From a virus: 50,833 bases of DNA. Made by a program: the position numbers and the translations under genes. Where the stretch lies: positions 1 through 50,833 of the IMG/VR virus record IMGVR_UViG_3300012920_000058; one strand, written 5' to 3'. The notes beneath the pieces were generated by a model. That model was not told the origin of the DNA. It saw nothing but the letters and a program-made list of their open reading frames with translations, and searched no databases. Position 1 is the stretch's first letter. Every line of letters starts with the position of its first letter. Shown here piece after piece: positions 1 to 50,833 of this stretch.

Positions 1-1
1 C

Positions 2-397
2 CTCCCAGACGGAAAGAGTTACATCTTTCCAACCTCGACACATAACTACATAATTTCATACAAGCCCGGAGAGTTTGTACGAGTATACTTTAATTATGAT
101 TTTAAAAACCCAGCTATCGATATCCCGTGGAAAGACAAGGATGTGGTAGCTAAGGCATCTTGTAATCCAGAAGCACTCACTCCAGATAAGGCAACCGTAG
201 CAGTTGGGTCTATTTCACTGGCTAATCCGGAAGAAGGCAGGGCAGGACCAATAGCCTATAAGATTAGGATGGCGGCCGTTTCTGTAGGCAGCGGCTTTAA
301 CTATATAAGTAATTTGTCTCTCGATTCCGAAACAATGGAAGATAGGGTATATTCCAGCAAGGCCAATCTACTTATAGATACGAGGGACAGGGACTAA
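2..397 (+). CDS. Structural-region protein, 3' end only
   Basis: The frame is open from the first bases of the window and ends at TAA 395-397, so only the C-terminal 131 residues are visible; the true start lies upstream. A GTG at 143 could be mistaken for a start, but the same frame reads through without a stop before it. The stop shares a base with the ATG of the following large structural gene (TAATG), so the two are probably translationally coupled. The fragment is rich in Gly, Ser, Asn and Tyr and has no recognised domain. Its position directly upstream of a baseplate/tail-type giant protein suggests a virion role, which is inference only. Confidence 0.75.
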   Translation, partial: LPDGKSYIFPTSTHNYIISYKPGEFVRVYFNYDFKNPAIDIPWKDKDVVAKASCNPEALTPDKATVAVGSISLANPEEGRAGPIAYKIRMAAVSVGSGFNYISNLSLDSETMEDRVYSSKANLLIDTRDRD

Positions 398-3300
398 TGA
401 CAAGATCTACAGAAGCTACAGGCTTTTCCCTAGTACCTTTAAGCTCTAGGCCGTCTGCAATAGTCTCTCCTGAAGAGGCCACAGCAATACTGGGCACTTT
501 TGTTCAGTTTAGTTCGGCGGGCTCTAACGTAAACGGAAGCGAAGAGAATATAACTCGAGAGTGGACACTTAGATCGCCTACGGGATCCAAGGCAGAGATA
601 GAATACGAGGAAGAAGACGGATCCCTAATCAGACTAGAGGCAGACGTAACAGGCACATATATCGTACAGCTTGTGGTATCTAGAGATGGAGTTCAAAGCG
701 AGCCTACTAGGTCCGCAGTGTTTTTCTCTCCGATTGTGGTTCCTTCTGTAAAGAGGGTTAGTCCTCCTGGCGACTTTATGTACAAGGTTCTGGGATCTTT
801 CTGGGAATTGGTTAATGATAGGGAAGTATTTCCAACTCTTTGGTCTGGCTATACTCAATTAGTAGCATCTGACCTTCTCAGAGCTATGCAAATTGACCGA
901 GCAAAGTCTATTCAAACTATACAGCCATTATTCCAGAAAAAATGGATAAGCTATTCTCCAACAATTTCTTTGGACCATTCTAAATGCACTTCGATATGGG
1001 CGCGGCATCAGAGTGGAAGAGGGGCCTTCACTGGAACAGTGACCTTTGTAAACAAGGGAATAATTGTTTCAGATACGGAAATTATTCTAGACTCTGCAGT
1101 TACTCCTAAGGCAATCGGAACGACGCTAACGGTATACTCGGGCAGCAATGTCGGAGACTTTTTAATAAATAGAATTAACAGTGCAGGGACTGGTTATATT
1201 GTCTCTGCCACCACGCCGTTCGCTAATTTTAGACTAGAGAGAGTAGTAAGTGCCGCTGACCTAGAGTACCTAATTAGAAAACCAAAAGAAGTGTACTCCC
1301 CAAGTGTAGATTTTTCTTCTTTAGACATCGAAAATGGCGATTATCTTAAAATCCGAAACACAAGAAATGCCGGATATTGGAAGATAACGGCCATAGGAAC
1401 TGCAGGAGGACTGTCTAACGACTTTAGCTTGTTATTAGATCGCCCCCTTCCTATCACATCTGGCGGAATGTCTTTCGAGATAATACGGTCGTCTAGAGTC
1501 AGTTTCGTAAAGAAAGAATCTTCGCACACCGATACTGTGTACATACCTCTTGATGAGGCAAACCTGTACGAATTTTCCAAACAAAATCTACTGGGAACGG
1601 GCGGAAAAATAGCATCAAATTATGAAATACTGGTCAACAGAGATCATATTTTGGATTCTGCTATTGGGGCTAGATTAAAGATAACATCGGGACTTAATAC
1701 AGGAAAAACTTACATTATATCGGGTATAAACCCCGCGAAAACAGGGTACCTAGTTGTAAAAGAGTTTGGCTCTTCCGTGCTGGGTAGTACGGCCTCATAC
1801 GAAATAGAAGTGAACATAGACGTAAAGGACCACCTCCTAGTACTAGAAGATGAGGCCCACAGAATATCTAGAGTAGATACTTTGATGGATTTGGCCCCTA
1901 CCACGGAGGGAGGGCGAGGACCTTTATGGGTAGTTACGCTGCAGAAGCCTACGGCTACTAGCGGACTCGAGCGCCTGAACTGGAGAATTGGCACCACTAT
2001 TCAGACTTCCGAATTTGCGGACGTTAAAGAGCTAGGAGTCCGGAGAGGAGACACCCTATTAATAGATGTATATAGAGAGGATATAGACGCCACAGCTACC
2101 TTATCTGCTCAAGTCACAGGATGTGTGGACAATTTGTTTTCTATTGAAATGGGCATAGAAGACTTGCAATGGGGAGATGATTGGTTTGGGGAACTGGTAC
2201 CGACTGAGGTAATATCTTTATGCTCTTCTTTGGGCATACCTACAGCAAGGCTGTCGTCTGTAGACGATACTACTGTTTTGTTTTTAGATCTGTCCGTGCA
2301 GGTACGAGCGTTTATCCTAAGTCAGCAATTTAAAGCACAGATTTTCAATATTAAGACAACAGGAAACACCCTGTTAGATATTCCGAATTTTTTCTCATTT
2401 TATCTTCGACCGTCTAAAATTATTAGAAATTCTTCAATAGGGCTGTCTGACTTAGAGAAAAATGGGGATTACCCAATTGTCTCCATACCCGCTCTTCACG
2501 AATACATCAATCCCGAAAGAGTTAGTGAAACGGAGGAGGGAACGTATAGAATTGCCTACTCTGATGGAACTTGGAAAGACCTAAATAAAGCTCCCATCTC
2601 AATGGTGGAGAATATTAATTATGTGTTGAGTAATCAAACTTCTCTAAGAGGCTTTGAAGCTAGATTGATAGCTAACAGCGAAGAGATTACTTTTGGGGAT
2701 GTTGATTTAATAGCGCAGAGTGTCCGAGTAGGGGACCAGATAGAAATAACCTCCGGGATTAATATAGGAACATATATAATATCCAGAATACAGGATGAAA
2801 CTACTCTGAGAGTAAGTGGAGACTCTTTAGATGGATCTCTGCCTCCGTACACGGAATCAAATGTACAGTATAAAATTCACAGGCAGGTTGCTGGAAATTT
2901 CTTATATTTTTCTTCTGCCTTTTCCCCAAAAAATCCTGCTCCAGAGTACCTATGGGCCCCTACAACTCTGGTAGATAACTTCAAATACATAGAAGATAAC
3001 TTTGGGGTATTGGTAGGAGTAACTAAAGAGAGTCTCGACCAATACGGCGCAACACAGGTCTCTTTTCGTTCTTCCGTAGAAGCTTTGATGTATTGCTGGA
3101 CTATGGGCCCAACACTCTCATCCGCTAAAATTGGCGCACATACTCTACTAGATCTTCCCGTGACTGAAACGTCTTGTCAGATAATAGAAATACGAGAAGA
3201 CTACACCAATAATTTGGGTAGAGTTCTTACAGAAGACCTTTCTGCGGAAGGTAACGGAACGGGAATCTTTAGGACGTATAGGTATAGAAAAACTGCATCT

Positions 3301-5523
3301 ACCTACCCAAATTTAGACTTTGATGGGCTTGCAATTAACCCGAATACTTCGGAGGTCTTTCAGGAGGGAGACATACTTCCAGAGTTCACCACACTTACAA
3401 ACTCAGTAAAGATAGTTGATAGGATTAGCGATCCCGAGTCGTTAAGAGGGCTGTCTCCTTACTACGGTAAGGAGGCTCTCCAAAAATTTCACACTTGGCA
3501 GGCAGAGATAGATCTCAGAGCTGTGGACTCTAGAGATATGCCGTTGGTGTCCGAATTTTTAATGAACATTCGCCCCATATACACAAAGCCAAAAATCGTA
3601 GGCGTCATTTCTTTTATAGATGAAGTGATAGTAGAAGTTGAGTTATTTATAGATATTCTACTTAGATTCTTTGATGATCCCGCATTCAGTAGAGAATCTA
3701 CTCATAAACTAGACGACTTGAGAAACAGAGCAATAGATTTAGGATCTTTTGGCAGTAGAACACTATTCACGGGGAGTGACCTTACCCTGGGAGAAATTAG
3801 AGACGGACGTCAGGTGGTTAACAGCGCTAGATTCGTTCAAAAATTCCAGTATCAAGAAGAGGAAGAGTGGGAGCTTTCGTCAATAAATAAGTATTTTGCC
3901 GGAGGAACAAAGATCCGAGCTTTTGGTCAGTTAGTTCGACAGGGCGACGTTCTTTTCATACTAGATGGTCGAAATAGAGGACGATATCGAGTTGCCGATA
4001 CTTACGAAAACGGTGATTTGGCTTTAGAAGTTTACGAAGGAGACGCCCCCAGAGCCATAGATCCTCTGGATATGCGAGAAGACGTACCAGCACGATTTAT
4101 AGTTCAGAGAGAGAATGGATATCTAATTTATTCTCCGCCGACCGGAGCTGATCACAATCAAAACATTTATATACATGCTGACTACGAAGACACTTCTAGT
4201 ATAGAGGTACTTGACCTTAAGGAACAGCATGTGCCGTTCGTAGCTAACGGGGTGACGGCAAACGATGTACTCATAGTTGAAGACAGGTTTGCAGAAATCG
4301 ATAGTCCGGGCATTTGGAGTCCTGATCAGCAGACCTATATAGACACACATAGGTACCTAACACTAAAGACCCCTATTGACCTTAGCGGAATGGGAGTAGG
4401 CGCATTCAACTGGAGAATAGAGAGATGGTCTCTATTAAGTAATCCAATTGTTACGGGTACCGCCGACGTATTAGCCGGAGCAGCTAATCTAACGCTACGA
4501 GAAGACAGTAAAAATCATATCGTTTACATGCGGTCCGGAGATGAACTTCACATTGAGGGACAAGTTTATAGAATTTCATCCGTTATCCAAGGTGCCCATC
4601 TTATAGTAGTTGATCAGGAATTTGAAGCAGACGGAATAGTTGAGTTCTCGCTCGTGCGCCCAGTCCTAGACGAAGATGATGTCGATAGCGATACTCGACT
4701 AGAAAGGCTTTTTGCAGAGGATAAAGTAGAGGTAGAGATATTTTTCCCTCTTGTTCTTTTGTCTTCTCTAAATAATAAAACGCTGTCCGATACGCAAAAT
4801 TTAGAAGCGTTATCAGGCCTAATTCAATTAGAAGATAACGATGCTCCTTTTACAGTACCGGAAGAGCATAGAAGCGGAGTATTTTATGGGGATAACGCAG
4901 AGGGACTAGTAAGCACCCAGTTTCTTAGCCGTAAAAACGGATTCTTAGTAGAGGTGCTGGTTAGTGCAGAGGACACTACAGGAGATGGGGTTCTGGACAG
5001 CACTACAAGCGTATCGCATGGAGTTTACGCACCTCTAACACATTTGGATCTCCCGAATAATAATAGCTTAGTGCCCCAGGAAAACGAAATATTCGTGTCT
5101 TCTTTATTTCCAGGAGTTCAGGCAACCACGGAAGAGTCAGCGGTTATTCCAGAAGAAAACTATTCAATAAATGTGTATGCTAGGGCAGCTAATTTTACGT
5201 TAACGTTTGGACACAATTTCGACGCTAATGGAAATTGGGTGCCTTTGCCGGAAGAAGACAGGCCTGTTGGATCAATTGGCGGGATAATGGTCTCTTATGA
5301 GGGCGATATTTTTCTTTCGGACGGAGTAACAGAAACAAACTTTGTAGATATGGAAGTTCTTCCGGGAGATTTTTTCCAGTTTTGGTGGAAAACGCCAGAA
5401 GGCGAGCTTAAAGAAGATACTTTACAAATAGTTGATGTTTTTCCAAAATTGTTCTCGGTTAATAGTATTATGGATCTAAATGTTCAGGCCTCTGGTAGAA
5501 TATTTCGGCGTGAGCCTCAATGA
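397..5523 (+). CDS. Large baseplate/tail-type structural protein with Ig/PKD-like N-terminus
   Basis: This 1708-residue protein has no recognised catalytic motif. Residues about 20-110 look like an Ig/PKD-type beta domain: a glycine-terminated strand, a TWTL/EWTL-like strand around residue 55, and an ADVTGTYIVQLVV strand near residue 85. The rest is beta-rich and contains at least five scattered copies of a strand-turn-strand motif of the form SGxNxGxYxI, around residues 249, 326, 432, 787 and 1191. This composition is typical of phage baseplate or tail appendage proteins. The gene starts at ATG 397, overlapping the previous stop, and ends in an ATGA overlap with the next gene, so it sits in a late structural operon. 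Function is inferred from size, composition and context; homology was not tested. Confidence 0.8.
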   Translation: MTRSTEATGFSLVPLSSRPSAIVSPEEATAILGTFVQFSSAGSNVNGSEENITREWTLRSPTGSKAEIEYEEEDGSLIRLEADVTGTYIVQLVVSRDGVQSEPTRSAVFFSPIVVPSVKRVSPPGDFMYKVLGSFWELVNDREVFPTLWSGYTQLVASDLLRAMQIDRAKSIQTIQPLFQKKWISYSPTISLDHSKCTSIWARHQSGRGAFTGTVTFVNKGIIVSDTEIILDSAVTPKAIGTTLTVYSGSNVGDFLINRINSAGTGYIVSATTPFANFRLERVVSAADLEYLIRKPKEVYSPSVDFSSLDIENGDYLKIRNTRNAGYWKITAIGTAGGLSNDFSLLLDRPLPITSGGMSFEIIRSSRVSFVKKESSHTDTVYIPLDEANLYEFSKQNLLGTGGKIASNYEILVNRDHILDSAIGARLKITSGLNTGKTYIISGINPAKTGYLVVKEFGSSVLGSTASYEIEVNIDVKDHLLVLEDEAHRISRVDTLMDLAPTTEGGRGPLWVVTLQKPTATSGLERLNWRIGTTIQTSEFADVKELGVRRGDTLLIDVYREDIDATATLSAQVTGCVDNLFSIEMGIEDLQWGDDWFGELVPTEVISLCSSLGIPTARLSSVDDTTVLFLDLSVQVRAFILSQQFKAQIFNIKTTGNTLLDIPNFFSFYLRPSKIIRNSSIGLSDLEKNGDYPIVSIPALHEYINPERVSETEEGTYRIAYSDGTWKDLNKAPISMVENINYVLSNQTSLRGFEARLIANSEEITFGDVDLIAQSVRVGDQIEITSGINIGTYIISRIQDETTLRVSGDSLDGSLPPYTESNVQYKIHRQVAGNFLYFSSAFSPKNPAPEYLWAPTTLVDNFKYIEDNFGVLVGVTKESLDQYGATQVSFRSSVEALMYCWTMGPTLSSAKIGAHTLLDLPVTETSCQIIEIREDYTNNLGRVLTEDLSAEGNGTGIFRTYRYRKTASTYPNLDFDGLAINPNTSEVFQEGDILPEFTTLTNSVKIVDRISDPESLRGLSPYYGKEALQKFHTWQAEIDLRAVDSRDMPLVSEFLMNIRPIYTKPKIVGVISFIDEVIVEVELFIDILLRFFDDPAFSRESTHKLDDLRNRAIDLGSFGSRTLFTGSDLTLGEIRDGRQVVNSARFVQKFQYQEEEEWELSSINKYFAGGTKIRAFGQLVRQGDVLFILDGRNRGRYRVADTYENGDLALEVYEGDAPRAIDPLDMREDVPARFIVQRENGYLIYSPPTGADHNQNIYIHADYEDTSSIEVLDLKEQHVPFVANGVTANDVLIVEDRFAEIDSPGIWSPDQQTYIDTHRYLTLKTPIDLSGMGVGAFNWRIERWSLLSNPIVTGTADVLAGAANLTLREDSKNHIVYMRSGDELHIEGQVYRISSVIQGAHLIVVDQEFEADGIVEFSLVRPVLDEDDVDSDTRLERLFAEDKVEVEIFFPLVLLSSLNNKTLSDTQNLEALSGLIQLEDNDAPFTVPEEHRSGVFYGDNAEGLVSTQFLSRKNGFLVEVLVSAEDTTGDGVLDSTTSVSHGVYAPLTHLDLPNNNSLVPQENEIFVSSLFPGVQATTEESAVIPEENYSINVYARAANFTLTFGHNFDANGNWVPLPEEDRPVGSIGGIMVSYEGDIFLSDGVTETNFVDMEVLPGDFFQFWWKTPEGELKEDTLQIVDVFPKLFSVNSIMDLNVQASGRIFRREPQ

Positions 5524-5714
5524 AAAAAAATTCGACTATAAAAGAAACTACAAAAATTAAAGATTGCATCGAAATCGTCGGCGGAAAGACGGGCGATAAA
5601 TCCGGAGGAATTAAGTCCTCTGATGGGTCTCCACTCTGTCCGAAAAAGGTAGCTAAGGCCTTTGGAGTTAGCCTAGAAGATGCTAAGAATATTATAAGGA
5701 GACTATCTCTATGA
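5520..5714 (+). CDS. Small hypothetical protein in structural operon
   Basis: This 64-residue protein overlaps its upstream and downstream neighbours by 4 bases (ATGA) on both sides, which supports real translation. It is lysine-rich at the N-terminus. The C-terminal half (residues about 40-62, LCPKKVAKAFGVSLEDAKNI) resembles a small helix-turn-helix or UBA-like helical hairpin. That is only a visual impression, and no family was recognised. Its place between a 1708-residue baseplate-type protein and another structural protein suggests a virion or assembly role. Confidence 0.6.
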   Translation: MKKNSTIKETTKIKDCIEIVGGKTGDKSGGIKSSDGSPLCPKKVAKAFGVSLEDAKNIIRRLSL

Positions 5715-6328
5715 TTCCGTTTAGTAAGCTATTTTCTTGGTTTAGCCCAGAAGTTATTGAAGACCACAAATCTGCCCCAGTGATACAAGGAGTATTTAGT
5801 GCAGAGACCCGAGAAAGAGGAAAATTAGTTTCTTCGGTGTCGGGAAATAATATCTGGACACTAACTGGCAGAGAGTACTTAGCAGAACTAATAGCCCTAA
5901 AAGCAGCTAATCCTAGAGAAGTCTATAGACAAGATAGAGTGGCATACATAGGTTTAGGAGCAGGAGCCCAGCCTGAAGTAGCTAATATCCGCTCTCTTGT
6001 AGACCCAATACCCTACTCTCCGGGAGAGTTCTTAGCTCCTCTCGTAACTCCTCCTACTTTTCCGATGTCTGCGGCAGCAGTAACCAAAACGTCTGTCAGG
6101 TTCGGGCGAGAGTATGGATTAGGAGAAATCAGCCTGGGTTTTGATGTGGTTATCACCGAAGCGGGACTATTCACCGACGGAAATCCTGATGATGATTGGA
6201 ATCTTCCCGCTTTGACCGGACTCCAGGCATCGGGCGATAGAGCCCCCGTCGCATACAAAAAGTTTGAACCGATAACCAAGACAAGCAATTACACGCTTAG
6301 AGTGGTTTGGGAGGTACGTTTCATATGA
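5711..6328 (+). CDS. Probable tail/baseplate structural protein
   Basis: This 205-residue protein starts at ATG 5711, overlapping the previous stop by 4 bases. It contains a middle segment with YIGLGAG, a segment around residues 125-150 with alternating hydrophobic strands ending in TEAGLFTDG, and a C-terminus ending in LRVVWEVRF. An ITEAGLF-type strand and a final W-E-V/I-R-F strand are seen in small phage baseplate or tail-fibre attachment proteins, so a structural role at the tail tip is the best guess. It lies directly upstream of the giant tail-type gene, with a 4-base overlap. No catalytic residues were recognised. Confidence 0.65.
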   Translation: MIPFSKLFSWFSPEVIEDHKSAPVIQGVFSAETRERGKLVSSVSGNNIWTLTGREYLAELIALKAANPREVYRQDRVAYIGLGAGAQPEVANIRSLVDPIPYSPGEFLAPLVTPPTFPMSAAAVTKTSVRFGREYGLGEISLGFDVVITEAGLFTDGNPDDDWNLPALTGLQASGDRAPVAYKKFEPITKTSNYTLRVVWEVRFI

Positions 6329-9300
6329 GCCAGTATAAAAGAAGAGCATTTATGTCCGGACATACGGACGTGTTCGTACACTCTCAGCCGTTTATTACAG
6401 GAACTGAGCACATAAACTCAGAGGGTAAGCTTGATTCTATCGAGAATACTCCATTAGTGAATCCAGTAGAGACGTTTGAGCTGACCATAGAAACTGAAAG
6501 TGGTGTTGTAGATTTTCAAATCCGTACCGACGAAGAGACTACATTAGCTAATATCGTTGACTCCATGAATCAAAATGTCGACGTTTCCGCCCTTGTCACT
6601 GCGTTTGACCACGAAGGCTGCTTACGTATTCAAACCTTACAGTCGGGAGAACCCGTCGCAGGATCTCCCTCCTTCATAAGAATACTAAAAAATAGATCTG
6701 CTAATTTTATAGACCTAGCCCCTCTAATGGGTTTTCATATCCACCCCCATCCAGGGGCAACAGTGAAATCAGGGGACCTAGCCTCTACCCCTGCACGCCC
6801 TACTGGAGAACAGAATAAAGCCGGGGCCACGTTTTTGGCGCGTGGAGAAGACAGAGCCTCTATTAATTTCAACAGAAGTCTTCATCAACTGGGGATAAAC
6901 GATGATGCTGCGGAAGTTCGGCTCACTAAAAAAGTAGCAGTTCCGGTTGTAATAGACTTAGATGCGGATTCTCCGAGGCTTGTAAAAGATGGAAACACCA
7001 TATTAGGGATAAATCTGAGCCCAACAGTCGGAGATGAGTACGATAGTCTACTTCTAAATACGGATATATTTGTCGGAGACCTAACGGCAAACTCTACACT
7101 TTCTGAAATATCTAACTGTTTTTCGGTGATGGATTTAGAAGAGAAAGCAATAGTAGAGGACCATCTTCCCGTAAGAGTAGCTTTGGTAACTCGAGGAGCT
7201 ACCCAAACAATTGAACAATGGGGCGTGACCTGGGGTAGTGAAAATGAAGCTCCTCAAAACCCCGTGCCGGACACCATGGACCATAACCCAGACGGACTAC
7301 AAGTTCTGGGCGTTAAGCGTTGGATCCATAACGGTATCAATATAACGGAAATACGAGATGGTTGTGTTCTGGTATGTGAAGATGCTGAGTTCGTTACTAA
7401 GAAAGTACGTCCGCACGACTTAGTGACTATTTCCGCCTCTACCATTAGCTCTCCCATCAACCATAATGGAGACTATAAAGTAATAAGTGTTCTGTCGGAG
7501 ACTGAAATCGAAGTACAGTCAGTTCATCATACAGACGTCGCTTTCTTAAATAACGGGACCGCAAATCTAGGAAAGATAGATGTACGTAAAGACGGTATGT
7601 TTGAGACTACTGAAGATCAAATACATCTTAGCTTTTATCCGGCTATTCGGAGTTTTCCTGGAGACCTTAAAAAGCCTGAAGAAAGGGACTCAGGGTCTGA
7701 GAGTTATGAGAACAAAATAAGAATAGTATTTGGTACCTCGACACTTCTAGGAAATCTTCCTGCTAATTTTCTAATTGCTCCTTCTGTAAATACTGCAGAA
7801 GAGATAGATGCGTTCACGGTAAGAAGGATATGGAGAAAGACCTCTTTTGATGGGGTGTATCAGGGGCAGCGACTAAATTATGTAGGATCTGAGACCGGAT
7901 CCGGATCGAAACTAACTATAAGTAACGGTCCCCTAGAGTTTGCCCTCAATACGGATGCATTCGGTCAGCGACCTGGAGGACTAAATAGGAATAAAACCGT
8001 AACAGGAACATTAACCGGTCATTCTGATTATTATACGGTCCTAGAAATTGACACAGTGAATGAGAATGCTAACGTGCTGCCTGTCCGTGTGAGCGATCTA
8101 GATGTGGGGAAGGTCGTACTCATAACAGTCACCGGAGTCACGGCAGAAGGGGTTGGCTTACCTGTCGTTGATAGTAGTCCCGACGGGTATACTAAGCACA
8201 TTCGACCAGATGAGCCTTTCTTAATTACGGAAGTAGTGGGTACTAATAGGCTGGCTCTAAAATCACTGTCTCCAGATCTAACGTTAATGTCTTACCTCAG
8301 CTCAATGGCGGTAGACAATAGCTTTGCAGCGCCCGGAGGCGGGCGTTCATTTCTGTGTAGTGGGGTGCTTTTAGAAGAATCTATCAGCCCCCTAAAGGCT
8401 GCTCTTGCTGTAGTGTCGGGCTCGGGTTCCACGCAAGTGAACGAAGCCGCTGCAATCGGCTACACATACTTAGGACACTCGGCACAAAAGTTTCCGCTCA
8501 AATCCATGTTTGAAGATAGGCAGTTGGATGCGCAAGGCGCAGGTCTTCAGCTCCTCTCGCCCACCACAGATAAGGGAGTAGGGACAAGCAATTTACATCT
8601 AGAGAGAATACAAAGGGTTCTGGGAAGCAGCGGCAACTACGTAGAGTCTACCCTCCTAAAGATAGATACTGCTTCCAATACTAATAGGTGCATATTTGCG
8701 TCGGCACTTCAAAATGAAGTAGTAAGTTATCAATCTGGAAATATCTTCGCTACCGATGTTGATAGTTTTTTGGCCGACGTTGACCATCCTGATGCAGGAA
8801 CTGTCCCCAATACTATAGGTAGAACCGTTCTTAGAATATTTAACGGACCTAACGCTGGCTTCTACCTAATAGACAAAAAGTTTAACAGCCTCAATAATCT
8901 ATTCAGCGTATCTCCCTTAAATCTTAGGCATGATAGAACTGCTAACCAAGATCCTTGGGACTTTGTTCCTCTCAAAGGAACGCCTCCGTTTTCCCTACGA
9001 GGAGCACAACCCTTTGAATTTGAGGAGGGAGAAACCGTATACGAGGCTATGCAGGCTAGATTTTCTTCGCTCGAAGATCGGTTTTATACACAAGACTCAC
9101 TAGATGCTGGAACTGCTCGCTCACTAAGCGGAAACATAGAAGATTTTCCCGCTCAATACGGATGTCTATACAAGATAATGTTTTCTGCGGGCTCAGTAGC
9201 CGAGCAGCATGTTTACGAGGGAGAATACGCTACTTCTGAAGTAGGGATAACTGCTTTTGCGGAAGGATATCCAAACGCGAGAGCAATACAGGCGCATTGG

Positions 9301-12300
9301 CTGGGATACGGTTCTGCGTTCTACATCCAGGCAAATGATGTTCATTCAACTTCAGTAACCACTACCCCTAGAGGTTTTGAAGAAGTAGTAAATCCTAATC
9401 CAGGACAACAACCAAACGAAATAAAGCCGAAAGATGATGCGGCAAACGGGCCGTGGAACGCAGCGTATGGGTGGGCGATAAATATCGACGTCTACACTCC
9501 TGCAGGCGGCATAGGAATTTTAGCGAGAGCCCCACACAGACGCTCGGAGAGTGTACTCGATAAGACGGCGACGGGAATGGACATCTATACAGAGAGCGCC
9601 TCTGTGTCGCCCTTCAACAGCGTAGATAAATTCGATAACCGCTCCTTTGCAGACCCGTCTGAGCTGCCCAACCCTACGAAAAATTCCGGTTATGGAATGA
9701 GAGTCACTAGCGGTACGTTTACCGCGCTCAAAGAAGTTCTAGCCTCCGGACAGATACAAGGGTACGACCCCAAAAAAGATTCTACAGATCCCGCAGCAAT
9801 ATTTAGAGCGGGAATATTAGATCCAAGTGATCTTGCTCTTTGGGCCAAAAAGAAATTACCTCTGCAAATAGACCTTCCTAGAGCTTTTTATACCGCTCTA
9901 AACGATTCCGTAGCGAATGAATATGTGTCTTCGGTCGTAACGATTCAAGACCATAGAAATAAGCTTTTGATGGAAGGAACAGATGAGCAAAAAGCGCTGG
10001 CGGTAGAAGCGGGCTTTACCACGGGAGCGCTCACAGTAAGCGGATCTGTTAATCTAAGAAACTTTTCTCCCCTCGTCTCTACAAGCAGCGTAACAAGTAG
10101 AGGATTGTATCCCGTATTTTCTGGAGAAGCGAACTTAAGTCACCTAACCGGCGACAAGCTTCTCAGATACACTGGCGACGACGGGAGTCAGTTTGCTTTT
10201 AGCAATATGGCAAACGTAGATAGAACGGATTCAGAGCTTGGATCTGCTCCTATCAATCTTCTGCCTTTTGACGGAAAAAACGGAGAAAATGGAAACCCTC
10301 TTTATTCGTTTTCCTCCACTGATCCGACTTTGAGTGGAATGGGGAATTCCCCGCATCAAGTAGTTATGTCTGTTCTGGCTAACGCAGACAGTAGCATCGA
10401 TGCAAATCCTTTGCTGGCTAAGAACGAAATATACAAATTCGTAGGGCGAGTGTTAGAGTTTCGGTACGATTCATCTGATCCGGATGTAATTAACGCCGGG
10501 GATCCCGATTCTGCAGGCAGCGCAAAGTTTTTTAGAATAGAGTCAGTAAAATTAGAATATGACTACGAGCAGGGGCAGTTTTACTGGCAGTTCTACCTTA
10601 GAAACGATCATACTGCCAGATTCGATGCGTCTTCCGGATCAGTAATCAGTAATGCAACTAGAGGAGAGGGACAGGGCGGACTTCTAGAGGTCAGTCGAAC
10701 GATTGCAGTTCCACATCTCGCAGATGAGACCGACAGCTGGGATAGAAAGGTTACCTATATCCGCATACGAGAAGCTAGATGGGCCTATGGATGGGTCGAC
10801 ATGGCTGAATTCTCTATTATAGGGACCTACTTTACTGATCATTTTGACGCTGCGCCTTTACCATTTATGGGCTACTCAAAGCTCTATCCTTTATTTGGTT
10901 TGGAAAGCTATAACGGCTCTAATACTTCTGAGGCTCATTATGCAGCGCTAGGGGCAGATTTTGGAGTTCCTCACTTTAGTGGAATTCGAACTACTGAACA
11001 AATCATCGGCGATAAGATAGATCAGGGGGATTTTAAATATCCTTATTTTTCTTTTAGAGAAAACGTAGGATATATCGATTACCCAAGAATAACGATGGGA
11101 GAGTCCGGACGAATACGTTATGGGGCCATGAATAGGCTGGCGAGCAATACATGGCTACAGAATTTCTACGGTATACGTATTGGACTAAATACGTTCAACA
11201 ACGCATATTTCGGAGGAATAGCAGAGTACAGAGATAGTAATCTACACCGCCTAGATGATGGAAATTATTATTCCCTTTGGGTTAACTACTCTAACTCTCA
11301 AATATTTAGTACGGATGGGAACCCAAATCCAAATGTAGCTCAACCGGCAATAAATAGCTCTGTGTTTATGGATCGCACCCATGACGACACAAATATTTTC
11401 GCCGCGTCTAGATGGGTAAACCAAGGCGACGGGTATTCTCCGCTAACTACGGATCAAAATCCTCCCATATCAAGCGAGCTTTCCTCTCTTACAGGACAAC
11501 GTCCAATACTGAGCACGGATAGTTGGTATTCAAGAAACCGGGAAAACCTGAATGGACACAGAGATAGCCTAGTAAATGATCAAGTCTATCCGAGATACCT
11601 ATTTAGAAAGCTGTTAAGCCGAGTTAACGAGAGGACAAAATCGTTTACATTTGCAGGACAAGATATTCACATTGAGTCCATACAGGGATTTCCAGACAGA
11701 TACGGACATCTAAACATTGTATCTCAAAACGCTATCTGGAATGAGGCAGGTAACGGATGGTCCGCAGAAGATAAATCTTTTGCAGACCACAAATGCGTTT
11801 ATTCTCCGATTAAAGGTGGCTCAATATTAATTAACCAGGACGACGAAGAAAGTGGTACCGGTGGGCCGAGAGGCGTTTGCTTGGTAGGTGTTTCTCTTTC
11901 GTTACCTGTAAATTTTGATCCCGAAAAGTACAACTTTAGACTTCAGGCACTACTACACTCATCAGAGCTTCCTCCGCTAGTTATTGGCGACAGCATCCAA
12001 GATCCGGACAGTAGAGTGGCCTCTCTTAGGTATCAGATAATAAAAGATACCGTAAATGGTTCTGAAATTATTATAGAGCGCGTCATACCGCTAACTCGTA
12101 GAAACGCAGATACCGGCTTTGTTGAGATTGACGAAGAATGCACAGCTAACAGGCATCCTAGATCTAACGATCCGAGAGCAAAGCTGCCTGGAGAGTTCTT
12201 AAAGGATAACAATAGGGACGATATAGAGTACAGATTACGCCTTGTACTTCCTATGATGACCAAGAACAGTTGGAACGCAATTCCCTATTCCGAGCGACAG

Positions 12301-14847
12301 GTGCGCTTATTCAGAAGATTTGATACGTCCCAAACACAAGATAACTTATATTATTTTTGGAAAGACGTCCGAATATTCGCGCTTAGTATTGTAAATGTAC
12401 GGGCCAACCCAACAGTAATAAGTGAAGCCGCCGTTTTAGGTACTTTAACGGCGCACGAGATAAAGCTCAGAAAGCATAGAACTGCTTATGTGCCTCTAGG
12501 GCCCGCTAAAGCTCAATTTTTTACTGGAGATGAATACGGATACCTTAGGAGCAGTTCGACGTATCCTGGACATACCCAGCCTTCCGCCCGCCTTAGCAAT
12601 AACGTTGTCGACGAACCTTGGTGGAGTTCAATAGACTATGCCAAGGGGAATGCAGTCGGTACAGATAGTGTTCAGGGGAACGTGCTTTCCGTACATCAGG
12701 GCGGCGGCACTTGGAGACTAGGAACCACGCAGTCGACCTGGTCTGGGCACTTTATAGGCTGTATGCAGCCGTACTATTTGCGCACTGCGGATCTCAGGAA
12801 GTCATTTATGGGTCGCCCTGTTGCCGGTATAAAGCAAGCAGGATATAGGTATAGACACATTACCTCTCCAAATTTTGAACAGGTTTTTCTATCTAGAGAC
12901 CACTTCGGGTTTTCCAGGTTCAGTGAGTCGGGGGGAGAAGGGGGCTTCGGCTTTTCCGGAGCTGCTGCCGCGAACATAGGGTGGGGCAAAAAGATAGTAA
13001 AAACTCAGTTACCGGATACCAGCTCTTTGGCTCCAGACGGGCTAGCAATAACTTTTTCAACCTCTCCCGCATCCTCTATAGGAGATTTTTGGGCTCGAGA
13101 TTATGTGCTACCCACTGAGACGGGCGTCATAGATCCAGAGTCCCCGTGGATTATGCCGGAAGTCCAAGAGAGTAAAATATTCAAACGAGGTGCGGACGGG
13201 ATTAGTGTTACGGGATCCTTAGCAACAGACCCATTGTTTTATCAGCAATCAATGTTAGTGGATCTAATCCCAGACGAATATCCTGTTCAACCTCTTGGGC
13301 ACTCTTATGTAGACCCGAATTCAGAAGAGTTAATGCCCTGGAATGGGTATTACCTTCCCAAACAACTTATAACTACCTCGTTTGGGCTAGCAAGAAGCAG
13401 TTTTACTACAATAAAGACTACGACTCCTGAACAAGTCGCAGCAGACAATGGTATTGGATACCCAGAACCTACGCATGCCTACTATTTAGATACAACAAGA
13501 CTGGTTCTGCCAGGGACTACTGGATTTATAGTTCCCATAGATTTAAGAAGCGACGCCATTCTTAAAGAAGTTTCTTGGCACGTTTCTACCGTTCCGCATA
13601 TTTGGCGGCAATTATCTCCTGCGAAAGTAGGCGCGTGGGCAGAATTTGATAGAACGTTTCAGGCATCTACGGGAACGAAGCGCAGGTATCACAGACATCC
13701 ATCAGCGGATGGTGCTTATGATCCTAGATCCTTTTACGAACTTAACGAAGAAGGCGAAGGGGTTCCTAGCTATGTCAATGCTGGCACAACAGGTATGCAG
13801 GCTCAGTGGGCCTGTCATCACGATCTTCCTTTTAAGCAATGGGGGGCATCGGGGGGAACTACGCTAAATCAATCGGGACAGGGAGTTATATCTAAGTTTC
13901 CGAGTGAGCTTCAAACAACTCTCTCTCATAACATAGAGGATTGGAGAGATAGAACAGGAATAATAGTAGAGCTTAGAAGAACTCGACTCTTTAAGGACAA
14001 TTATGAAGCAGACTGGAATACGGTAAGAATGGATCAGGGAGGCGTAAGTGAGTTAGTAGCCTCTCATGTTCACAAACTTAGTGACATAGATCCAATGAGC
14101 ACCGTGATGCAGCAACAGTCCTATTCATGCGAAGCAACTTTCTTAGGAGAAGGAAGGTATACAGGGGTTATCTTTTCCGCCAGAGAGAAGCCTAGATACG
14201 GTCTTCAATATAGAGATCATGTCCAACAGCCTCCCGAACTACACCTAAAGGGAACGTTTTCGTTTTCTTCCGAGGCAGATGGAGACCTACATTACAAGCT
14301 AAAGCAAGATGCGGGACAGTTCGATTACTTCTTAGCCATACGGTTTTGGGTAACGGGGCCTCGAGTTTATACAAGATTCGATCAGCAAATCAGGAAGACC
14401 ACGGGATACGTCGGGGCTCCTCCAAATGTAGACGGATACTGGTTTCAGGAATATTCTAACTGTCAGCACGCCCCGTATTTTATGGAAAATCCTTCATCAT
14501 TGCTCAGAAGGCTTCTGACAGACTGGGACGGCTCTCCGGACGAACTAAGAGAGTTTCTAGAGACCCAATCATCTTTTCAAGTGTGTAGTGGTGCTACGCC
14601 GTGGACGGGCGAGGGGCACCCCTATGATACTGCCTCTAGCGGTCCGTTCGAAAGATTGGTAACTAGAGGACCTTCTTTCGTGGCACATCCAGTCAGTCCT
14701 CCTTACGGGCCTGCGTGGGCAGACGAAGAAAGGTCAAAAGGAGTCAGCAGGGCATTTCAAGGATACTCGGGAAGACCTGACCATCACTTCAATGGCAAGG
14801 TAACTTTTAGAGGAGCTAGAGCGGCATATTGGACCGTAAAACCGTAG
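6325..14847 (+). CDS. Giant tail fibre/adhesin-type structural protein
   Basis: This is the largest gene of the window, 2840 residues from ATG 6325. That start overlaps the previous stop as ATATGA and is preceded by GGGAGG about 10 bases upstream; an in-frame TTG at 6307 is less likely. No known enzymatic domain was recognised. The sequence is beta-rich, with many Asn, Gly, Ser, Tyr and Trp residues. One strand motif near residue 840 (IFNGPNAGFYLID) matches the SGxNxGxY pattern seen repeatedly in the 1708-residue neighbour. Size, composition and position at the end of a structural operon fit a host-recognition fibre, tail fibre scaffold or baseplate appendage. A terminator hairpin follows 5 bases after the stop. 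Confidence 0.75.
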   Translation: MSQYKRRAFMSGHTDVFVHSQPFITGTEHINSEGKLDSIENTPLVNPVETFELTIETESGVVDFQIRTDEETTLANIVDSMNQNVDVSALVTAFDHEGCLRIQTLQSGEPVAGSPSFIRILKNRSANFIDLAPLMGFHIHPHPGATVKSGDLASTPARPTGEQNKAGATFLARGEDRASINFNRSLHQLGINDDAAEVRLTKKVAVPVVIDLDADSPRLVKDGNTILGINLSPTVGDEYDSLLLNTDIFVGDLTANSTLSEISNCFSVMDLEEKAIVEDHLPVRVALVTRGATQTIEQWGVTWGSENEAPQNPVPDTMDHNPDGLQVLGVKRWIHNGINITEIRDGCVLVCEDAEFVTKKVRPHDLVTISASTISSPINHNGDYKVISVLSETEIEVQSVHHTDVAFLNNGTANLGKIDVRKDGMFETTEDQIHLSFYPAIRSFPGDLKKPEERDSGSESYENKIRIVFGTSTLLGNLPANFLIAPSVNTAEEIDAFTVRRIWRKTSFDGVYQGQRLNYVGSETGSGSKLTISNGPLEFALNTDAFGQRPGGLNRNKTVTGTLTGHSDYYTVLEIDTVNENANVLPVRVSDLDVGKVVLITVTGVTAEGVGLPVVDSSPDGYTKHIRPDEPFLITEVVGTNRLALKSLSPDLTLMSYLSSMAVDNSFAAPGGGRSFLCSGVLLEESISPLKAALAVVSGSGSTQVNEAAAIGYTYLGHSAQKFPLKSMFEDRQLDAQGAGLQLLSPTTDKGVGTSNLHLERIQRVLGSSGNYVESTLLKIDTASNTNRCIFASALQNEVVSYQSGNIFATDVDSFLADVDHPDAGTVPNTIGRTVLRIFNGPNAGFYLIDKKFNSLNNLFSVSPLNLRHDRTANQDPWDFVPLKGTPPFSLRGAQPFEFEEGETVYEAMQARFSSLEDRFYTQDSLDAGTARSLSGNIEDFPAQYGCLYKIMFSAGSVAEQHVYEGEYATSEVGITAFAEGYPNARAIQAHWLGYGSAFYIQANDVHSTSVTTTPRGFEEVVNPNPGQQPNEIKPKDDAANGPWNAAYGWAINIDVYTPAGGIGILARAPHRRSESVLDKTATGMDIYTESASVSPFNSVDKFDNRSFADPSELPNPTKNSGYGMRVTSGTFTALKEVLASGQIQGYDPKKDSTDPAAIFRAGILDPSDLALWAKKKLPLQIDLPRAFYTALNDSVANEYVSSVVTIQDHRNKLLMEGTDEQKALAVEAGFTTGALTVSGSVNLRNFSPLVSTSSVTSRGLYPVFSGEANLSHLTGDKLLRYTGDDGSQFAFSNMANVDRTDSELGSAPINLLPFDGKNGENGNPLYSFSSTDPTLSGMGNSPHQVVMSVLANADSSIDANPLLAKNEIYKFVGRVLEFRYDSSDPDVINAGDPDSAGSAKFFRIESVKLEYDYEQGQFYWQFYLRNDHTARFDASSGSVISNATRGEGQGGLLEVSRTIAVPHLADETDSWDRKVTYIRIREARWAYGWVDMAEFSIIGTYFTDHFDAAPLPFMGYSKLYPLFGLESYNGSNTSEAHYAALGADFGVPHFSGIRTTEQIIGDKIDQGDFKYPYFSFRENVGYIDYPRITMGESGRIRYGAMNRLASNTWLQNFYGIRIGLNTFNNAYFGGIAEYRDSNLHRLDDGNYYSLWVNYSNSQIFSTDGNPNPNVAQPAINSSVFMDRTHDDTNIFAASRWVNQGDGYSPLTTDQNPPISSELSSLTGQRPILSTDSWYSRNRENLNGHRDSLVNDQVYPRYLFRKLLSRVNERTKSFTFAGQDIHIESIQGFPDRYGHLNIVSQNAIWNEAGNGWSAEDKSFADHKCVYSPIKGGSILINQDDEESGTGGPRGVCLVGVSLSLPVNFDPEKYNFRLQALLHSSELPPLVIGDSIQDPDSRVASLRYQIIKDTVNGSEIIIERVIPLTRRNADTGFVEIDEECTANRHPRSNDPRAKLPGEFLKDNNRDDIEYRLRLVLPMMTKNSWNAIPYSERQVRLFRRFDTSQTQDNLYYFWKDVRIFALSIVNVRANPTVISEAAVLGTLTAHEIKLRKHRTAYVPLGPAKAQFFTGDEYGYLRSSSTYPGHTQPSARLSNNVVDEPWWSSIDYAKGNAVGTDSVQGNVLSVHQGGGTWRLGTTQSTWSGHFIGCMQPYYLRTADLRKSFMGRPVAGIKQAGYRYRHITSPNFEQVFLSRDHFGFSRFSESGGEGGFGFSGAAAANIGWGKKIVKTQLPDTSSLAPDGLAITFSTSPASSIGDFWARDYVLPTETGVIDPESPWIMPEVQESKIFKRGADGISVTGSLATDPLFYQQSMLVDLIPDEYPVQPLGHSYVDPNSEELMPWNGYYLPKQLITTSFGLARSSFTTIKTTTPEQVAADNGIGYPEPTHAYYLDTTRLVLPGTTGFIVPIDLRSDAILKEVSWHVSTVPHIWRQLSPAKVGAWAEFDRTFQASTGTKRRYHRHPSADGAYDPRSFYELNEEGEGVPSYVNAGTTGMQAQWACHHDLPFKQWGASGGTTLNQSGQGVISKFPSELQTTLSHNIEDWRDRTGIIVELRRTRLFKDNYEADWNTVRMDQGGVSELVASHVHKLSDIDPMSTVMQQQSYSCEATFLGEGRYTGVIFSAREKPRYGLQYRDHVQQPPELHLKGTFSFSSEADGDLHYKLKQDAGQFDYFLAIRFWVTGPRVYTRFDQQIRKTTGYVGAPPNVDGYWFQEYSNCQHAPYFMENPSSLLRRLLTDWDGSPDELREFLETQSSFQVCSGATPWTGEGHPYDTASSGPFERLVTRGPSFVAHPVSPPYGPAWADEERSKGVSRAFQGYSGRPDHHFNGKVTFRGARAAYWTVKP

Positions 14848-14852
14848 GCTAA

Positions 14853-14885
14853 AAATAGGCAGGGAACTTTGCTCCCTGCCTATTT
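14853..14885. terminator. Bidirectional intrinsic terminator between convergent operons
   Basis: Perfect 13-bp inverted repeat: AAATAGGCAGGGA (14853-14865), a 7-base loop, and TCCCTGCCTATTT (14873-14885). The stem has a G/C-rich core and A/T ends, giving a short U-run on each strand, longer on the minus-strand transcript. It lies between the stop of the giant plus-strand gene at 14847 and the stop of the minus-strand operon at 14898, exactly where a shared terminator is expected. Confidence 0.9.
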
Positions 14886-14897
14886 AGTATATACTGC

Positions 14898-15758
14898 CTA
14901 GTCTTCCCAATCGAAATCTAGTAACGAACTGATGTTGTCATCGTAGTTTTCATTATGAGACCAGGTTAGGTAGCCCATGATGGCATCTACCCTTTCGCTA
15001 ATCGCAGCTAACTCGAGCTTAACTTCCTTTTGAAAGTCTTCGGTTTTCTCTTGAGTCAGTACCATCTGCGCGCCGATGGCTTTTATATCTTCTGCCACTC
15101 CCGTAGTCCAAGGAGGTGTATCGGTTGATGTAGTGGCGGTAGCCTTTGTCCGCTTGCTAGTAAGCTTGGGCTTGGGCTTTCTCTTAGTAGTAGCAGTAGT
15201 GGGCTCATCAACTGTAGTTTCCGCGTTTTCCTCTGTTTTGGTAGTCGCGGTCCGTCTCTTCCTCCTTTTCTTTGGAGGGGGTGTCGAGTCTTCAGCAGTT
15301 TCTACGGTCTCTACGGTCTCTACTGTTTCTTCCTTTGGGGGAGAAGTATGTACTTTGTTAGACCGCGCTTTTCCTGCTTTTACAATTTCACGCAGAGCCT
15401 CTTCCTCCATCTCAGCGATGTCTGGGTACAGGGACTCTCCTGCATCGTCTGTAACTCCCAATATGGCGGATATGAGCTTATCTACCGGCATTGTAAGAGT
15501 TTCTGGACACATCTCTAGAGCCCCGAGTTTCATAGCGATGCTTCGTAAAAGCCTTTGTCTTGTCTTCATTTCATTACTTCCTTTTTTATTTTTAATCATC
15601 GGATATGGCCCAAATTCCAGTAAGACCCTGAACCTAGCGGCAGTCACCCCATCAATTACTTTCTCATGTAGGTTGCAGCCCAATCCATTAGCTAGCATGT
15701 GTCCGGTGACTTTTTTGCACTTATCTAGGAATACGCAGTCTAAACAAGACTTGGTCAT
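14898..15758 (-). CDS. Cys-rich N-terminus, basic low-complexity middle and helical C-terminus; unknown function
   Basis: I chose ATG 15758 because it overlaps the upstream stop (ATATGA), giving 286 residues; a GTG at 15827 would overlap the previous gene by about 70 bases. The N-terminal 40 residues hold a cysteine cluster (CLDCVFLDKC, later GLGC) that could bind a metal. Residues about 145-225 are low-complexity Glu/Thr/Lys/Arg/Pro, with a VET triplet repeat (TVETVETVETAE) followed by the basic patch KKRRKRR. The C-terminal 60 residues look helical or coiled-coil and end in acidic residues (DFDWED). The basic patch suggests nucleic-acid contact, which is inference. It is the last gene of the minus-strand operon. 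An internal start is possible at 15569 (Met64), preceded by AAAGGAAG. Confidence 0.75.
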   Translation of the reverse strand: MTKSCLDCVFLDKCKKVTGHMLANGLGCNLHEKVIDGVTAARFRVLLEFGPYPMIKNKKGSNEMKTRQRLLRSIAMKLGALEMCPETLTMPVDKLISAILGVTDDAGESLYPDIAEMEEEALREIVKAGKARSNKVHTSPPKEETVETVETVETAEDSTPPPKKRRKRRTATTKTEENAETTVDEPTTATTKRKPKPKLTSKRTKATATTSTDTPPWTTGVAEDIKAIGAQMVLTQEKTEDFQKEVKLELAAISERVDAIMGYLTWSHNENYDDNISSLLDFDWED

Positions 15759-16045
15759 ATTATGTCTGATTTCATGGCCTGCCAGCATCGGATGACAATT
15801 AGTTCTGGACACCCGTATGTTGTACACCTGCCGTTACATCCAGGCAGTTGCGTCCTTAGACGCCTGAAATTGCGCTGAATGTGCCTCTCCATAGTACTTC
15901 TGTGCTCTTCGAGGGGACAAGGTATGTCCTCGTCATCCATACCCATGACTACATCATAGATACGGTCAGACATTCTCTCTACGTTTCCCAACCCCTCTTC
16001 TCTACATATGGAGGCAATTTCTGTCCTATTGACGTCATTTTTCAT
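15755..16045 (-). CDS. Small Cys-containing hypothetical protein
   Basis: This 96-residue protein starts at ATG 16045, with GGAG six bases upstream and an 11-base overlap with the preceding RusA-like gene. It ends in an ATGA overlap with the next gene. Cysteines occur near residue 14 and in the C-terminal half (GCNGRCTTYGC, then RCW), so a small metal site is possible. No family was recognised. Its placement at the end of the recombination part of the operon is the only functional hint. Confidence 0.65.
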   Translation of the reverse strand: MKNDVNRTEIASICREEGLGNVERMSDRIYDVVMGMDDEDIPCPLEEHRSTMERHIQRNFRRLRTQLPGCNGRCTTYGCPELIVIRCWQAMKSDII

Positions 16046-16508
16046 GCCTCACTCCATACTCTTTTATGTTGGCTGGGGTTAGTCGTAAGTATACCCCAGT
16101 ATCTTTTCCCATATTCTTTGAGAGTATTAGTCTCAAAAACAGGCTGTCATCTATTCCAATTAATTCCGATAGGCAGTCCTCTAAGAGTTTTCGTCTATTG
16201 CCCACATCAAACTTTTTGAAAAAAGTTTTGGCTTTCTTGGGCCATCCTTTATTTACGAGCGTGGGGAAATAAAAATCCATTTCCAAGACGTACGCACTAG
16301 TCTCTGTGTGTGACTTAGTAAACCTTACTAGGTCTACCATATGGTTATTACGCATATATTCGATGAATTTACGGCGATATAGCTTTGCTTCTGCGGAGTA
16401 AGTAGCCCCGCCTTGCCACCTGTGAACTCTAATTTTATTTTCACTAGGAGGCAAATCGGGGAAAAATACATCTAAGCAACCCTTAGAATCTTCGTCTAGA
16501 ACTTCCAA
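16035..16508 (-). CDS. rusA-like: RusA-like Holliday junction resolvase
   Basis: Predicted RusA-family endonuclease that would cut branched or Holliday-junction DNA during phage recombination and packaging. The C-terminal half has the family core pattern DVGNRRKLLEDCL, then IGIDDSLF, matching the usual D-x-x-N-x-x-K...D-x-L...DD arrangement of metal-binding aspartates. The N-terminal segment PSENKIRVHRW followed by YRRKF fits the family's first strand and helix. The 157-residue length is close to RusA plus a short extension. The start is a TTG at 16508 with a strong AGGAGG 10 bases upstream; later ATGs would remove the conserved N-terminus. It overlaps the end of the upstream gene by 26 bases. 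Confidence 0.7.
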   Translation of the reverse strand: MEVLDEDSKGCLDVFFPDLPPSENKIRVHRWQGGATYSAEAKLYRRKFIEYMRNNHMVDLVRFTKSHTETSAYVLEMDFYFPTLVNKGWPKKAKTFFKKFDVGNRRKLLEDCLSELIGIDDSLFLRLILSKNMGKDTGVYLRLTPANIKEYGVRHEK

Positions 16509-17031
16509 GATTAGAGTCCCTCCTATTCATCTCAATTGAAACTTTCTTATTCTCTATGAGACGGGAGAGAACTCGTAAATCTCTATTAGCTGCTTCTGCT
16601 ATACCGCCTAAAAGTTCGCAATAAGTCTTCGCCTCTATCCAGCAAGTATTTGCCTCTACGTAACGAATATCTGCTATAGTCAGGTCTTCTTTTTCTTGAA
16701 CTGTTCCTGTCTTAGATTTCCTAACTAGGCTCTTGACCAGCTTTAGCTTTTCCGCAGAGTTTAATGTCTCTGCTTTAGCCACGGTTAACAAGCTGTTAAC
16801 ATAGTCGCTGTGCCCACACATCTTAGAAAAGACATCTCCCAATTCAGAATTAGTAAAGCTATTTACATTGTCTGGAAGTCGTCCATCAAAGAACTGTCCA
16901 TTATCTTCTAGAGGGCGGCTGGGCAGTGCGAGCCCTGAGTTTTCCAGTCTCTCCACTGCCTTCAGTCCTGCACTTTCGTACATCCGATCACCCTCGTCTA
17001 GGGTAACCGAGTAATCATGGTTTTTCTTCAT
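16483..17031 (-). CDS. Hypothetical protein in recombination operon
   Basis: This 182-residue protein starts at ATG 17031, overlapping the stop of the nuclease gene by 4 bases (ATGA). It is largely helical and charged. A stretch at residues about 55-75 (NSFTNSELGDVFSKMCGH) and the region around residues 115-160 look like long helices, and the C-terminus ends in basic RRRF. It has no recognised domain. It lies between a Cas4/RecB-like nuclease and a RusA-like resolvase, so a role in recombination or DNA processing is plausible but unproven. Confidence 0.65.
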   Translation of the reverse strand: MKKNHDYSVTLDEGDRMYESAGLKAVERLENSGLALPSRPLEDNGQFFDGRLPDNVNSFTNSELGDVFSKMCGHSDYVNSLLTVAKAETLNSAEKLKLVKSLVRKSKTGTVQEKEDLTIADIRYVEANTCWIEAKTYCELLGGIAEAANRDLRVLSRLIENKKVSIEMNRRDSNLGSSRRRF

Positions 17032-17840
17032 CTCGCCCTCTGTTCACAAAAATAGTTATACGGACAGCTACTGCATTCGTATCTGTCTGCCGTTGCAATT
17101 GGAGGTTGTCCAGTTGAAAGGGCTTCCTCAATTTTTATCCCAGTTGTTCTCCACCATCTTTTTTCGATTTTCTTGTCGTAAGTTAGCACAAACTCTTTTA
17201 TGTCATGCGGCCATGATTTGCTAACATATAGAAATGAGATAAATGGGACATCTAAGGCATTCGCATAAATACCCATTGCCTGGATTATGTGAGCGGGCTT
17301 AGGAGCAGTAAGCTTATCAAACTCCTTACCAATTGATTTTATCTCGAGCAACACCCGACAATTACTCAAAGGAATCAGCCCGTCAGTGCTTGACCCCATT
17401 ACAAACAACTCAGGCAGATCTATCTTGACCTCATCCAAGAACCCTGGAATCGAAAGATGAAGAGCTTTTTGAACTACGTCGTGTATGGCGTGCCCAATAG
17501 CGAATGTCATTAACAGTGCGTGCGGGATAAATTGTTTAGGGGCCTTGTCAGCAACAACATCATAATATAGCCGACGCACACACATGTGTGAACTGGAGGC
17601 GTGTACAGTACCCACACTCCGTTCGTATGGCTTAAAAAGTCCAGTACCTCCACACGATCGGCACACCTGATCGGGTTCTTTAGCTCTCCATTCTCGATAC
17701 TCCTGTAGAGTAAGTCCTACTTTAGTACCTAGTTTTCTTGCTCCCAAGTTGTAATAAGATCTAATGTCTATGCTAGATCGTATTTGTTCTATCTCCTCGG
17801 CCGAAAACTTATCAAGATCCTCAATCGTGTTTATTTTCAT
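17028..17840 (-). CDS. PD-(D/E)XK nuclease, Cas4/RecB-like with probable Fe-S cluster
   Basis: Predicted exonuclease related to the RecB/AddB/Cas4 nucleases. A strand containing STDGLI supplies the first acidic residue, followed about 13 residues later by LLEIKS, the E-x-K catalytic strand; a QAMGIYANAL helix follows, as in motif QxxxY. Four cysteines fit the Cas4-type iron-sulfur arrangement: one near the start of the fold (MCVRRLYYDV) and a C-terminal CSSCPYNYFC cluster. A second cysteine pair (CRSCGGTG) lies upstream. I chose ATG 17840, which overlaps the upstream stop by 20 bases; an in-frame TTG at 17882 is the alternative. The operon context with RecA and two resolvase-like genes supports a role in DNA end processing or recombination. 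Confidence 0.75.
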   Translation of the reverse strand: MKINTIEDLDKFSAEEIEQIRSSIDIRSYYNLGARKLGTKVGLTLQEYREWRAKEPDQVCRSCGGTGLFKPYERSVGTVHASSSHMCVRRLYYDVVADKAPKQFIPHALLMTFAIGHAIHDVVQKALHLSIPGFLDEVKIDLPELFVMGSSTDGLIPLSNCRVLLEIKSIGKEFDKLTAPKPAHIIQAMGIYANALDVPFISFLYVSKSWPHDIKEFVLTYDKKIEKRWWRTTGIKIEEALSTGQPPIATADRYECSSCPYNYFCEQRAR

Positions 17841-18291
17841 TCCTGTACGCTTCCAATAACTGAAGGAACCAACCCTCTTCAACGATGTAATACGTGTTGC
17901 CCTTATCCCTAAACTCCACCATGAAGACAGGCATTTGGTCTACGGATGCAGCATTCCCTACCTTCACTAGATCGTCTTGCTTTAGAGTAAATGATTTTTT
18001 ATCTGTATACTTGCACTCAACCCTCAATAGCTCACCTTTAAGGTCTGCCTTATCAATGGGAGTTTGTCCGGAGGCTATTGTTTGTCGAACCCCGAGAAGC
18101 TTTGCTTTAGCTTTTTCTTGCTTATCTGCTTGTCGGCGCGTGCTTACTCTAGGGTTGGCCGGCACGTAATCTATAGACAGTGACTCTCTCGGCGAGAAGG
18201 CACGATTACAAGCCCTGCACCGCATCTTACCTGCGGCCCAGGGCTTTATATTTAGCGATTCACAAAAGGGACAGGCTTTCCGTTTCCCCAT
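17821..18291 (-). CDS. Zinc-ribbon plus resolvase/restriction-like nuclease
   Basis: This 156-residue protein starts at ATG 18291, one base after the RecA-like stop, with GGAG upstream. The N-terminus is a zinc ribbon (CPFC ... CRAC, residues 8-30). The C-terminal domain carries a PD-(D/E)XK-type core: LLRVECKYTD supplies the E-x-K pair, followed by SFTLKQDDLVKVGNAA and a hydrophobic strand PVFMVEF. This resembles archaeal/phage Hjc-like Holliday junction resolvases and Vsr/MRR-type nuclease folds. The likely role is cutting branched DNA in recombination. It would be the second resolvase-like gene of the operon beside the RusA-like one, so substrates may differ. The fold assignment is by motif reading only. 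Confidence 0.65.
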   Translation of the reverse strand: MGKRKACPFCESLNIKPWAAGKMRCRACNRAFSPRESLSIDYVPANPRVSTRRQADKQEKAKAKLLGVRQTIASGQTPIDKADLKGELLRVECKYTDKKSFTLKQDDLVKVGNAASVDQMPVFMVEFRDKGNTYYIVEEGWFLQLLEAYRNENKHD

Positions 18292-18292
18292 C

Positions 18293-19432
18293 TTACGCTC
18301 CGCCCTGAATACCTACCTTTTGCAGGGTTCTGAGTTCGATCTCGTCCAAAAGGCCGTTGTCGAGAATATAGGCAGCCGCGTTTTTAGCACCCTGCCCGAT
18401 GCGCTCCCCTTCATAAGAATACCAAGCACCGCTACGGTTAACCACTCCGTGATCTCCCGCAATGGTAACACTGTGAACACTTCTATTGATTCCGCAATGA
18501 GAGTATAGATAGTCGTAAGTTCCGTTAGCACCTTCGTGACCGCCGGCTTTCTGCTTAGTAATTTCCCACCTAACGGTCTTGCCTACGATGTTCTTTCCGT
18601 CCTTTACCTTTGCAATGGGAGATAGTTGCACAGTCACCCATCGTGCGTGTTTCAGTGCCCATCCTCCCGCCTCTATGGTTTTGGGGGAGTATTTATTTGC
18701 CCTGTCTGTGTTGTCACGGACTTGGTTAATGCCGATGACCGTGGTCAAATTCGGATTCCCGTTTTTGTCAGGAGCCAGGGCGTTGTTCAGCCCTCTAGCA
18801 AACCTAGTATTTAGAAGTGCTGCGCCTCCCACTCTAGGTGACTCTGATAGACTCTGCTCCGCATCGTGCTCAGTCAATAGACTTCCAAACGAGTCAATTA
18901 GAACAATATCAAACTGCGCCGACCTAATGATGTCCAGAGCAATGTCAAAGAGAAGCTCTGCCTTCTGAGGAGGTATTGTTACGAAGTCGCCTATCTGATC
19001 CCGCATGTCCTCTTTATCTTCCTCAGAAAGTGGCATACCTGTCATCTCTTCATTCTGTCTTGAGAAGTGCTCGATCTCAGATTCGCTGTAGGCTACGCGA
19101 ACTCCACAAGCCCTCGCCTGGGTCTTGTCATATACCATTTCAGTTGAGACAACAGCTACGGACGTATCATCGCCGTAGCGCATCTGATGTTCTCTGATTA
19201 TTTGATTAGCAAGCCAATTCTTGCCAACTCCTTGCTTGCCTACAAAGAAAGAAAGACCTCCTGCGGGAAGCCCTCCCTGTAGGGCTATATCTAAGTCTAG
19301 AATGCCAGTGGGCAGCCTCTTCATAACCCAGGGCATCGTGTACTCTCCGGCAGAAAATATTTTACCGGGGTACCTGGATTTTAGTTGGTTTATAGTTGCC
19401 TGAAGATTACTTTCTTCGGTCTTTTTGCTCAT
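18293..19432 (-). CDS. recA-like: RecA-like recombinase (RecA/UvsX type)
   Basis: Predicted strand-exchange ATPase of the RecA/UvsX class, 379 residues. After an N-terminal helix the core begins with GGLPAGGLSFFVGKQGVGKN (Walker A at residues about 65-72). A Walker B strand FDIVLIDSFGSLL follows, then an Asn-containing sensor strand TTVIGINQVRDN and a GGWALKHARW segment as in RecA. Walker A ends in Lys-Asn instead of Lys-Thr/Ser, which is unusual. I chose ATG 19432 (GGGAG five bases upstream); an in-frame GTG at 19456 is less likely. The start lies inside the overlapping tiny zinc-ribbon gene. Nuclease and resolvase genes follow directly, forming a recombination module. Confidence 0.9.
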   Translation of the reverse strand: MSKKTEESNLQATINQLKSRYPGKIFSAGEYTMPWVMKRLPTGILDLDIALQGGLPAGGLSFFVGKQGVGKNWLANQIIREHQMRYGDDTSVAVVSTEMVYDKTQARACGVRVAYSESEIEHFSRQNEEMTGMPLSEEDKEDMRDQIGDFVTIPPQKAELLFDIALDIIRSAQFDIVLIDSFGSLLTEHDAEQSLSESPRVGGAALLNTRFARGLNNALAPDKNGNPNLTTVIGINQVRDNTDRANKYSPKTIEAGGWALKHARWVTVQLSPIAKVKDGKNIVGKTVRWEITKQKAGGHEGANGTYDYLYSHCGINRSVHSVTIAGDHGVVNRSGAWYSYEGERIGQGAKNAAAYILDNGLLDEIELRTLQKVGIQGGA

Positions 19433-19583
19433 TTTTCTCCCAAGGTTCCGTTCCACATACCTCGCAGTACGGAGTTAAGGTTCTATAGCTTACTCGGCTG
19501 CCGCCACATTGAGGACAGCATTTTCCTGCCTTTTCGGCTATCTTAGTTACTTCGTCGGTTAGAACTACAGCGTACTTTTCCAT
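19407..19583 (-). CDS. Tiny zinc-ribbon protein (58 aa)
   Basis: Short gene read directly from the sequence: ATG 19583, TAA 19407-19409. It starts within the end of the HU-like gene (19-base overlap) and runs 26 bases into the RecA-like gene. Residues 22-45 form a compact zinc ribbon (CCPQCG then YCEVCGTEPWE). Such CPxCG...YCxxCGxEP ribbons are common in small phage proteins. The N-terminal 20 residues form a charged helix. The overlapping arrangement fits a translationally coupled operon, and without this gene there would be a 130-base gap. The function is unknown; a nucleic-acid or protein-binding adaptor is likely. Confidence 0.75.
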   Translation of the reverse strand: MEKYAVVLTDEVTKIAEKAGKCCPQCGGSRVSYRTLTPYCEVCGTEPWEKNEQKDRRK

Positions 19584-19849
19584 CGGTTTAAGACCTTTCT
19601 GAATTCTTTTGTAGGTCGAATGCCTAATCTGATGGACCGCTCTATCGTCCTAGCTTTTGTTTCCGGCACCATTACATTCTGTTTGCGCATTGTAGAACTT
19701 ATCTTACAAACATCCCGTATTTGCACCGATTCTTGTCGGACCAAGCATTCTGTCACTATTTGACCATGCACGTCCAGAATATAGGAAATTGTCGAAGGAG
19801 GCACTCCTGTTCTTTTTGACAACTCTTTTACAAGCTCATTATGTGTCAT
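19565..19849 (-). CDS. HU/IHF-like DNA-binding protein
   Basis: This 94-residue protein has the layout of the HU/IHF family. Its N-terminal helices (MTHNELVKELSKRTGVPPST) match the MTKxELIxxLAxKTG pattern. A dimerisation helix follows, then a beta segment VQIRDVCKI, and a C-terminal R-x-G-I-x-P-x-K-E-F-R-K helix like the family's RNPxTGxx...FKxGKxLK ending. The DNA-binding arm is short and divergent. The start ATG 19849 overlaps the upstream stop (ATGA) with GGAAG nearby. It probably bends or compacts DNA during replication or recombination. Its position between DNA polymerase and RecA-like genes supports this. Confidence 0.75.
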   Translation of the reverse strand: MTHNELVKELSKRTGVPPSTISYILDVHGQIVTECLVRQESVQIRDVCKISSTMRKQNVMVPETKARTIERSIRLGIRPTKEFRKVLNRWKSTL

Positions 19850-20070
19850 ATTTCTTCCGAGTCAGGGCGAAGAATAACCGCGCAGGAAGTAGAGAATAAA
19901 AGCTCGCCACTATCTGTCCTAATTAGCACACCGTTTTCGCTTATCTCTAACAAGATTCCTGACATTGATCCTTTGGTGGCAACTCCGTCCAAACTTAATA
20001 CGTTTACTGCAGTTCCCACCAAACTATTGGATTTTTTTCTAGCTCCCTGACTTTCCGATTGATGCCACAT
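19846..20070 (-). CDS. Small hypothetical protein downstream of DNA polymerase
   Basis: This 74-residue protein has an ATG at 20070 that shares a base with the polymerase stop codon (TAATG). After a basic, serine-rich N-terminus it shows alternating hydrophobic strands (GTAVNVLSLDGV, SGILLEISENGVLIRT, CAVILRP), consistent with a small beta-barrel of SH3, Sm or KOW type. This is only a secondary-structure impression. It ends in an ATGA overlap with the HU-like gene. Confidence 0.65.
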   Translation of the reverse strand: MWHQSESQGARKKSNSLVGTAVNVLSLDGVATKGSMSGILLEISENGVLIRTDSGELLFSTSCAVILRPDSEEI

Positions 20071-22469
20071 TACTTAGCCTCGCCCCAACTGTTAGCGCAG
20101 TCCATTGATATGGGAATGGGGACGCTCATAGGAATGGGATCTTCCATTAGTTCTTTAATAAGCTCCTTTGCGGTCTCTATGGTTTCCGGAATGTTCGGTA
20201 CCTCGAAAACCAGCTCATCGTGAATTTGAAGAAGCATACGGACTCCAATAAGTCTAAGCGCCTCACTGCTTTCGCAGTTTAGCATCGCTTGTATTGCAAT
20301 ATCCGCCGCAGACCCCTGGATAATAGAATTGACAGATTGCCTTCGAGTCATGGAAGCTACTCCCTTGTCATCCGATAGTATATCTGGAAGCCTTCGATAC
20401 CTTCCTCGAACGGTCTGAACAAAGAGTCTATCCTCGCAAAGGACATGAGTGTCATCTATAAATGCCTTCACTTGAGGATAGATAGAGAAATATTTCTCTA
20501 TCAAGTCTTGGGCCTCGGGACATTTTTCATACGTCCTACCATTTCTTCTTTTGACAGTTGTAATATCAAGCCCTAGCTGATGCCCGAGTTTAGCAGCCCC
20601 AATGCCGTACAGTAAGCCGAAGCCCACTGCCTTCATTTGCGCCCTTACTTCTATTAACTCTTTTTGCTGTTTAGTAGGATCATCTGCTTTTTTAGCTTCC
20701 ATAATCTCATCGTAATCGTAGCCTCCAGCTAGAGATGCGGTCATAGAATGTAGATCCTTACCCGACCGTATCGTATCTATCATTTGTTGGTCTTGAGACA
20801 TATGAGCCATTATCCGCATTTCTAGCTGCTCATAGTCCGCCACTATTAGGGTCATCTGAGTAGATCTATCTAATTTAGGAGGATCTACGTCACTTAACTC
20901 TTCTAGTGAATAGTCAACACACTCTCCCCACTTTCCTGCAACAAATAGCTTCCTAATTTTCGCTCCCCAATCACCCCTAGATGGTATATTTTGGAGATTA
21001 GGGTCTCCGCTCGATAACCTACCAGTTACAGTTCCAGTTGCCTTTAGGTCAGTGTGGATACGTCCCCTAGAGTCTGCACACAGAGGTAGCCCAGTTAAGT
21101 ATGTGTTGTGCAGCTTAGAGAGGATTCGATGCTCCTGGAGAGCTATTGCAAGCTCGTTGCCTTTGCTGGCCCACTCCGCAATAGCTGCTTTGGAGGTACT
21201 AGGATTCTTTATGCCTGTGGTGCCTCCAGAACTCCAAAATTTAGGGCGCTCCCCGAATGGATCTATCCAGTCCCCTCTGCCGTCTTTGCGGTAAAATAGT
21301 TCTCTTAGCTGTTTGGCCGAGTTAGCGTTTACACCCCATCCTGCTATCCTAACTATTTCTCTTTCTAGCTGATCTATGTCTTTCTTCATTGGAATTCTTA
21401 GATCTTCAGTACCCTGTATGTCTACCTTTATTCCTCTACGCTCCATATTCCACAGAGTCCTTAGGAAAGGATCTACAACAGCGTAGTAGTAATCTAGTAA
21501 AGTCTCATTTGAAGTGTCGTGCATAACCATTCCGCAGAGTTCTTCCCTCATAACATCGACTAGAGTGTAGCTGCCCCATGCGTCGAGAGAAGCATAGTCC
21601 GCGACCATCAACTTGATCATTTCAAGCGGTTCTATATCTGCCTCTATTTGGGTGCTTAAGTATTCAAACAGGATGTCGTGGGCGTCCGATATTAGTATAT
21701 CGTTCGTAAGGTACCACTTTGCCTTTACTCGATCTTCTTTCTCTACCGGACCCAATCCTACTAGGCTAGAGAAATCGCTAACATAGCCCATCCTAGTGGA
21801 TGTCTTAGGACACAGTTCGTGCCTCCTAGCTATGGATAGTAGCTGAGTAGAGGTTAGCTTCTTTTCGCTTGACCGAGCTTTTCCTACTTTCTTTAGGTCA
21901 GCTACTACCGATTCGTCTCCGTAGACACGCCCTACCAAGCTGAGCAACTCAACGGCAAGCCCCATATCTTGCTCTTCTAGGGCGTCGTGCATCCTGCACA
22001 TGACCTCTATTTCTTTGGTAACGGCTCCTACGCTTCCGAAGACTTCTTTAAACGATGCCATTCTAAGTCCTAGGTAATCTGCTGAGGTCTGTTTCAGTCC
22101 GTGCCTTCCTCGTCGATTCTCGTCGATGAGCCAATCCATAGCTACAGTATCTTCTAGAACTCCACGTATGTGGATTCCGTGATTTGCTACCATGTGCATG
22201 TCAAACTTGGAATTCGTCATCCGCATGGTTATGGAGGGATCTTCTAAAACACCTGCAAACACCGGCAAGAGTCTAACTGGGGCGCAAATTCTTGATTCGC
22301 CATCAGATAGGCTGAAGAACTTTACCCTAGCTCCCGTCTTCGATAACCCGGTTGTTTCTGTGTCAAACCCTATACACTCTGCCGATTCATATATATCTCT
22401 CCAATACTCCGCTTCTTTGAGCGTCTCCACATATGTTGGGTCGGGGGTCTTTACAAATTTATATCTCAT
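20070..22469 (-). CDS. polA-like: Family A DNA polymerase with 3'-5' exonuclease
   Basis: Replicative or repair DNA polymerase of the Pol I family, 799 residues from ATG 22469; an in-frame GTG at 22481 is next to a terminator stem and less likely. The exonuclease domain has GFDTET (Asp36 and Glu38), NSKFDMH and a YASLDAWGSY motif (ExoI-III). The polymerase domain has motif A VADYEQLEMR, motif B RAQMKAVGFGLLYG and motif C QIHDELVFE, so all catalytic acidic residues are present. There is no N-terminal 5'-3' exonuclease. The insertion between the exonuclease motifs II and III (about 130 residues) is larger than in E. coli Pol I. It clusters with primase, helicase and RecA-like genes, so it is the likely phage replicative polymerase. 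Confidence 0.95.
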   Translation of the reverse strand: MRYKFVKTPDPTYVETLKEAEYWRDIYESAECIGFDTETTGLSKTGARVKFFSLSDGESRICAPVRLLPVFAGVLEDPSITMRMTNSKFDMHMVANHGIHIRGVLEDTVAMDWLIDENRRGRHGLKQTSADYLGLRMASFKEVFGSVGAVTKEIEVMCRMHDALEEQDMGLAVELLSLVGRVYGDESVVADLKKVGKARSSEKKLTSTQLLSIARRHELCPKTSTRMGYVSDFSSLVGLGPVEKEDRVKAKWYLTNDILISDAHDILFEYLSTQIEADIEPLEMIKLMVADYASLDAWGSYTLVDVMREELCGMVMHDTSNETLLDYYYAVVDPFLRTLWNMERRGIKVDIQGTEDLRIPMKKDIDQLEREIVRIAGWGVNANSAKQLRELFYRKDGRGDWIDPFGERPKFWSSGGTTGIKNPSTSKAAIAEWASKGNELAIALQEHRILSKLHNTYLTGLPLCADSRGRIHTDLKATGTVTGRLSSGDPNLQNIPSRGDWGAKIRKLFVAGKWGECVDYSLEELSDVDPPKLDRSTQMTLIVADYEQLEMRIMAHMSQDQQMIDTIRSGKDLHSMTASLAGGYDYDEIMEAKKADDPTKQQKELIEVRAQMKAVGFGLLYGIGAAKLGHQLGLDITTVKRRNGRTYEKCPEAQDLIEKYFSIYPQVKAFIDDTHVLCEDRLFVQTVRGRYRRLPDILSDDKGVASMTRRQSVNSIIQGSAADIAIQAMLNCESSEALRLIGVRMLLQIHDELVFEVPNIPETIETAKELIKELMEDPIPMSVPIPISMDCANSWGEAK

Positions 22470-22486
22470 GTTTTTCCACACTAAAA

Positions 22487-22519
22487 AATGATGGACGGAG
22501 GTAATTTCCGTCCATCATT
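22487..22519 (-). terminator. Intrinsic terminator upstream of DNA polymerase gene
   Basis: Perfect 13-bp inverted repeat AATGATGGACGGA / TCCGTCCATCATT (22487-22499 and 22507-22519) with a 7-base loop. On the minus strand the stem is followed by a T-rich run (TTTTTTAG), the layout of a rho-independent terminator; the plus strand lacks a U-run. It lies between the stop of the zinc-ribbon protein gene (22543) and the polymerase start (22469). Confidence 0.85.
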
Positions 22520-22542
22520 GTTATGACCCAATTCAGACGCGA

Positions 22543-23709
22543 TTATCTAAACGAGGTATATGGCTTGGAATCACTCACATAGCCTAGCTGCCCTTCTCTA
22601 AGTCCCAAAATTTCGCTGTAGTAGCTGTTGGTTTGGGGCTCAGTGTAGAGTTCGAAATCAAACTGAGACTTCATCAGTTTTTCCAACTTCTCGTCGACTA
22701 CAAATCTGAACTCAGGATCCTCATCGTCGAGCAAAGGTTGATTGTTTTCGTCCCGCACAACCACAAACTGTCCGTCGGCAGTCTTGAAATCGGAAAGACT
22801 TTCTACCCTAGATAGGACTAGTTGAGGAAACCCTTTATCGCCTCTAGTTTTCTGAATCTCTGCTACAACTTCGTGAAACTTATGGGGCCGTGGAGTGTCA
22901 CAAGAATCGCATTCAGTTTCCGCTATCGGATAATCATATTCTTGGCATCCATCGCATCTAGTTGCCTGATCCCCAAATCGGCTGACCTCAGACTCACTTA
23001 GATCTGTGTGATCTATATCAAGAAGAGTTTCTCCGCAATGAGCACACAGATAGTGTACAGGCTGGAGTGTACCGCCGCAAAGGCACATCTTTTTAGCCTT
23101 CCTACCAATTTCACGAAGTACATTGAAATGTGTTGGAGGAAGGTCGAAGAACTTCTTTCTCCAGAATGAAACGTTTTCCGGATCTTCGTTTTGAATAACC
23201 GCTTTACGTTCCCTGATGCTAGTTATCTTGTTCCATCTAAAGATCTCTTCTCCCTTCATCTTCCCATGTTGGTATCGAAGGGGGTTTCCGTCTTTATCTG
23301 TAACAACTTCTTTTTGGTTTACTCCGAACTCTATACAGTTCATGAAAAACCGATTGGGCTCATCGTTTCTAGGTATACCAGATATGGCAGAATGTCCCGC
23401 CATAGCCTGAGTAGTCAAAGTACACTCGCCCTCGTTGGGTGTGCATGACTCGTACACCTGTCTCTTGGATCCATCTTTCATGGTCTTCATGTACTTTACA
23501 TTAAAACGAGTACATTCATACCAATCCATCGCCTGCTGCTCTGCCGTAATGTAATTCCCAGGGGTCAGCAAAACCCATATAGACTGTCCTTCTTTGACTC
23601 CGATCCTGTCGGACCACTTCGCGGACCACCCGTTACTTTTTCTTCGAGGCTTCTTTGTTTGAGGGGATCTCTGTGCAGTAAATGATGCTTTCTTCACGCT
23701 TTTCTCCAT
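22543..23709 (-). CDS. Tandem zinc-ribbon protein, possible ssDNA-binding protein
   Basis: This 388-residue protein runs from ATG 23709, overlapping the primase stop by 16 bases; a GTG at 23748 is the in-frame alternative. The basic N-terminus (KKPRRKSNGWSAKW) precedes a region with IWVLLTPGN. The middle contains two or three zinc-ribbon-like cysteine sets: MCLCGGTL ... YLCAHCG, RCDGCQEY and ECDSCDTP. The C-terminal part is acidic and aromatic. Its place between primase and polymerase genes, size and basic/aromatic content suggest a single-stranded DNA-binding or replisome accessory protein. No firm homology is claimed. Confidence 0.6.
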   Translation of the reverse strand: MEKSVKKASFTAQRSPQTKKPRRKSNGWSAKWSDRIGVKEGQSIWVLLTPGNYITAEQQAMDWYECTRFNVKYMKTMKDGSKRQVYESCTPNEGECTLTTQAMAGHSAISGIPRNDEPNRFFMNCIEFGVNQKEVVTDKDGNPLRYQHGKMKGEEIFRWNKITSIRERKAVIQNEDPENVSFWRKKFFDLPPTHFNVLREIGRKAKKMCLCGGTLQPVHYLCAHCGETLLDIDHTDLSESEVSRFGDQATRCDGCQEYDYPIAETECDSCDTPRPHKFHEVVAEIQKTRGDKGFPQLVLSRVESLSDFKTADGQFVVVRDENNQPLLDDEDPEFRFVVDEKLEKLMKSQFDFELYTEPQTNSYYSEILGLREGQLGYVSDSKPYTSFR

Positions 23710-24695
23710 TTTATTGACGCTTGCGTCACTGATATTGGGGAGAAACACACATCTAGTATTTCTCCTTCTGATAAATCGTCCGGTTGTTGAGCTTCATCAG
23801 GCAATACTGCCACGGAAACTCTTGAGGACTTCAATTGTCCGGCAATCTTTACTGTGGCCTTTCTTCCTGCCGCATCATTATCTAGGCAAAGAACAATTCG
23901 ACCGCCGAACCTTTCTAATTTCTTTTTTTGTTCAAGGGACATGCTACTGCCCATAAGAGCAACAGTAGTCTCTAGGCCGGCTTGAACCAGCCAGAGAGCT
24001 GCTTTGAATCCCTCCACCACATATATAGTAGGCCTGGCCTCGCTATGCGAAGCTATACTGTGTACTTTATCCTCCCTCCATAAGTAATTACCTTTTCTAA
24101 ACGACTTTACGTTATAGCCAAATTTTAGAAACTCTCGAGTATAAACTTTATACTTTCCGCCGAACTTTACGTGTAATGCCCGTCCGACAATTCCTACTAA
24201 CTCTCCGTTTCTATTTCGAACCGGAAAAGTTATTCTAGCCAGATCTGCATCGAACCCTACATCATTTTGCTGCAGAGTTCTCCAACTAAACCCTGAGTCT
24301 ACTAATGAGGTTGGGCAGGAGTCGAATACGCCTAAGATTTTTTCGGGAAGAACTACCTCCCGATAAGCCTCCTCGTCCAGGTCAGCAACTCTCCTCTTTT
24401 TCGGCATGTGCACGCTAGACAGTATTTGCTCGCTTTTTGTAGGGCTTTCTACCTCCCGAAGAAAGGATTTAAGAGAGCCTCCCCCACAACCCGCAAAGCA
24501 ATACCACTGACCTGTTTCCGCATTTATAGATATGCTTGGAGAACTTTTTCCTGGAGTTTCTCCGTGTATAGGGCAGTACCCTGTGTAGTTGTTTCCACTC
24601 CCTGCCCTAAGCCCCGGTATGTATTTCTGATATACCTCTAATATGCTAGTCCCTAAAAGGGTTCGTCCTTTTCTTTGGACGTTTTTGGACTCCAA
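23694..24695 (-). CDS. dnaG-like: DnaG-type DNA primase
   Basis: Primase of 333 residues with the two hallmark domains. The N-terminal zinc-binding CHC2-type domain has CPIHGE ... YCFAGCG (residues about 40-71). The TOPRIM domain has the glutamate motif IYVVEGFKAA and the DxD motif VLCLDNDAAGR. It is shorter than full bacterial DnaG and lacks the C-terminal helicase-binding region. The start is a TTG at 24695 with a strong AGGAGGAG about 8 bases upstream; the gene overlaps the helicase gene by 50 bases. The tight linkage with the DnaB-type helicase gene suggests a functional primosome pair. Confidence 0.92.
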   Translation of the reverse strand: MESKNVQRKGRTLLGTSILEVYQKYIPGLRAGSGNNYTGYCPIHGETPGKSSPSISINAETGQWYCFAGCGGGSLKSFLREVESPTKSEQILSSVHMPKKRRVADLDEEAYREVVLPEKILGVFDSCPTSLVDSGFSWRTLQQNDVGFDADLARITFPVRNRNGELVGIVGRALHVKFGGKYKVYTREFLKFGYNVKSFRKGNYLWREDKVHSIASHSEARPTIYVVEGFKAALWLVQAGLETTVALMGSSMSLEQKKKLERFGGRIVLCLDNDAAGRKATVKIAGQLKSSRVSVAVLPDEAQQPDDLSEGEILDVCFSPISVTQASIKWRKA

Positions 24696-26049
24696 CAGAA
24701 TTATCTCCTCCTGCTACCATTTGCTGCCCTTCTGAAGCCTCCATTCTGGATTTTTCTTCTAAGAAGCTTTTTATATTAACGCTCCGGTGCAGCACGGAAA
24801 AGTCTCCTCCAGGATTTGCATTAATAACAAACGGGCGTACGATCGCCTCACGGACTTTGGAGAAAACTAGCATGAGGGTTGCGCCGGAACCTGAAGGATG
24901 GGGACCTCTAAACGCCCGAAAAGCAACGTCTGCATCTTGCCCCAGCCCGTCTGAGTATGATAAATCGTCAAGATCTCCCGTAGGGTTTTTGGCATTTTGC
25001 CGATTAGCTTGGGTCGTACCAACAACGGGACACTGAAGATATTGTGCCATGCCCTTCAAATCCTGAGATATATGAGATATTTGCTTCCAATCCACAGTCT
25101 TTGATCCGGATCGACTGTCCCTCATAAGGTATAGTCCGTCTACGAAGACAATGTCTGGCTCGAATCGCTCTGCAACCGCAATTAAGTCTTCAACACTAGA
25201 CGCTCTCCGCTTACCTTTATCCGAGACACTCAGTAGGGCTCTTCTATGTCCACCCTTTGAATCTAGCTCCTCTGCCTTTTCCATAGATTCTAGGTAGTCG
25301 TTTACGTACTGCTCGTCTTCGGGACTTAGAGTTCCTCGTTTGAGATCTCCATAATCCACTCCAGTCAGGACTGAGGCGATACGAGTAAGAATAGCCTGTG
25401 TGTTGATCTCTTTACTAAACACCATAACTCGTTGATTGCATTCGTAGGCGTGGGCCGCCATAGCACACAAAAGCCATGTCTTCATGTTTCCGGGTCTGCC
25501 GTAAATTACGATAAATTCCTCATCCCTCATCCCTCCAGTTTGCCTATTCAGCACGTCCCACGGATAAGGTATACCCACCACACCGCCATGAGTTTTTTGC
25601 GTCTCGTATTCTTGTCGAATAATTTCAGCGGCGTTGCTGATTAGTACTCCCTCATCTGAATGGCTTTCTAGATTTAGGCGACGAAATTTAGGGAGAAAAG
25701 AATCAAGAATGCAGGAAGGGTCTTCATCTTCGTGAAGGGCCTCTGCTATGCCGCCCACTATATCATTCAGCTCTATTTGTATGGATTCTTTCTTTATCTC
25801 CGAAACTAGAGCGGAAATAGAATTTCTGGACGGAGAAAAGTCAAAGTCAGGGAACTTCCTCTGCAGCCTATCGACAGTAGGCACCTCTCCTCGGTGCTGT
25901 GGGTCATGAAATTGATCCCAGAGCCATCGAAATATTTCTTTGGTATCCGCCAGCCTAAAGAAGTCGGGGGTGACGCCTTTCCTTTTTAGAGAAGTAAAGT
26001 CGCCAGTTTCTACTATATTGCTGATAAGCTCTATTTCTGGGTGCGCCAT
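24646..26049 (-). CDS. dnaB-like: DnaB-type replicative helicase
   Basis: Replicative SF4 helicase, 467 residues. An N-terminal helical domain precedes a RecA-like core. Its Walker A-like strand is IVIYGRPGNMKTW, where the usual GK-T/S is replaced by Met-Lys-Thr. The Walker B strand is PDIVFVDGLYLMRD; motif H3 (VVGTTQANRQ) and the C-terminal VAFRAFRG follow. It probably unwinds DNA at the phage fork and partners with the adjacent primase. The start ATG 26049 follows the previous stop by a few bases, with AGGAT about 12 bases upstream. Walker A variants of the RPxxMKTW form are known among phage DnaB-like helicases, so it is probably active. Confidence 0.92.
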   Translation of the reverse strand: MAHPEIELISNIVETGDFTSLKRKGVTPDFFRLADTKEIFRWLWDQFHDPQHRGEVPTVDRLQRKFPDFDFSPSRNSISALVSEIKKESIQIELNDIVGGIAEALHEDEDPSCILDSFLPKFRRLNLESHSDEGVLISNAAEIIRQEYETQKTHGGVVGIPYPWDVLNRQTGGMRDEEFIVIYGRPGNMKTWLLCAMAAHAYECNQRVMVFSKEINTQAILTRIASVLTGVDYGDLKRGTLSPEDEQYVNDYLESMEKAEELDSKGGHRRALLSVSDKGKRRASSVEDLIAVAERFEPDIVFVDGLYLMRDSRSGSKTVDWKQISHISQDLKGMAQYLQCPVVGTTQANRQNAKNPTGDLDDLSYSDGLGQDADVAFRAFRGPHPSGSGATLMLVFSKVREAIVRPFVINANPGGDFSVLHRSVNIKSFLEEKSRMEASEGQQMVAGGDNSVGVQKRPKKRTNPFRD

Positions 26050-26322
26050 TTAAAGGGGATCCTCCGTATCATCATCTAAAAGGGAAGACTCGAAATCTTC
26101 GTTATTTTCCAGGCCTAAATCTGCTTTTATTGCAGCCAATACGGAGGTGGTCAGCTCTTCGGCCAAAAGAACCGTGCTTTCCGCGCTAACGCTTGTTTTA
26201 CCGGCAGCTATACCACCAGAAAACGTTGTGTTTTCTATAACTATTTCATAGTAAACCTCTAAAGCGCCGGACTCTGGAGTCCATGATATTTGGCGCACCT
26301 GTACATCTACCTCTGTCTTCAT
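26050..26322 (-). CDS. Small hypothetical protein with acidic C-terminus
   Basis: This 90-residue protein starts at ATG 26322 in an ATGA overlap with the preceding gene. The N-terminal part alternates hydrophobic strands (VDVQVRQISW, LEVYYEIVIEN), followed by a helix and an acidic tail (ESSLLDDDTEDPL). Strand-helix order resembles the preceding 110-residue protein, so the two may be related in fold. Function is not recognised. It sits directly upstream of the DnaB-type helicase gene. Confidence 0.6.
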   Translation of the reverse strand: MKTEVDVQVRQISWTPESGALEVYYEIVIENTTFSGGIAAGKTSVSAESTVLLAEELTTSVLAAIKADLGLENNEDFESSLLDDDTEDPL

Positions 26323-26651
26323 TCCGACGAGGCCTCTCCATATAGAGCTGTCATTTTGTTATAAGCATCTCTGCAGATAGATGACGCTAGGTCGCTTGCG
26401 GCATCATAGGCATAGCCTACAATCTCTCGGTTCTGAGAGCAAGACAATGTTACGGTCACATGAACATCATAACCGTTTCCGTAGTCCTTGTTAGACATCC
26501 CCAACCCAACAGAAACCTTTGCATTTCCATCACCTACAAGATCTTGTATTTCATTAGAACTCAAGTATAAATCCTCCGCTAAAACTGTGTCATCTAGAGA
26601 AAAACTGTCGGTCCCATTGCGAGCCGACCCCTTTACGGTTCCGATGATCAC
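26319..26651 (-). CDS. Small hypothetical protein
   Basis: This 110-residue protein starts at GTG 26651, overlapping the previous stop as GTGA, with AAGGA six bases upstream. Visible features are beta strands around residues 45-75 (KVSVGLGM, YDVHVTVTLSC) and a following alanine-rich helix (AYDAASDLASSICRDAY). No domain was recognised. It forms a coupled trio with the genes on either side between the uracil-DNA glycosylase and DnaB-type helicase genes. Confidence 0.6.
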   Translation of the reverse strand: MIIGTVKGSARNGTDSFSLDDTVLAEDLYLSSNEIQDLVGDGNAKVSVGLGMSNKDYGNGYDVHVTVTLSCSQNREIVGYAYDAASDLASSICRDAYNKMTALYGEASSE

Positions 26652-27067
26652 TGTAAGTCCTTAGGTATTATTACCCGGGTAGTTGACCGAGTTTCCGTAG
26701 CCAGTTCCTCGTAAACAACCTTCAGCTCTGTCGGGAGGCGGTCGAGCTGATTTACGTTAACTGAGTAATCCAGAAATCCATATTTGATTAGTTTTTCTGT
26801 CTGACCCAGTTCTTCTGCGGTTTCGATTACGTCTGCCACGTCAAAAGTCTTCTTTGGCTTTCCTCCCTGAACTTCAAATCTGTAGCCCGAAATTTGATGA
26901 GACCCCACTCCGAGACCTCTAAGCTCTGTTTTAGCTTCATTAATAATGGATTTCTTCTCCACGATTAATTGTCTAAGCCTAGCAACTTCTGCAGGCATGG
27001 CGGATTCTAGGTCTTCCCATAAAAGGCCAATTTCCCTGTTTATTCCAACTAATTTTTCTGCACTCAT
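26648..27067 (-). CDS. Hypothetical protein with N-terminal coiled coil
   Basis: This 139-residue protein starts at ATG 27067 with a GGAGG five bases upstream. Residues about 5-50 form a probable coiled coil (heptad-like Leu/Ile spacing), followed by GYRFEVQGGKPKKTFD and a helical segment. The layout (coiled coil, then a Gly-Tyr strand and a KPKK patch) vaguely resembles phage host-nuclease-inhibitor-like proteins, but this is only an impression. The neighbours are a uracil-DNA glycosylase and a DnaB-type helicase. Confidence 0.6.
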   Translation of the reverse strand: MSAEKLVGINREIGLLWEDLESAMPAEVARLRQLIVEKKSIINEAKTELRGLGVGSHQISGYRFEVQGGKPKKTFDVADVIETAEELGQTEKLIKYGFLDYSVNVNQLDRLPTELKVVYEELATETRSTTRVIIPKDLQ

Positions 27068-27076
27068 GAAAGCCTC

Positions 27077-27799
27077 CTACAGCCCAAAGTTGGGACGCGT
27101 AAGTTCGTAGTGTTTTGTGATTAAGTCAAGGCCGTATTTTAGGTCTTGAATTGTAGAGTAGGTGTCCCCTTGCCCCTGACGCACCAACGCCTTGTCCCCT
27201 TTCCGCAACAAATAAGACGGAGAGAGAATTGCCAACATGGGGTACCTAACTTTTTTATTTGTCGACGGCGATGTCACCGATATGTCGAAAATCGTGCCTC
27301 TTTTATCAAGTATAGACACATTTTTTCCTAGTAAGGTAGTCGCTGCAGTTTTTCCCGCTGCTATTACCAGCAGAGGATCTATTGCATAAATTGTGTTCTC
27401 AAGTCTGCTTCGGCAGTTTTTAATCTCTTCCTTTGAGGGAGTACGATTTTCTGCGGAGCGACATAAGATTGTATTAGTAAAGAATACGTGCTCCTCCAAA
27501 AAGTCTTTTAGAGATGCAAAGTATCTTTCATTATCTTGTATTTCTCTGAGTTCCGATAATCTTTCTGGACTAGGCCAGGACATATCGAATAGCTGCAGAA
27601 GCAGCCTTCCGGACTTCCCCATCAACGTTTCGTTTTCTTCGTCTTCCTGCTCTCCAGGGCTTTCGCCCACAAAGACAATGTCTGCCGATGCGCTCCCAGA
27701 CCCGAAAACGGGCTGAAGTCGACTTTCACACAACAGAGGACATTTCTCGCAGTTACGGTACTCTTCGTATAGAAGCCGCAAGGCTTCTTTGCCTACCAT
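27077..27799 (-). CDS. Family 4 uracil-DNA glycosylase
   Basis: Predicted to remove uracil from DNA, or to act as an accessory of the replisome. The 240-residue protein has the family-4 signature: an N-terminal CEKCPLLCESR Fe-S cysteine pair, FVGESPGEQEDEE (the GExPGxxE motif), VFFTNTILCR with a downstream NC cysteine, and IDPLLVIAAGKTA. Four cysteines for a 4Fe-4S cluster are available (two N-terminal, one in ILCR, one in IKNCR). ATG 27799 has GGAGG six bases upstream. It lies between the UvsW-like helicase and the small-protein trio in the replication operon. In some large phages this domain is fused to the DNA polymerase; here it is free-standing. Confidence 0.88.
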   Translation of the reverse strand: MVGKEALRLLYEEYRNCEKCPLLCESRLQPVFGSGSASADIVFVGESPGEQEDEENETLMGKSGRLLLQLFDMSWPSPERLSELREIQDNERYFASLKDFLEEHVFFTNTILCRSAENRTPSKEEIKNCRSRLENTIYAIDPLLVIAAGKTAATTLLGKNVSILDKRGTIFDISVTSPSTNKKVRYPMLAILSPSYLLRKGDKALVRQGQGDTYSTIQDLKYGLDLITKHYELTRPNFGL

Positions 27800-27813
27800 G
27801 TAGTTCCTCCAAT

Positions 27814-29190
27814 TTAATTAGGTCTCCAGTTCTTTTTGACCTCGAATCCCTGTTTCTTTGATTCCCGTATTAGTGAGTAAATCATGCCCCTGCACATCTC
27901 CAAGTTGGAGTCTAGAAACAGAAACACCATTGGGTGCTTCTTACCGGGATGCTTTCTTTGTATTCTGCCGACGCTCTGCTGAAAGGTTATGGCGGAGTGG
28001 CTTTTCGCCGCAAAAGGAGTCACTAAGAGGAGGGTGTCTAGGTCCTTACGATTATAGGCTTCCTTGCCTACTCCTACAGTCGCGAACACCAATTTAGCGC
28101 CGTGTAGGCGTTCTAGTCTTTCCGAAGATTTAACTTTTCCGTGAATCATAGTGCTGTCTGGATATATTTCGTGCAAATGCTCGACGTGCTCTACAGAGTG
28201 GGAGAGGACATATAGTGTTCTGCCTTGTGCTAAGCCCCAGCGTATTACCGAATGGATAATGTCGTTTCTAGCGGAGTGCCGAGCCAACTCTTGCCGCATT
28301 AGTCCTACATTGAGTTGCCCCGACCGGTCATGCATAGCCTTTAGCTGCTTATCTCTAAAAAACAACCCCGTCTCTACTACATTAACTGTAGGGCTCAGGT
28401 CTTGGCTTAGGTCGGTGTAGAATATAGGACCTAAGTGAGACAAGAATATTCCCTCATTCCTGTCGGTTCTATTGGGGGTCGCTGACAGTCCAATACGAAT
28501 TCCCAGTCCGATATCTGCTGCTTTAGAAAACATATCGGCAGCCATACAATGACACTCATCATAGATGATTAGTCCGAAGTTTTCGAAAAACTCTTTGGGC
28601 AGCTTTCCTTCTTCTGACCTACGTGCCAATGTCTGTATCGTTGCAAAACAAATATCAGATTCTACGTCGAACCGCTTACCTTGTATCCAACCAGTTTCGC
28701 CATCAAAATCAAAGAATGCTTCGAGTTCCGATAACCAGTTCTCAAGGTGCGCTTTTTGCGGGGATACAATTAGTGTAGGAACTTTTTCGTGGGCAGCTTT
28801 TAGCCATCCCAACACCGTCTTTCCTTTACCGCAGGCCAGGTTCAAAATTCCTTTTTTTGTTGCGGCAAAAGCCTCCCAAGCTTCTCGTTGATTTTCCCGT
28901 AGCTTAAAAGAATCTTTAGCTTTTAGATTTATTTGGCGGAACTCTTTGGGGCGTAGATCTACTATAGTAGAACTTCCAAAACCCTTTAGCTGCGCATCAG
29001 TAAAAGATTCGAGAGGAACTTCAAAATGATTCTTATGTTCTTTTACCAAAACTCTAGGAGTGCCGTCAGGAAACTCCCCAAAACGAAGAGAGCCTTTCAA
29101 TAAAGATTCTGGCACCAAGTCTGTAGGTAGGAAAAGGGATCGCTCTTTATACACGATCCCCTCCATTAAGCTGTTGATGTTTTCTATCAA
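27814..29190 (-). CDS. SF2 DNA helicase (UvsW/RadD-like)
   Basis: Superfamily 2 helicase of 458 residues. Visible motifs in order are motif I ILNLACGKGKT, Ia LIVSPQKAHLENW, Ib FATIQTLARR, motif II LIIYDECHCM (DECH), motif III IGLSATPNR, and motif VI SVGRIQRKHPG. This is the layout of UvsW-type branch-migrating helicases that process recombination intermediates. I kept a TTG start at 29190, overlapping the upstream stop as TTTGATAG; ATG 29166 is the alternative and would shorten it by 8 residues. It heads the replication operon after one small gene, with RecA-like and resolvase genes downstream. Confidence 0.92.
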   Translation of the reverse strand: MIENINSLMEGIVYKERSLFLPTDLVPESLLKGSLRFGEFPDGTPRVLVKEHKNHFEVPLESFTDAQLKGFGSSTIVDLRPKEFRQINLKAKDSFKLRENQREAWEAFAATKKGILNLACGKGKTVLGWLKAAHEKVPTLIVSPQKAHLENWLSELEAFFDFDGETGWIQGKRFDVESDICFATIQTLARRSEEGKLPKEFFENFGLIIYDECHCMAADMFSKAADIGLGIRIGLSATPNRTDRNEGIFLSHLGPIFYTDLSQDLSPTVNVVETGLFFRDKQLKAMHDRSGQLNVGLMRQELARHSARNDIIHSVIRWGLAQGRTLYVLSHSVEHVEHLHEIYPDSTMIHGKVKSSERLERLHGAKLVFATVGVGKEAYNRKDLDTLLLVTPFAAKSHSAITFQQSVGRIQRKHPGKKHPMVFLFLDSNLEMCRGMIYSLIRESKKQGFEVKKNWRPN

Positions 29191-29603
29191 ACCTTGTCCC
29201 TCTTCTTTCTCGAGGCAAAGGGACTTGGGTATCTTTTCCTTGGCACTGACTCTGCCGCTTCCACTGCCGTCTCCAGTCCCGCCTGGAGGCTGTTTATGCA
29301 GGCGTTGTGTATTAGTGCGGAAAAGAACGTATCCCCTTCCTCGTAGTCTTCTGTAACTCTACTTACTGCTGCTCTTGATTTTCTTTGAAGTGCTCGAGGC
29401 TCTCGTACGGTCACCGGTCTGTTTTGCCTTTCATTATGAGATCTGGCTCGTTTTTCCGACACTACTCGGCAGGTGCTTTGGACAGGACATGCCCTGCACT
29501 GAGGATCGTCTCCTTCGTAGTAGTCCGGATCCCCGTAACATTCCGGCTTGTTAGATTCTCTTCGGGAATGGGCTCCGAATCTTTGACTAAAAGAATTTGA
29601 CAA
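29187..29603 (-). CDS. Small Cys-rich basic protein, first gene of the replication operon
   Basis: This 138-residue protein starts at TTG 29603, preceded by AAGGAG about 10 bases upstream. The N-terminal third holds a cysteine cluster (CYG, then CRACPVQSTC, residues about 22-45) that could bind zinc or an Fe-S cluster. The rest is basic and arginine-rich, and the C-terminus ends RKKRDKV. The CRACPVQSTC spacing is typical of small iron-sulfur or zinc modules, but no family was identified. It is the first gene after the divergent control region, so it may be expressed early, possibly as a regulator. Confidence 0.65.
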   Translation of the reverse strand: MSNSFSQRFGAHSRRESNKPECYGDPDYYEGDDPQCRACPVQSTCRVVSEKRARSHNERQNRPVTVREPRALQRKSRAAVSRVTEDYEEGDTFFSALIHNACINSLQAGLETAVEAAESVPRKRYPSPFASRKKRDKV

Positions 29604-29724
29604 TTATCGTAATCTCCTTTTTTACATTTTATTATGTTTTTAGTGTAGTGTAATATTAGCTACACGGTCCTGTATCCTTATGACAGACTATGATAGATTC
29701 TGCATAATCGCTCCGGAGTAAAAT
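29604..29724. promoter_or_regulatory. Divergent intergenic control region
   Basis: This 121-base AT-rich gap separates the minus-strand replication operon from the plus-strand virion cluster. It contains an inverted repeat, described separately. On the plus strand ATGACA (29680-29685) and CATAAT (29703-29708) are spaced 17 bases apart, each one mismatch from the sigma70 consensus; but a start there would fall at the Shine-Dalgarno site, so a more upstream start is likely. A TATGAT hexamer also occurs at 29689-29694. Exact promoters cannot be fixed by eye. Confidence 0.55.
29643..29665. repeat. Inverted repeat GTGTAG-N11-CTACAC with central TAATATTA palindrome
   Basis: GTGTAG (29643-29648) and CTACAC (29660-29665) are exact inverted copies flanking 11 bases that contain the self-complementary octamer TAATATTA (29651-29658). 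The arrangement looks like an operator or bidirectional promoter element in a divergent region. The same octamer occurs at 35030-35037 upstream of the RNA polymerase gene. Confidence 0.6.
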
Positions 29725-30756
29725 ATGAAAGTAATTGATCACCACGATGACCTATGTGAGGCTTTTTTAGTAAAAAATGCCTCTGCCGCCTCTAGCGAAA
29801 TATTTAAAAAGGCAGAGTGGAGAGAAAAAGCAGAGCTGTTAGACAGGGATGTAGCTTTAATTTTAGTGGAAGAAAATGGGGCGGAGCATAGGAAGTTTGC
29901 TTGTTTCGACGAGGGCAACATTTTGATGTCAGAATGGTACCTCCTCAATGCTAATCACTCCCTTAGTAGTTCGGCTATTAAAACGGCAGCAACTAATCTG
30001 GTCGATGCAGCGGATGAATTTGGAATAGCATTGAATCCCGCCACTTCTTATCTATCTAGGCTCCCCGAAGACCCGAAGGAAACCATAGACGAGAGAAGAG
30101 TAGCGGCCGGTGGTCGAAAATTTTCACGGGACGCGGATTCGATAAAAACAGCTTCTGCATATGACGCATTAGCCCTGGCTATCCGTAATTGGGATGATTT
30201 AGATCCATACGACAAGAGAGATATTTCGGTTGATTTAGTAGGGCTGTCTAAAGTGGCTGGGATGGATATTCCCGACCACATATATCAGTACAGCGGAGAA
30301 GGACTCAGTACGAACTTTAAGAAGGTAGCCAGCTATAGAAAAAACTATACTGCGGACACTAAGCTGCAAGAGGGCTACGACCGACTGAGTAAGATGGCAA
30401 ACTCTATGTCAGAGTATGAAGTAGTAGAGGCTCTGTACTTACTAGACGAGCAAGCAGGATTAACTAATAGATATGGCGAAAATCTACCAAATCCAGTGTT
30501 GTCTGTATTCGGCACAACTAAGGAAGCCGAGTATTCGTGGATCCACGGAGGAGATTACGTCACAGAGAAGATGCTGAAGAGATACTCGGGCAGCACCTCT
30601 GCAGTTAATGCTGCTGATAATATCTTTACGGATGACGTTAAAGAAAAGTTTAGAAAAGATCCTGTAGGACTATTCAAATCACTCCCTCTTGAGCAGCAAA
30701 TTTTGTTGGCACGCCTAGCCTCCCAAAGCAGAGAAACTAACGACGGAGGGTATTGA
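29725..30756 (+). CDS. Hypothetical virion-cluster protein
   Basis: This 343-residue protein begins at ATG 29725 with CCGGAG eight bases upstream. It is helix-rich and charged, with many alanines (for example SSAIKTAATNLVDAADEF near residue 93) and short Lys-x-Ala segments, such as FLVKNASA near the N-terminus and SIKTASAY near residue 140. No catalytic domain was recognised. It is the first gene of the plus-strand virion cluster and ends in a short overlap with the next gene. A scaffold, core or internal virion protein would be a reasonable guess. Confidence 0.7.
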   Translation: MKVIDHHDDLCEAFLVKNASAASSEIFKKAEWREKAELLDRDVALILVEENGAEHRKFACFDEGNILMSEWYLLNANHSLSSSAIKTAATNLVDAADEFGIALNPATSYLSRLPEDPKETIDERRVAAGGRKFSRDADSIKTASAYDALALAIRNWDDLDPYDKRDISVDLVGLSKVAGMDIPDHIYQYSGEGLSTNFKKVASYRKNYTADTKLQEGYDRLSKMANSMSEYEVVEALYLLDEQAGLTNRYGENLPNPVLSVFGTTKEAEYSWIHGGDYVTEKMLKRYSGSTSAVNAADNIFTDDVKEKFRKDPVGLFKSLPLEQQILLARLASQSRETNDGGY

Positions 30757-31523
30757 TGTCCATCTTCAAGAGCGAAGATACCCATCCCTTGTCCCTACTA
30801 AGAAAGTACCTAGAACTTTTTGGTGTAGAGGCCCTGGAGTGGGAGCCTACGGTAATAAGAAAGGCAATAGAAGATTCTACCGGAACATCAGTAGCTAAGG
30901 TAAATCTTAATAAACTGTTCGCCGCCATATCCGTAGCTAATAGAGATTCGTTCTGGAGAGATTGGGAATCTTTTCATTTTCTTTCGCAATGTTTGAACAA
31001 TAACCTACCTTCTCTAGGACAGGTGCAGAACCAAACCATTGGGCAACTAATGGTGGCGGTAGACATTGCTAACCTGATTAGAAAAGACTTACAGACGTTG
31101 ACCGAGACTCCTTCTTTTTCAGAAGAAGTAGCCAGATACATAGCCGCGCAGGCACTAGAGTCTGGGGTTTGGTTTTTGCCTCCTCCGCTAGATTTCGCAA
31201 ATAAGTACGCTTGTGGCGATAGCCAAGAATGCAGAGACTGCGGTAATGTAGAGGAATTGCAGGTAGACGGACTCTGCAGTTATTGTGTAGATAGATATGA
31301 TACTTCGTCTTTACTGTCTTTTTCTCCAGACCCTGACAGAGTAAATAAGGGGCAGGGAGCCAATGTAATCTCCTTTAAAAAGTACCCAACTGCAAAGGTG
31401 GAGAAGAGGCTATCTGAGGCGCTCACCAAAGACATTACCTTAAAAGAGACTCAAGTAGACATATGTGTGGCCAAGTTGATGGTCGGAATTGAATACTTGA
31501 GAGACAAACGAAAGACTTTATAA
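30756..31523 (+). CDS. Hypothetical protein with zinc-ribbon-like cysteines
   Basis: This 255-residue protein uses ATG 30756, preceded by GGAGGG; it overlaps the previous stop by one base. The N-terminal region is helical. A cysteine module near residues 148-180 (YACGDSQECRDCG ... LCSYCVDRYD) fits a zinc ribbon or small treble-clef site. The C-terminal part is helical and lysine-rich. No family was recognised. The neighbouring portal gene also carries a zinc ribbon. Confidence 0.7.
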   Translation: MSIFKSEDTHPLSLLRKYLELFGVEALEWEPTVIRKAIEDSTGTSVAKVNLNKLFAAISVANRDSFWRDWESFHFLSQCLNNNLPSLGQVQNQTIGQLMVAVDIANLIRKDLQTLTETPSFSEEVARYIAAQALESGVWFLPPPLDFANKYACGDSQECRDCGNVEELQVDGLCSYCVDRYDTSSLLSFSPDPDRVNKGQGANVISFKKYPTAKVEKRLSEALTKDITLKETQVDICVAKLMVGIEYLRDKRKTL

Positions 31524-31524
31524 A

Positions 31525-32412
31525 GTGATATCTGAAGCCATATTTTCTTATTTCTCAGAAGAGCTTGCAGAAAAAATTGCAGCAATACCTGCGCCTGCGC
31601 CGCAGCAGGCCGGTTCTCCCGAAAAGAAAAAGGGAATAGGCATTTCGCCTTTATCAGTTGGCGCGGGCGTAGTGGGGTTGGGCGCTGTCTTGAAGAATCC
31701 GGCAACCGCACAAAAGTACTTGGGCAGACTTAAGGGATTGGTAACTTCCCCTAAAGATTCGTTCGTTCGAGGGATGCGAACGGGGGCCAGCAACATAAAG
31801 CAAGGACCTGGAGCGTCTGCATCGGCCGCCAAGAAACAGGAACTTTTTAAAGAAGTCTTAGAGGGAGCACAGCAAGGCAGAAAGGTTTCCATTAAAGCGC
31901 TAGATGATCCGCAAGGGCTTAGGGCCTCAGGATGGGGAAGTGTAGGAACTTCTCGTTCGGCAAAAGATTCTTTAAAATTAGACGACAAACTGCAAGGCAG
32001 AGTTGATAGTGCTTTAAAGAAAATTAAAGACGGAGATGACGTTGATATGTCTTCTCTTTCTAAGTTATACGATGATATCCAAGCGGCAGGACAAGGATTA
32101 AAAACCAGGAAGGGGCTGACGTATTACCTTCCTGGGGAGAGAGCCCTATTTCCAGGGCTTGGGGTTGCTGGCGGTGCTGCTGGCGCTCTTCCTAGCGAAG
32201 ATGCCGATGGAAGAAAGAGAAGCGTAGGAGAACGGCTTGTTAGAGGAGCTGCTGGAGCCTATCTTGGTGCAGCCACGGCCCCTTTGTGGTACTCAAGAGG
32301 TATGGGACTACAAAAAGGTCTTCAAGCGGGAGCAGTTCCTATAGCAGGAGGAACCCTTCTAATGGAAGGCGAGGGACTCGCACAAAAAGGAATAGATAAG
32401 GCGTTCAAGTAG
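31525..32412 (+). CDS. Gly/Ala-rich protein upstream of portal, probable virion protein
   Basis: This 295-residue protein starts at GTG 31525, one base after the upstream stop. The first 20 residues include FSYFSEELAEKIAAI, resembling N-terminal tags of other late proteins in this cluster. Gly/Ala/Val-rich segments occur around residues 42-58 (SVGAGVVGLGAVL) and in the C-terminal third (GLGVAGGAAGA, GAAGAYLGAATAP). These could be short membrane-interacting stretches as in ejected virion proteins. It has no catalytic motif. The stop abuts the portal start. Confidence 0.65.
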   Translation: MISEAIFSYFSEELAEKIAAIPAPAPQQAGSPEKKKGIGISPLSVGAGVVGLGAVLKNPATAQKYLGRLKGLVTSPKDSFVRGMRTGASNIKQGPGASASAAKKQELFKEVLEGAQQGRKVSIKALDDPQGLRASGWGSVGTSRSAKDSLKLDDKLQGRVDSALKKIKDGDDVDMSSLSKLYDDIQAAGQGLKTRKGLTYYLPGERALFPGLGVAGGAAGALPSEDADGRKRSVGERLVRGAAGAYLGAATAPLWYSRGMGLQKGLQAGAVPIAGGTLLMEGEGLAQKGIDKAFK

Positions 32413-34422
32413 ATGAATGTAATAAGTAGCGAAATTAATCGATTTAATCCCCGCCCCCATTCTTATGAAGGGGCGAGAGGATATGGGATTAGATATCCTT
32501 CTCCATTTTTCGATGTATCTCAGCAGTTTTTGCCATCAAATGTCCACCAGCTTCATAAGTGGTGTCGCTACTATTTTCTGACTAATCCCGTAATAAATGT
32601 AGCTTGTTCCAAAATGGCAGAGTACCCGGTAACTCCCCTAATATTTGAGACAGAGGACAAGCAGCTACACTCCCTTTACAAGGGGCTGGAAGAACATCTC
32701 AAGTTACGCGCATTTCAGGTCGAGGTTGGACTAGATTATTTTGTTTATGGAAACGCGTTTGTATCTGTATTTTTTCCACTAAAGAAATTCTTAGTATGTA
32801 CTAAATGCAAGACCCGATATCGAGCGGATAAGAACAGAAGCAAATACAAATGGAAGAACAATAAGTTCTTTCTAAAGTGTGATTGTGGGCACCAAGGATA
32901 CGCGGACCAAAGAGATGTTTACATTCGGAGTGTGCGTGATGTCAGAATTGTTAGATGGAATCCCGAGAACATAGAGCTAAAGCATAACGAAATAACTGGC
33001 AAGACTAAGTACTATTTCAAGCTTCCTCGAGCAGTAGTTAACGACATAAAAATGGGAGACCGGGACACCATCGAAACACTCCCGCTAGAGTTTATCGAGG
33101 CAGCTCAGAAGAATAAGTCATTGTTGTTTAACGACGACAACATATATCATCTAAAAAGACCCACTATAGCCCAGAAAGATCAAGGGTGGGGCACTCCTCT
33201 AATAATGCCGTTATTAAAGGATGCTTTCTATCTTCAAGTTATGAAGAAGGCGCAAGAATCCATACTCATGGAGCACATAGTTCCTCTCCGAGTAATATTT
33301 CCTGGACAGAGTACGGGAGGGAACGAGGGTCCGTACGGAGCGTACAACCTTACTAACTGGAAGAACAAGGTAGACTCGGAAATAAACATGTGGAGACGAG
33401 ACCACAATTATATTCCGGTTCTACCTGTAAATATTGGCTATCAACAGCTAGGAGGCAACGCCCGAGCGCTTTTGATGTATCAAGAGATGCGACTAGTGGC
33501 GGAGCAGATGTTGGCGGGCGCAGGCATACCTGTTGAGTTCATATTTGGCGGATTACAGTGGAGCGGATCTAGTACGTCTCTTCGAGCATTAGAAAATATG
33601 TTCCTTGGCTACAACAAGCAGCGACATGAACTAGTTAATGGCTTCATATTAAAAAAGATTTCGTCGTTCATGCAGTGGCCCGAAGTAAGTTCTCGTTTCG
33701 ATAAGTTTAAAATGGCTGATGATCTTCAGAGAAGTATGTTCTACCTGCAGCTAAATCAAGCTCAGAAGATTAGTGATAGAAGGCTCATCGAAGAGATAGG
33801 CGAAGACTTTGACCTCGAGAACTCTAGAATGTCAGAAGAGATGAAGAAAACTCTTCAAGTCCAGAGAAAGATGCAGGTTGCTGGTGCTGACATTCAAGGC
33901 GAAGCTCAGCTAAAAACGTCTAGGTATCAGGCTAAGGCACAAGCCATAGCTATGAAGGCTCAAATGGATGCTCAAATGGAGCAGCAACAGGCGATGCAGC
34001 AACAGCAGCAACAGGCGCTACCTCAGCCTGGACCGGAACAGGCACCGGCACCTGCACAGCAGCCTCAAGAAGTTCCAGGTATGCCGGAGGGCGCAACTGC
34101 ATACTCAGAAAATGCAGGTTCTCCTAATCAGCAAAATATGCCCGTTGCAATGAGTGGAATGGAATCGCAGCTCCAGGCCGGATCTGGAGGCGTAGATCTG
34201 AGATACATAGCGCAGAGAGCTGCTGCCTATTTAAGAACAGTTAAAAAAGAGTCTGGAGCAGAGGCGATGTACTCGGAACTCCAGACATTACAGGTAAATA
34301 ACCCAACACTTTATCAATTAGTAGTCCAGTTGATTGATAATACAGGATCCAAGGAGAACCCTATGGATGCTGCACAAAATTCAAACCCTAGTCCTCAGGC
34401 AGACGTATCAAGGCAGGTTTAG
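32413..34422 (+). CDS. Portal protein with embedded zinc ribbon
   Basis: Predicted portal (head-tail connector) subunit, 669 residues, through which DNA would be packaged and ejected. Portal-like features are an N-terminal segment with TNPVINVACSKMAEYPVTP, a long alpha/beta core, the conserved-looking YQEMRLVAEQMLAGAGIP followed by FGGLQWSGSSTSLR, and a glutamine-rich, largely disordered C-terminal tail (residues about 510-610). A zinc-ribbon-like insertion lies at residues 129-158 (C129-x2-C132 and C156-x-C158). ATG 32413 follows directly after the upstream stop. The plus-strand cluster context (virion genes) supports the assignment. The 3' end overlaps the minus-strand gene that ends at 34388. 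Confidence 0.8.
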   Translation: MNVISSEINRFNPRPHSYEGARGYGIRYPSPFFDVSQQFLPSNVHQLHKWCRYYFLTNPVINVACSKMAEYPVTPLIFETEDKQLHSLYKGLEEHLKLRAFQVEVGLDYFVYGNAFVSVFFPLKKFLVCTKCKTRYRADKNRSKYKWKNNKFFLKCDCGHQGYADQRDVYIRSVRDVRIVRWNPENIELKHNEITGKTKYYFKLPRAVVNDIKMGDRDTIETLPLEFIEAAQKNKSLLFNDDNIYHLKRPTIAQKDQGWGTPLIMPLLKDAFYLQVMKKAQESILMEHIVPLRVIFPGQSTGGNEGPYGAYNLTNWKNKVDSEINMWRRDHNYIPVLPVNIGYQQLGGNARALLMYQEMRLVAEQMLAGAGIPVEFIFGGLQWSGSSTSLRALENMFLGYNKQRHELVNGFILKKISSFMQWPEVSSRFDKFKMADDLQRSMFYLQLNQAQKISDRRLIEEIGEDFDLENSRMSEEMKKTLQVQRKMQVAGADIQGEAQLKTSRYQAKAQAIAMKAQMDAQMEQQQAMQQQQQQALPQPGPEQAPAPAQQPQEVPGMPEGATAYSENAGSPNQQNMPVAMSGMESQLQAGSGGVDLRYIAQRAAAYLRTVKKESGAEAMYSELQTLQVNNPTLYQLVVQLIDNTGSKENPMDAAQNSNPSPQADVSRQV

Positions 34423-34744
34423 ATAATAAGATTAATACAGGACTTCGGAAGCCGCATACTTCGCAGCAGCCGTCCGACCAAAAAGGATAAGGAATAAGAT
34501 CTGGGTGAACGCAGTTACTGCACACCCACACATAGTCCAAGAAAGAAGACTCAATGAGGGAGCAGTCTCCGCAATTAACATTACTACATTTGCCTCTTAA
34601 AAGCGGGCAATATGCAACGTTTACCGGCTCGTCAAAAACTTTCGGCGTTTCGGGTACTAATGTATTTGGGGAAAGCCCTTCGAGACCGGAAATTATCCGA
34701 TCTCGAAAAGCATTTTTCTTTTTACTCAAGGTGGTACAGCACAT
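34388..34744 (-). CDS. Small Cys-rich hypothetical protein
   Basis: This 118-residue protein uses ATG 34744; in-frame TTG codons at 34762 and 34729 are alternatives. It contains at least three cysteine pairs or sets in its second half: CPLLRGKCSNVNCGDC, VCSNC and CCEVCG. It may therefore fold around two metal ions. It belongs to a minus-strand mini-operon of three small genes divergent from the RNA polymerase gene, and its 3' end overlaps the portal gene end by 35 bases. The function is unknown. Confidence 0.55.
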   Translation of the reverse strand: MCCTTLSKKKNAFRDRIISGLEGLSPNTLVPETPKVFDEPVNVAYCPLLRGKCSNVNCGDCSLIESSFLDYVWVCSNCVHPDLIPYPFWSDGCCEVCGFRSPVLILLSKPALIRLPED

Positions 34745-34814
34745 CTTCTGCGTATTCCTCAAACTCCGTGAGAAATCCGATCAAGACGCCCACCCCAAAA
34801 ATTATTTGGATCAT
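34722..34814 (-). CDS. Very small membrane-like protein (30 aa)
   Basis: Thirty-codon frame with ATG 34814 in an ATGA overlap with the upstream acidic gene; TAA at 34722-34724. The first 15 residues (MIQIIFGVGVLIGFL) are strongly hydrophobic and could span or insert into a membrane, followed by an acidic tail. The stop-start coupling is the main support; very short length leaves doubt. Confidence 0.45.
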   Translation of the reverse strand: MIQIIFGVGVLIGFLTEFEEYAEDVLYHLE

Positions 34815-34981
34815 AGCTCCTCCATCTGCGCGGCAAACGCAGAGATCGATGAAGGTAGCGCACCCGCACCCTCATCTTCTAGGGGTAGTCCCGTCTCGGC
34901 TTCATCACCATCCTCATCGTCTATTTCCTCCAAGATGTCTTCTTCTTCTTGGAATTCGGTTTCTTGGTTGCTTATTCCCAT
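34811..34981 (-). CDS. Very acidic 56-residue protein
   Basis: The start ATG 34981 has an ideal AAGGAG eight bases upstream, and the stop TGA lies at 34811-34813. More than a third of residues are Glu or Asp (for example QEEEDILEEIDDEDGDEAE), so the protein could be disordered, a DNA mimic or a binding partner of a basic protein. It is the first gene of the divergent mini-operon facing the RNA polymerase gene. I found no recognisable family. Confidence 0.6.
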   Translation of the reverse strand: MGISNQETEFQEEEDILEEIDDEDGDEAETGLPLEDEGAGALPSSISAFAAQMEEL

Positions 34982-35062
34982 TTTTTATCTCCTTATTTTT
35001 TTCACAAAGTACGGGATATACTCTGCTATTAATATTATGACGTAAATTAGGAGTTTATTGTA
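34982..35062. promoter_or_regulatory. Divergent intergenic region upstream of RNA polymerase gene
   Basis: This 81-base AT-rich gap separates the acidic small protein (minus) and the RNA polymerase gene (plus). It contains the octamer TAATATTA (35030-35037), which also lies in the 29604-29724 divergent region. A plus-strand Shine-Dalgarno (TTAGGAG, about 35047-35053) precedes the ATG at 35063. A weak extended -10-like TGCTATTAAT (35024-35033) is present. The precise promoter is unresolved. Confidence 0.5.
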
Positions 35063-38000
35063 ATGGCTAACCTGGATCCAGAGGGCGCGTTTCGCTCCCT
35101 TGAAAATCGAACCAAAGAAGCCATCCAAAGTCATTTCCCAGTTAAAGGGAAAGTTCACAGGCTTGAGCTAGTAAGACTTTGGACAGAATCGGATGATTCT
35201 AGCCGAGAAGGCAGGCACCACATTGATAACCTTACCCAGCAACGAGAAGCTAAGTTGCAGGACAGAACTTGGGGCCCTCTTATACGAGGAGAGTTCAAGC
35301 TAATAGAGATATCTTCTGGGAAGATCATCGACACTAAGGTTAAAACTCTGGCTCAGCTGCCAAAAATAACCAGAAGATATAGCTACATTGTTGACGGAAA
35401 TGAGCGGCAAGTAGACGGCGTATTCCGCCTCAACCCAGGAGCGTATCACGCAGAAGCCGATAATGGCGACTTGTTGGCCAAGTGGAATGTGGCTGCGGGC
35501 AGTAAGATTGGCGCGTTCGATTTAGCGATTGAAAGAAGAGATGGCAAACGACTCGGGCTTATACGGATGAAAGTCAAGAGCGGAGACAGCTCTACTCGGC
35601 TGATACCGATCTATGGCATACTTCTGGCTCTTAATGTCCCGGAATCGAGTATTAGATCTGCTCTGGGCGAAAAAGTATTTGAAATAAATAGAAAGGCGTA
35701 CAAGCCTCAAGATCTTTTAGACTTTCATCAAGCAGTAGCAGGTAGAAGAGACAAAAAGAATTATCAGGCTCCATCGCTACAAGAAGCCAGACAGTATATA
35801 CGAGACATCTTTGCCAATGCAGAAGTTAATCCGGAGACTATGTTATCTTCTGTAGGGAAAAAATTCTCAAACATAAGTGGAGAAGCTCTTACACTTTCAG
35901 CGCGTAAATTAGTTAAGATCTCTAAGGGGGAAGCGGAAGAAGACGATAGGCAATCGCTCTCTAATAAAAGATTATTTGGGATAGAAGATTTTGTTCATGA
36001 ATCTCTTACTAAGCGAAACAAAGTTTATGAACTCCAAAGAAAGATAAGAAACAACTTAGATAGAAAAGATCGAATTGATGACATCATACCTGCCCCATCT
36101 AGTGGATATGGGAAGGCCATCTCTTCAGTATTTAAGCAAGCTCAGTTGCCAACTCAGACCAACCCTTTACAGTTCATATCTAATCACACCAGGACCACCA
36201 TATTAGGGCAGGCATTTGGAGGAATTAAAGGAGACAACATAAACCTGGATAGGGATAAGCTGATAAACCCCAGTCATTTGGGGCTATTAGATCCGCTACA
36301 AACCCCTGAAAATCAAGCTACTGGTGTCGCTCTTCATGTCCCCTTGGGTAGTAAGAAAATAGGACATTCTCTTCGCGCCAGGGTCATCGACATAAAGACA
36401 GGAAAGCCTGTATATAAGTCTTCTGCGGAGCTTGAAAGAGCAGTAGTTGCCTATCCAGATCAAGTCAAGCTAACTAAAAATTCCAACGGTACATTTAAGG
36501 TAACTCCCCTTGCAAAAGAAGTGGTCGTTTACGATTCGGATCGAAGCACTGCTAAGCGCTCTTGGAATGAAGTTCAGTACGTACTGCCATCCGCTAAACA
36601 CCTATTCTCTGTCAGTGCGAATATGATCCCGTTTGTCCAGAATAACAACGGCAACCGGGCTATGATGGCGGCAAAGCATCAAGAGCAAGCGGTAGGACTT
36701 ACCAATCGAGAGGAGCCTTTAGTGCAGTCTTTGGCTTCTGGGTCTACTTCTTTTGAAAAGATGATGGGCACATTTTCCAGCACCATCAGCGATATAGAGG
36801 GGAAGGTCAGTAAGGTTACTGAAGAAGGAATATGGGTAAAGCCTAAGCAGGGCAAAACGATAAAACACAGCATCTATAATTATCATCCATTAAATGGATC
36901 GAAACATATGATGCATTCTACTCCAAAAGTTAAGGTAGGAGATCAAGTAAAGAAAGGCCAGCTTTTAGCAGACTCTAACTTTACTAATAAGGGGTCTCTG
37001 GCCCTGGGAACTAACCTTAGAGTGGCTTATGTTCCTTATAAGGGATACAACTTTGAAGACGGTATCGTAATATCTCAGTCTGCTTCTGAAAAATTAGTGT
37101 CTTCGCATTTACATGTCGAGTCCGCACTAATGACCCCAAATGTGGTAGTTAATAAAAAGCTGTGGCGGGCTTATGCGGGACTAAATAAGGCAACTGCAGA
37201 AACGCTAAACTCATTAGACGAAGACGGAATTATCAAAAAAGGTACAAAGGTTCAGCCTGGAGATGTGCTGTTAGCTTTACTGCAAAAGTCAGATCCTTCT
37301 AGAGAATCTAGAAACATACAAAAATCACTAAAAAAAGCGATACGAGACTACACAGATAGATCCCTCATCTGGAACCATGAGTACGGTGGAGAAGTTGTAC
37401 GGATTGTAAAGAATAGACGTAAGATCTCTATTTACATAAAAACCAACCAGACTATGGAAGTAGGGGATAAGCTTTCGGGAAGGCACGGAAACAAGGGGAT
37501 CATAACTAAGATTCTTCCTGACGATGAAATGCCTAAAGATAAAAGCGGAAACCCTGTCCAGGTATTACTAAGTCCGGCGGGAGTTCCCTCCAGAATGAAC
37601 GTAGGGCAGCTGTTAGAGACCACTGCAGCTAAGATAGCCAAAAAGACTGGGAAGCCATATGTAGTAGAGAATTTTGACTCTACAGTAGACTATACAAAGA
37701 AAGTCCAAGACGATCTAAAGAAGCACGGGATTAGCGATACCGAAGAGCTATTTGATGCTGAGACAGGCAAGAGTCTGGGACAGATATTGGTCGGACCTCA
37801 GTATATGCTGAAGCTCGATCATCAGGCGGAGAAAAAGGTTTCTGCAAGATCGGGCGGATTTGGCTATGCCTATAAGCCTTCTGGAGAGGCGATATCAGGA
37901 TCTGGAATAGGAAAAGGAGGACAAAAAATTGGGTCTTTGGATTCCTATGCTTTGTTAGCACATGGAGCGTCTCACAATCTCAGAGAAATGCAGACGTATA

Positions 38001-41000
38001 AGTCAGATCAAGATCAAGCCGAAACTGTTTGGCTTAGGATCATGGAAGGCGGGCGTCCTCCCACCCCTAAAGTTCCGAGATCTATGGATCACTTCAAGCG
38101 TTATCTACGCGGGTTAGGAGTCTACACTGAGGAGAAAGCCGGAGTATACGGACTAAGTCCGATGACCGACAAACAGATAGTCGCCCAAAGTAATGGAAAG
38201 CTGTCTATGCCGGAAAAAACACTTTTGGCCAAGGGCGCTTTAACTAAGGAAGAGAAAGGCGGTCTTTTTGATTTTAAAAAGACTGGAGGCATAGACGGGC
38301 AGTACTGGACCCATGTAGATCTAGGAACTCGTTTGCCTAACCCTGTTTTTGAGGGACCTATCCAAAGTTTAATTGGAGTAACCAAGAAAGAGTATGAAAA
38401 ATTAGTTAGTGGGGAGGACCCCAAAGGCTTTCAAAAGATAGAAGAGAAGTTGTCTTCTATTAATGTCAATAAAGAATTAAAAGAGGCAACTAGTAAGTTA
38501 AAGACCGCAAAGAAAAACGAACTTAACAAGTTGTACAAACGGGTTAGATATCTTAAAGCCCTAAAAGATCTAAATATTAGTCCAGTAGACGCCTACACCA
38601 ATAAGATGCTTCCCGTTCTACCGCCTAAGCTGCGAAAAATTAGTATAGGGTATGATGGAACCCAAATCATAGATCCATTAAATCAGTTGTATGCAGCGGT
38701 AGGGCAGATGACCACTGAACTAGCGGCAGCTAAAAAGGTGGGAAGAGGCGGGAAAGACTTAGCAAATGTAGAAGCAAAGCTATACGACGCAGTTCGGGCT
38801 TTGCGAATGACCGGTGCCCAGATAGAGGGTAAGCAATACCCCAGCCTTATGGATAAGTTAACCGGCACCAAGCCTAAAAACTCTTTCTTTCAAGAAGGGG
38901 TTTTGGGAAAGCGACAAGACTTGTCGGGGCGGTCCGTAATCACTCCAGAACCTAAATTGAGTATGGATGAAGTAGGAGTTCCTACTCCCATAGCTATGGA
39001 GGTGTATAAGCCCTTCGTCATTAGAGAGTTATGGAGAAGAATGGGAAGGGCAAGTAGCGCAGGGCAGGCCCGTAAGATGATAAAGCAGAATCATCCGTCC
39101 GCAACGGAAGCACTAGAGAGAGTAATAAAAGATAGGCCTGTGCTGCTAAAAAGAGACCCGACATTACATAAGTTTGGGATAATGGCGTTTAAGCCTAAGT
39201 TAGTGACCGGAAAATCGATAAAAGTACACCCTCTTATCGTAGGAGGGTTCAACGCGGATTTTGACGGCGATACTATGGGGCTGTTTGTCCCAATTTCAGA
39301 AAAGGCTAAAGACGAAGCACTTCACAAGATGCTGCCTTCTAAGAGCTTATTTTCTCCCACTCACGGCGGAATCATGGTGACTCCAAGTCAAGACGGGATA
39401 CTAGGGCTATATCACGCCACTAAATGGGGGAAGAGAGCGGCTGGGGTATTTACTAAAGAACAGGCTTTGGCGCAGATGAAGTCAGGCAAGCTAAAATCCT
39501 CATCAGTCATAAAGATAAAGGGAATGGATAAACTGACAACTCCAGGTAGGCTGGCCTTGAATGATTCTTTGCCTCCCGAGTTTAAAGGAGATGCAAAGAT
39601 CCTACATGACTCTTCTTATAGAATGTCTAAGAAGCCCATGAAGGCATTAGCGACCGATATAGCCAGAAGTAACCCGGAAGCATTTTCTCGAATGATTGAT
39701 AAATGGAAAGAGCTAGGGTTTTATCAGGCGTATTCAAATGGAAGTTCTTTTTCTCTAAAGGACTTCCATGATGGAAAAGAAATTAGAGATCAAATTCTTA
39801 GACCGTATAAGAAAAAAGAAGCAGAAATTAGAAGGTCTAAGAAAAGCCGAGCAACCAAAGACAAGGAAATAATAACGCTATACCAGAAGGCCAGACAAGA
39901 ACTACAGTCCGTAGGGGAGGCGAGGTACAATCGCCTGGATAATAACAAGATGTGGGAATGGGCGCAGAGTGGGGCAAAGTCTGACTGGAATCAATTTAGC
40001 CAATTAGTAATGGGACCTATTTTAGTTCAAGACCCTAAAAAAAGAACCGTACCGGTACCATTGACCAAGTCTTTTGGAGAAGGTCTTCCTGTATCTCAAT
40101 ACTGGGCTTCTCTGCACGGAGCCAGAAAAGGTACTTTAGATCGTGCAGCAGGGACCAAAGATCCTGGAGCACTAACTAAAGAGTTGATAAATACTGTAAT
40201 AGGGCAATCTATTGATAAAAAAGACTGTGGCACTACTAGAGGATCCTTATTAAATACGAACGTTAGCGACATAGAGGGTAGGTACTTAGCCAAAGATGTA
40301 GAGTTAAAGGGAGGAGATAAGATACTTAGAGGAACCCTTATTACTACTAACCTTCACACCAGACTCAAGAACTCCGGCCCTCAAAAAGTTCTTGTTAGGT
40401 CTCCTCTGCATTGTCAGGTATCCAACGGTATTTGTGCTACATGTTACGGTTTGAGTGAGCGCGGCAAACCATACGAAGTAGGCACTAACATAGGAATAAT
40501 CGCAGGACATGCATTAGGAGAGCCCGTAACTCAGATGCAGATGCGCACATTTCACACAGGTGGAGCAGGAAGTAGCGCAGTCGATGACTACTACGCAAGA
40601 GCCAAAGACTTATTCAAGGTGCCTAAAAAGCTAAGAGGACAGGCCACCCTATCCACGGTTAGCGGAACGGTACAGAAGATTACTCCAGATGCATTAGGCG
40701 GAAAAGTTGTGCGTATCGATAATAAAGATCACATAGTTCCGCACACCAACGAGCTTTTGCCTTCTGTGAGAGTTGGAACTCAGATTAGAAAAGCAGAAGC
40801 ATTATCCACAGGGAGAAAGAACCCTCATGAAATCCTAAAGATAACTAACAGCATATCGGCAGTTAGGAATCATATTACTTCTGAGCTTGGCAAACTTTAC
40901 ATGGATAGCACGGGGATCGGGAGAAGAAGGAACGTAGAAGTAGTGGTCAGGGCGATGACGGATGTCACGTCCGTTGGAAATAATTCGGAAGACGAAGGAC

Positions 41001-41359
41001 TTCTAAGAGGACAATTAACTTCGCTGTCGGCTCTTGAGAATAGGAATAAAGAATTAAAAATGTTAGGGTTACCAGAGGTCAAGCATACGCCAGTGCTAAA
41101 ATCACTCGATAAAGTACCTTTATCGGGACAGGAAGACTGGATGGCTAGACTTAATTTTCAGCGTCTTAAGGATACTTTCGTGGAAGGCACTGCTCAAAAT
41201 TGGAAATCAGATATTAATGGACATCCGATACCTGGACTGGCGCACGGTGCGGAATTTGGAGTAGATAAGACTCCTACACTTACAACTAGCGCTCTTAAAG
41301 TAAATCTACCTGAAATAAAGAAAAATCCTTCTTTTAGTTTTTTTGGGAAAGGACAATAA
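35063..41359 (+). CDS. rpoBC-like: Fused beta/beta-prime multisubunit-type RNA polymerase
   Basis: DNA-directed RNA polymerase core in one 2098-residue chain. The beta part (about residues 1-1015) has TYIVDGNERQV-like and TNPLQFIS (N367) segments, PLQTPENQATG, IPFVQNNNGNRAMM, GYNFEDGIVIS (661-671), KLSGRHGNKG (803-812), VPSRMNVGQ and HNLREMQTYKSD. The beta-prime part (about 1020-2098) has YGLSPMTD and GLFDF, then LPVLPPKLR, LGKRQDLSGRSVI and PVLLKRDPTLHKFGI. The catalytic NADFDGD motif (Asp1399, Asp1401, Asp1403), the bridge helix QYWASLHGARKG (1679-1690), four Cys of the second zinc site (1722, 1784, 1791, 1794) and MRTFHTGG follow. The N-terminal beta-prime zinc domain is absent. ATG has a GGAG nearby. 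It sits between portal and spike genes, so it may be virion-packaged, which is inference. Confidence 0.95.
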   Translation: MANLDPEGAFRSLENRTKEAIQSHFPVKGKVHRLELVRLWTESDDSSREGRHHIDNLTQQREAKLQDRTWGPLIRGEFKLIEISSGKIIDTKVKTLAQLPKITRRYSYIVDGNERQVDGVFRLNPGAYHAEADNGDLLAKWNVAAGSKIGAFDLAIERRDGKRLGLIRMKVKSGDSSTRLIPIYGILLALNVPESSIRSALGEKVFEINRKAYKPQDLLDFHQAVAGRRDKKNYQAPSLQEARQYIRDIFANAEVNPETMLSSVGKKFSNISGEALTLSARKLVKISKGEAEEDDRQSLSNKRLFGIEDFVHESLTKRNKVYELQRKIRNNLDRKDRIDDIIPAPSSGYGKAISSVFKQAQLPTQTNPLQFISNHTRTTILGQAFGGIKGDNINLDRDKLINPSHLGLLDPLQTPENQATGVALHVPLGSKKIGHSLRARVIDIKTGKPVYKSSAELERAVVAYPDQVKLTKNSNGTFKVTPLAKEVVVYDSDRSTAKRSWNEVQYVLPSAKHLFSVSANMIPFVQNNNGNRAMMAAKHQEQAVGLTNREEPLVQSLASGSTSFEKMMGTFSSTISDIEGKVSKVTEEGIWVKPKQGKTIKHSIYNYHPLNGSKHMMHSTPKVKVGDQVKKGQLLADSNFTNKGSLALGTNLRVAYVPYKGYNFEDGIVISQSASEKLVSSHLHVESALMTPNVVVNKKLWRAYAGLNKATAETLNSLDEDGIIKKGTKVQPGDVLLALLQKSDPSRESRNIQKSLKKAIRDYTDRSLIWNHEYGGEVVRIVKNRRKISIYIKTNQTMEVGDKLSGRHGNKGIITKILPDDEMPKDKSGNPVQVLLSPAGVPSRMNVGQLLETTAAKIAKKTGKPYVVENFDSTVDYTKKVQDDLKKHGISDTEELFDAETGKSLGQILVGPQYMLKLDHQAEKKVSARSGGFGYAYKPSGEAISGSGIGKGGQKIGSLDSYALLAHGASHNLREMQTYKSDQDQAETVWLRIMEGGRPPTPKVPRSMDHFKRYLRGLGVYTEEKAGVYGLSPMTDKQIVAQSNGKLSMPEKTLLAKGALTKEEKGGLFDFKKTGGIDGQYWTHVDLGTRLPNPVFEGPIQSLIGVTKKEYEKLVSGEDPKGFQKIEEKLSSINVNKELKEATSKLKTAKKNELNKLYKRVRYLKALKDLNISPVDAYTNKMLPVLPPKLRKISIGYDGTQIIDPLNQLYAAVGQMTTELAAAKKVGRGGKDLANVEAKLYDAVRALRMTGAQIEGKQYPSLMDKLTGTKPKNSFFQEGVLGKRQDLSGRSVITPEPKLSMDEVGVPTPIAMEVYKPFVIRELWRRMGRASSAGQARKMIKQNHPSATEALERVIKDRPVLLKRDPTLHKFGIMAFKPKLVTGKSIKVHPLIVGGFNADFDGDTMGLFVPISEKAKDEALHKMLPSKSLFSPTHGGIMVTPSQDGILGLYHATKWGKRAAGVFTKEQALAQMKSGKLKSSSVIKIKGMDKLTTPGRLALNDSLPPEFKGDAKILHDSSYRMSKKPMKALATDIARSNPEAFSRMIDKWKELGFYQAYSNGSSFSLKDFHDGKEIRDQILRPYKKKEAEIRRSKKSRATKDKEIITLYQKARQELQSVGEARYNRLDNNKMWEWAQSGAKSDWNQFSQLVMGPILVQDPKKRTVPVPLTKSFGEGLPVSQYWASLHGARKGTLDRAAGTKDPGALTKELINTVIGQSIDKKDCGTTRGSLLNTNVSDIEGRYLAKDVELKGGDKILRGTLITTNLHTRLKNSGPQKVLVRSPLHCQVSNGICATCYGLSERGKPYEVGTNIGIIAGHALGEPVTQMQMRTFHTGGAGSSAVDDYYARAKDLFKVPKKLRGQATLSTVSGTVQKITPDALGGKVVRIDNKDHIVPHTNELLPSVRVGTQIRKAEALSTGRKNPHEILKITNSISAVRNHITSELGKLYMDSTGIGRRRNVEVVVRAMTDVTSVGNNSEDEGLLRGQLTSLSALENRNKELKMLGLPEVKHTPVLKSLDKVPLSGQEDWMARLNFQRLKDTFVEGTAQNWKSDINGHPIPGLAHGAEFGVDKTPTLTTSALKVNLPEIKKNPSFSFFGKGQ

Positions 41360-41360
41360 A

Positions 41361-41834
41361 ATGACAATTAGTTTGGATGCGTACTCTGCCGCCTTAGAGG
41401 AAATCGAAATCGAGAAGACGGCACAAAGAATCGTTGATGATTATGGTACTTCTGAGGGATTTATGCCGGAAGCATACATTCTTGCTTTCGACAATTGGGA
41501 ACATGAAAAAAGAGCCGAGTATTTAGTCAATACATACGGAACTATGCAAGGGGCTTTGCCGCCTGCGTATGCTGTGGCGTTCGATAACTTAGAAAAGGAC
41601 GCGGGATTGCAGGCATTAGGACATACTATTTCAGGAGGCGTGAGAAGAGCCGGCAACGCCATAAAGGCGTCAGGAACTGAAGCTGCGGCTGCCGGCACTG
41701 GCGGAACTATGCGAACTGCTATTGGGGATAAAGTTATAGGTCTTTCTAAAGCTTTGGAGAAATCTCCAGGAGCACAGAAGGCTCTCGGTGGGGCAGCGCT
41801 GGCAACTCCAGCCTTAGCTTATATGGCAGGCTAA
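41361..41834 (+). CDS. Hypothetical late protein with two 31-residue repeats
   Basis: This 157-residue protein uses ATG 41361, with AAAGGA upstream inside the end of the RNA polymerase gene. Two tandem units of about 31 residues share the pattern EKxA...YGTxxGxxPxAYxxAFDNxE (residues 18-47 and 49-78), and EKDA begins a third partial copy. The C-terminal 75 residues are Gly/Ala-rich with little predicted structure. No function is known. Placement between the RNA polymerase and spike genes, and the EKxA theme, suggest a virion or RNAP-associated role. Confidence 0.65.
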   Translation: MTISLDAYSAALEEIEIEKTAQRIVDDYGTSEGFMPEAYILAFDNWEHEKRAEYLVNTYGTMQGALPPAYAVAFDNLEKDAGLQALGHTISGGVRRAGNAIKASGTEAAAAGTGGTMRTAIGDKVIGLSKALEKSPGAQKALGGAALATPALAYMAG

Positions 41835-41840
41835 CCACAA

Positions 41841-43067
41841 ATGACGCAACCCAATATGCCAGGCGCACCTGCTGCCCCCTTACCTGCGTTTATCTATCAT
41901 GGGGAGATACTTGAAGTTGATCCCTCTAGATGGATCTGTAAAGTGCGGGCAAGGCAAGGCGGAAAGATGTTTAAGACAGTTCGGATACCCTCTGTCTACA
42001 TGCATCACGAAGGAGGGGAGGGCATACACTTTATGCCCGAACCGGGCGCTTGGTGTTGGGTTTGTGTGCCCTCTGATTCCGAGGAGTCCGCATTTTTGCT
42101 GAGTGGCTCCGCAGTTGTAAAAGAGAGGTCCCCTACGGGCTCCCCCGGATCTATGGACATGAATCGTCCTATCCTAAATCCAGGAGATTTAGCCCTAGTT
42201 ACTCGAGACGGAAACGGATTAGCTATTCGCAGGGGAGGCGTGGTTGAGCTTCGAAGCACTCCACTAGCAAAAGTTGTAATGGATCCCGTTAGAAATAAAG
42301 TAATACAGATAGCCGAAAGCAGTAAGCTACAAACTTTCGGGGGATCTTCAGAGTGGAAATCACTTAGAAGAGAAGAGAATGAAGACGGGCTGCTCGGCAC
42401 AAAATTTACTTTTAAGGCCAAAGAATATGCAGATCATCCAGGCAATTCCGTACAGATTAGTTTGGGTAAGACAGGAAAGTCTCCGGTAAATCTCCAATTC
42501 AATGACGACCAAGAACAAGAAACTGTTGTAGAAGAGACATCGACATATCAGCTATCTTCAACAGCAAAAATGGTCTCAGGACAAAAGATAGTAAATCCGC
42601 TACCGGGGAAGCAGATAGCGGTAACCACAAAAACAGCAAAATCAAAGAGTAGTTCTAGAGTCGTCGATTTTACTGTCTTTGATGACGAAAGTAAGAAGTC
42701 TCCCAGTACATCCATAAATATTGGAATGGATAAAGAAGGAGACATCTCTCTGGAAACCGCCGGAGCAGTAAAAGCAAAAATTAGTGAATGGGGACAGATT
42801 TCTGTACCAGGAGATGTTCCGGCTAATAAAACGGTCCAGACGCTTAAGAAGCTAGTAGTTACCAAAGGAGATGCTCTAGGCAATACAGAAGCCGTAGTAA
42901 AGGGAGAAACATTTATGACGGACTTAGGAGAGGCTCTGACAGAAGTTAAGACCATTCTTAGTGTATTCGGTGTTGAAACTCCTAAGTTAACCGCCCTTCT
43001 AGGAAATATTACTACATCTTTGGCTAGTGGGTCGCCATACCTATCTAATACTTTGGAGAGCGAGTAA
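41841..43067 (+). CDS. Baseplate spike/hub protein with N-terminal OB fold
   Basis: Probable central spike, 408 residues. Residues about 18-90 read as an OB-fold: FIYHGEILEVDPSRW, RWICKVRARQGG and PEPGAWCWVCVPSD, as in gp5/gpV-type tail-spike proteins. A following segment GDLALVTRDGNGLAIRRGGVVEL matches the region after the OB domain in such spikes. The rest is beta-rich with many short hydrophobic strands, ending in a helical part. It would puncture or organise the tail tip. The ATG at 41841 follows six bases after the previous stop. The assignment rests on motif reading; a contractile tail is therefore likely but not certain. Confidence 0.75.
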   Translation: MTQPNMPGAPAAPLPAFIYHGEILEVDPSRWICKVRARQGGKMFKTVRIPSVYMHHEGGEGIHFMPEPGAWCWVCVPSDSEESAFLLSGSAVVKERSPTGSPGSMDMNRPILNPGDLALVTRDGNGLAIRRGGVVELRSTPLAKVVMDPVRNKVIQIAESSKLQTFGGSSEWKSLRREENEDGLLGTKFTFKAKEYADHPGNSVQISLGKTGKSPVNLQFNDDQEQETVVEETSTYQLSSTAKMVSGQKIVNPLPGKQIAVTTKTAKSKSSSRVVDFTVFDDESKKSPSTSINIGMDKEGDISLETAGAVKAKISEWGQISVPGDVPANKTVQTLKKLVVTKGDALGNTEAVVKGETFMTDLGEALTEVKTILSVFGVETPKLTALLGNITTSLASGSPYLSNTLESE

Positions 43068-43396
43068 TGTCGGATAGATTAGGCATGCTGACTGGACAGG
43101 CCAGTTCTGACGAAGAAGGCCCGAATTTAGCTAAAGAAATTAAGAAGAAAGTTAACGAAAAAAATAATATAGTGGCTACTGATAACCAAATGGACTGGTT
43201 ATTCGAAGGCATAGCCGAGGCAGTTATAGAGCATCTACAGGCAAACTTAGTTGTAAAAACGAATGTCAATACCAGTACAGATAATGTTATAAATACAATT
43301 GTTATCCCAAATTCTTTAGTACCGGCCCAACTTGAAAATGGACTGGTCAAGGAAAACCTAAAGTTAGGTGAAGGCGACACTTTCGAAGTAAAGTAG
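43067..43396 (+). CDS. Small hypothetical protein after spike
   Basis: This 109-residue protein has an ATG at 43067 sharing a base with the spike stop (TAATG). It has a charged helical N-terminus with lysines, a central helix (MDWLFEGIAEAVIEHLQ) and C-terminal strands. Known phages often have a small baseplate or chaperone gene after the spike, but the sequence was not recognised. It has no cysteine and no clear membrane segment. Confidence 0.65.
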   Translation: MSDRLGMLTGQASSDEEGPNLAKEIKKKVNEKNNIVATDNQMDWLFEGIAEAVIEHLQANLVVKTNVNTSTDNVINTIVIPNSLVPAQLENGLVKENLKLGEGDTFEVK

Positions 43397-43406
43397 AGGA
43401 ACTACT

Positions 43407-44846
43407 ATGAACCCCAACACTGAGTTATTTTTAGCAGAGGTAGATCCTCACTCATTCTTTGAAAAAGAAGCGGCCATATCCAAGGTCCCTGATGATGATA
43501 GAAAGTGGGCAGCTCACATTTTATCTGAGCTATATAAGCATCTTTCTTTTTTAAGTGACTATGACGTAGATGTCACCCTTCAAAGAGTAGAGCCGGAAGC
43601 GGGGTTTGCATTTGGACACGCACAAGTTACCAATAAGAACGATCCGTCTGCTGCCATTCCAACTATCAATCCTTCCAATCATATAAGAATTCCTCTGATA
43701 GTAGCAGATAGACAGCTCCAACCATTCCATACTTTTGAGTTAGCGGGAGAAATCTATCCTCTTAGTCCTTCTAGAGTAGCCGCAGCACTCTTAAATCCCG
43801 CGATGTTTGATGGTCCTGTTAGTCCTCCAAAGAAGTCCAAGTCACTAGTAGATCAGCTCTATCCTCCGTACGAGCAGCGACAAGGGTTTGGTCGAGTAGT
43901 AGGGGGCGTAGCAGGACAGGGAATGAGCAAGCTAAGTTCTGTAAAAGATTTGACTCCCAATGAATTAGAAACACTAGCAGACCTAAAGAGGAACGAAAAA
44001 AGTGACGCCTATCAGCGCAGCCTCACATCTCCAGAGAAGCTACGAGAAGGTCTTCGTCAATCTGTAGTGCCTACTGCGGCTGGAGCAGCTTTAGGTGCGG
44101 CAAAAGCCGCGATAAAGACTCCGGGATCAGTCGGAGCACGTATTTTGGCTGCCCAAGGCGGTGCCATTGCAGGCGGAACGATGGGTGCAGGAATTTCCGC
44201 TGTTAATCAGGGCGCTCTTGCTATGGCTAGAAGAAAACGGGAAAAGAAAAGAGCTTCTGGCGTTTACAAAAACGCTTCTGGAAAGCTACTAGCAGGCGGG
44301 GCTCTTAGTGTAGTGGGAATGGGAGCTACACACGCTATGGGCAAATCTAAAGGCAAGAAAGAAGGACGAAAGGAAGGCCTTCGTACCGGATACGTAGTCG
44401 GAGGAAGAAGAGGTTATATTACCGGGATTCGGGCAGAAAGAGCTAGAAACAAAGCCAATGAACAGGCGAAGCGAATAGAGAGGCTGGAGGGTGAGATAGG
44501 TAAGAAGGCCTCAGTCACCCTGAGCTTCGATCCGGGACGTCGAATACCTGCAAATATGATAGTTCGTTCTACAAAGATACCTTTAGCTCCTGGAGTTATT
44601 CCAACTAGTCTTCAGTTCTTCCCCGTGCCAGGAACAAAGTTTATAGTGGGCGTAAATAAAGAGTGTGCAAAGCAATTAGCTAAAGAGAAAGACCAGCAAA
44701 AGATTCGTCAGATCATAGCTCCCAAAATGAAGAAAGAAGTCGAAGCCGCTAGAGGAAATCGACCTTCTCCGGGAATGTTTGTTTTGCTGTCCAAGACTAA
44801 GCAGGGCTATAAGTATCATAAGCCTAGCTTACGAGGAATGATGTAA
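43407..44846 (+). CDS. Late protein with Gly/Ala-rich segments and N-terminal EKEA
   Basis: This 479-residue protein starts at ATG 43407 with GAGGA seven bases upstream. Its N-terminus reads FLAEVDPHSFFEKEAAI, similar to N-termini of neighbouring late proteins. Glycine/alanine-rich segments occur at about residues 223-237, 248-268 and 295-315 (for example AQGGAIAGGTMGAGI and LAGGALSVVGMGA), which could interact with membrane, and basic patches are interspersed. The C-terminal 100 residues look globular (FVPVPGTKFIVGVN-type strands). No enzyme motif was recognised. It may be an internal or tail-tip protein ejected with DNA, which is inference. Confidence 0.65.
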   Translation: MNPNTELFLAEVDPHSFFEKEAAISKVPDDDRKWAAHILSELYKHLSFLSDYDVDVTLQRVEPEAGFAFGHAQVTNKNDPSAAIPTINPSNHIRIPLIVADRQLQPFHTFELAGEIYPLSPSRVAAALLNPAMFDGPVSPPKKSKSLVDQLYPPYEQRQGFGRVVGGVAGQGMSKLSSVKDLTPNELETLADLKRNEKSDAYQRSLTSPEKLREGLRQSVVPTAAGAALGAAKAAIKTPGSVGARILAAQGGAIAGGTMGAGISAVNQGALAMARRKREKKRASGVYKNASGKLLAGGALSVVGMGATHAMGKSKGKKEGRKEGLRTGYVVGGRRGYITGIRAERARNKANEQAKRIERLEGEIGKKASVTLSFDPGRRIPANMIVRSTKIPLAPGVIPTSLQFFPVPGTKFIVGVNKECAKQLAKEKDQQKIRQIIAPKMKKEVEAARGNRPSPGMFVLLSKTKQGYKYHKPSLRGMM

Positions 44847-44847
44847 A

Positions 44848-45432
44848 ATGCTCAGTCCAGAAGCAGAGATCAAAAAACTTAGAGAATCTTTGAGGAAAGA
44901 TCCCGTAGGAACTGCTGCCCCAAAGAAGTATAAGATTTCGTATGAAAAGGCGAAGGATCTTTATTCAAGGCTAATGGACAAGAATGCCGAAGACCTTTCT
45001 GCAGGGCTTTCTGATTTTGTAGGAGCAGTTGATCCTAGAGGAATTGATCCCGCCATAGCAGGGATACGCGCCCAAAAAGCAGGGATATCTGAAAAGGAAC
45101 ATAAGAGAAAGAGATTACTAGCACGCTTGGGAGGCACTCTCGGAGGCGCTGTTGTAGTTCCTGGGGTTACTGCGGGAGGTATCGGGGCGCTTCAAGGAAC
45201 ATTTACGTCTCAAGGCGGAATTAAGAATAGACTTATCGGCGCAGGTTCCGGTGCCGTGAGTTCTATTAGGGATTTAGGGTCTAGAGCCGCCCTACCCTCT
45301 GCCATTGCGGGCGGATACTTAGGCTCAGTTACCGCAAAGAATCAATACAATACCGGCAGAAACCTTGCTTCGCTAAAAGAGGCCTCTGCGCAGTTTATGA
45401 AACACCTCTTTGGAGAAAACCCCAATGATTGA
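44848..45432 (+). CDS. Late protein with Gly/Ala-rich segment
   Basis: This 194-residue protein starts at ATG 44848, one base after the previous stop. The N-terminus (residues 1-50) is charged and helical with LMDKNAEDLSA, followed by a basic stretch and two or three Gly/Ala-rich hydrophobic segments at residues about 93-112 (LGGTLGGAVVVPGVTAGG) and 145-160. The pattern resembles the preceding gene product. It overlaps the next gene by 8 bases. No function was recognised; a membrane-interacting virion protein is a possibility. Confidence 0.6.
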   Translation: MLSPEAEIKKLRESLRKDPVGTAAPKKYKISYEKAKDLYSRLMDKNAEDLSAGLSDFVGAVDPRGIDPAIAGIRAQKAGISEKEHKRKRLLARLGGTLGGAVVVPGVTAGGIGALQGTFTSQGGIKNRLIGAGSGAVSSIRDLGSRAALPSAIAGGYLGSVTAKNQYNTGRNLASLKEASAQFMKHLFGENPND

Positions 45433-47383
45433 GAAAGAAGCAAAAATATTTGGAGCGAAGCCTCCGTCGTCAACATCTATAATGTCTGCAATTCCCTACG
45501 ATATTAGAAGGGGAGAGTACGTAGCGTATCTCAATGCCAAAGCAAAAGAGCGTCCTACGGATCTTCTAACTGCGGGAGGAGCGGGGGCTCTCTTAGGTGC
45601 AATAACCGGAGCGGCTTCGGTAATGGGTTCACGAATTAAGCCACTAGTAGGCCTACTGATTGGGGCTTTGGGTGGTGGTTTGTTTGGGCTTCTGGTGCGG
45701 GCATTAGACAAGGGCGAGATCGAAACCGCTAAAAGAATACTTAAACGAGGGAACATCGACCCTTCTTTGGCGGACTTTATATACCGTACCCAGAGAGCCA
45801 AGGACGCCCTTAATGAGTATAAGAAGGGGCAACAGCACAAACAGACACAATCTCGTCTAAGTCGTATTGAGCGTAAGCTCGAAAAGAAGGCATCCCTTTG
45901 TCAGCAAATTTCTGGGACATTAAATGAGTCTGATTTTGCTAGATTTAATGATACTTTTGCGGAAACAGATGTAAGGCGAATGATCGAGAAGAACGCAATG
46001 GTTATGGAGTGTCTTGAAGGCTTGACCGAGGAGCCCATTGTCTCCACGGAAAAGCTAGCCTCTTCTGCCATATCATCTTTCACTGCCGGAGTAGACGTAG
46101 TTCAGGTTCGTCCTGTCGACTATGGATATGTAATTAAAGTGTCAGCAGCTCCAAAAGGGGTAGCCCCGAAGGAAGTGAAAGTAAACGCGCAGCAAGCGCA
46201 GCAAGCGCTGCCGCCCGAAATGCTTCAAGCAGCGGATCAGCAAGGTGCAGCAACAGTTACTAATGTTCCTGCAGCACCTGACCCATTAAGTGAAAAGGTA
46301 GAGCCTGCTACGGGATTTGGACTGTACAAAGTTACGAAGTTTGACGGCAATACATTAGTTGGATATGTCATACCGCAACTATTTGATCCTGTAAGTGGGC
46401 AGATGTCTTCTATGTCTCTGTTTACCAACGGGTCTGAGCACAGCCTTTCTCCTCAGCCGATTATGGGATCTTTGGTTGGCGTTAACACGAATTTGCCAAT
46501 TCCCGAAAGTCCCCACGTAAGGGGACTGGGCATTTTTGCTAAAACTACCGATAAGGCAGTTTTCGCCACGGTCCCCTACAACATAGTTACTAAGGTTGCT
46601 GTAGAAGGTAATGCTTACTTCGCAGCACAAGACATGATGGGGAACGATGTTAGGATTATTCCGTCGGAGGGAATCGCCACACCAGTAGCGACATCCCCGC
46701 AAGAAATTGTCATACCTATAGACTTTAGATTCCTGCCGTTGGAGAACCCAGTACAGCTCGCTAGCGCTCAAGAAGCTATGAAGGTGGCACAGGCTAACGC
46801 ATACGACACTATGGCAGAGATAAGAGCTTGGGACACCGGTTGCACTTTGGGCGGGCCGGTATTTGAGAAAGTCGGCAGTGGACAGCACACACTGGCAGAC
46901 GGCGTATTCAATTTAGCCATGGCAGGAGTTCCTCAAAACGTAGCCACTGGATTACTAAGCAAAGCCGCCAGCACGGGGGAAGTTGTTAGAATCTTCGGAC
47001 TTAATCCTCTAAGTAGTAGAGCTGAATACATCAAAGAAGCGCAAATGGACGCCTTGATTGAAGTTGGATCTCAGGAGATACCTAAAAGAGTTAACCTGTT
47101 AAAAGAGATATCAGCTATTACGTTTAGTAAAGAGGCTTCGGCGTTAGTAGATATTGCTGCAGTAGACGCAGTACTGTCCTTAAATTTTCTTAACCCAGAG
47201 AACATAGAAACATTTGTAGAGAATCTTCCGCAGCTGGAAGACGCATCGACAAAGCTCGCCTCTCTGGTGCTTGCGTCTCAGCTAGGATTACAGTCGATTC
47301 CAAAGACGGCTGCGGTCAGGGCTATGACGGCATTAGAAGATGTGATAACGGGGCTCAAATCACTTAAGAGGTACTCAATATGA
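45425..47383 (+). CDS. Late virion-cluster protein with two probable membrane segments near N-terminus
   Basis: This 652-residue protein uses ATG 45425, which overlaps the upstream stop by eight bases and is preceded by GGAG; an in-frame TTG at 45410 was rejected. It starts MIEKEAKIFG. Residues about 53-95 contain two hydrophobic segments (LTAGGAGALLGAITGAASVM and LVGLLIGALGGGLFGLLV), followed by basic and coiled regions. The remaining 500 residues are a long mixed region with many Lys-x-Ala steps (RKLEKKASL, STEKLASSA, STKLASLVLA). No enzyme motif was recognised. It may be part of the ejection apparatus or an internal virion protein; this is inference. Confidence 0.65.
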   Translation: MIEKEAKIFGAKPPSSTSIMSAIPYDIRRGEYVAYLNAKAKERPTDLLTAGGAGALLGAITGAASVMGSRIKPLVGLLIGALGGGLFGLLVRALDKGEIETAKRILKRGNIDPSLADFIYRTQRAKDALNEYKKGQQHKQTQSRLSRIERKLEKKASLCQQISGTLNESDFARFNDTFAETDVRRMIEKNAMVMECLEGLTEEPIVSTEKLASSAISSFTAGVDVVQVRPVDYGYVIKVSAAPKGVAPKEVKVNAQQAQQALPPEMLQAADQQGAATVTNVPAAPDPLSEKVEPATGFGLYKVTKFDGNTLVGYVIPQLFDPVSGQMSSMSLFTNGSEHSLSPQPIMGSLVGVNTNLPIPESPHVRGLGIFAKTTDKAVFATVPYNIVTKVAVEGNAYFAAQDMMGNDVRIIPSEGIATPVATSPQEIVIPIDFRFLPLENPVQLASAQEAMKVAQANAYDTMAEIRAWDTGCTLGGPVFEKVGSGQHTLADGVFNLAMAGVPQNVATGLLSKAASTGEVVRIFGLNPLSSRAEYIKEAQMDALIEVGSQEIPKRVNLLKEISAITFSKEASALVDIAAVDAVLSLNFLNPENIETFVENLPQLEDASTKLASLVLASQLGLQSIPKTAAVRAMTALEDVITGLKSLKRYSI

Positions 47384-47586
47384 ACAAGATAGCAGCATAT
47401 GAGTCTCTGTTAGCAGAACATCCCTTATGGACTAAAGAGGCGGGTCTACTTCATACCCATAAGGCGCTGGCAGCGACTACACCCCTCAAGCTTCCGGCGA
47501 CTATTAGGAAGGTAGAGGCTCCTTCTAAAATCTTAAACGCTCGCGCCGCGCGTACCGGTGTACCTCGTGTCCGGGGCAGGATATAG
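47380..47586 (+). CDS. Small protein, paralogous to the C-terminal half of the protein at 49401
   Basis: This 68-residue protein starts at ATG 47380 in an ATGA overlap. It begins MNKIAAYESLLAEHPLWTKEA; the 49401-49778 gene carries the closely similar TKIAAYEFILENHPLWIKEA. The rest is basic with many Ala, Arg and Pro. The repeat suggests a duplicated short tag or binding module. The function is unknown. Confidence 0.65.
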   Translation: MNKIAAYESLLAEHPLWTKEAGLLHTHKALAATTPLKLPATIRKVEAPSKILNARAARTGVPRVRGRI

Positions 47587-47593
47587 GAACTTC

Positions 47594-48463
47594 ATGGCAC
47601 ACCCTTCTGAATTCTTTATTAAGTATTTACTGATTCTAGGAGACGATCTGTCCCTAGAGTCAATAAATACCAACTTGGAGCTGTACGGTATTTCGACAGT
47701 TACCGAGAACGAGATAACTCTATATAAAGAAGACTTAAAAGATGTGCCTAAAGACTTTCGCCCTTGGGAGAGTAGCCATAGGCCCTCAGTGTCCTGGCTA
47801 AAAAAGAAGAGACTTTACTCCATGGTACATCCCGATAAGGGAATGCTAGAGATGAGAGACTCTATCTTATCCAATCCCCGACTTCGTGAGAACGTAGAGC
47901 GCATGATTCTGGGAAACGTTAGTTTCGTAGAGTCCTCTAATCGCCTCGCAAAACTTGGGACAATGGTCAGTGATGTAGCCATTTCTGAATATAAACATTA
48001 CTTCTGGAATACAGAAGTGATGGGCATAAGTGATTGGGCGTACTATCTCGAAAGAGACTCTACTAGAAGAACTTCGGCGTCCAAGTCTCCGTACTCTTTG
48101 GCATTACTTGCGGGACCTGAAGTTGCCATGTATAGAGTCGGAGTTCGAAAACAACTAGACTCTAAGAAAATAATGATGGAAGTTCAGTCCGAGCTGTATC
48201 ATTCTTTCCTAGAGACAAAAACTTTGCCTCTATCTTCAAAGAAAGTAGAAATGCTTACGGGATTGGCTAGAGGATTAGCTAGGATTGACGAAAGAGTGCA
48301 GGCAGGAGATACTGCACTTCAGGAAACCCTAAAGAAGTTTGAGAAGTTTAAAGTATTGCATGGTAAGGAACAGCCTCCAAGCCTCCTGGATTTAGCCCCT
48401 ACGGGTTCAGTTAGTGATAGGTCAAGGGACGAAATTCTTACATCAGGAAAAGGAGCAAAATAA
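47594..48463 (+). CDS. Hypothetical late protein
   Basis: This 289-residue protein uses ATG 47594 with AGGA five bases upstream; an in-frame start at 47558 would overlap the previous gene. It is helical and basic. A segment around residues 15-35 (LLILGDDLSLESINTNLELYG) and a region near residue 130 (SNRLAKLGTMVSDVAISEYKHYFWNT) look like alpha-helical modules. A C-terminal coiled region follows. No known family was recognised; it could be a terminase-associated or head-tail completion protein. The stop overlaps the next ATG by one base. Confidence 0.6.
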   Translation: MAHPSEFFIKYLLILGDDLSLESINTNLELYGISTVTENEITLYKEDLKDVPKDFRPWESSHRPSVSWLKKKRLYSMVHPDKGMLEMRDSILSNPRLRENVERMILGNVSFVESSNRLAKLGTMVSDVAISEYKHYFWNTEVMGISDWAYYLERDSTRRTSASKSPYSLALLAGPEVAMYRVGVRKQLDSKKIMMEVQSELYHSFLETKTLPLSSKKVEMLTGLARGLARIDERVQAGDTALQETLKKFEKFKVLHGKEQPPSLLDLAPTGSVSDRSRDEILTSGKGAK

Positions 48464-49023
48464 TGTCTACAAGAAGCGTAACTCTAAATGCTGAGATCGA
48501 CGTATCTCAGTTTATCCGAGACAACAATTTATCTGCCAGATCAGTAGAGATCTCTTCCAATAGTTCTGGGATGCCTGTTGTTTATTTTAATTCTCAACAG
48601 GGAACGTCCCAAACTTTAGTAGACCCTACCGATGGGGGACAGGCTATTGCTCCGAGGAATGATTACGCTGCTGCTCTGGCGGCGAACCAGTACACATCAG
48701 CTGTTAGCGGTTTGGCTGGAATGGACAAGGTACTGATAGAAATTAACTGCGGAGATGTAGCTTCTCAGACCATTAACCTAGTCCCTCGATGGAGTAACAA
48801 CGCAAGCCCTGATGTGGACACAGCGGCTGATTGGTCTTTTGAAACTAAAGGAACCGATGCAAACCCTTCAGTATTTCAACTAATGACGTATCAAGTACCC
48901 AGTGTTCAGAATGGCAAGGTTATTGTAGCTCTGTCAGTTTTGGGAGCGCACCTGTCATTAGTTTACTGGAGCGGAGGGCTGACATTGGGGAATACAGGAA
49001 CAATCGCAGCAGCGGTTATTTAG
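48463..49023 (+). CDS. Probable small virion structural protein
   Basis: This 186-residue protein starts at ATG 48463, sharing a base with the previous stop (TAATG); AGGAG lies upstream. It is Ser/Ala/Asn/Val-rich with beta strands and few charges, ending in hydrophobic repeats (GGLTLGNTGTIAAAVI). This composition fits a capsid decoration or tail-tube/head-fibre-type protein. No motif was recognised. It lies in the right part of the plus-strand virion cluster. Confidence 0.6.
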   Translation: MSTRSVTLNAEIDVSQFIRDNNLSARSVEISSNSSGMPVVYFNSQQGTSQTLVDPTDGGQAIAPRNDYAAALAANQYTSAVSGLAGMDKVLIEINCGDVASQTINLVPRWSNNASPDVDTAADWSFETKGTDANPSVFQLMTYQVPSVQNGKVIVALSVLGAHLSLVYWSGGLTLGNTGTIAAAVI

Positions 49024-49038
49024 GGAGAAAGAGGAAAA

Positions 49039-49398
49039 ATGACTACTCCAGAATTTATGAAAGACTCAAAGAAGTCTTCACCTGGACACGAGATTGGGGT
49101 CGTTCCTGTTCCGAGAGCAGGATTTAGGGGAGAGAACTTTAGAGCTGAGATAGTTGCTAAAGGAGACGATCTAATCTATCAATTTTTTGATGTTAGAAAC
49201 GACGACTTTAGGAACCTTCTTGCAGAGGTTATAGAGGCTCACTTCGGCTCCACCGATAAATTTAGTGCGGCCTATATACCCGAAGTTAAATCTATGGGGG
49301 TCCACGCCAACGGCGTAGTTGGATCTCCTTTTTTTAACTACGATCACTACACTAAGGACTTCTTGGAGTTAGTGGATACGGTGTTAGGCGAAGTTTAG
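49039..49398 (+). CDS. Hypothetical small late protein
   Basis: This 119-residue protein starts at ATG 49039, with AGAGGA about five bases upstream. It has a Ser/Lys-rich N-terminus and a mixed helix/strand body with conserved-looking NDDFRNLLAEVIEAHFG near residue 53. No family was recognised. It is in series with neighbouring late genes, so a virion or assembly role is likely. Confidence 0.65.
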   Translation: MTTPEFMKDSKKSSPGHEIGVVPVPRAGFRGENFRAEIVAKGDDLIYQFFDVRNDDFRNLLAEVIEAHFGSTDKFSAAYIPEVKSMGVHANGVVGSPFFNYDHYTKDFLELVDTVLGEV

Positions 49399-49400
49399 AG

Positions 49401-49778
49401 ATGCCTTTTAAGTCTCAGGCCCAGCGCAGATACATGTACGCCACAAACCCAAAGCTCGCAAAAAGATTTGAAGAGCACACGCCGAAAGGCAAAAAGCTAC
49501 CGGAGTACGTAATGGATAAAGTTTCTGCGCACTGCACATCCAAAGCTAAAAAGAAAAAGAAGCACACAAAGATAGCTGCTTATGAGTTTATTCTAGAGAA
49601 TCATCCTCTCTGGATTAAGGAAGCTCGAGTTAAGAATCCTTTTTATGCTACGCCTAGAACAGATGGACTTAGAGGAATACAAGAGAGAGGACTAAAAACC
49701 AAAAATCAGAAGCTGACAGCGTACTTAAAAGACATGCTAAAGGACGTTAAGGGAGTAAGCGTCAAACCAGCGGCCTAA
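49401..49778 (+). CDS. Phage MPFKSxAQRRYMY-family protein with duplicated tag
   Basis: This 125-residue protein starts at ATG 49401. Its N-terminus (MPFKSQAQRRYMYATNPKLA) matches a short family common in phage and actinobacterial genomes whose members begin MPFKSKAQ and contain a basic helix; the biological role of that family is unknown to me. After a basic linker (AKKKKKHTK) comes a copy of the HPLWIKEA-type segment, shared with the 47380 protein. It overlaps the convergent gene by 4 bases. Confidence 0.7.
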   Translation: MPFKSQAQRRYMYATNPKLAKRFEEHTPKGKKLPEYVMDKVSAHCTSKAKKKKKHTKIAAYEFILENHPLWIKEARVKNPFYATPRTDGLRGIQERGLKTKNQKLTAYLKDMLKDVKGVSVKPAA

Positions 49779-50122
49779 CGATCTTCTTCATACGGTTTGT
49801 TGTCCTGCACAGGACCTAGTCCTTTAATATAGATAATCGCCTTGAAATCGTACTTCTTCCAGTTGGATTTTTGATACACCGCATCGTTAGCTTCGCACCA
49901 TCCCTTCAAGACAGACCTAAAAAAAGGAACTTCTTCCTTTTTAATGTGGCGATGAAGCCGCAAGTGAAAGACCCACTTCAATGGATCTACCTGCGGCTTC
50001 ATATCCCATGCGTACAGATCACCCAGCAGGACTCGCTGGTAACTCTGTATGCACTCCTCGATCCACGTCAAAGACATGGGGAGAGGGGTCTGTGAGTACG
50101 TGATATCCTTTTCTCTTCCCAT
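49775..50122 (-). CDS. Small hypothetical protein
   Basis: About 115 residues from ATG 50122 (GGAAAG six bases upstream); ATG 50077 and an earlier in-frame codon at 50143 are alternatives. It overlaps the end of the upstream gene by about 100 bases in another frame, so its start is uncertain. The protein has a helical N-terminal part, a WVFHLRLHRHIKKEE segment, and a C-terminal strand pattern FKAIIYIKGLGPV. No family was recognised. It converges on the plus-strand gene ending at 49778. Confidence 0.5.
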   Translation of the reverse strand: MGREKDITYSQTPLPMSLTWIEECIQSYQRVLLGDLYAWDMKPQVDPLKWVFHLRLHRHIKKEEVPFFRSVLKGWCEANDAVYQKSNWKKYDFKAIIYIKGLGPVQDNKPYEEDR

Positions 50123-50612
50123 ACTCTTTCCACTCAACTCCAACTGGCGAACCCATAGGAAAGCTTAGCAGATACTGGGAGTACGTGTCTTCCCATATCT
50201 CCTTTACTTCCTCTGAGTTTATGTGTTCATAGTCAGGAGTAGAGATTACTTCTATGTTTCGGACCCCGACTCCAGGTATGTCTACCTGAATGAACAGAAC
50301 AGGATGTGTTCTGTATTCCTCGGAAAAGAATACTCCCATCCCTCGAACTGTGCCGACCCCCGAAAATTGAGATCTCCACCCACCTCTGTAGGGCTTGAGA
50401 TTTCTCTCATTTACCTTCACTTCAGTACCCAACGGAATCTCACTGGCATGATGAGATAGGTCGCTGGATGCAAACCCTGAGTCTATTATCTTGGTCCATT
50501 TCTGTAGGTTCTCATCCAAAAGATGCAGCAACCCGACCCAATGGTCTTTGCCCTTCACCTTTCTTGTCTCAAACCCACACACCAACATCTCCTTTTCGCT
50601 ACGGTTAGTCAC
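50019..50612 (-). CDS. Hypothetical protein in minus-strand pair
   Basis: This 197-residue protein starts at GTG 50612, with AGGAGG nine bases upstream. It has mixed strands and short helices with many Gly, Val and Tyr residues (for example MLVCGFETRKVKGKDHWVGLLH at the N-terminus). It is rich in beta strands from about residue 60 on (VRGMGVFFSEEYRTHPVLFIQVDIPG). No family was recognised. It lies divergent to the gene at 50702. Confidence 0.65.
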   Translation of the reverse strand: MTNRSEKEMLVCGFETRKVKGKDHWVGLLHLLDENLQKWTKIIDSGFASSDLSHHASEIPLGTEVKVNERNLKPYRGGWRSQFSGVGTVRGMGVFFSEEYRTHPVLFIQVDIPGVGVRNIEVISTPDYEHINSEEVKEIWEDTYSQYLLSFPMGSPVGVEWKEYGKRKGYHVLTDPSPHVFDVDRGVHTELPASPAG

Positions 50613-50641
50613 CTTTAAGTTCCTCCTTTTAAATTTTGTTG

Positions 50642-50650
50642 TGATATAAT
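50642..50650 (+). promoter_or_regulatory. Extended -10 promoter TGATATAAT
   Basis: TGATATAAT (50642-50650) matches the sigma70 extended -10 form TG-n-TATAAT exactly. It lies about 50 bases upstream of the GTG at 50702 in a divergent intergenic gap, the right position for a promoter. No convincing -35 hexamer precedes it, as is typical for extended -10 promoters. It would be read by the host sigma70 holoenzyme. Confidence 0.55.
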
Positions 50651-50701
50651 TGACCGTAATTTAGTTATGCCCGTTTATTGGGATTTTTTAGGGAGCCGTT
50701 T

Positions 50702-50833
50702 GTGAGGAATTTTGAGCAAGATGGGGCGTTTGACTGGGAGTGGTCTGAGCCAAAAAAAGAAGATGTAATGATGGAGGAGCAGGAAGCGGTAGATAATCGT
50801 GTCCGAGTCCTTCCCTCTCAATTTGTTGAGACA
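50702..50833 (+). CDS. 5' end of an unknown gene (partial)
   Basis: The frame opens at GTG 50702, preceded by GGGAG six bases upstream, and runs off the right edge of the window (44 codons seen). The visible part (for example FEQDGAFDWEWSEPKKEDVMM) is acidic and aromatic and was not recognised. It sits downstream of the extended -10 element. Confidence 0.65.
   Translation, partial: MRNFEQDGAFDWEWSEPKKEDVMMEEQEAVDNRVRVLPSQFVET

Follow-up and report, generated by a model that had tools for sequence, protein, structure and literature searches.

A viral gene that carries both large subunits of bacterial RNA polymerase in a single chain raises two questions: what kind of enzyme it encodes, and whether the fusion is older or younger than the separate chains of other phage polymerases. 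The window (the whole stretch of viral DNA that was analysed, 50,833 nt) contains an open frame that runs from ATG to stop over 2,098 aa without internal stops, confirming the one uninterrupted frame claimed in the preliminary description. The motifs quoted there, beta before beta', were all located in that order: GYNFEDGIVIS (residues 661-671), GRHGNKG (806-812) and VPSRMN (841-846), followed by LGKRQDLSGRSVI (1281-1293), NADFDGD (1397-1403), HGARKG (1685-1690) and MRTFHTGG (1827-1834).

35063..41359, + strand: single-chain beta-beta' RNA polymerase gene, 2098 aa (frame, motifs, profiles)
35063..38137, + strand: beta half, residues 1-1025 (RpoB alignment, AlphaFold model, PDB match)
37478..37498, + strand: beta motif GRHGNKG (motif scan)
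38120..38158, + strand: beta/beta' joint, residues ~1020-1032, almost no linker (alignment and structure)
38138..41356, + strand: beta' half, residues 1026-2098, zinc-binding/zipper region deleted (alignment, structure model)
38675..38812, + strand: clamp coiled-coil helices, residues 1205-1250, likely dock for sigma region 2 (predicted helices, alignment)
39251..39271, + strand: catalytic NADFDGD, residues 1397-1403 (motif scan; invariant across family)
40223..40444, + strand: second zinc site, C1722, C1784, C1791 and C1794 (invariant in family alignments)
40541..40564, + strand: trigger-loop motif MRTFHTGG (motif scan)

The gene product is a nearly complete bacterial-type beta-beta' core in one chain, and the fusion of its two halves is well supported. 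The protein matches RpoB and RpoC over near full length, matches RpoB and RpoC chains in the PDB, and follows the domain order of beta and beta'; DxDxD and the motifs conserved in beta are present. Pfam profiles for RNA_pol_Rpb2_6 (8e-67), Rpb1_2 (1e-31) and Rpb1_5 (2e-24) were detected, as were the NCBIfam models rpoC (5e-158), rpoB (PRK00405, 3e-120) and fused rpoBC (PRK09603, 3e-168), with NCBIfam scores under the curated cut-offs, in keeping with a divergent sequence. Profiles, alignments, AlphaFold model and PDB matches thus support the single-chain phage polymerase proposed earlier. Canonical motifs of both halves are kept, as had also been claimed, but the beta' copy is not complete: alignment reveals that its N-terminal zinc-binding/zipper region is deleted, both here and in L066. 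In the beta half, T364, N374 and T379 occupy the positions of the rifampicin contacts D516, H526 and S531.

One chain with a near full-length RpoB/RpoC match also bears out the proposed distinction from degenerate YonO/crAss-type and split phiKZ-type enzymes. The crAss-like phi14:2 gp66, P23-45 gp96/gp64 and YonO are likewise single polypeptides, and gp66 and gp96 are virion enzymes. However, these are mainly double barrels with few further elements in common with cellular RNAP (PMC10770324), whereas the window protein retains nearly all of a bacterial beta-beta', with RpoB/RpoC similarity outside the barrels as well. The phiKZ/AR9 vRNAP and nvRNAP are similar in being alpha- and omega-free and related to beta/beta', and their virion copy serves early genes. 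They consist of four to five very divergent chains with no recognisable sigma homologue (PMC7598289, PMC13282480), whereas the window lineage has one chain, canonical motifs and, as seen in relatives, a sigma-70 family partner.

Whether related phages carry the gene had been left undecided; they do, as a widespread uncultured lineage resembling mReC plus four partly fused isolates. Full-length relatives include a 98% identical contig of another record and 14 more at 61-73% identity, with ORFs of 2098-2126 aa. The isolates, Salmonella phage Arash and Vibrio phages D69, D148 and D181, share a ~31% identical polymerase, the same beta-beta' joint, an upstream portal gene and an orthologous sigma, and in Arash both polymerase and sigma were found in particles. 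They differ in that beta' is cut behind the catalytic barrel, so that beta and N-beta' are fused and C-beta' is a separate ~610-aa protein.

The mReC, metagenomic multisubunit-RNAP-encoding Caudovirales, were reported in 2020 (Weinheimer & Aylward, PMC7481178). Like the window lineage, they are tailed phages with profile-detectable beta/beta', an intact NADxDGD, RNAP beside caudoviral hallmark genes and, for the window lineage relative to the 17 bacteria sampled, a long separate branch; in contrast, beta and beta' are handled there as a pair of subunits, and the main text holds no fusion, sigma or virion role (PMC7481178). With family models equivalent to, but not the same as, the COG models of that paper, the window has profile-detectable beta and beta' of at least 800 aa each, NADxDGD and phage hallmark genes. 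The mReC capsid marker PF07068 had no match in 15 records, with the control likewise silent, and terminase PF03237 matched in 7 of 9 records, over the cut-off in two. The two lineages are likely identical. Searches of the open-licence literature turned up neither a fused polymerase of the mReC type nor its sigma; new here are the co-occurrence of sigma with the polymerase and a promoter-like motif pointing into the replication strand.

One divergent sigma factor is encoded in every tested polymerase-carrying genome of at least 142 kb. It was first detected through a weak region-4 match conserved between two genomes, and in relatives of the window it is a 277-aa protein homologous to Arash gp10 (E 4e-23). 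Both proteins exceed the Pfam cut-off for Sigma70_r3 (40.3 and 34.5 vs 25.3 bits) and fall under that for region 4 (21.2 and 13.5 vs 24.1 bits); the region 2 profile (PF04542) detected no sigma in the window's relatives. A profile of the family scored 120-442 bits in relatives and at most 47 in bacterial genomes, where it finds bacterial sigmas weakly. The collection was scanned with closer alignment sets, the broad sigma alignment being too diverse. Among 50,697 phage records, only four (Arash, D69, D148 and D181) have a near-full-length sigma, and all four have the lineage polymerase; conversely, all seven further long sigma-bearing contigs carry the polymerase. A sigma partnership of the single-chain polymerase thus appears well supported at the level of gene content. 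In relatives the sigma gene lies ~50 kb from the polymerase, and so outside the 50.8-kb window fragment. Arash and D69 encode a second, unrelated sigma. Alpha (PF01000) had no match in 15 phage records, many of them fragments, while the control matched in 13 of 14 genomes.

The promoter-like motif has the form (AAA)-N15-G(T/C/G)CATAA in the window's family and GGTATAAG in Arash. It is oriented into the replication strand, opposite to the strand of the polymerase and structural genes. Throughout the lineage, the genes for polymerase and sigma belong to structural clusters, with portal and tail genes as neighbours. The window has the following elements.

16483..29603, - strand: replication/early module (Cas4-like exonuclease, UvsX/RecA-like, DNA polymerase A, primase, DnaB-like helicase, uracil-DNA-glycosylase-like, helicase)
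22521..22527, - strand: promoter-like GTCATAA upstream of the DNA polymerase gene (counterpart in G002)
29678..29684, - strand: promoter-like GTCATAA heading the replication gene strand (counterparts in four relatives)
32413..34422, + strand: portal protein gene upstream of the polymerase (homologous to Arash gp204 portal, 31%, E 1e-91)
35035..35041, - strand: promoter-like GTCATAA, leftward, divergent from the polymerase gene (counterparts in four relatives)

By non-coding enrichment, the motif ranks first of all 7-mers as GTCATAA in G004, GCCATAA in G005 and GGTATAA in Arash. Arash has 38 sites, 30 of them non-coding, and 29 of these 30 are on the early strand. The window alone has five sites, of which only three are non-coding (p 0.003), with no significant strand bias.

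We consider it reasonably probable that these elements form a virion-carried, sigma-dependent, alpha-free single-chain holoenzyme for early genes, its fusion being ancestral and later re-split. The catalytic core would be one polypeptide, beta (1-1025) running into beta' (1026-2098), with the covalent linkage taking the place of alpha as assembly platform. This chain and a dedicated phage sigma factor, not one protein, probably make up the working enzyme. We infer that the divergent sigma binds the core, probably docking its region 2 on the retained clamp coiled-coil, and that the resulting holoenzyme reads the lineage promoters (A-tract, ~15 nt and G(T/C/G)CATAA in the window's family), which would drive the replication/early strand. 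Polymerase and sigma are encoded on the structural strand, with portal and tail genes close by; both proteins are therefore probably made late, packaged and injected together with the DNA, and early genes would probably be transcribed without host RNA polymerase.

The case for packaging draws on the Arash particle proteome, in which the fused subunit Gp206 accounts for 3516 spectra, Gp216 for 1210 and sigma Gp10 for 467 (PMC10585845). By spectral count Gp206 outranks every other protein, the major capsid protein included (PMC10585845). By analogy, the window's own phage may deliver its enzyme in the same way. The Arash authors caution that proteins abundant inside the cell could be present as contaminants of the particles, in which they detected 116 proteins including metabolic enzymes such as ribonucleotide reductase (PMC10585845). 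Such carry-over would fit a non-virion enzyme, made early by host RNAP, that pairs with the phage sigma and transcribes middle/replication genes, as the nvRNAPs of phiKZ-like phages do. We regard this as rather unlikely, given the rank of Gp206 above the major capsid protein and the lineage-wide location of both genes in structural clusters. Further, we found one polymerase per genome and no second copy in lineage genomes, so no separate virion enzyme is known.

Alternatively, host RNA polymerase could recognise the motif. In phages that lack a polymerase of their own, phage sigma factors work with host RNAP (PMC7598289, PMC7824862), and the sigma could do the same at motif promoters while the single chain initiates sigma-independently, like phiKZ/AR9 enzymes with their own factors. 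Binding of sigma to the single chain is itself a prediction, which leaves room for such an arrangement, but it is improbable: near-full-length sigma is confined to phages with the lineage polymerase, the single chain has kept the clamp coiled-coil, and the motif varies between phages.

The origin of the fusion was considered separately. Natural bacterial rpoBC fusions occur in Helicobacter and Wolbachia, where, as in the window protein, the C-terminus of beta is joined to the N-terminus of beta'; these fused RNAPs are cellular and retain the zinc-binding domain of beta' along with alpha and omega. The high scores of the NCBIfam fused rpoBC models might suggest recent capture of such a gene, yet this is very improbable. 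The zinc-binding region is deleted, distant relatives at ~30% identity have the same joint, and the best cellular matches are Bacillota and Actinomycetota, also at ~30% identity. In a tree whose cellular sample was 17 bacteria outside Campylobacterota and Rickettsiales, a long branch (1.2) separates the phage clade from all of them. The chance of an assembly chimera or pseudogene is negligible, even with the window being a single contig known from sequence, as the same uninterrupted ORF, with no frameshift, stop or assembly error near residue 1020 (the site that the preliminary description had singled out), recurs in 15 further full-length contigs with intact catalytic residues, two of them with collinear neighbours, which rules out an artefactual beta/beta' junction.

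Among other phage loci, the polymerase is single-chain at 42, two-piece at 12 and three-piece at 17, the three-piece members having an additional cut ~100 residues inside beta'. Both cuts have an equivalent position in the window gene.

38424..38456, + strand: equivalent of the second cut (three-piece relatives), residue ~1121-1131
39524..39550, + strand: equivalent of the first cut (two-piece relatives), residue ~1488-1496

In three-piece members the "beta" protein still has the N-terminus of beta' at its end, and thus the fusion is older than the splits. A tree constraint rejected monophyly of two-piece members without the three-piece ones (p-AU 2e-51). Monophyly of the single-chain members was neither supported nor rejected (p-AU 0.28, 5000 resamplings), deep nodes being weak, so polarity rests on the shared joint together with the contiguous beta' of bacteria. 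On these sequence grounds the fusion appears as the ancestral state in the lineage, and separate chains as products of later, stepwise re-splitting. One of the splits is near a boundary common to cyanobacterial and jumbo-phage enzymes. We lean, less firmly, towards a broader reading in which the lineage packages a self-sufficient holoenzyme that starts infection without host RNAP, and in which fusion came first and repeated re-splitting at fixed sites gave a derived route to multi-piece phage RNAPs.

A primordial (pre-LUCA) origin of multi-piece phage RNAPs has been argued for phiKZ-type enzymes (PMC7824862). A lineage with a split fused chain makes it testable whether multi-piece phage RNAPs are primordial or products of splitting, and is itself a testable case of viral remodelling of a cellular transcription machine. 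If the proposed holoenzyme is real, a nearly complete bacterial RNAP is encoded in one gene, apparently without alpha and with its own sigma and promoter, and would offer a tractable model for the role of assembly subunits and possibly an orthogonal expression tool.

Several "phage" records with rpoB/rpoC matches resemble bacterial contamination; their use was confined to outgroups and alignment partners. The polymerases of isolates Carin-5 and Rhizobium TM30 are placed outside the clade, although their branches are long; in Carin-5, a protein annotated as sigma adjoins the polymerase and has no match to the sigma profile. Finally, the annotations of the isolates can be corrected: Arash gp206, currently simply "beta", is beta plus N-beta', and genes of D69, D148 and D181 currently listed as hypothetical encode RNA polymerase pieces and sigma.

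The preliminary description had read a gene at 35063-41359 as a single-chain fusion of the beta and beta' subunits of RNA polymerase. The frame, on the plus strand, is open across 2,098 codons, and the beta and then the beta' motifs were verified in the order described. In Pfam and NCBIfam profile searches, the first half of the protein matches rpoB domains and the second half rpoC domains. Each half was also modelled with AlphaFold, with good results (pLDDT 81.6 and 82.2): the beta model matches RpoB (E 3e-71), and the beta' model matches RpoC chains (Z 35.9 across 1003 residues), residue 1025 being paired with beta' residue 16. In an alignment with bacterial proteins (four RpoC, three RpoB), the end of the beta half coincides with that of bacterial beta, and the beta' half begins at roughly E. 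coli beta' residue 16-27. The window protein lacks the beta' zinc-binding/zipper segment but keeps the second zinc site, the catalytic aspartates, the bridge helix, the trigger loop and the clamp coiled-coil. The alignment also places T364, N374 and T379 at the positions of the rifampicin contacts D516, H526 and S531 (E. coli numbering), and the enzyme is thus predicted to be rifampicin-resistant. The window is an entire IMG/VR contig (50,833 bp, linear class) and is probably a fragment.

A protein search of IMG/VR recovered 15 full-length single-chain relatives (61-98% identity), and the polymerase neighbourhood is collinear between the window and two relatives of 142 and 165 kb. Of the 137 related stretches found by an alignment search, 80 were retained; these and the isolates, with most duplicates removed, make up a set of loci in which the polymerase is a single chain in 42 (a few of them truncated by the end of a contig, some near-identical to one another), two-piece in 12, three-piece in 17 and cut inside beta in one. 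Two single-chain members contain inteins. One locus (L077) has three intein-like inserts, at window-equivalent residues 416, 1403 and 1831, and the other (L092) has two, at 842 and 1403; both have an insert directly behind NADFDGD, and L077 also has one in the trigger loop. Vibrio phage D148 has group I introns; one of them, within the polymerase gene and adjoining a homing endonuclease, was not found in the equivalent gene of D69. The introns are:

5482-5762 of the D148 locus (L020): group I intron (RF00028)
1685-1892 of the D148 locus (L020): group I intron (RF00028)

Four records filed as phage in the phages collection (OR844998, OR846602, CAKLQH020000005 and AFYI01000006) apparently hold ordinary bacterial rpoB/rpoC, and appear to be contamination or misfiling.

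In two-piece members (Arash, D69 and others) the chain is interrupted behind the catalytic barrel, at residue ~1490. On the window protein, the rpoC1 model ends and the rpoC2 model starts at positions that put this cut near the cyanobacterial boundary, which is common to jumbo-phage enzymes (PMC7598289). Three-piece members have an additional cut at ~1122, off the beta/beta' border. Their "beta" still terminates in the beta' N-terminus (GGL[FY]D, then GG..G..W.HY), and thus the joint is retained in every state. Introns were rejected as the cause of the separate pieces in two loci (L093 and L117), where the first-to-second piece gaps are only 0 and 38 bp; these cuts are true splits. In the trees, two- and three-piece members form one clade (FastTree 0.997, UFBoot 99), within which the three-piece clade is nested (support 100). 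Monophyly of the two-piece members was rejected (p-AU 2e-51). Monophyly of the single-chain members was not (p-AU 0.28), so the argument that the fusion is ancestral and the splits came later leans on the joint common to all states and on beta' being contiguous in bacteria.

That the gene might be known and widespread had been named as a possible refutation. Relatives do occur in number, and metagenomic phage RNA polymerases of a similar kind were published in 2020 as mReC, but the main text of that account mentions neither fusion nor sigma factor in that lineage (PMC7481178). Multisubunit-enzyme derivatives with fused barrels receive a passing mention elsewhere (PMC10770324). The pieces of phiKZ-type enzymes are held not to be products of splitting (PMC7824862), whereas splitting did occur in the window's lineage, a different phage group.

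The alpha subunit profile had no match in 15 records, and that of sigma-70 region 2 matched in Arash and D69 only. A weak region-4 match pointed to a protein of 277 aa shared by two window relatives (57% identity); it scores above the cut-off for Pfam Sigma70_r3 and has a homologue in Arash gp10 (E 4e-23). The profile of this sigma family gives 120-442 bits in lineage members, compared with at most 47 in bacterial sigmas. Every polymerase-carrying genome of 142 kb or more that was tested has the sigma, contigs without a match being fragments of at most 134 kb; the polymerase is in turn present on all five close sigma-match contigs and on 7/7 additional long contigs with the sigma. In a set of 50,697 annotated phage records, four encode a near-full-length sigma (Arash, D69, D148 and D181), and these are exactly the isolates with a fused-lineage polymerase. 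Arash and D69 have a second sigma factor, unmatched by the gp10-family profile, which might serve late genes:

2483-3520 of the Arash locus (L021): second sigma factor (gp196), region 2 present
1849-2625 of the D69 locus (L019): second sigma factor, region 2 present

When all 7-mers were ranked, without preselection, by how enriched they are in non-coding DNA, GTCATAA came first in the 165-kb relative, GCCATAA in the 131-kb one and GGTATAA in Arash. Counted with a stricter gene model, non-coding sites number 16/26 in the 165-kb relative (p 9e-9), 15/32 in the 131-kb relative (as G[TCG]CATAA; p 5e-7) and 30/38 in Arash (p 2e-16). All or most of them are on the strand that does not carry the polymerase and structural genes (14/16, 15/15 and 29/30, respectively, and 8/8 in the 142-kb relative). 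Sigma-28 promoters have the form TAAA-N15-GCCGATAA, which is resembled in the window's family by an A-tract ~15 nt 5' of the motif, the spacer and GNNATAA. Enrichment in the window alone is weak (3/5, p 0.003), and therefore the case for promoters rests on the relatives. The features concerned in the window are:

22521, minus strand: promoter-like site heading the DNA polymerase gene
29678, minus strand: promoter-like site heading the replication operon
35035-35041, minus strand: promoter-like GTCATAA heading a small gene divergent from the polymerase
34388-34762, minus strand: 124-aa cysteine-rich (zinc-ribbon-like) ORF, antisense between portal and polymerase

Sites in corresponding positions occur in four relatives for 29678 and 35035 and in one for 22521. 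The 124-aa ORF has conserved versions in relatives (in contig G002 at 45% identity over 101 aa) and is probably read from the GTCATAA at 35035-35041.

Other non-coding elements were seen. Arash (OQ632216.1) has near-identical repeats (CCTAATCTTATATAAGGGTCTTGAGGTGGGGTTACAAAGGTTACAACGTTTGAA) in three places, near 26766, 100269 and 138616, and its non-coding DNA is strongly enriched in the 7-mer GGTTACA. Palindromic GGGGCCC/GGGCCCC is enriched in the non-coding DNA of two relatives' contigs (G009 and G004), sometimes immediately 5' of the promoter-like motif.

Whether the polymerase is one chain, two pieces or three, the portal gene lies 5' of it, and the Arash sigma gene sits amid terminase and tail genes. 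In the Arash particle proteome, Gp206 (beta and N-terminal beta') has the top spectral count, and Gp216 (C-terminal beta') and the sigma Gp10 are also present, although the authors, who name Gp206 beta and mention neither a fusion nor a promoter, consider carry-over possible (PMC10585845). The best reading is a holoenzyme of single-chain beta-beta' and sigma, carried in the virion, that would transcribe early genes. The phage sigma would bind the single-chain core, and the holoenzyme would recognise the promoter-like motif. Presence in particles is reported for a homologue; the window's own phage may likewise package and inject its polymerase. One further ORF of the window is probably a tail or fibre protein:

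6307-14847, plus strand: 2846-aa ORF, the length of which varies greatly between relatives
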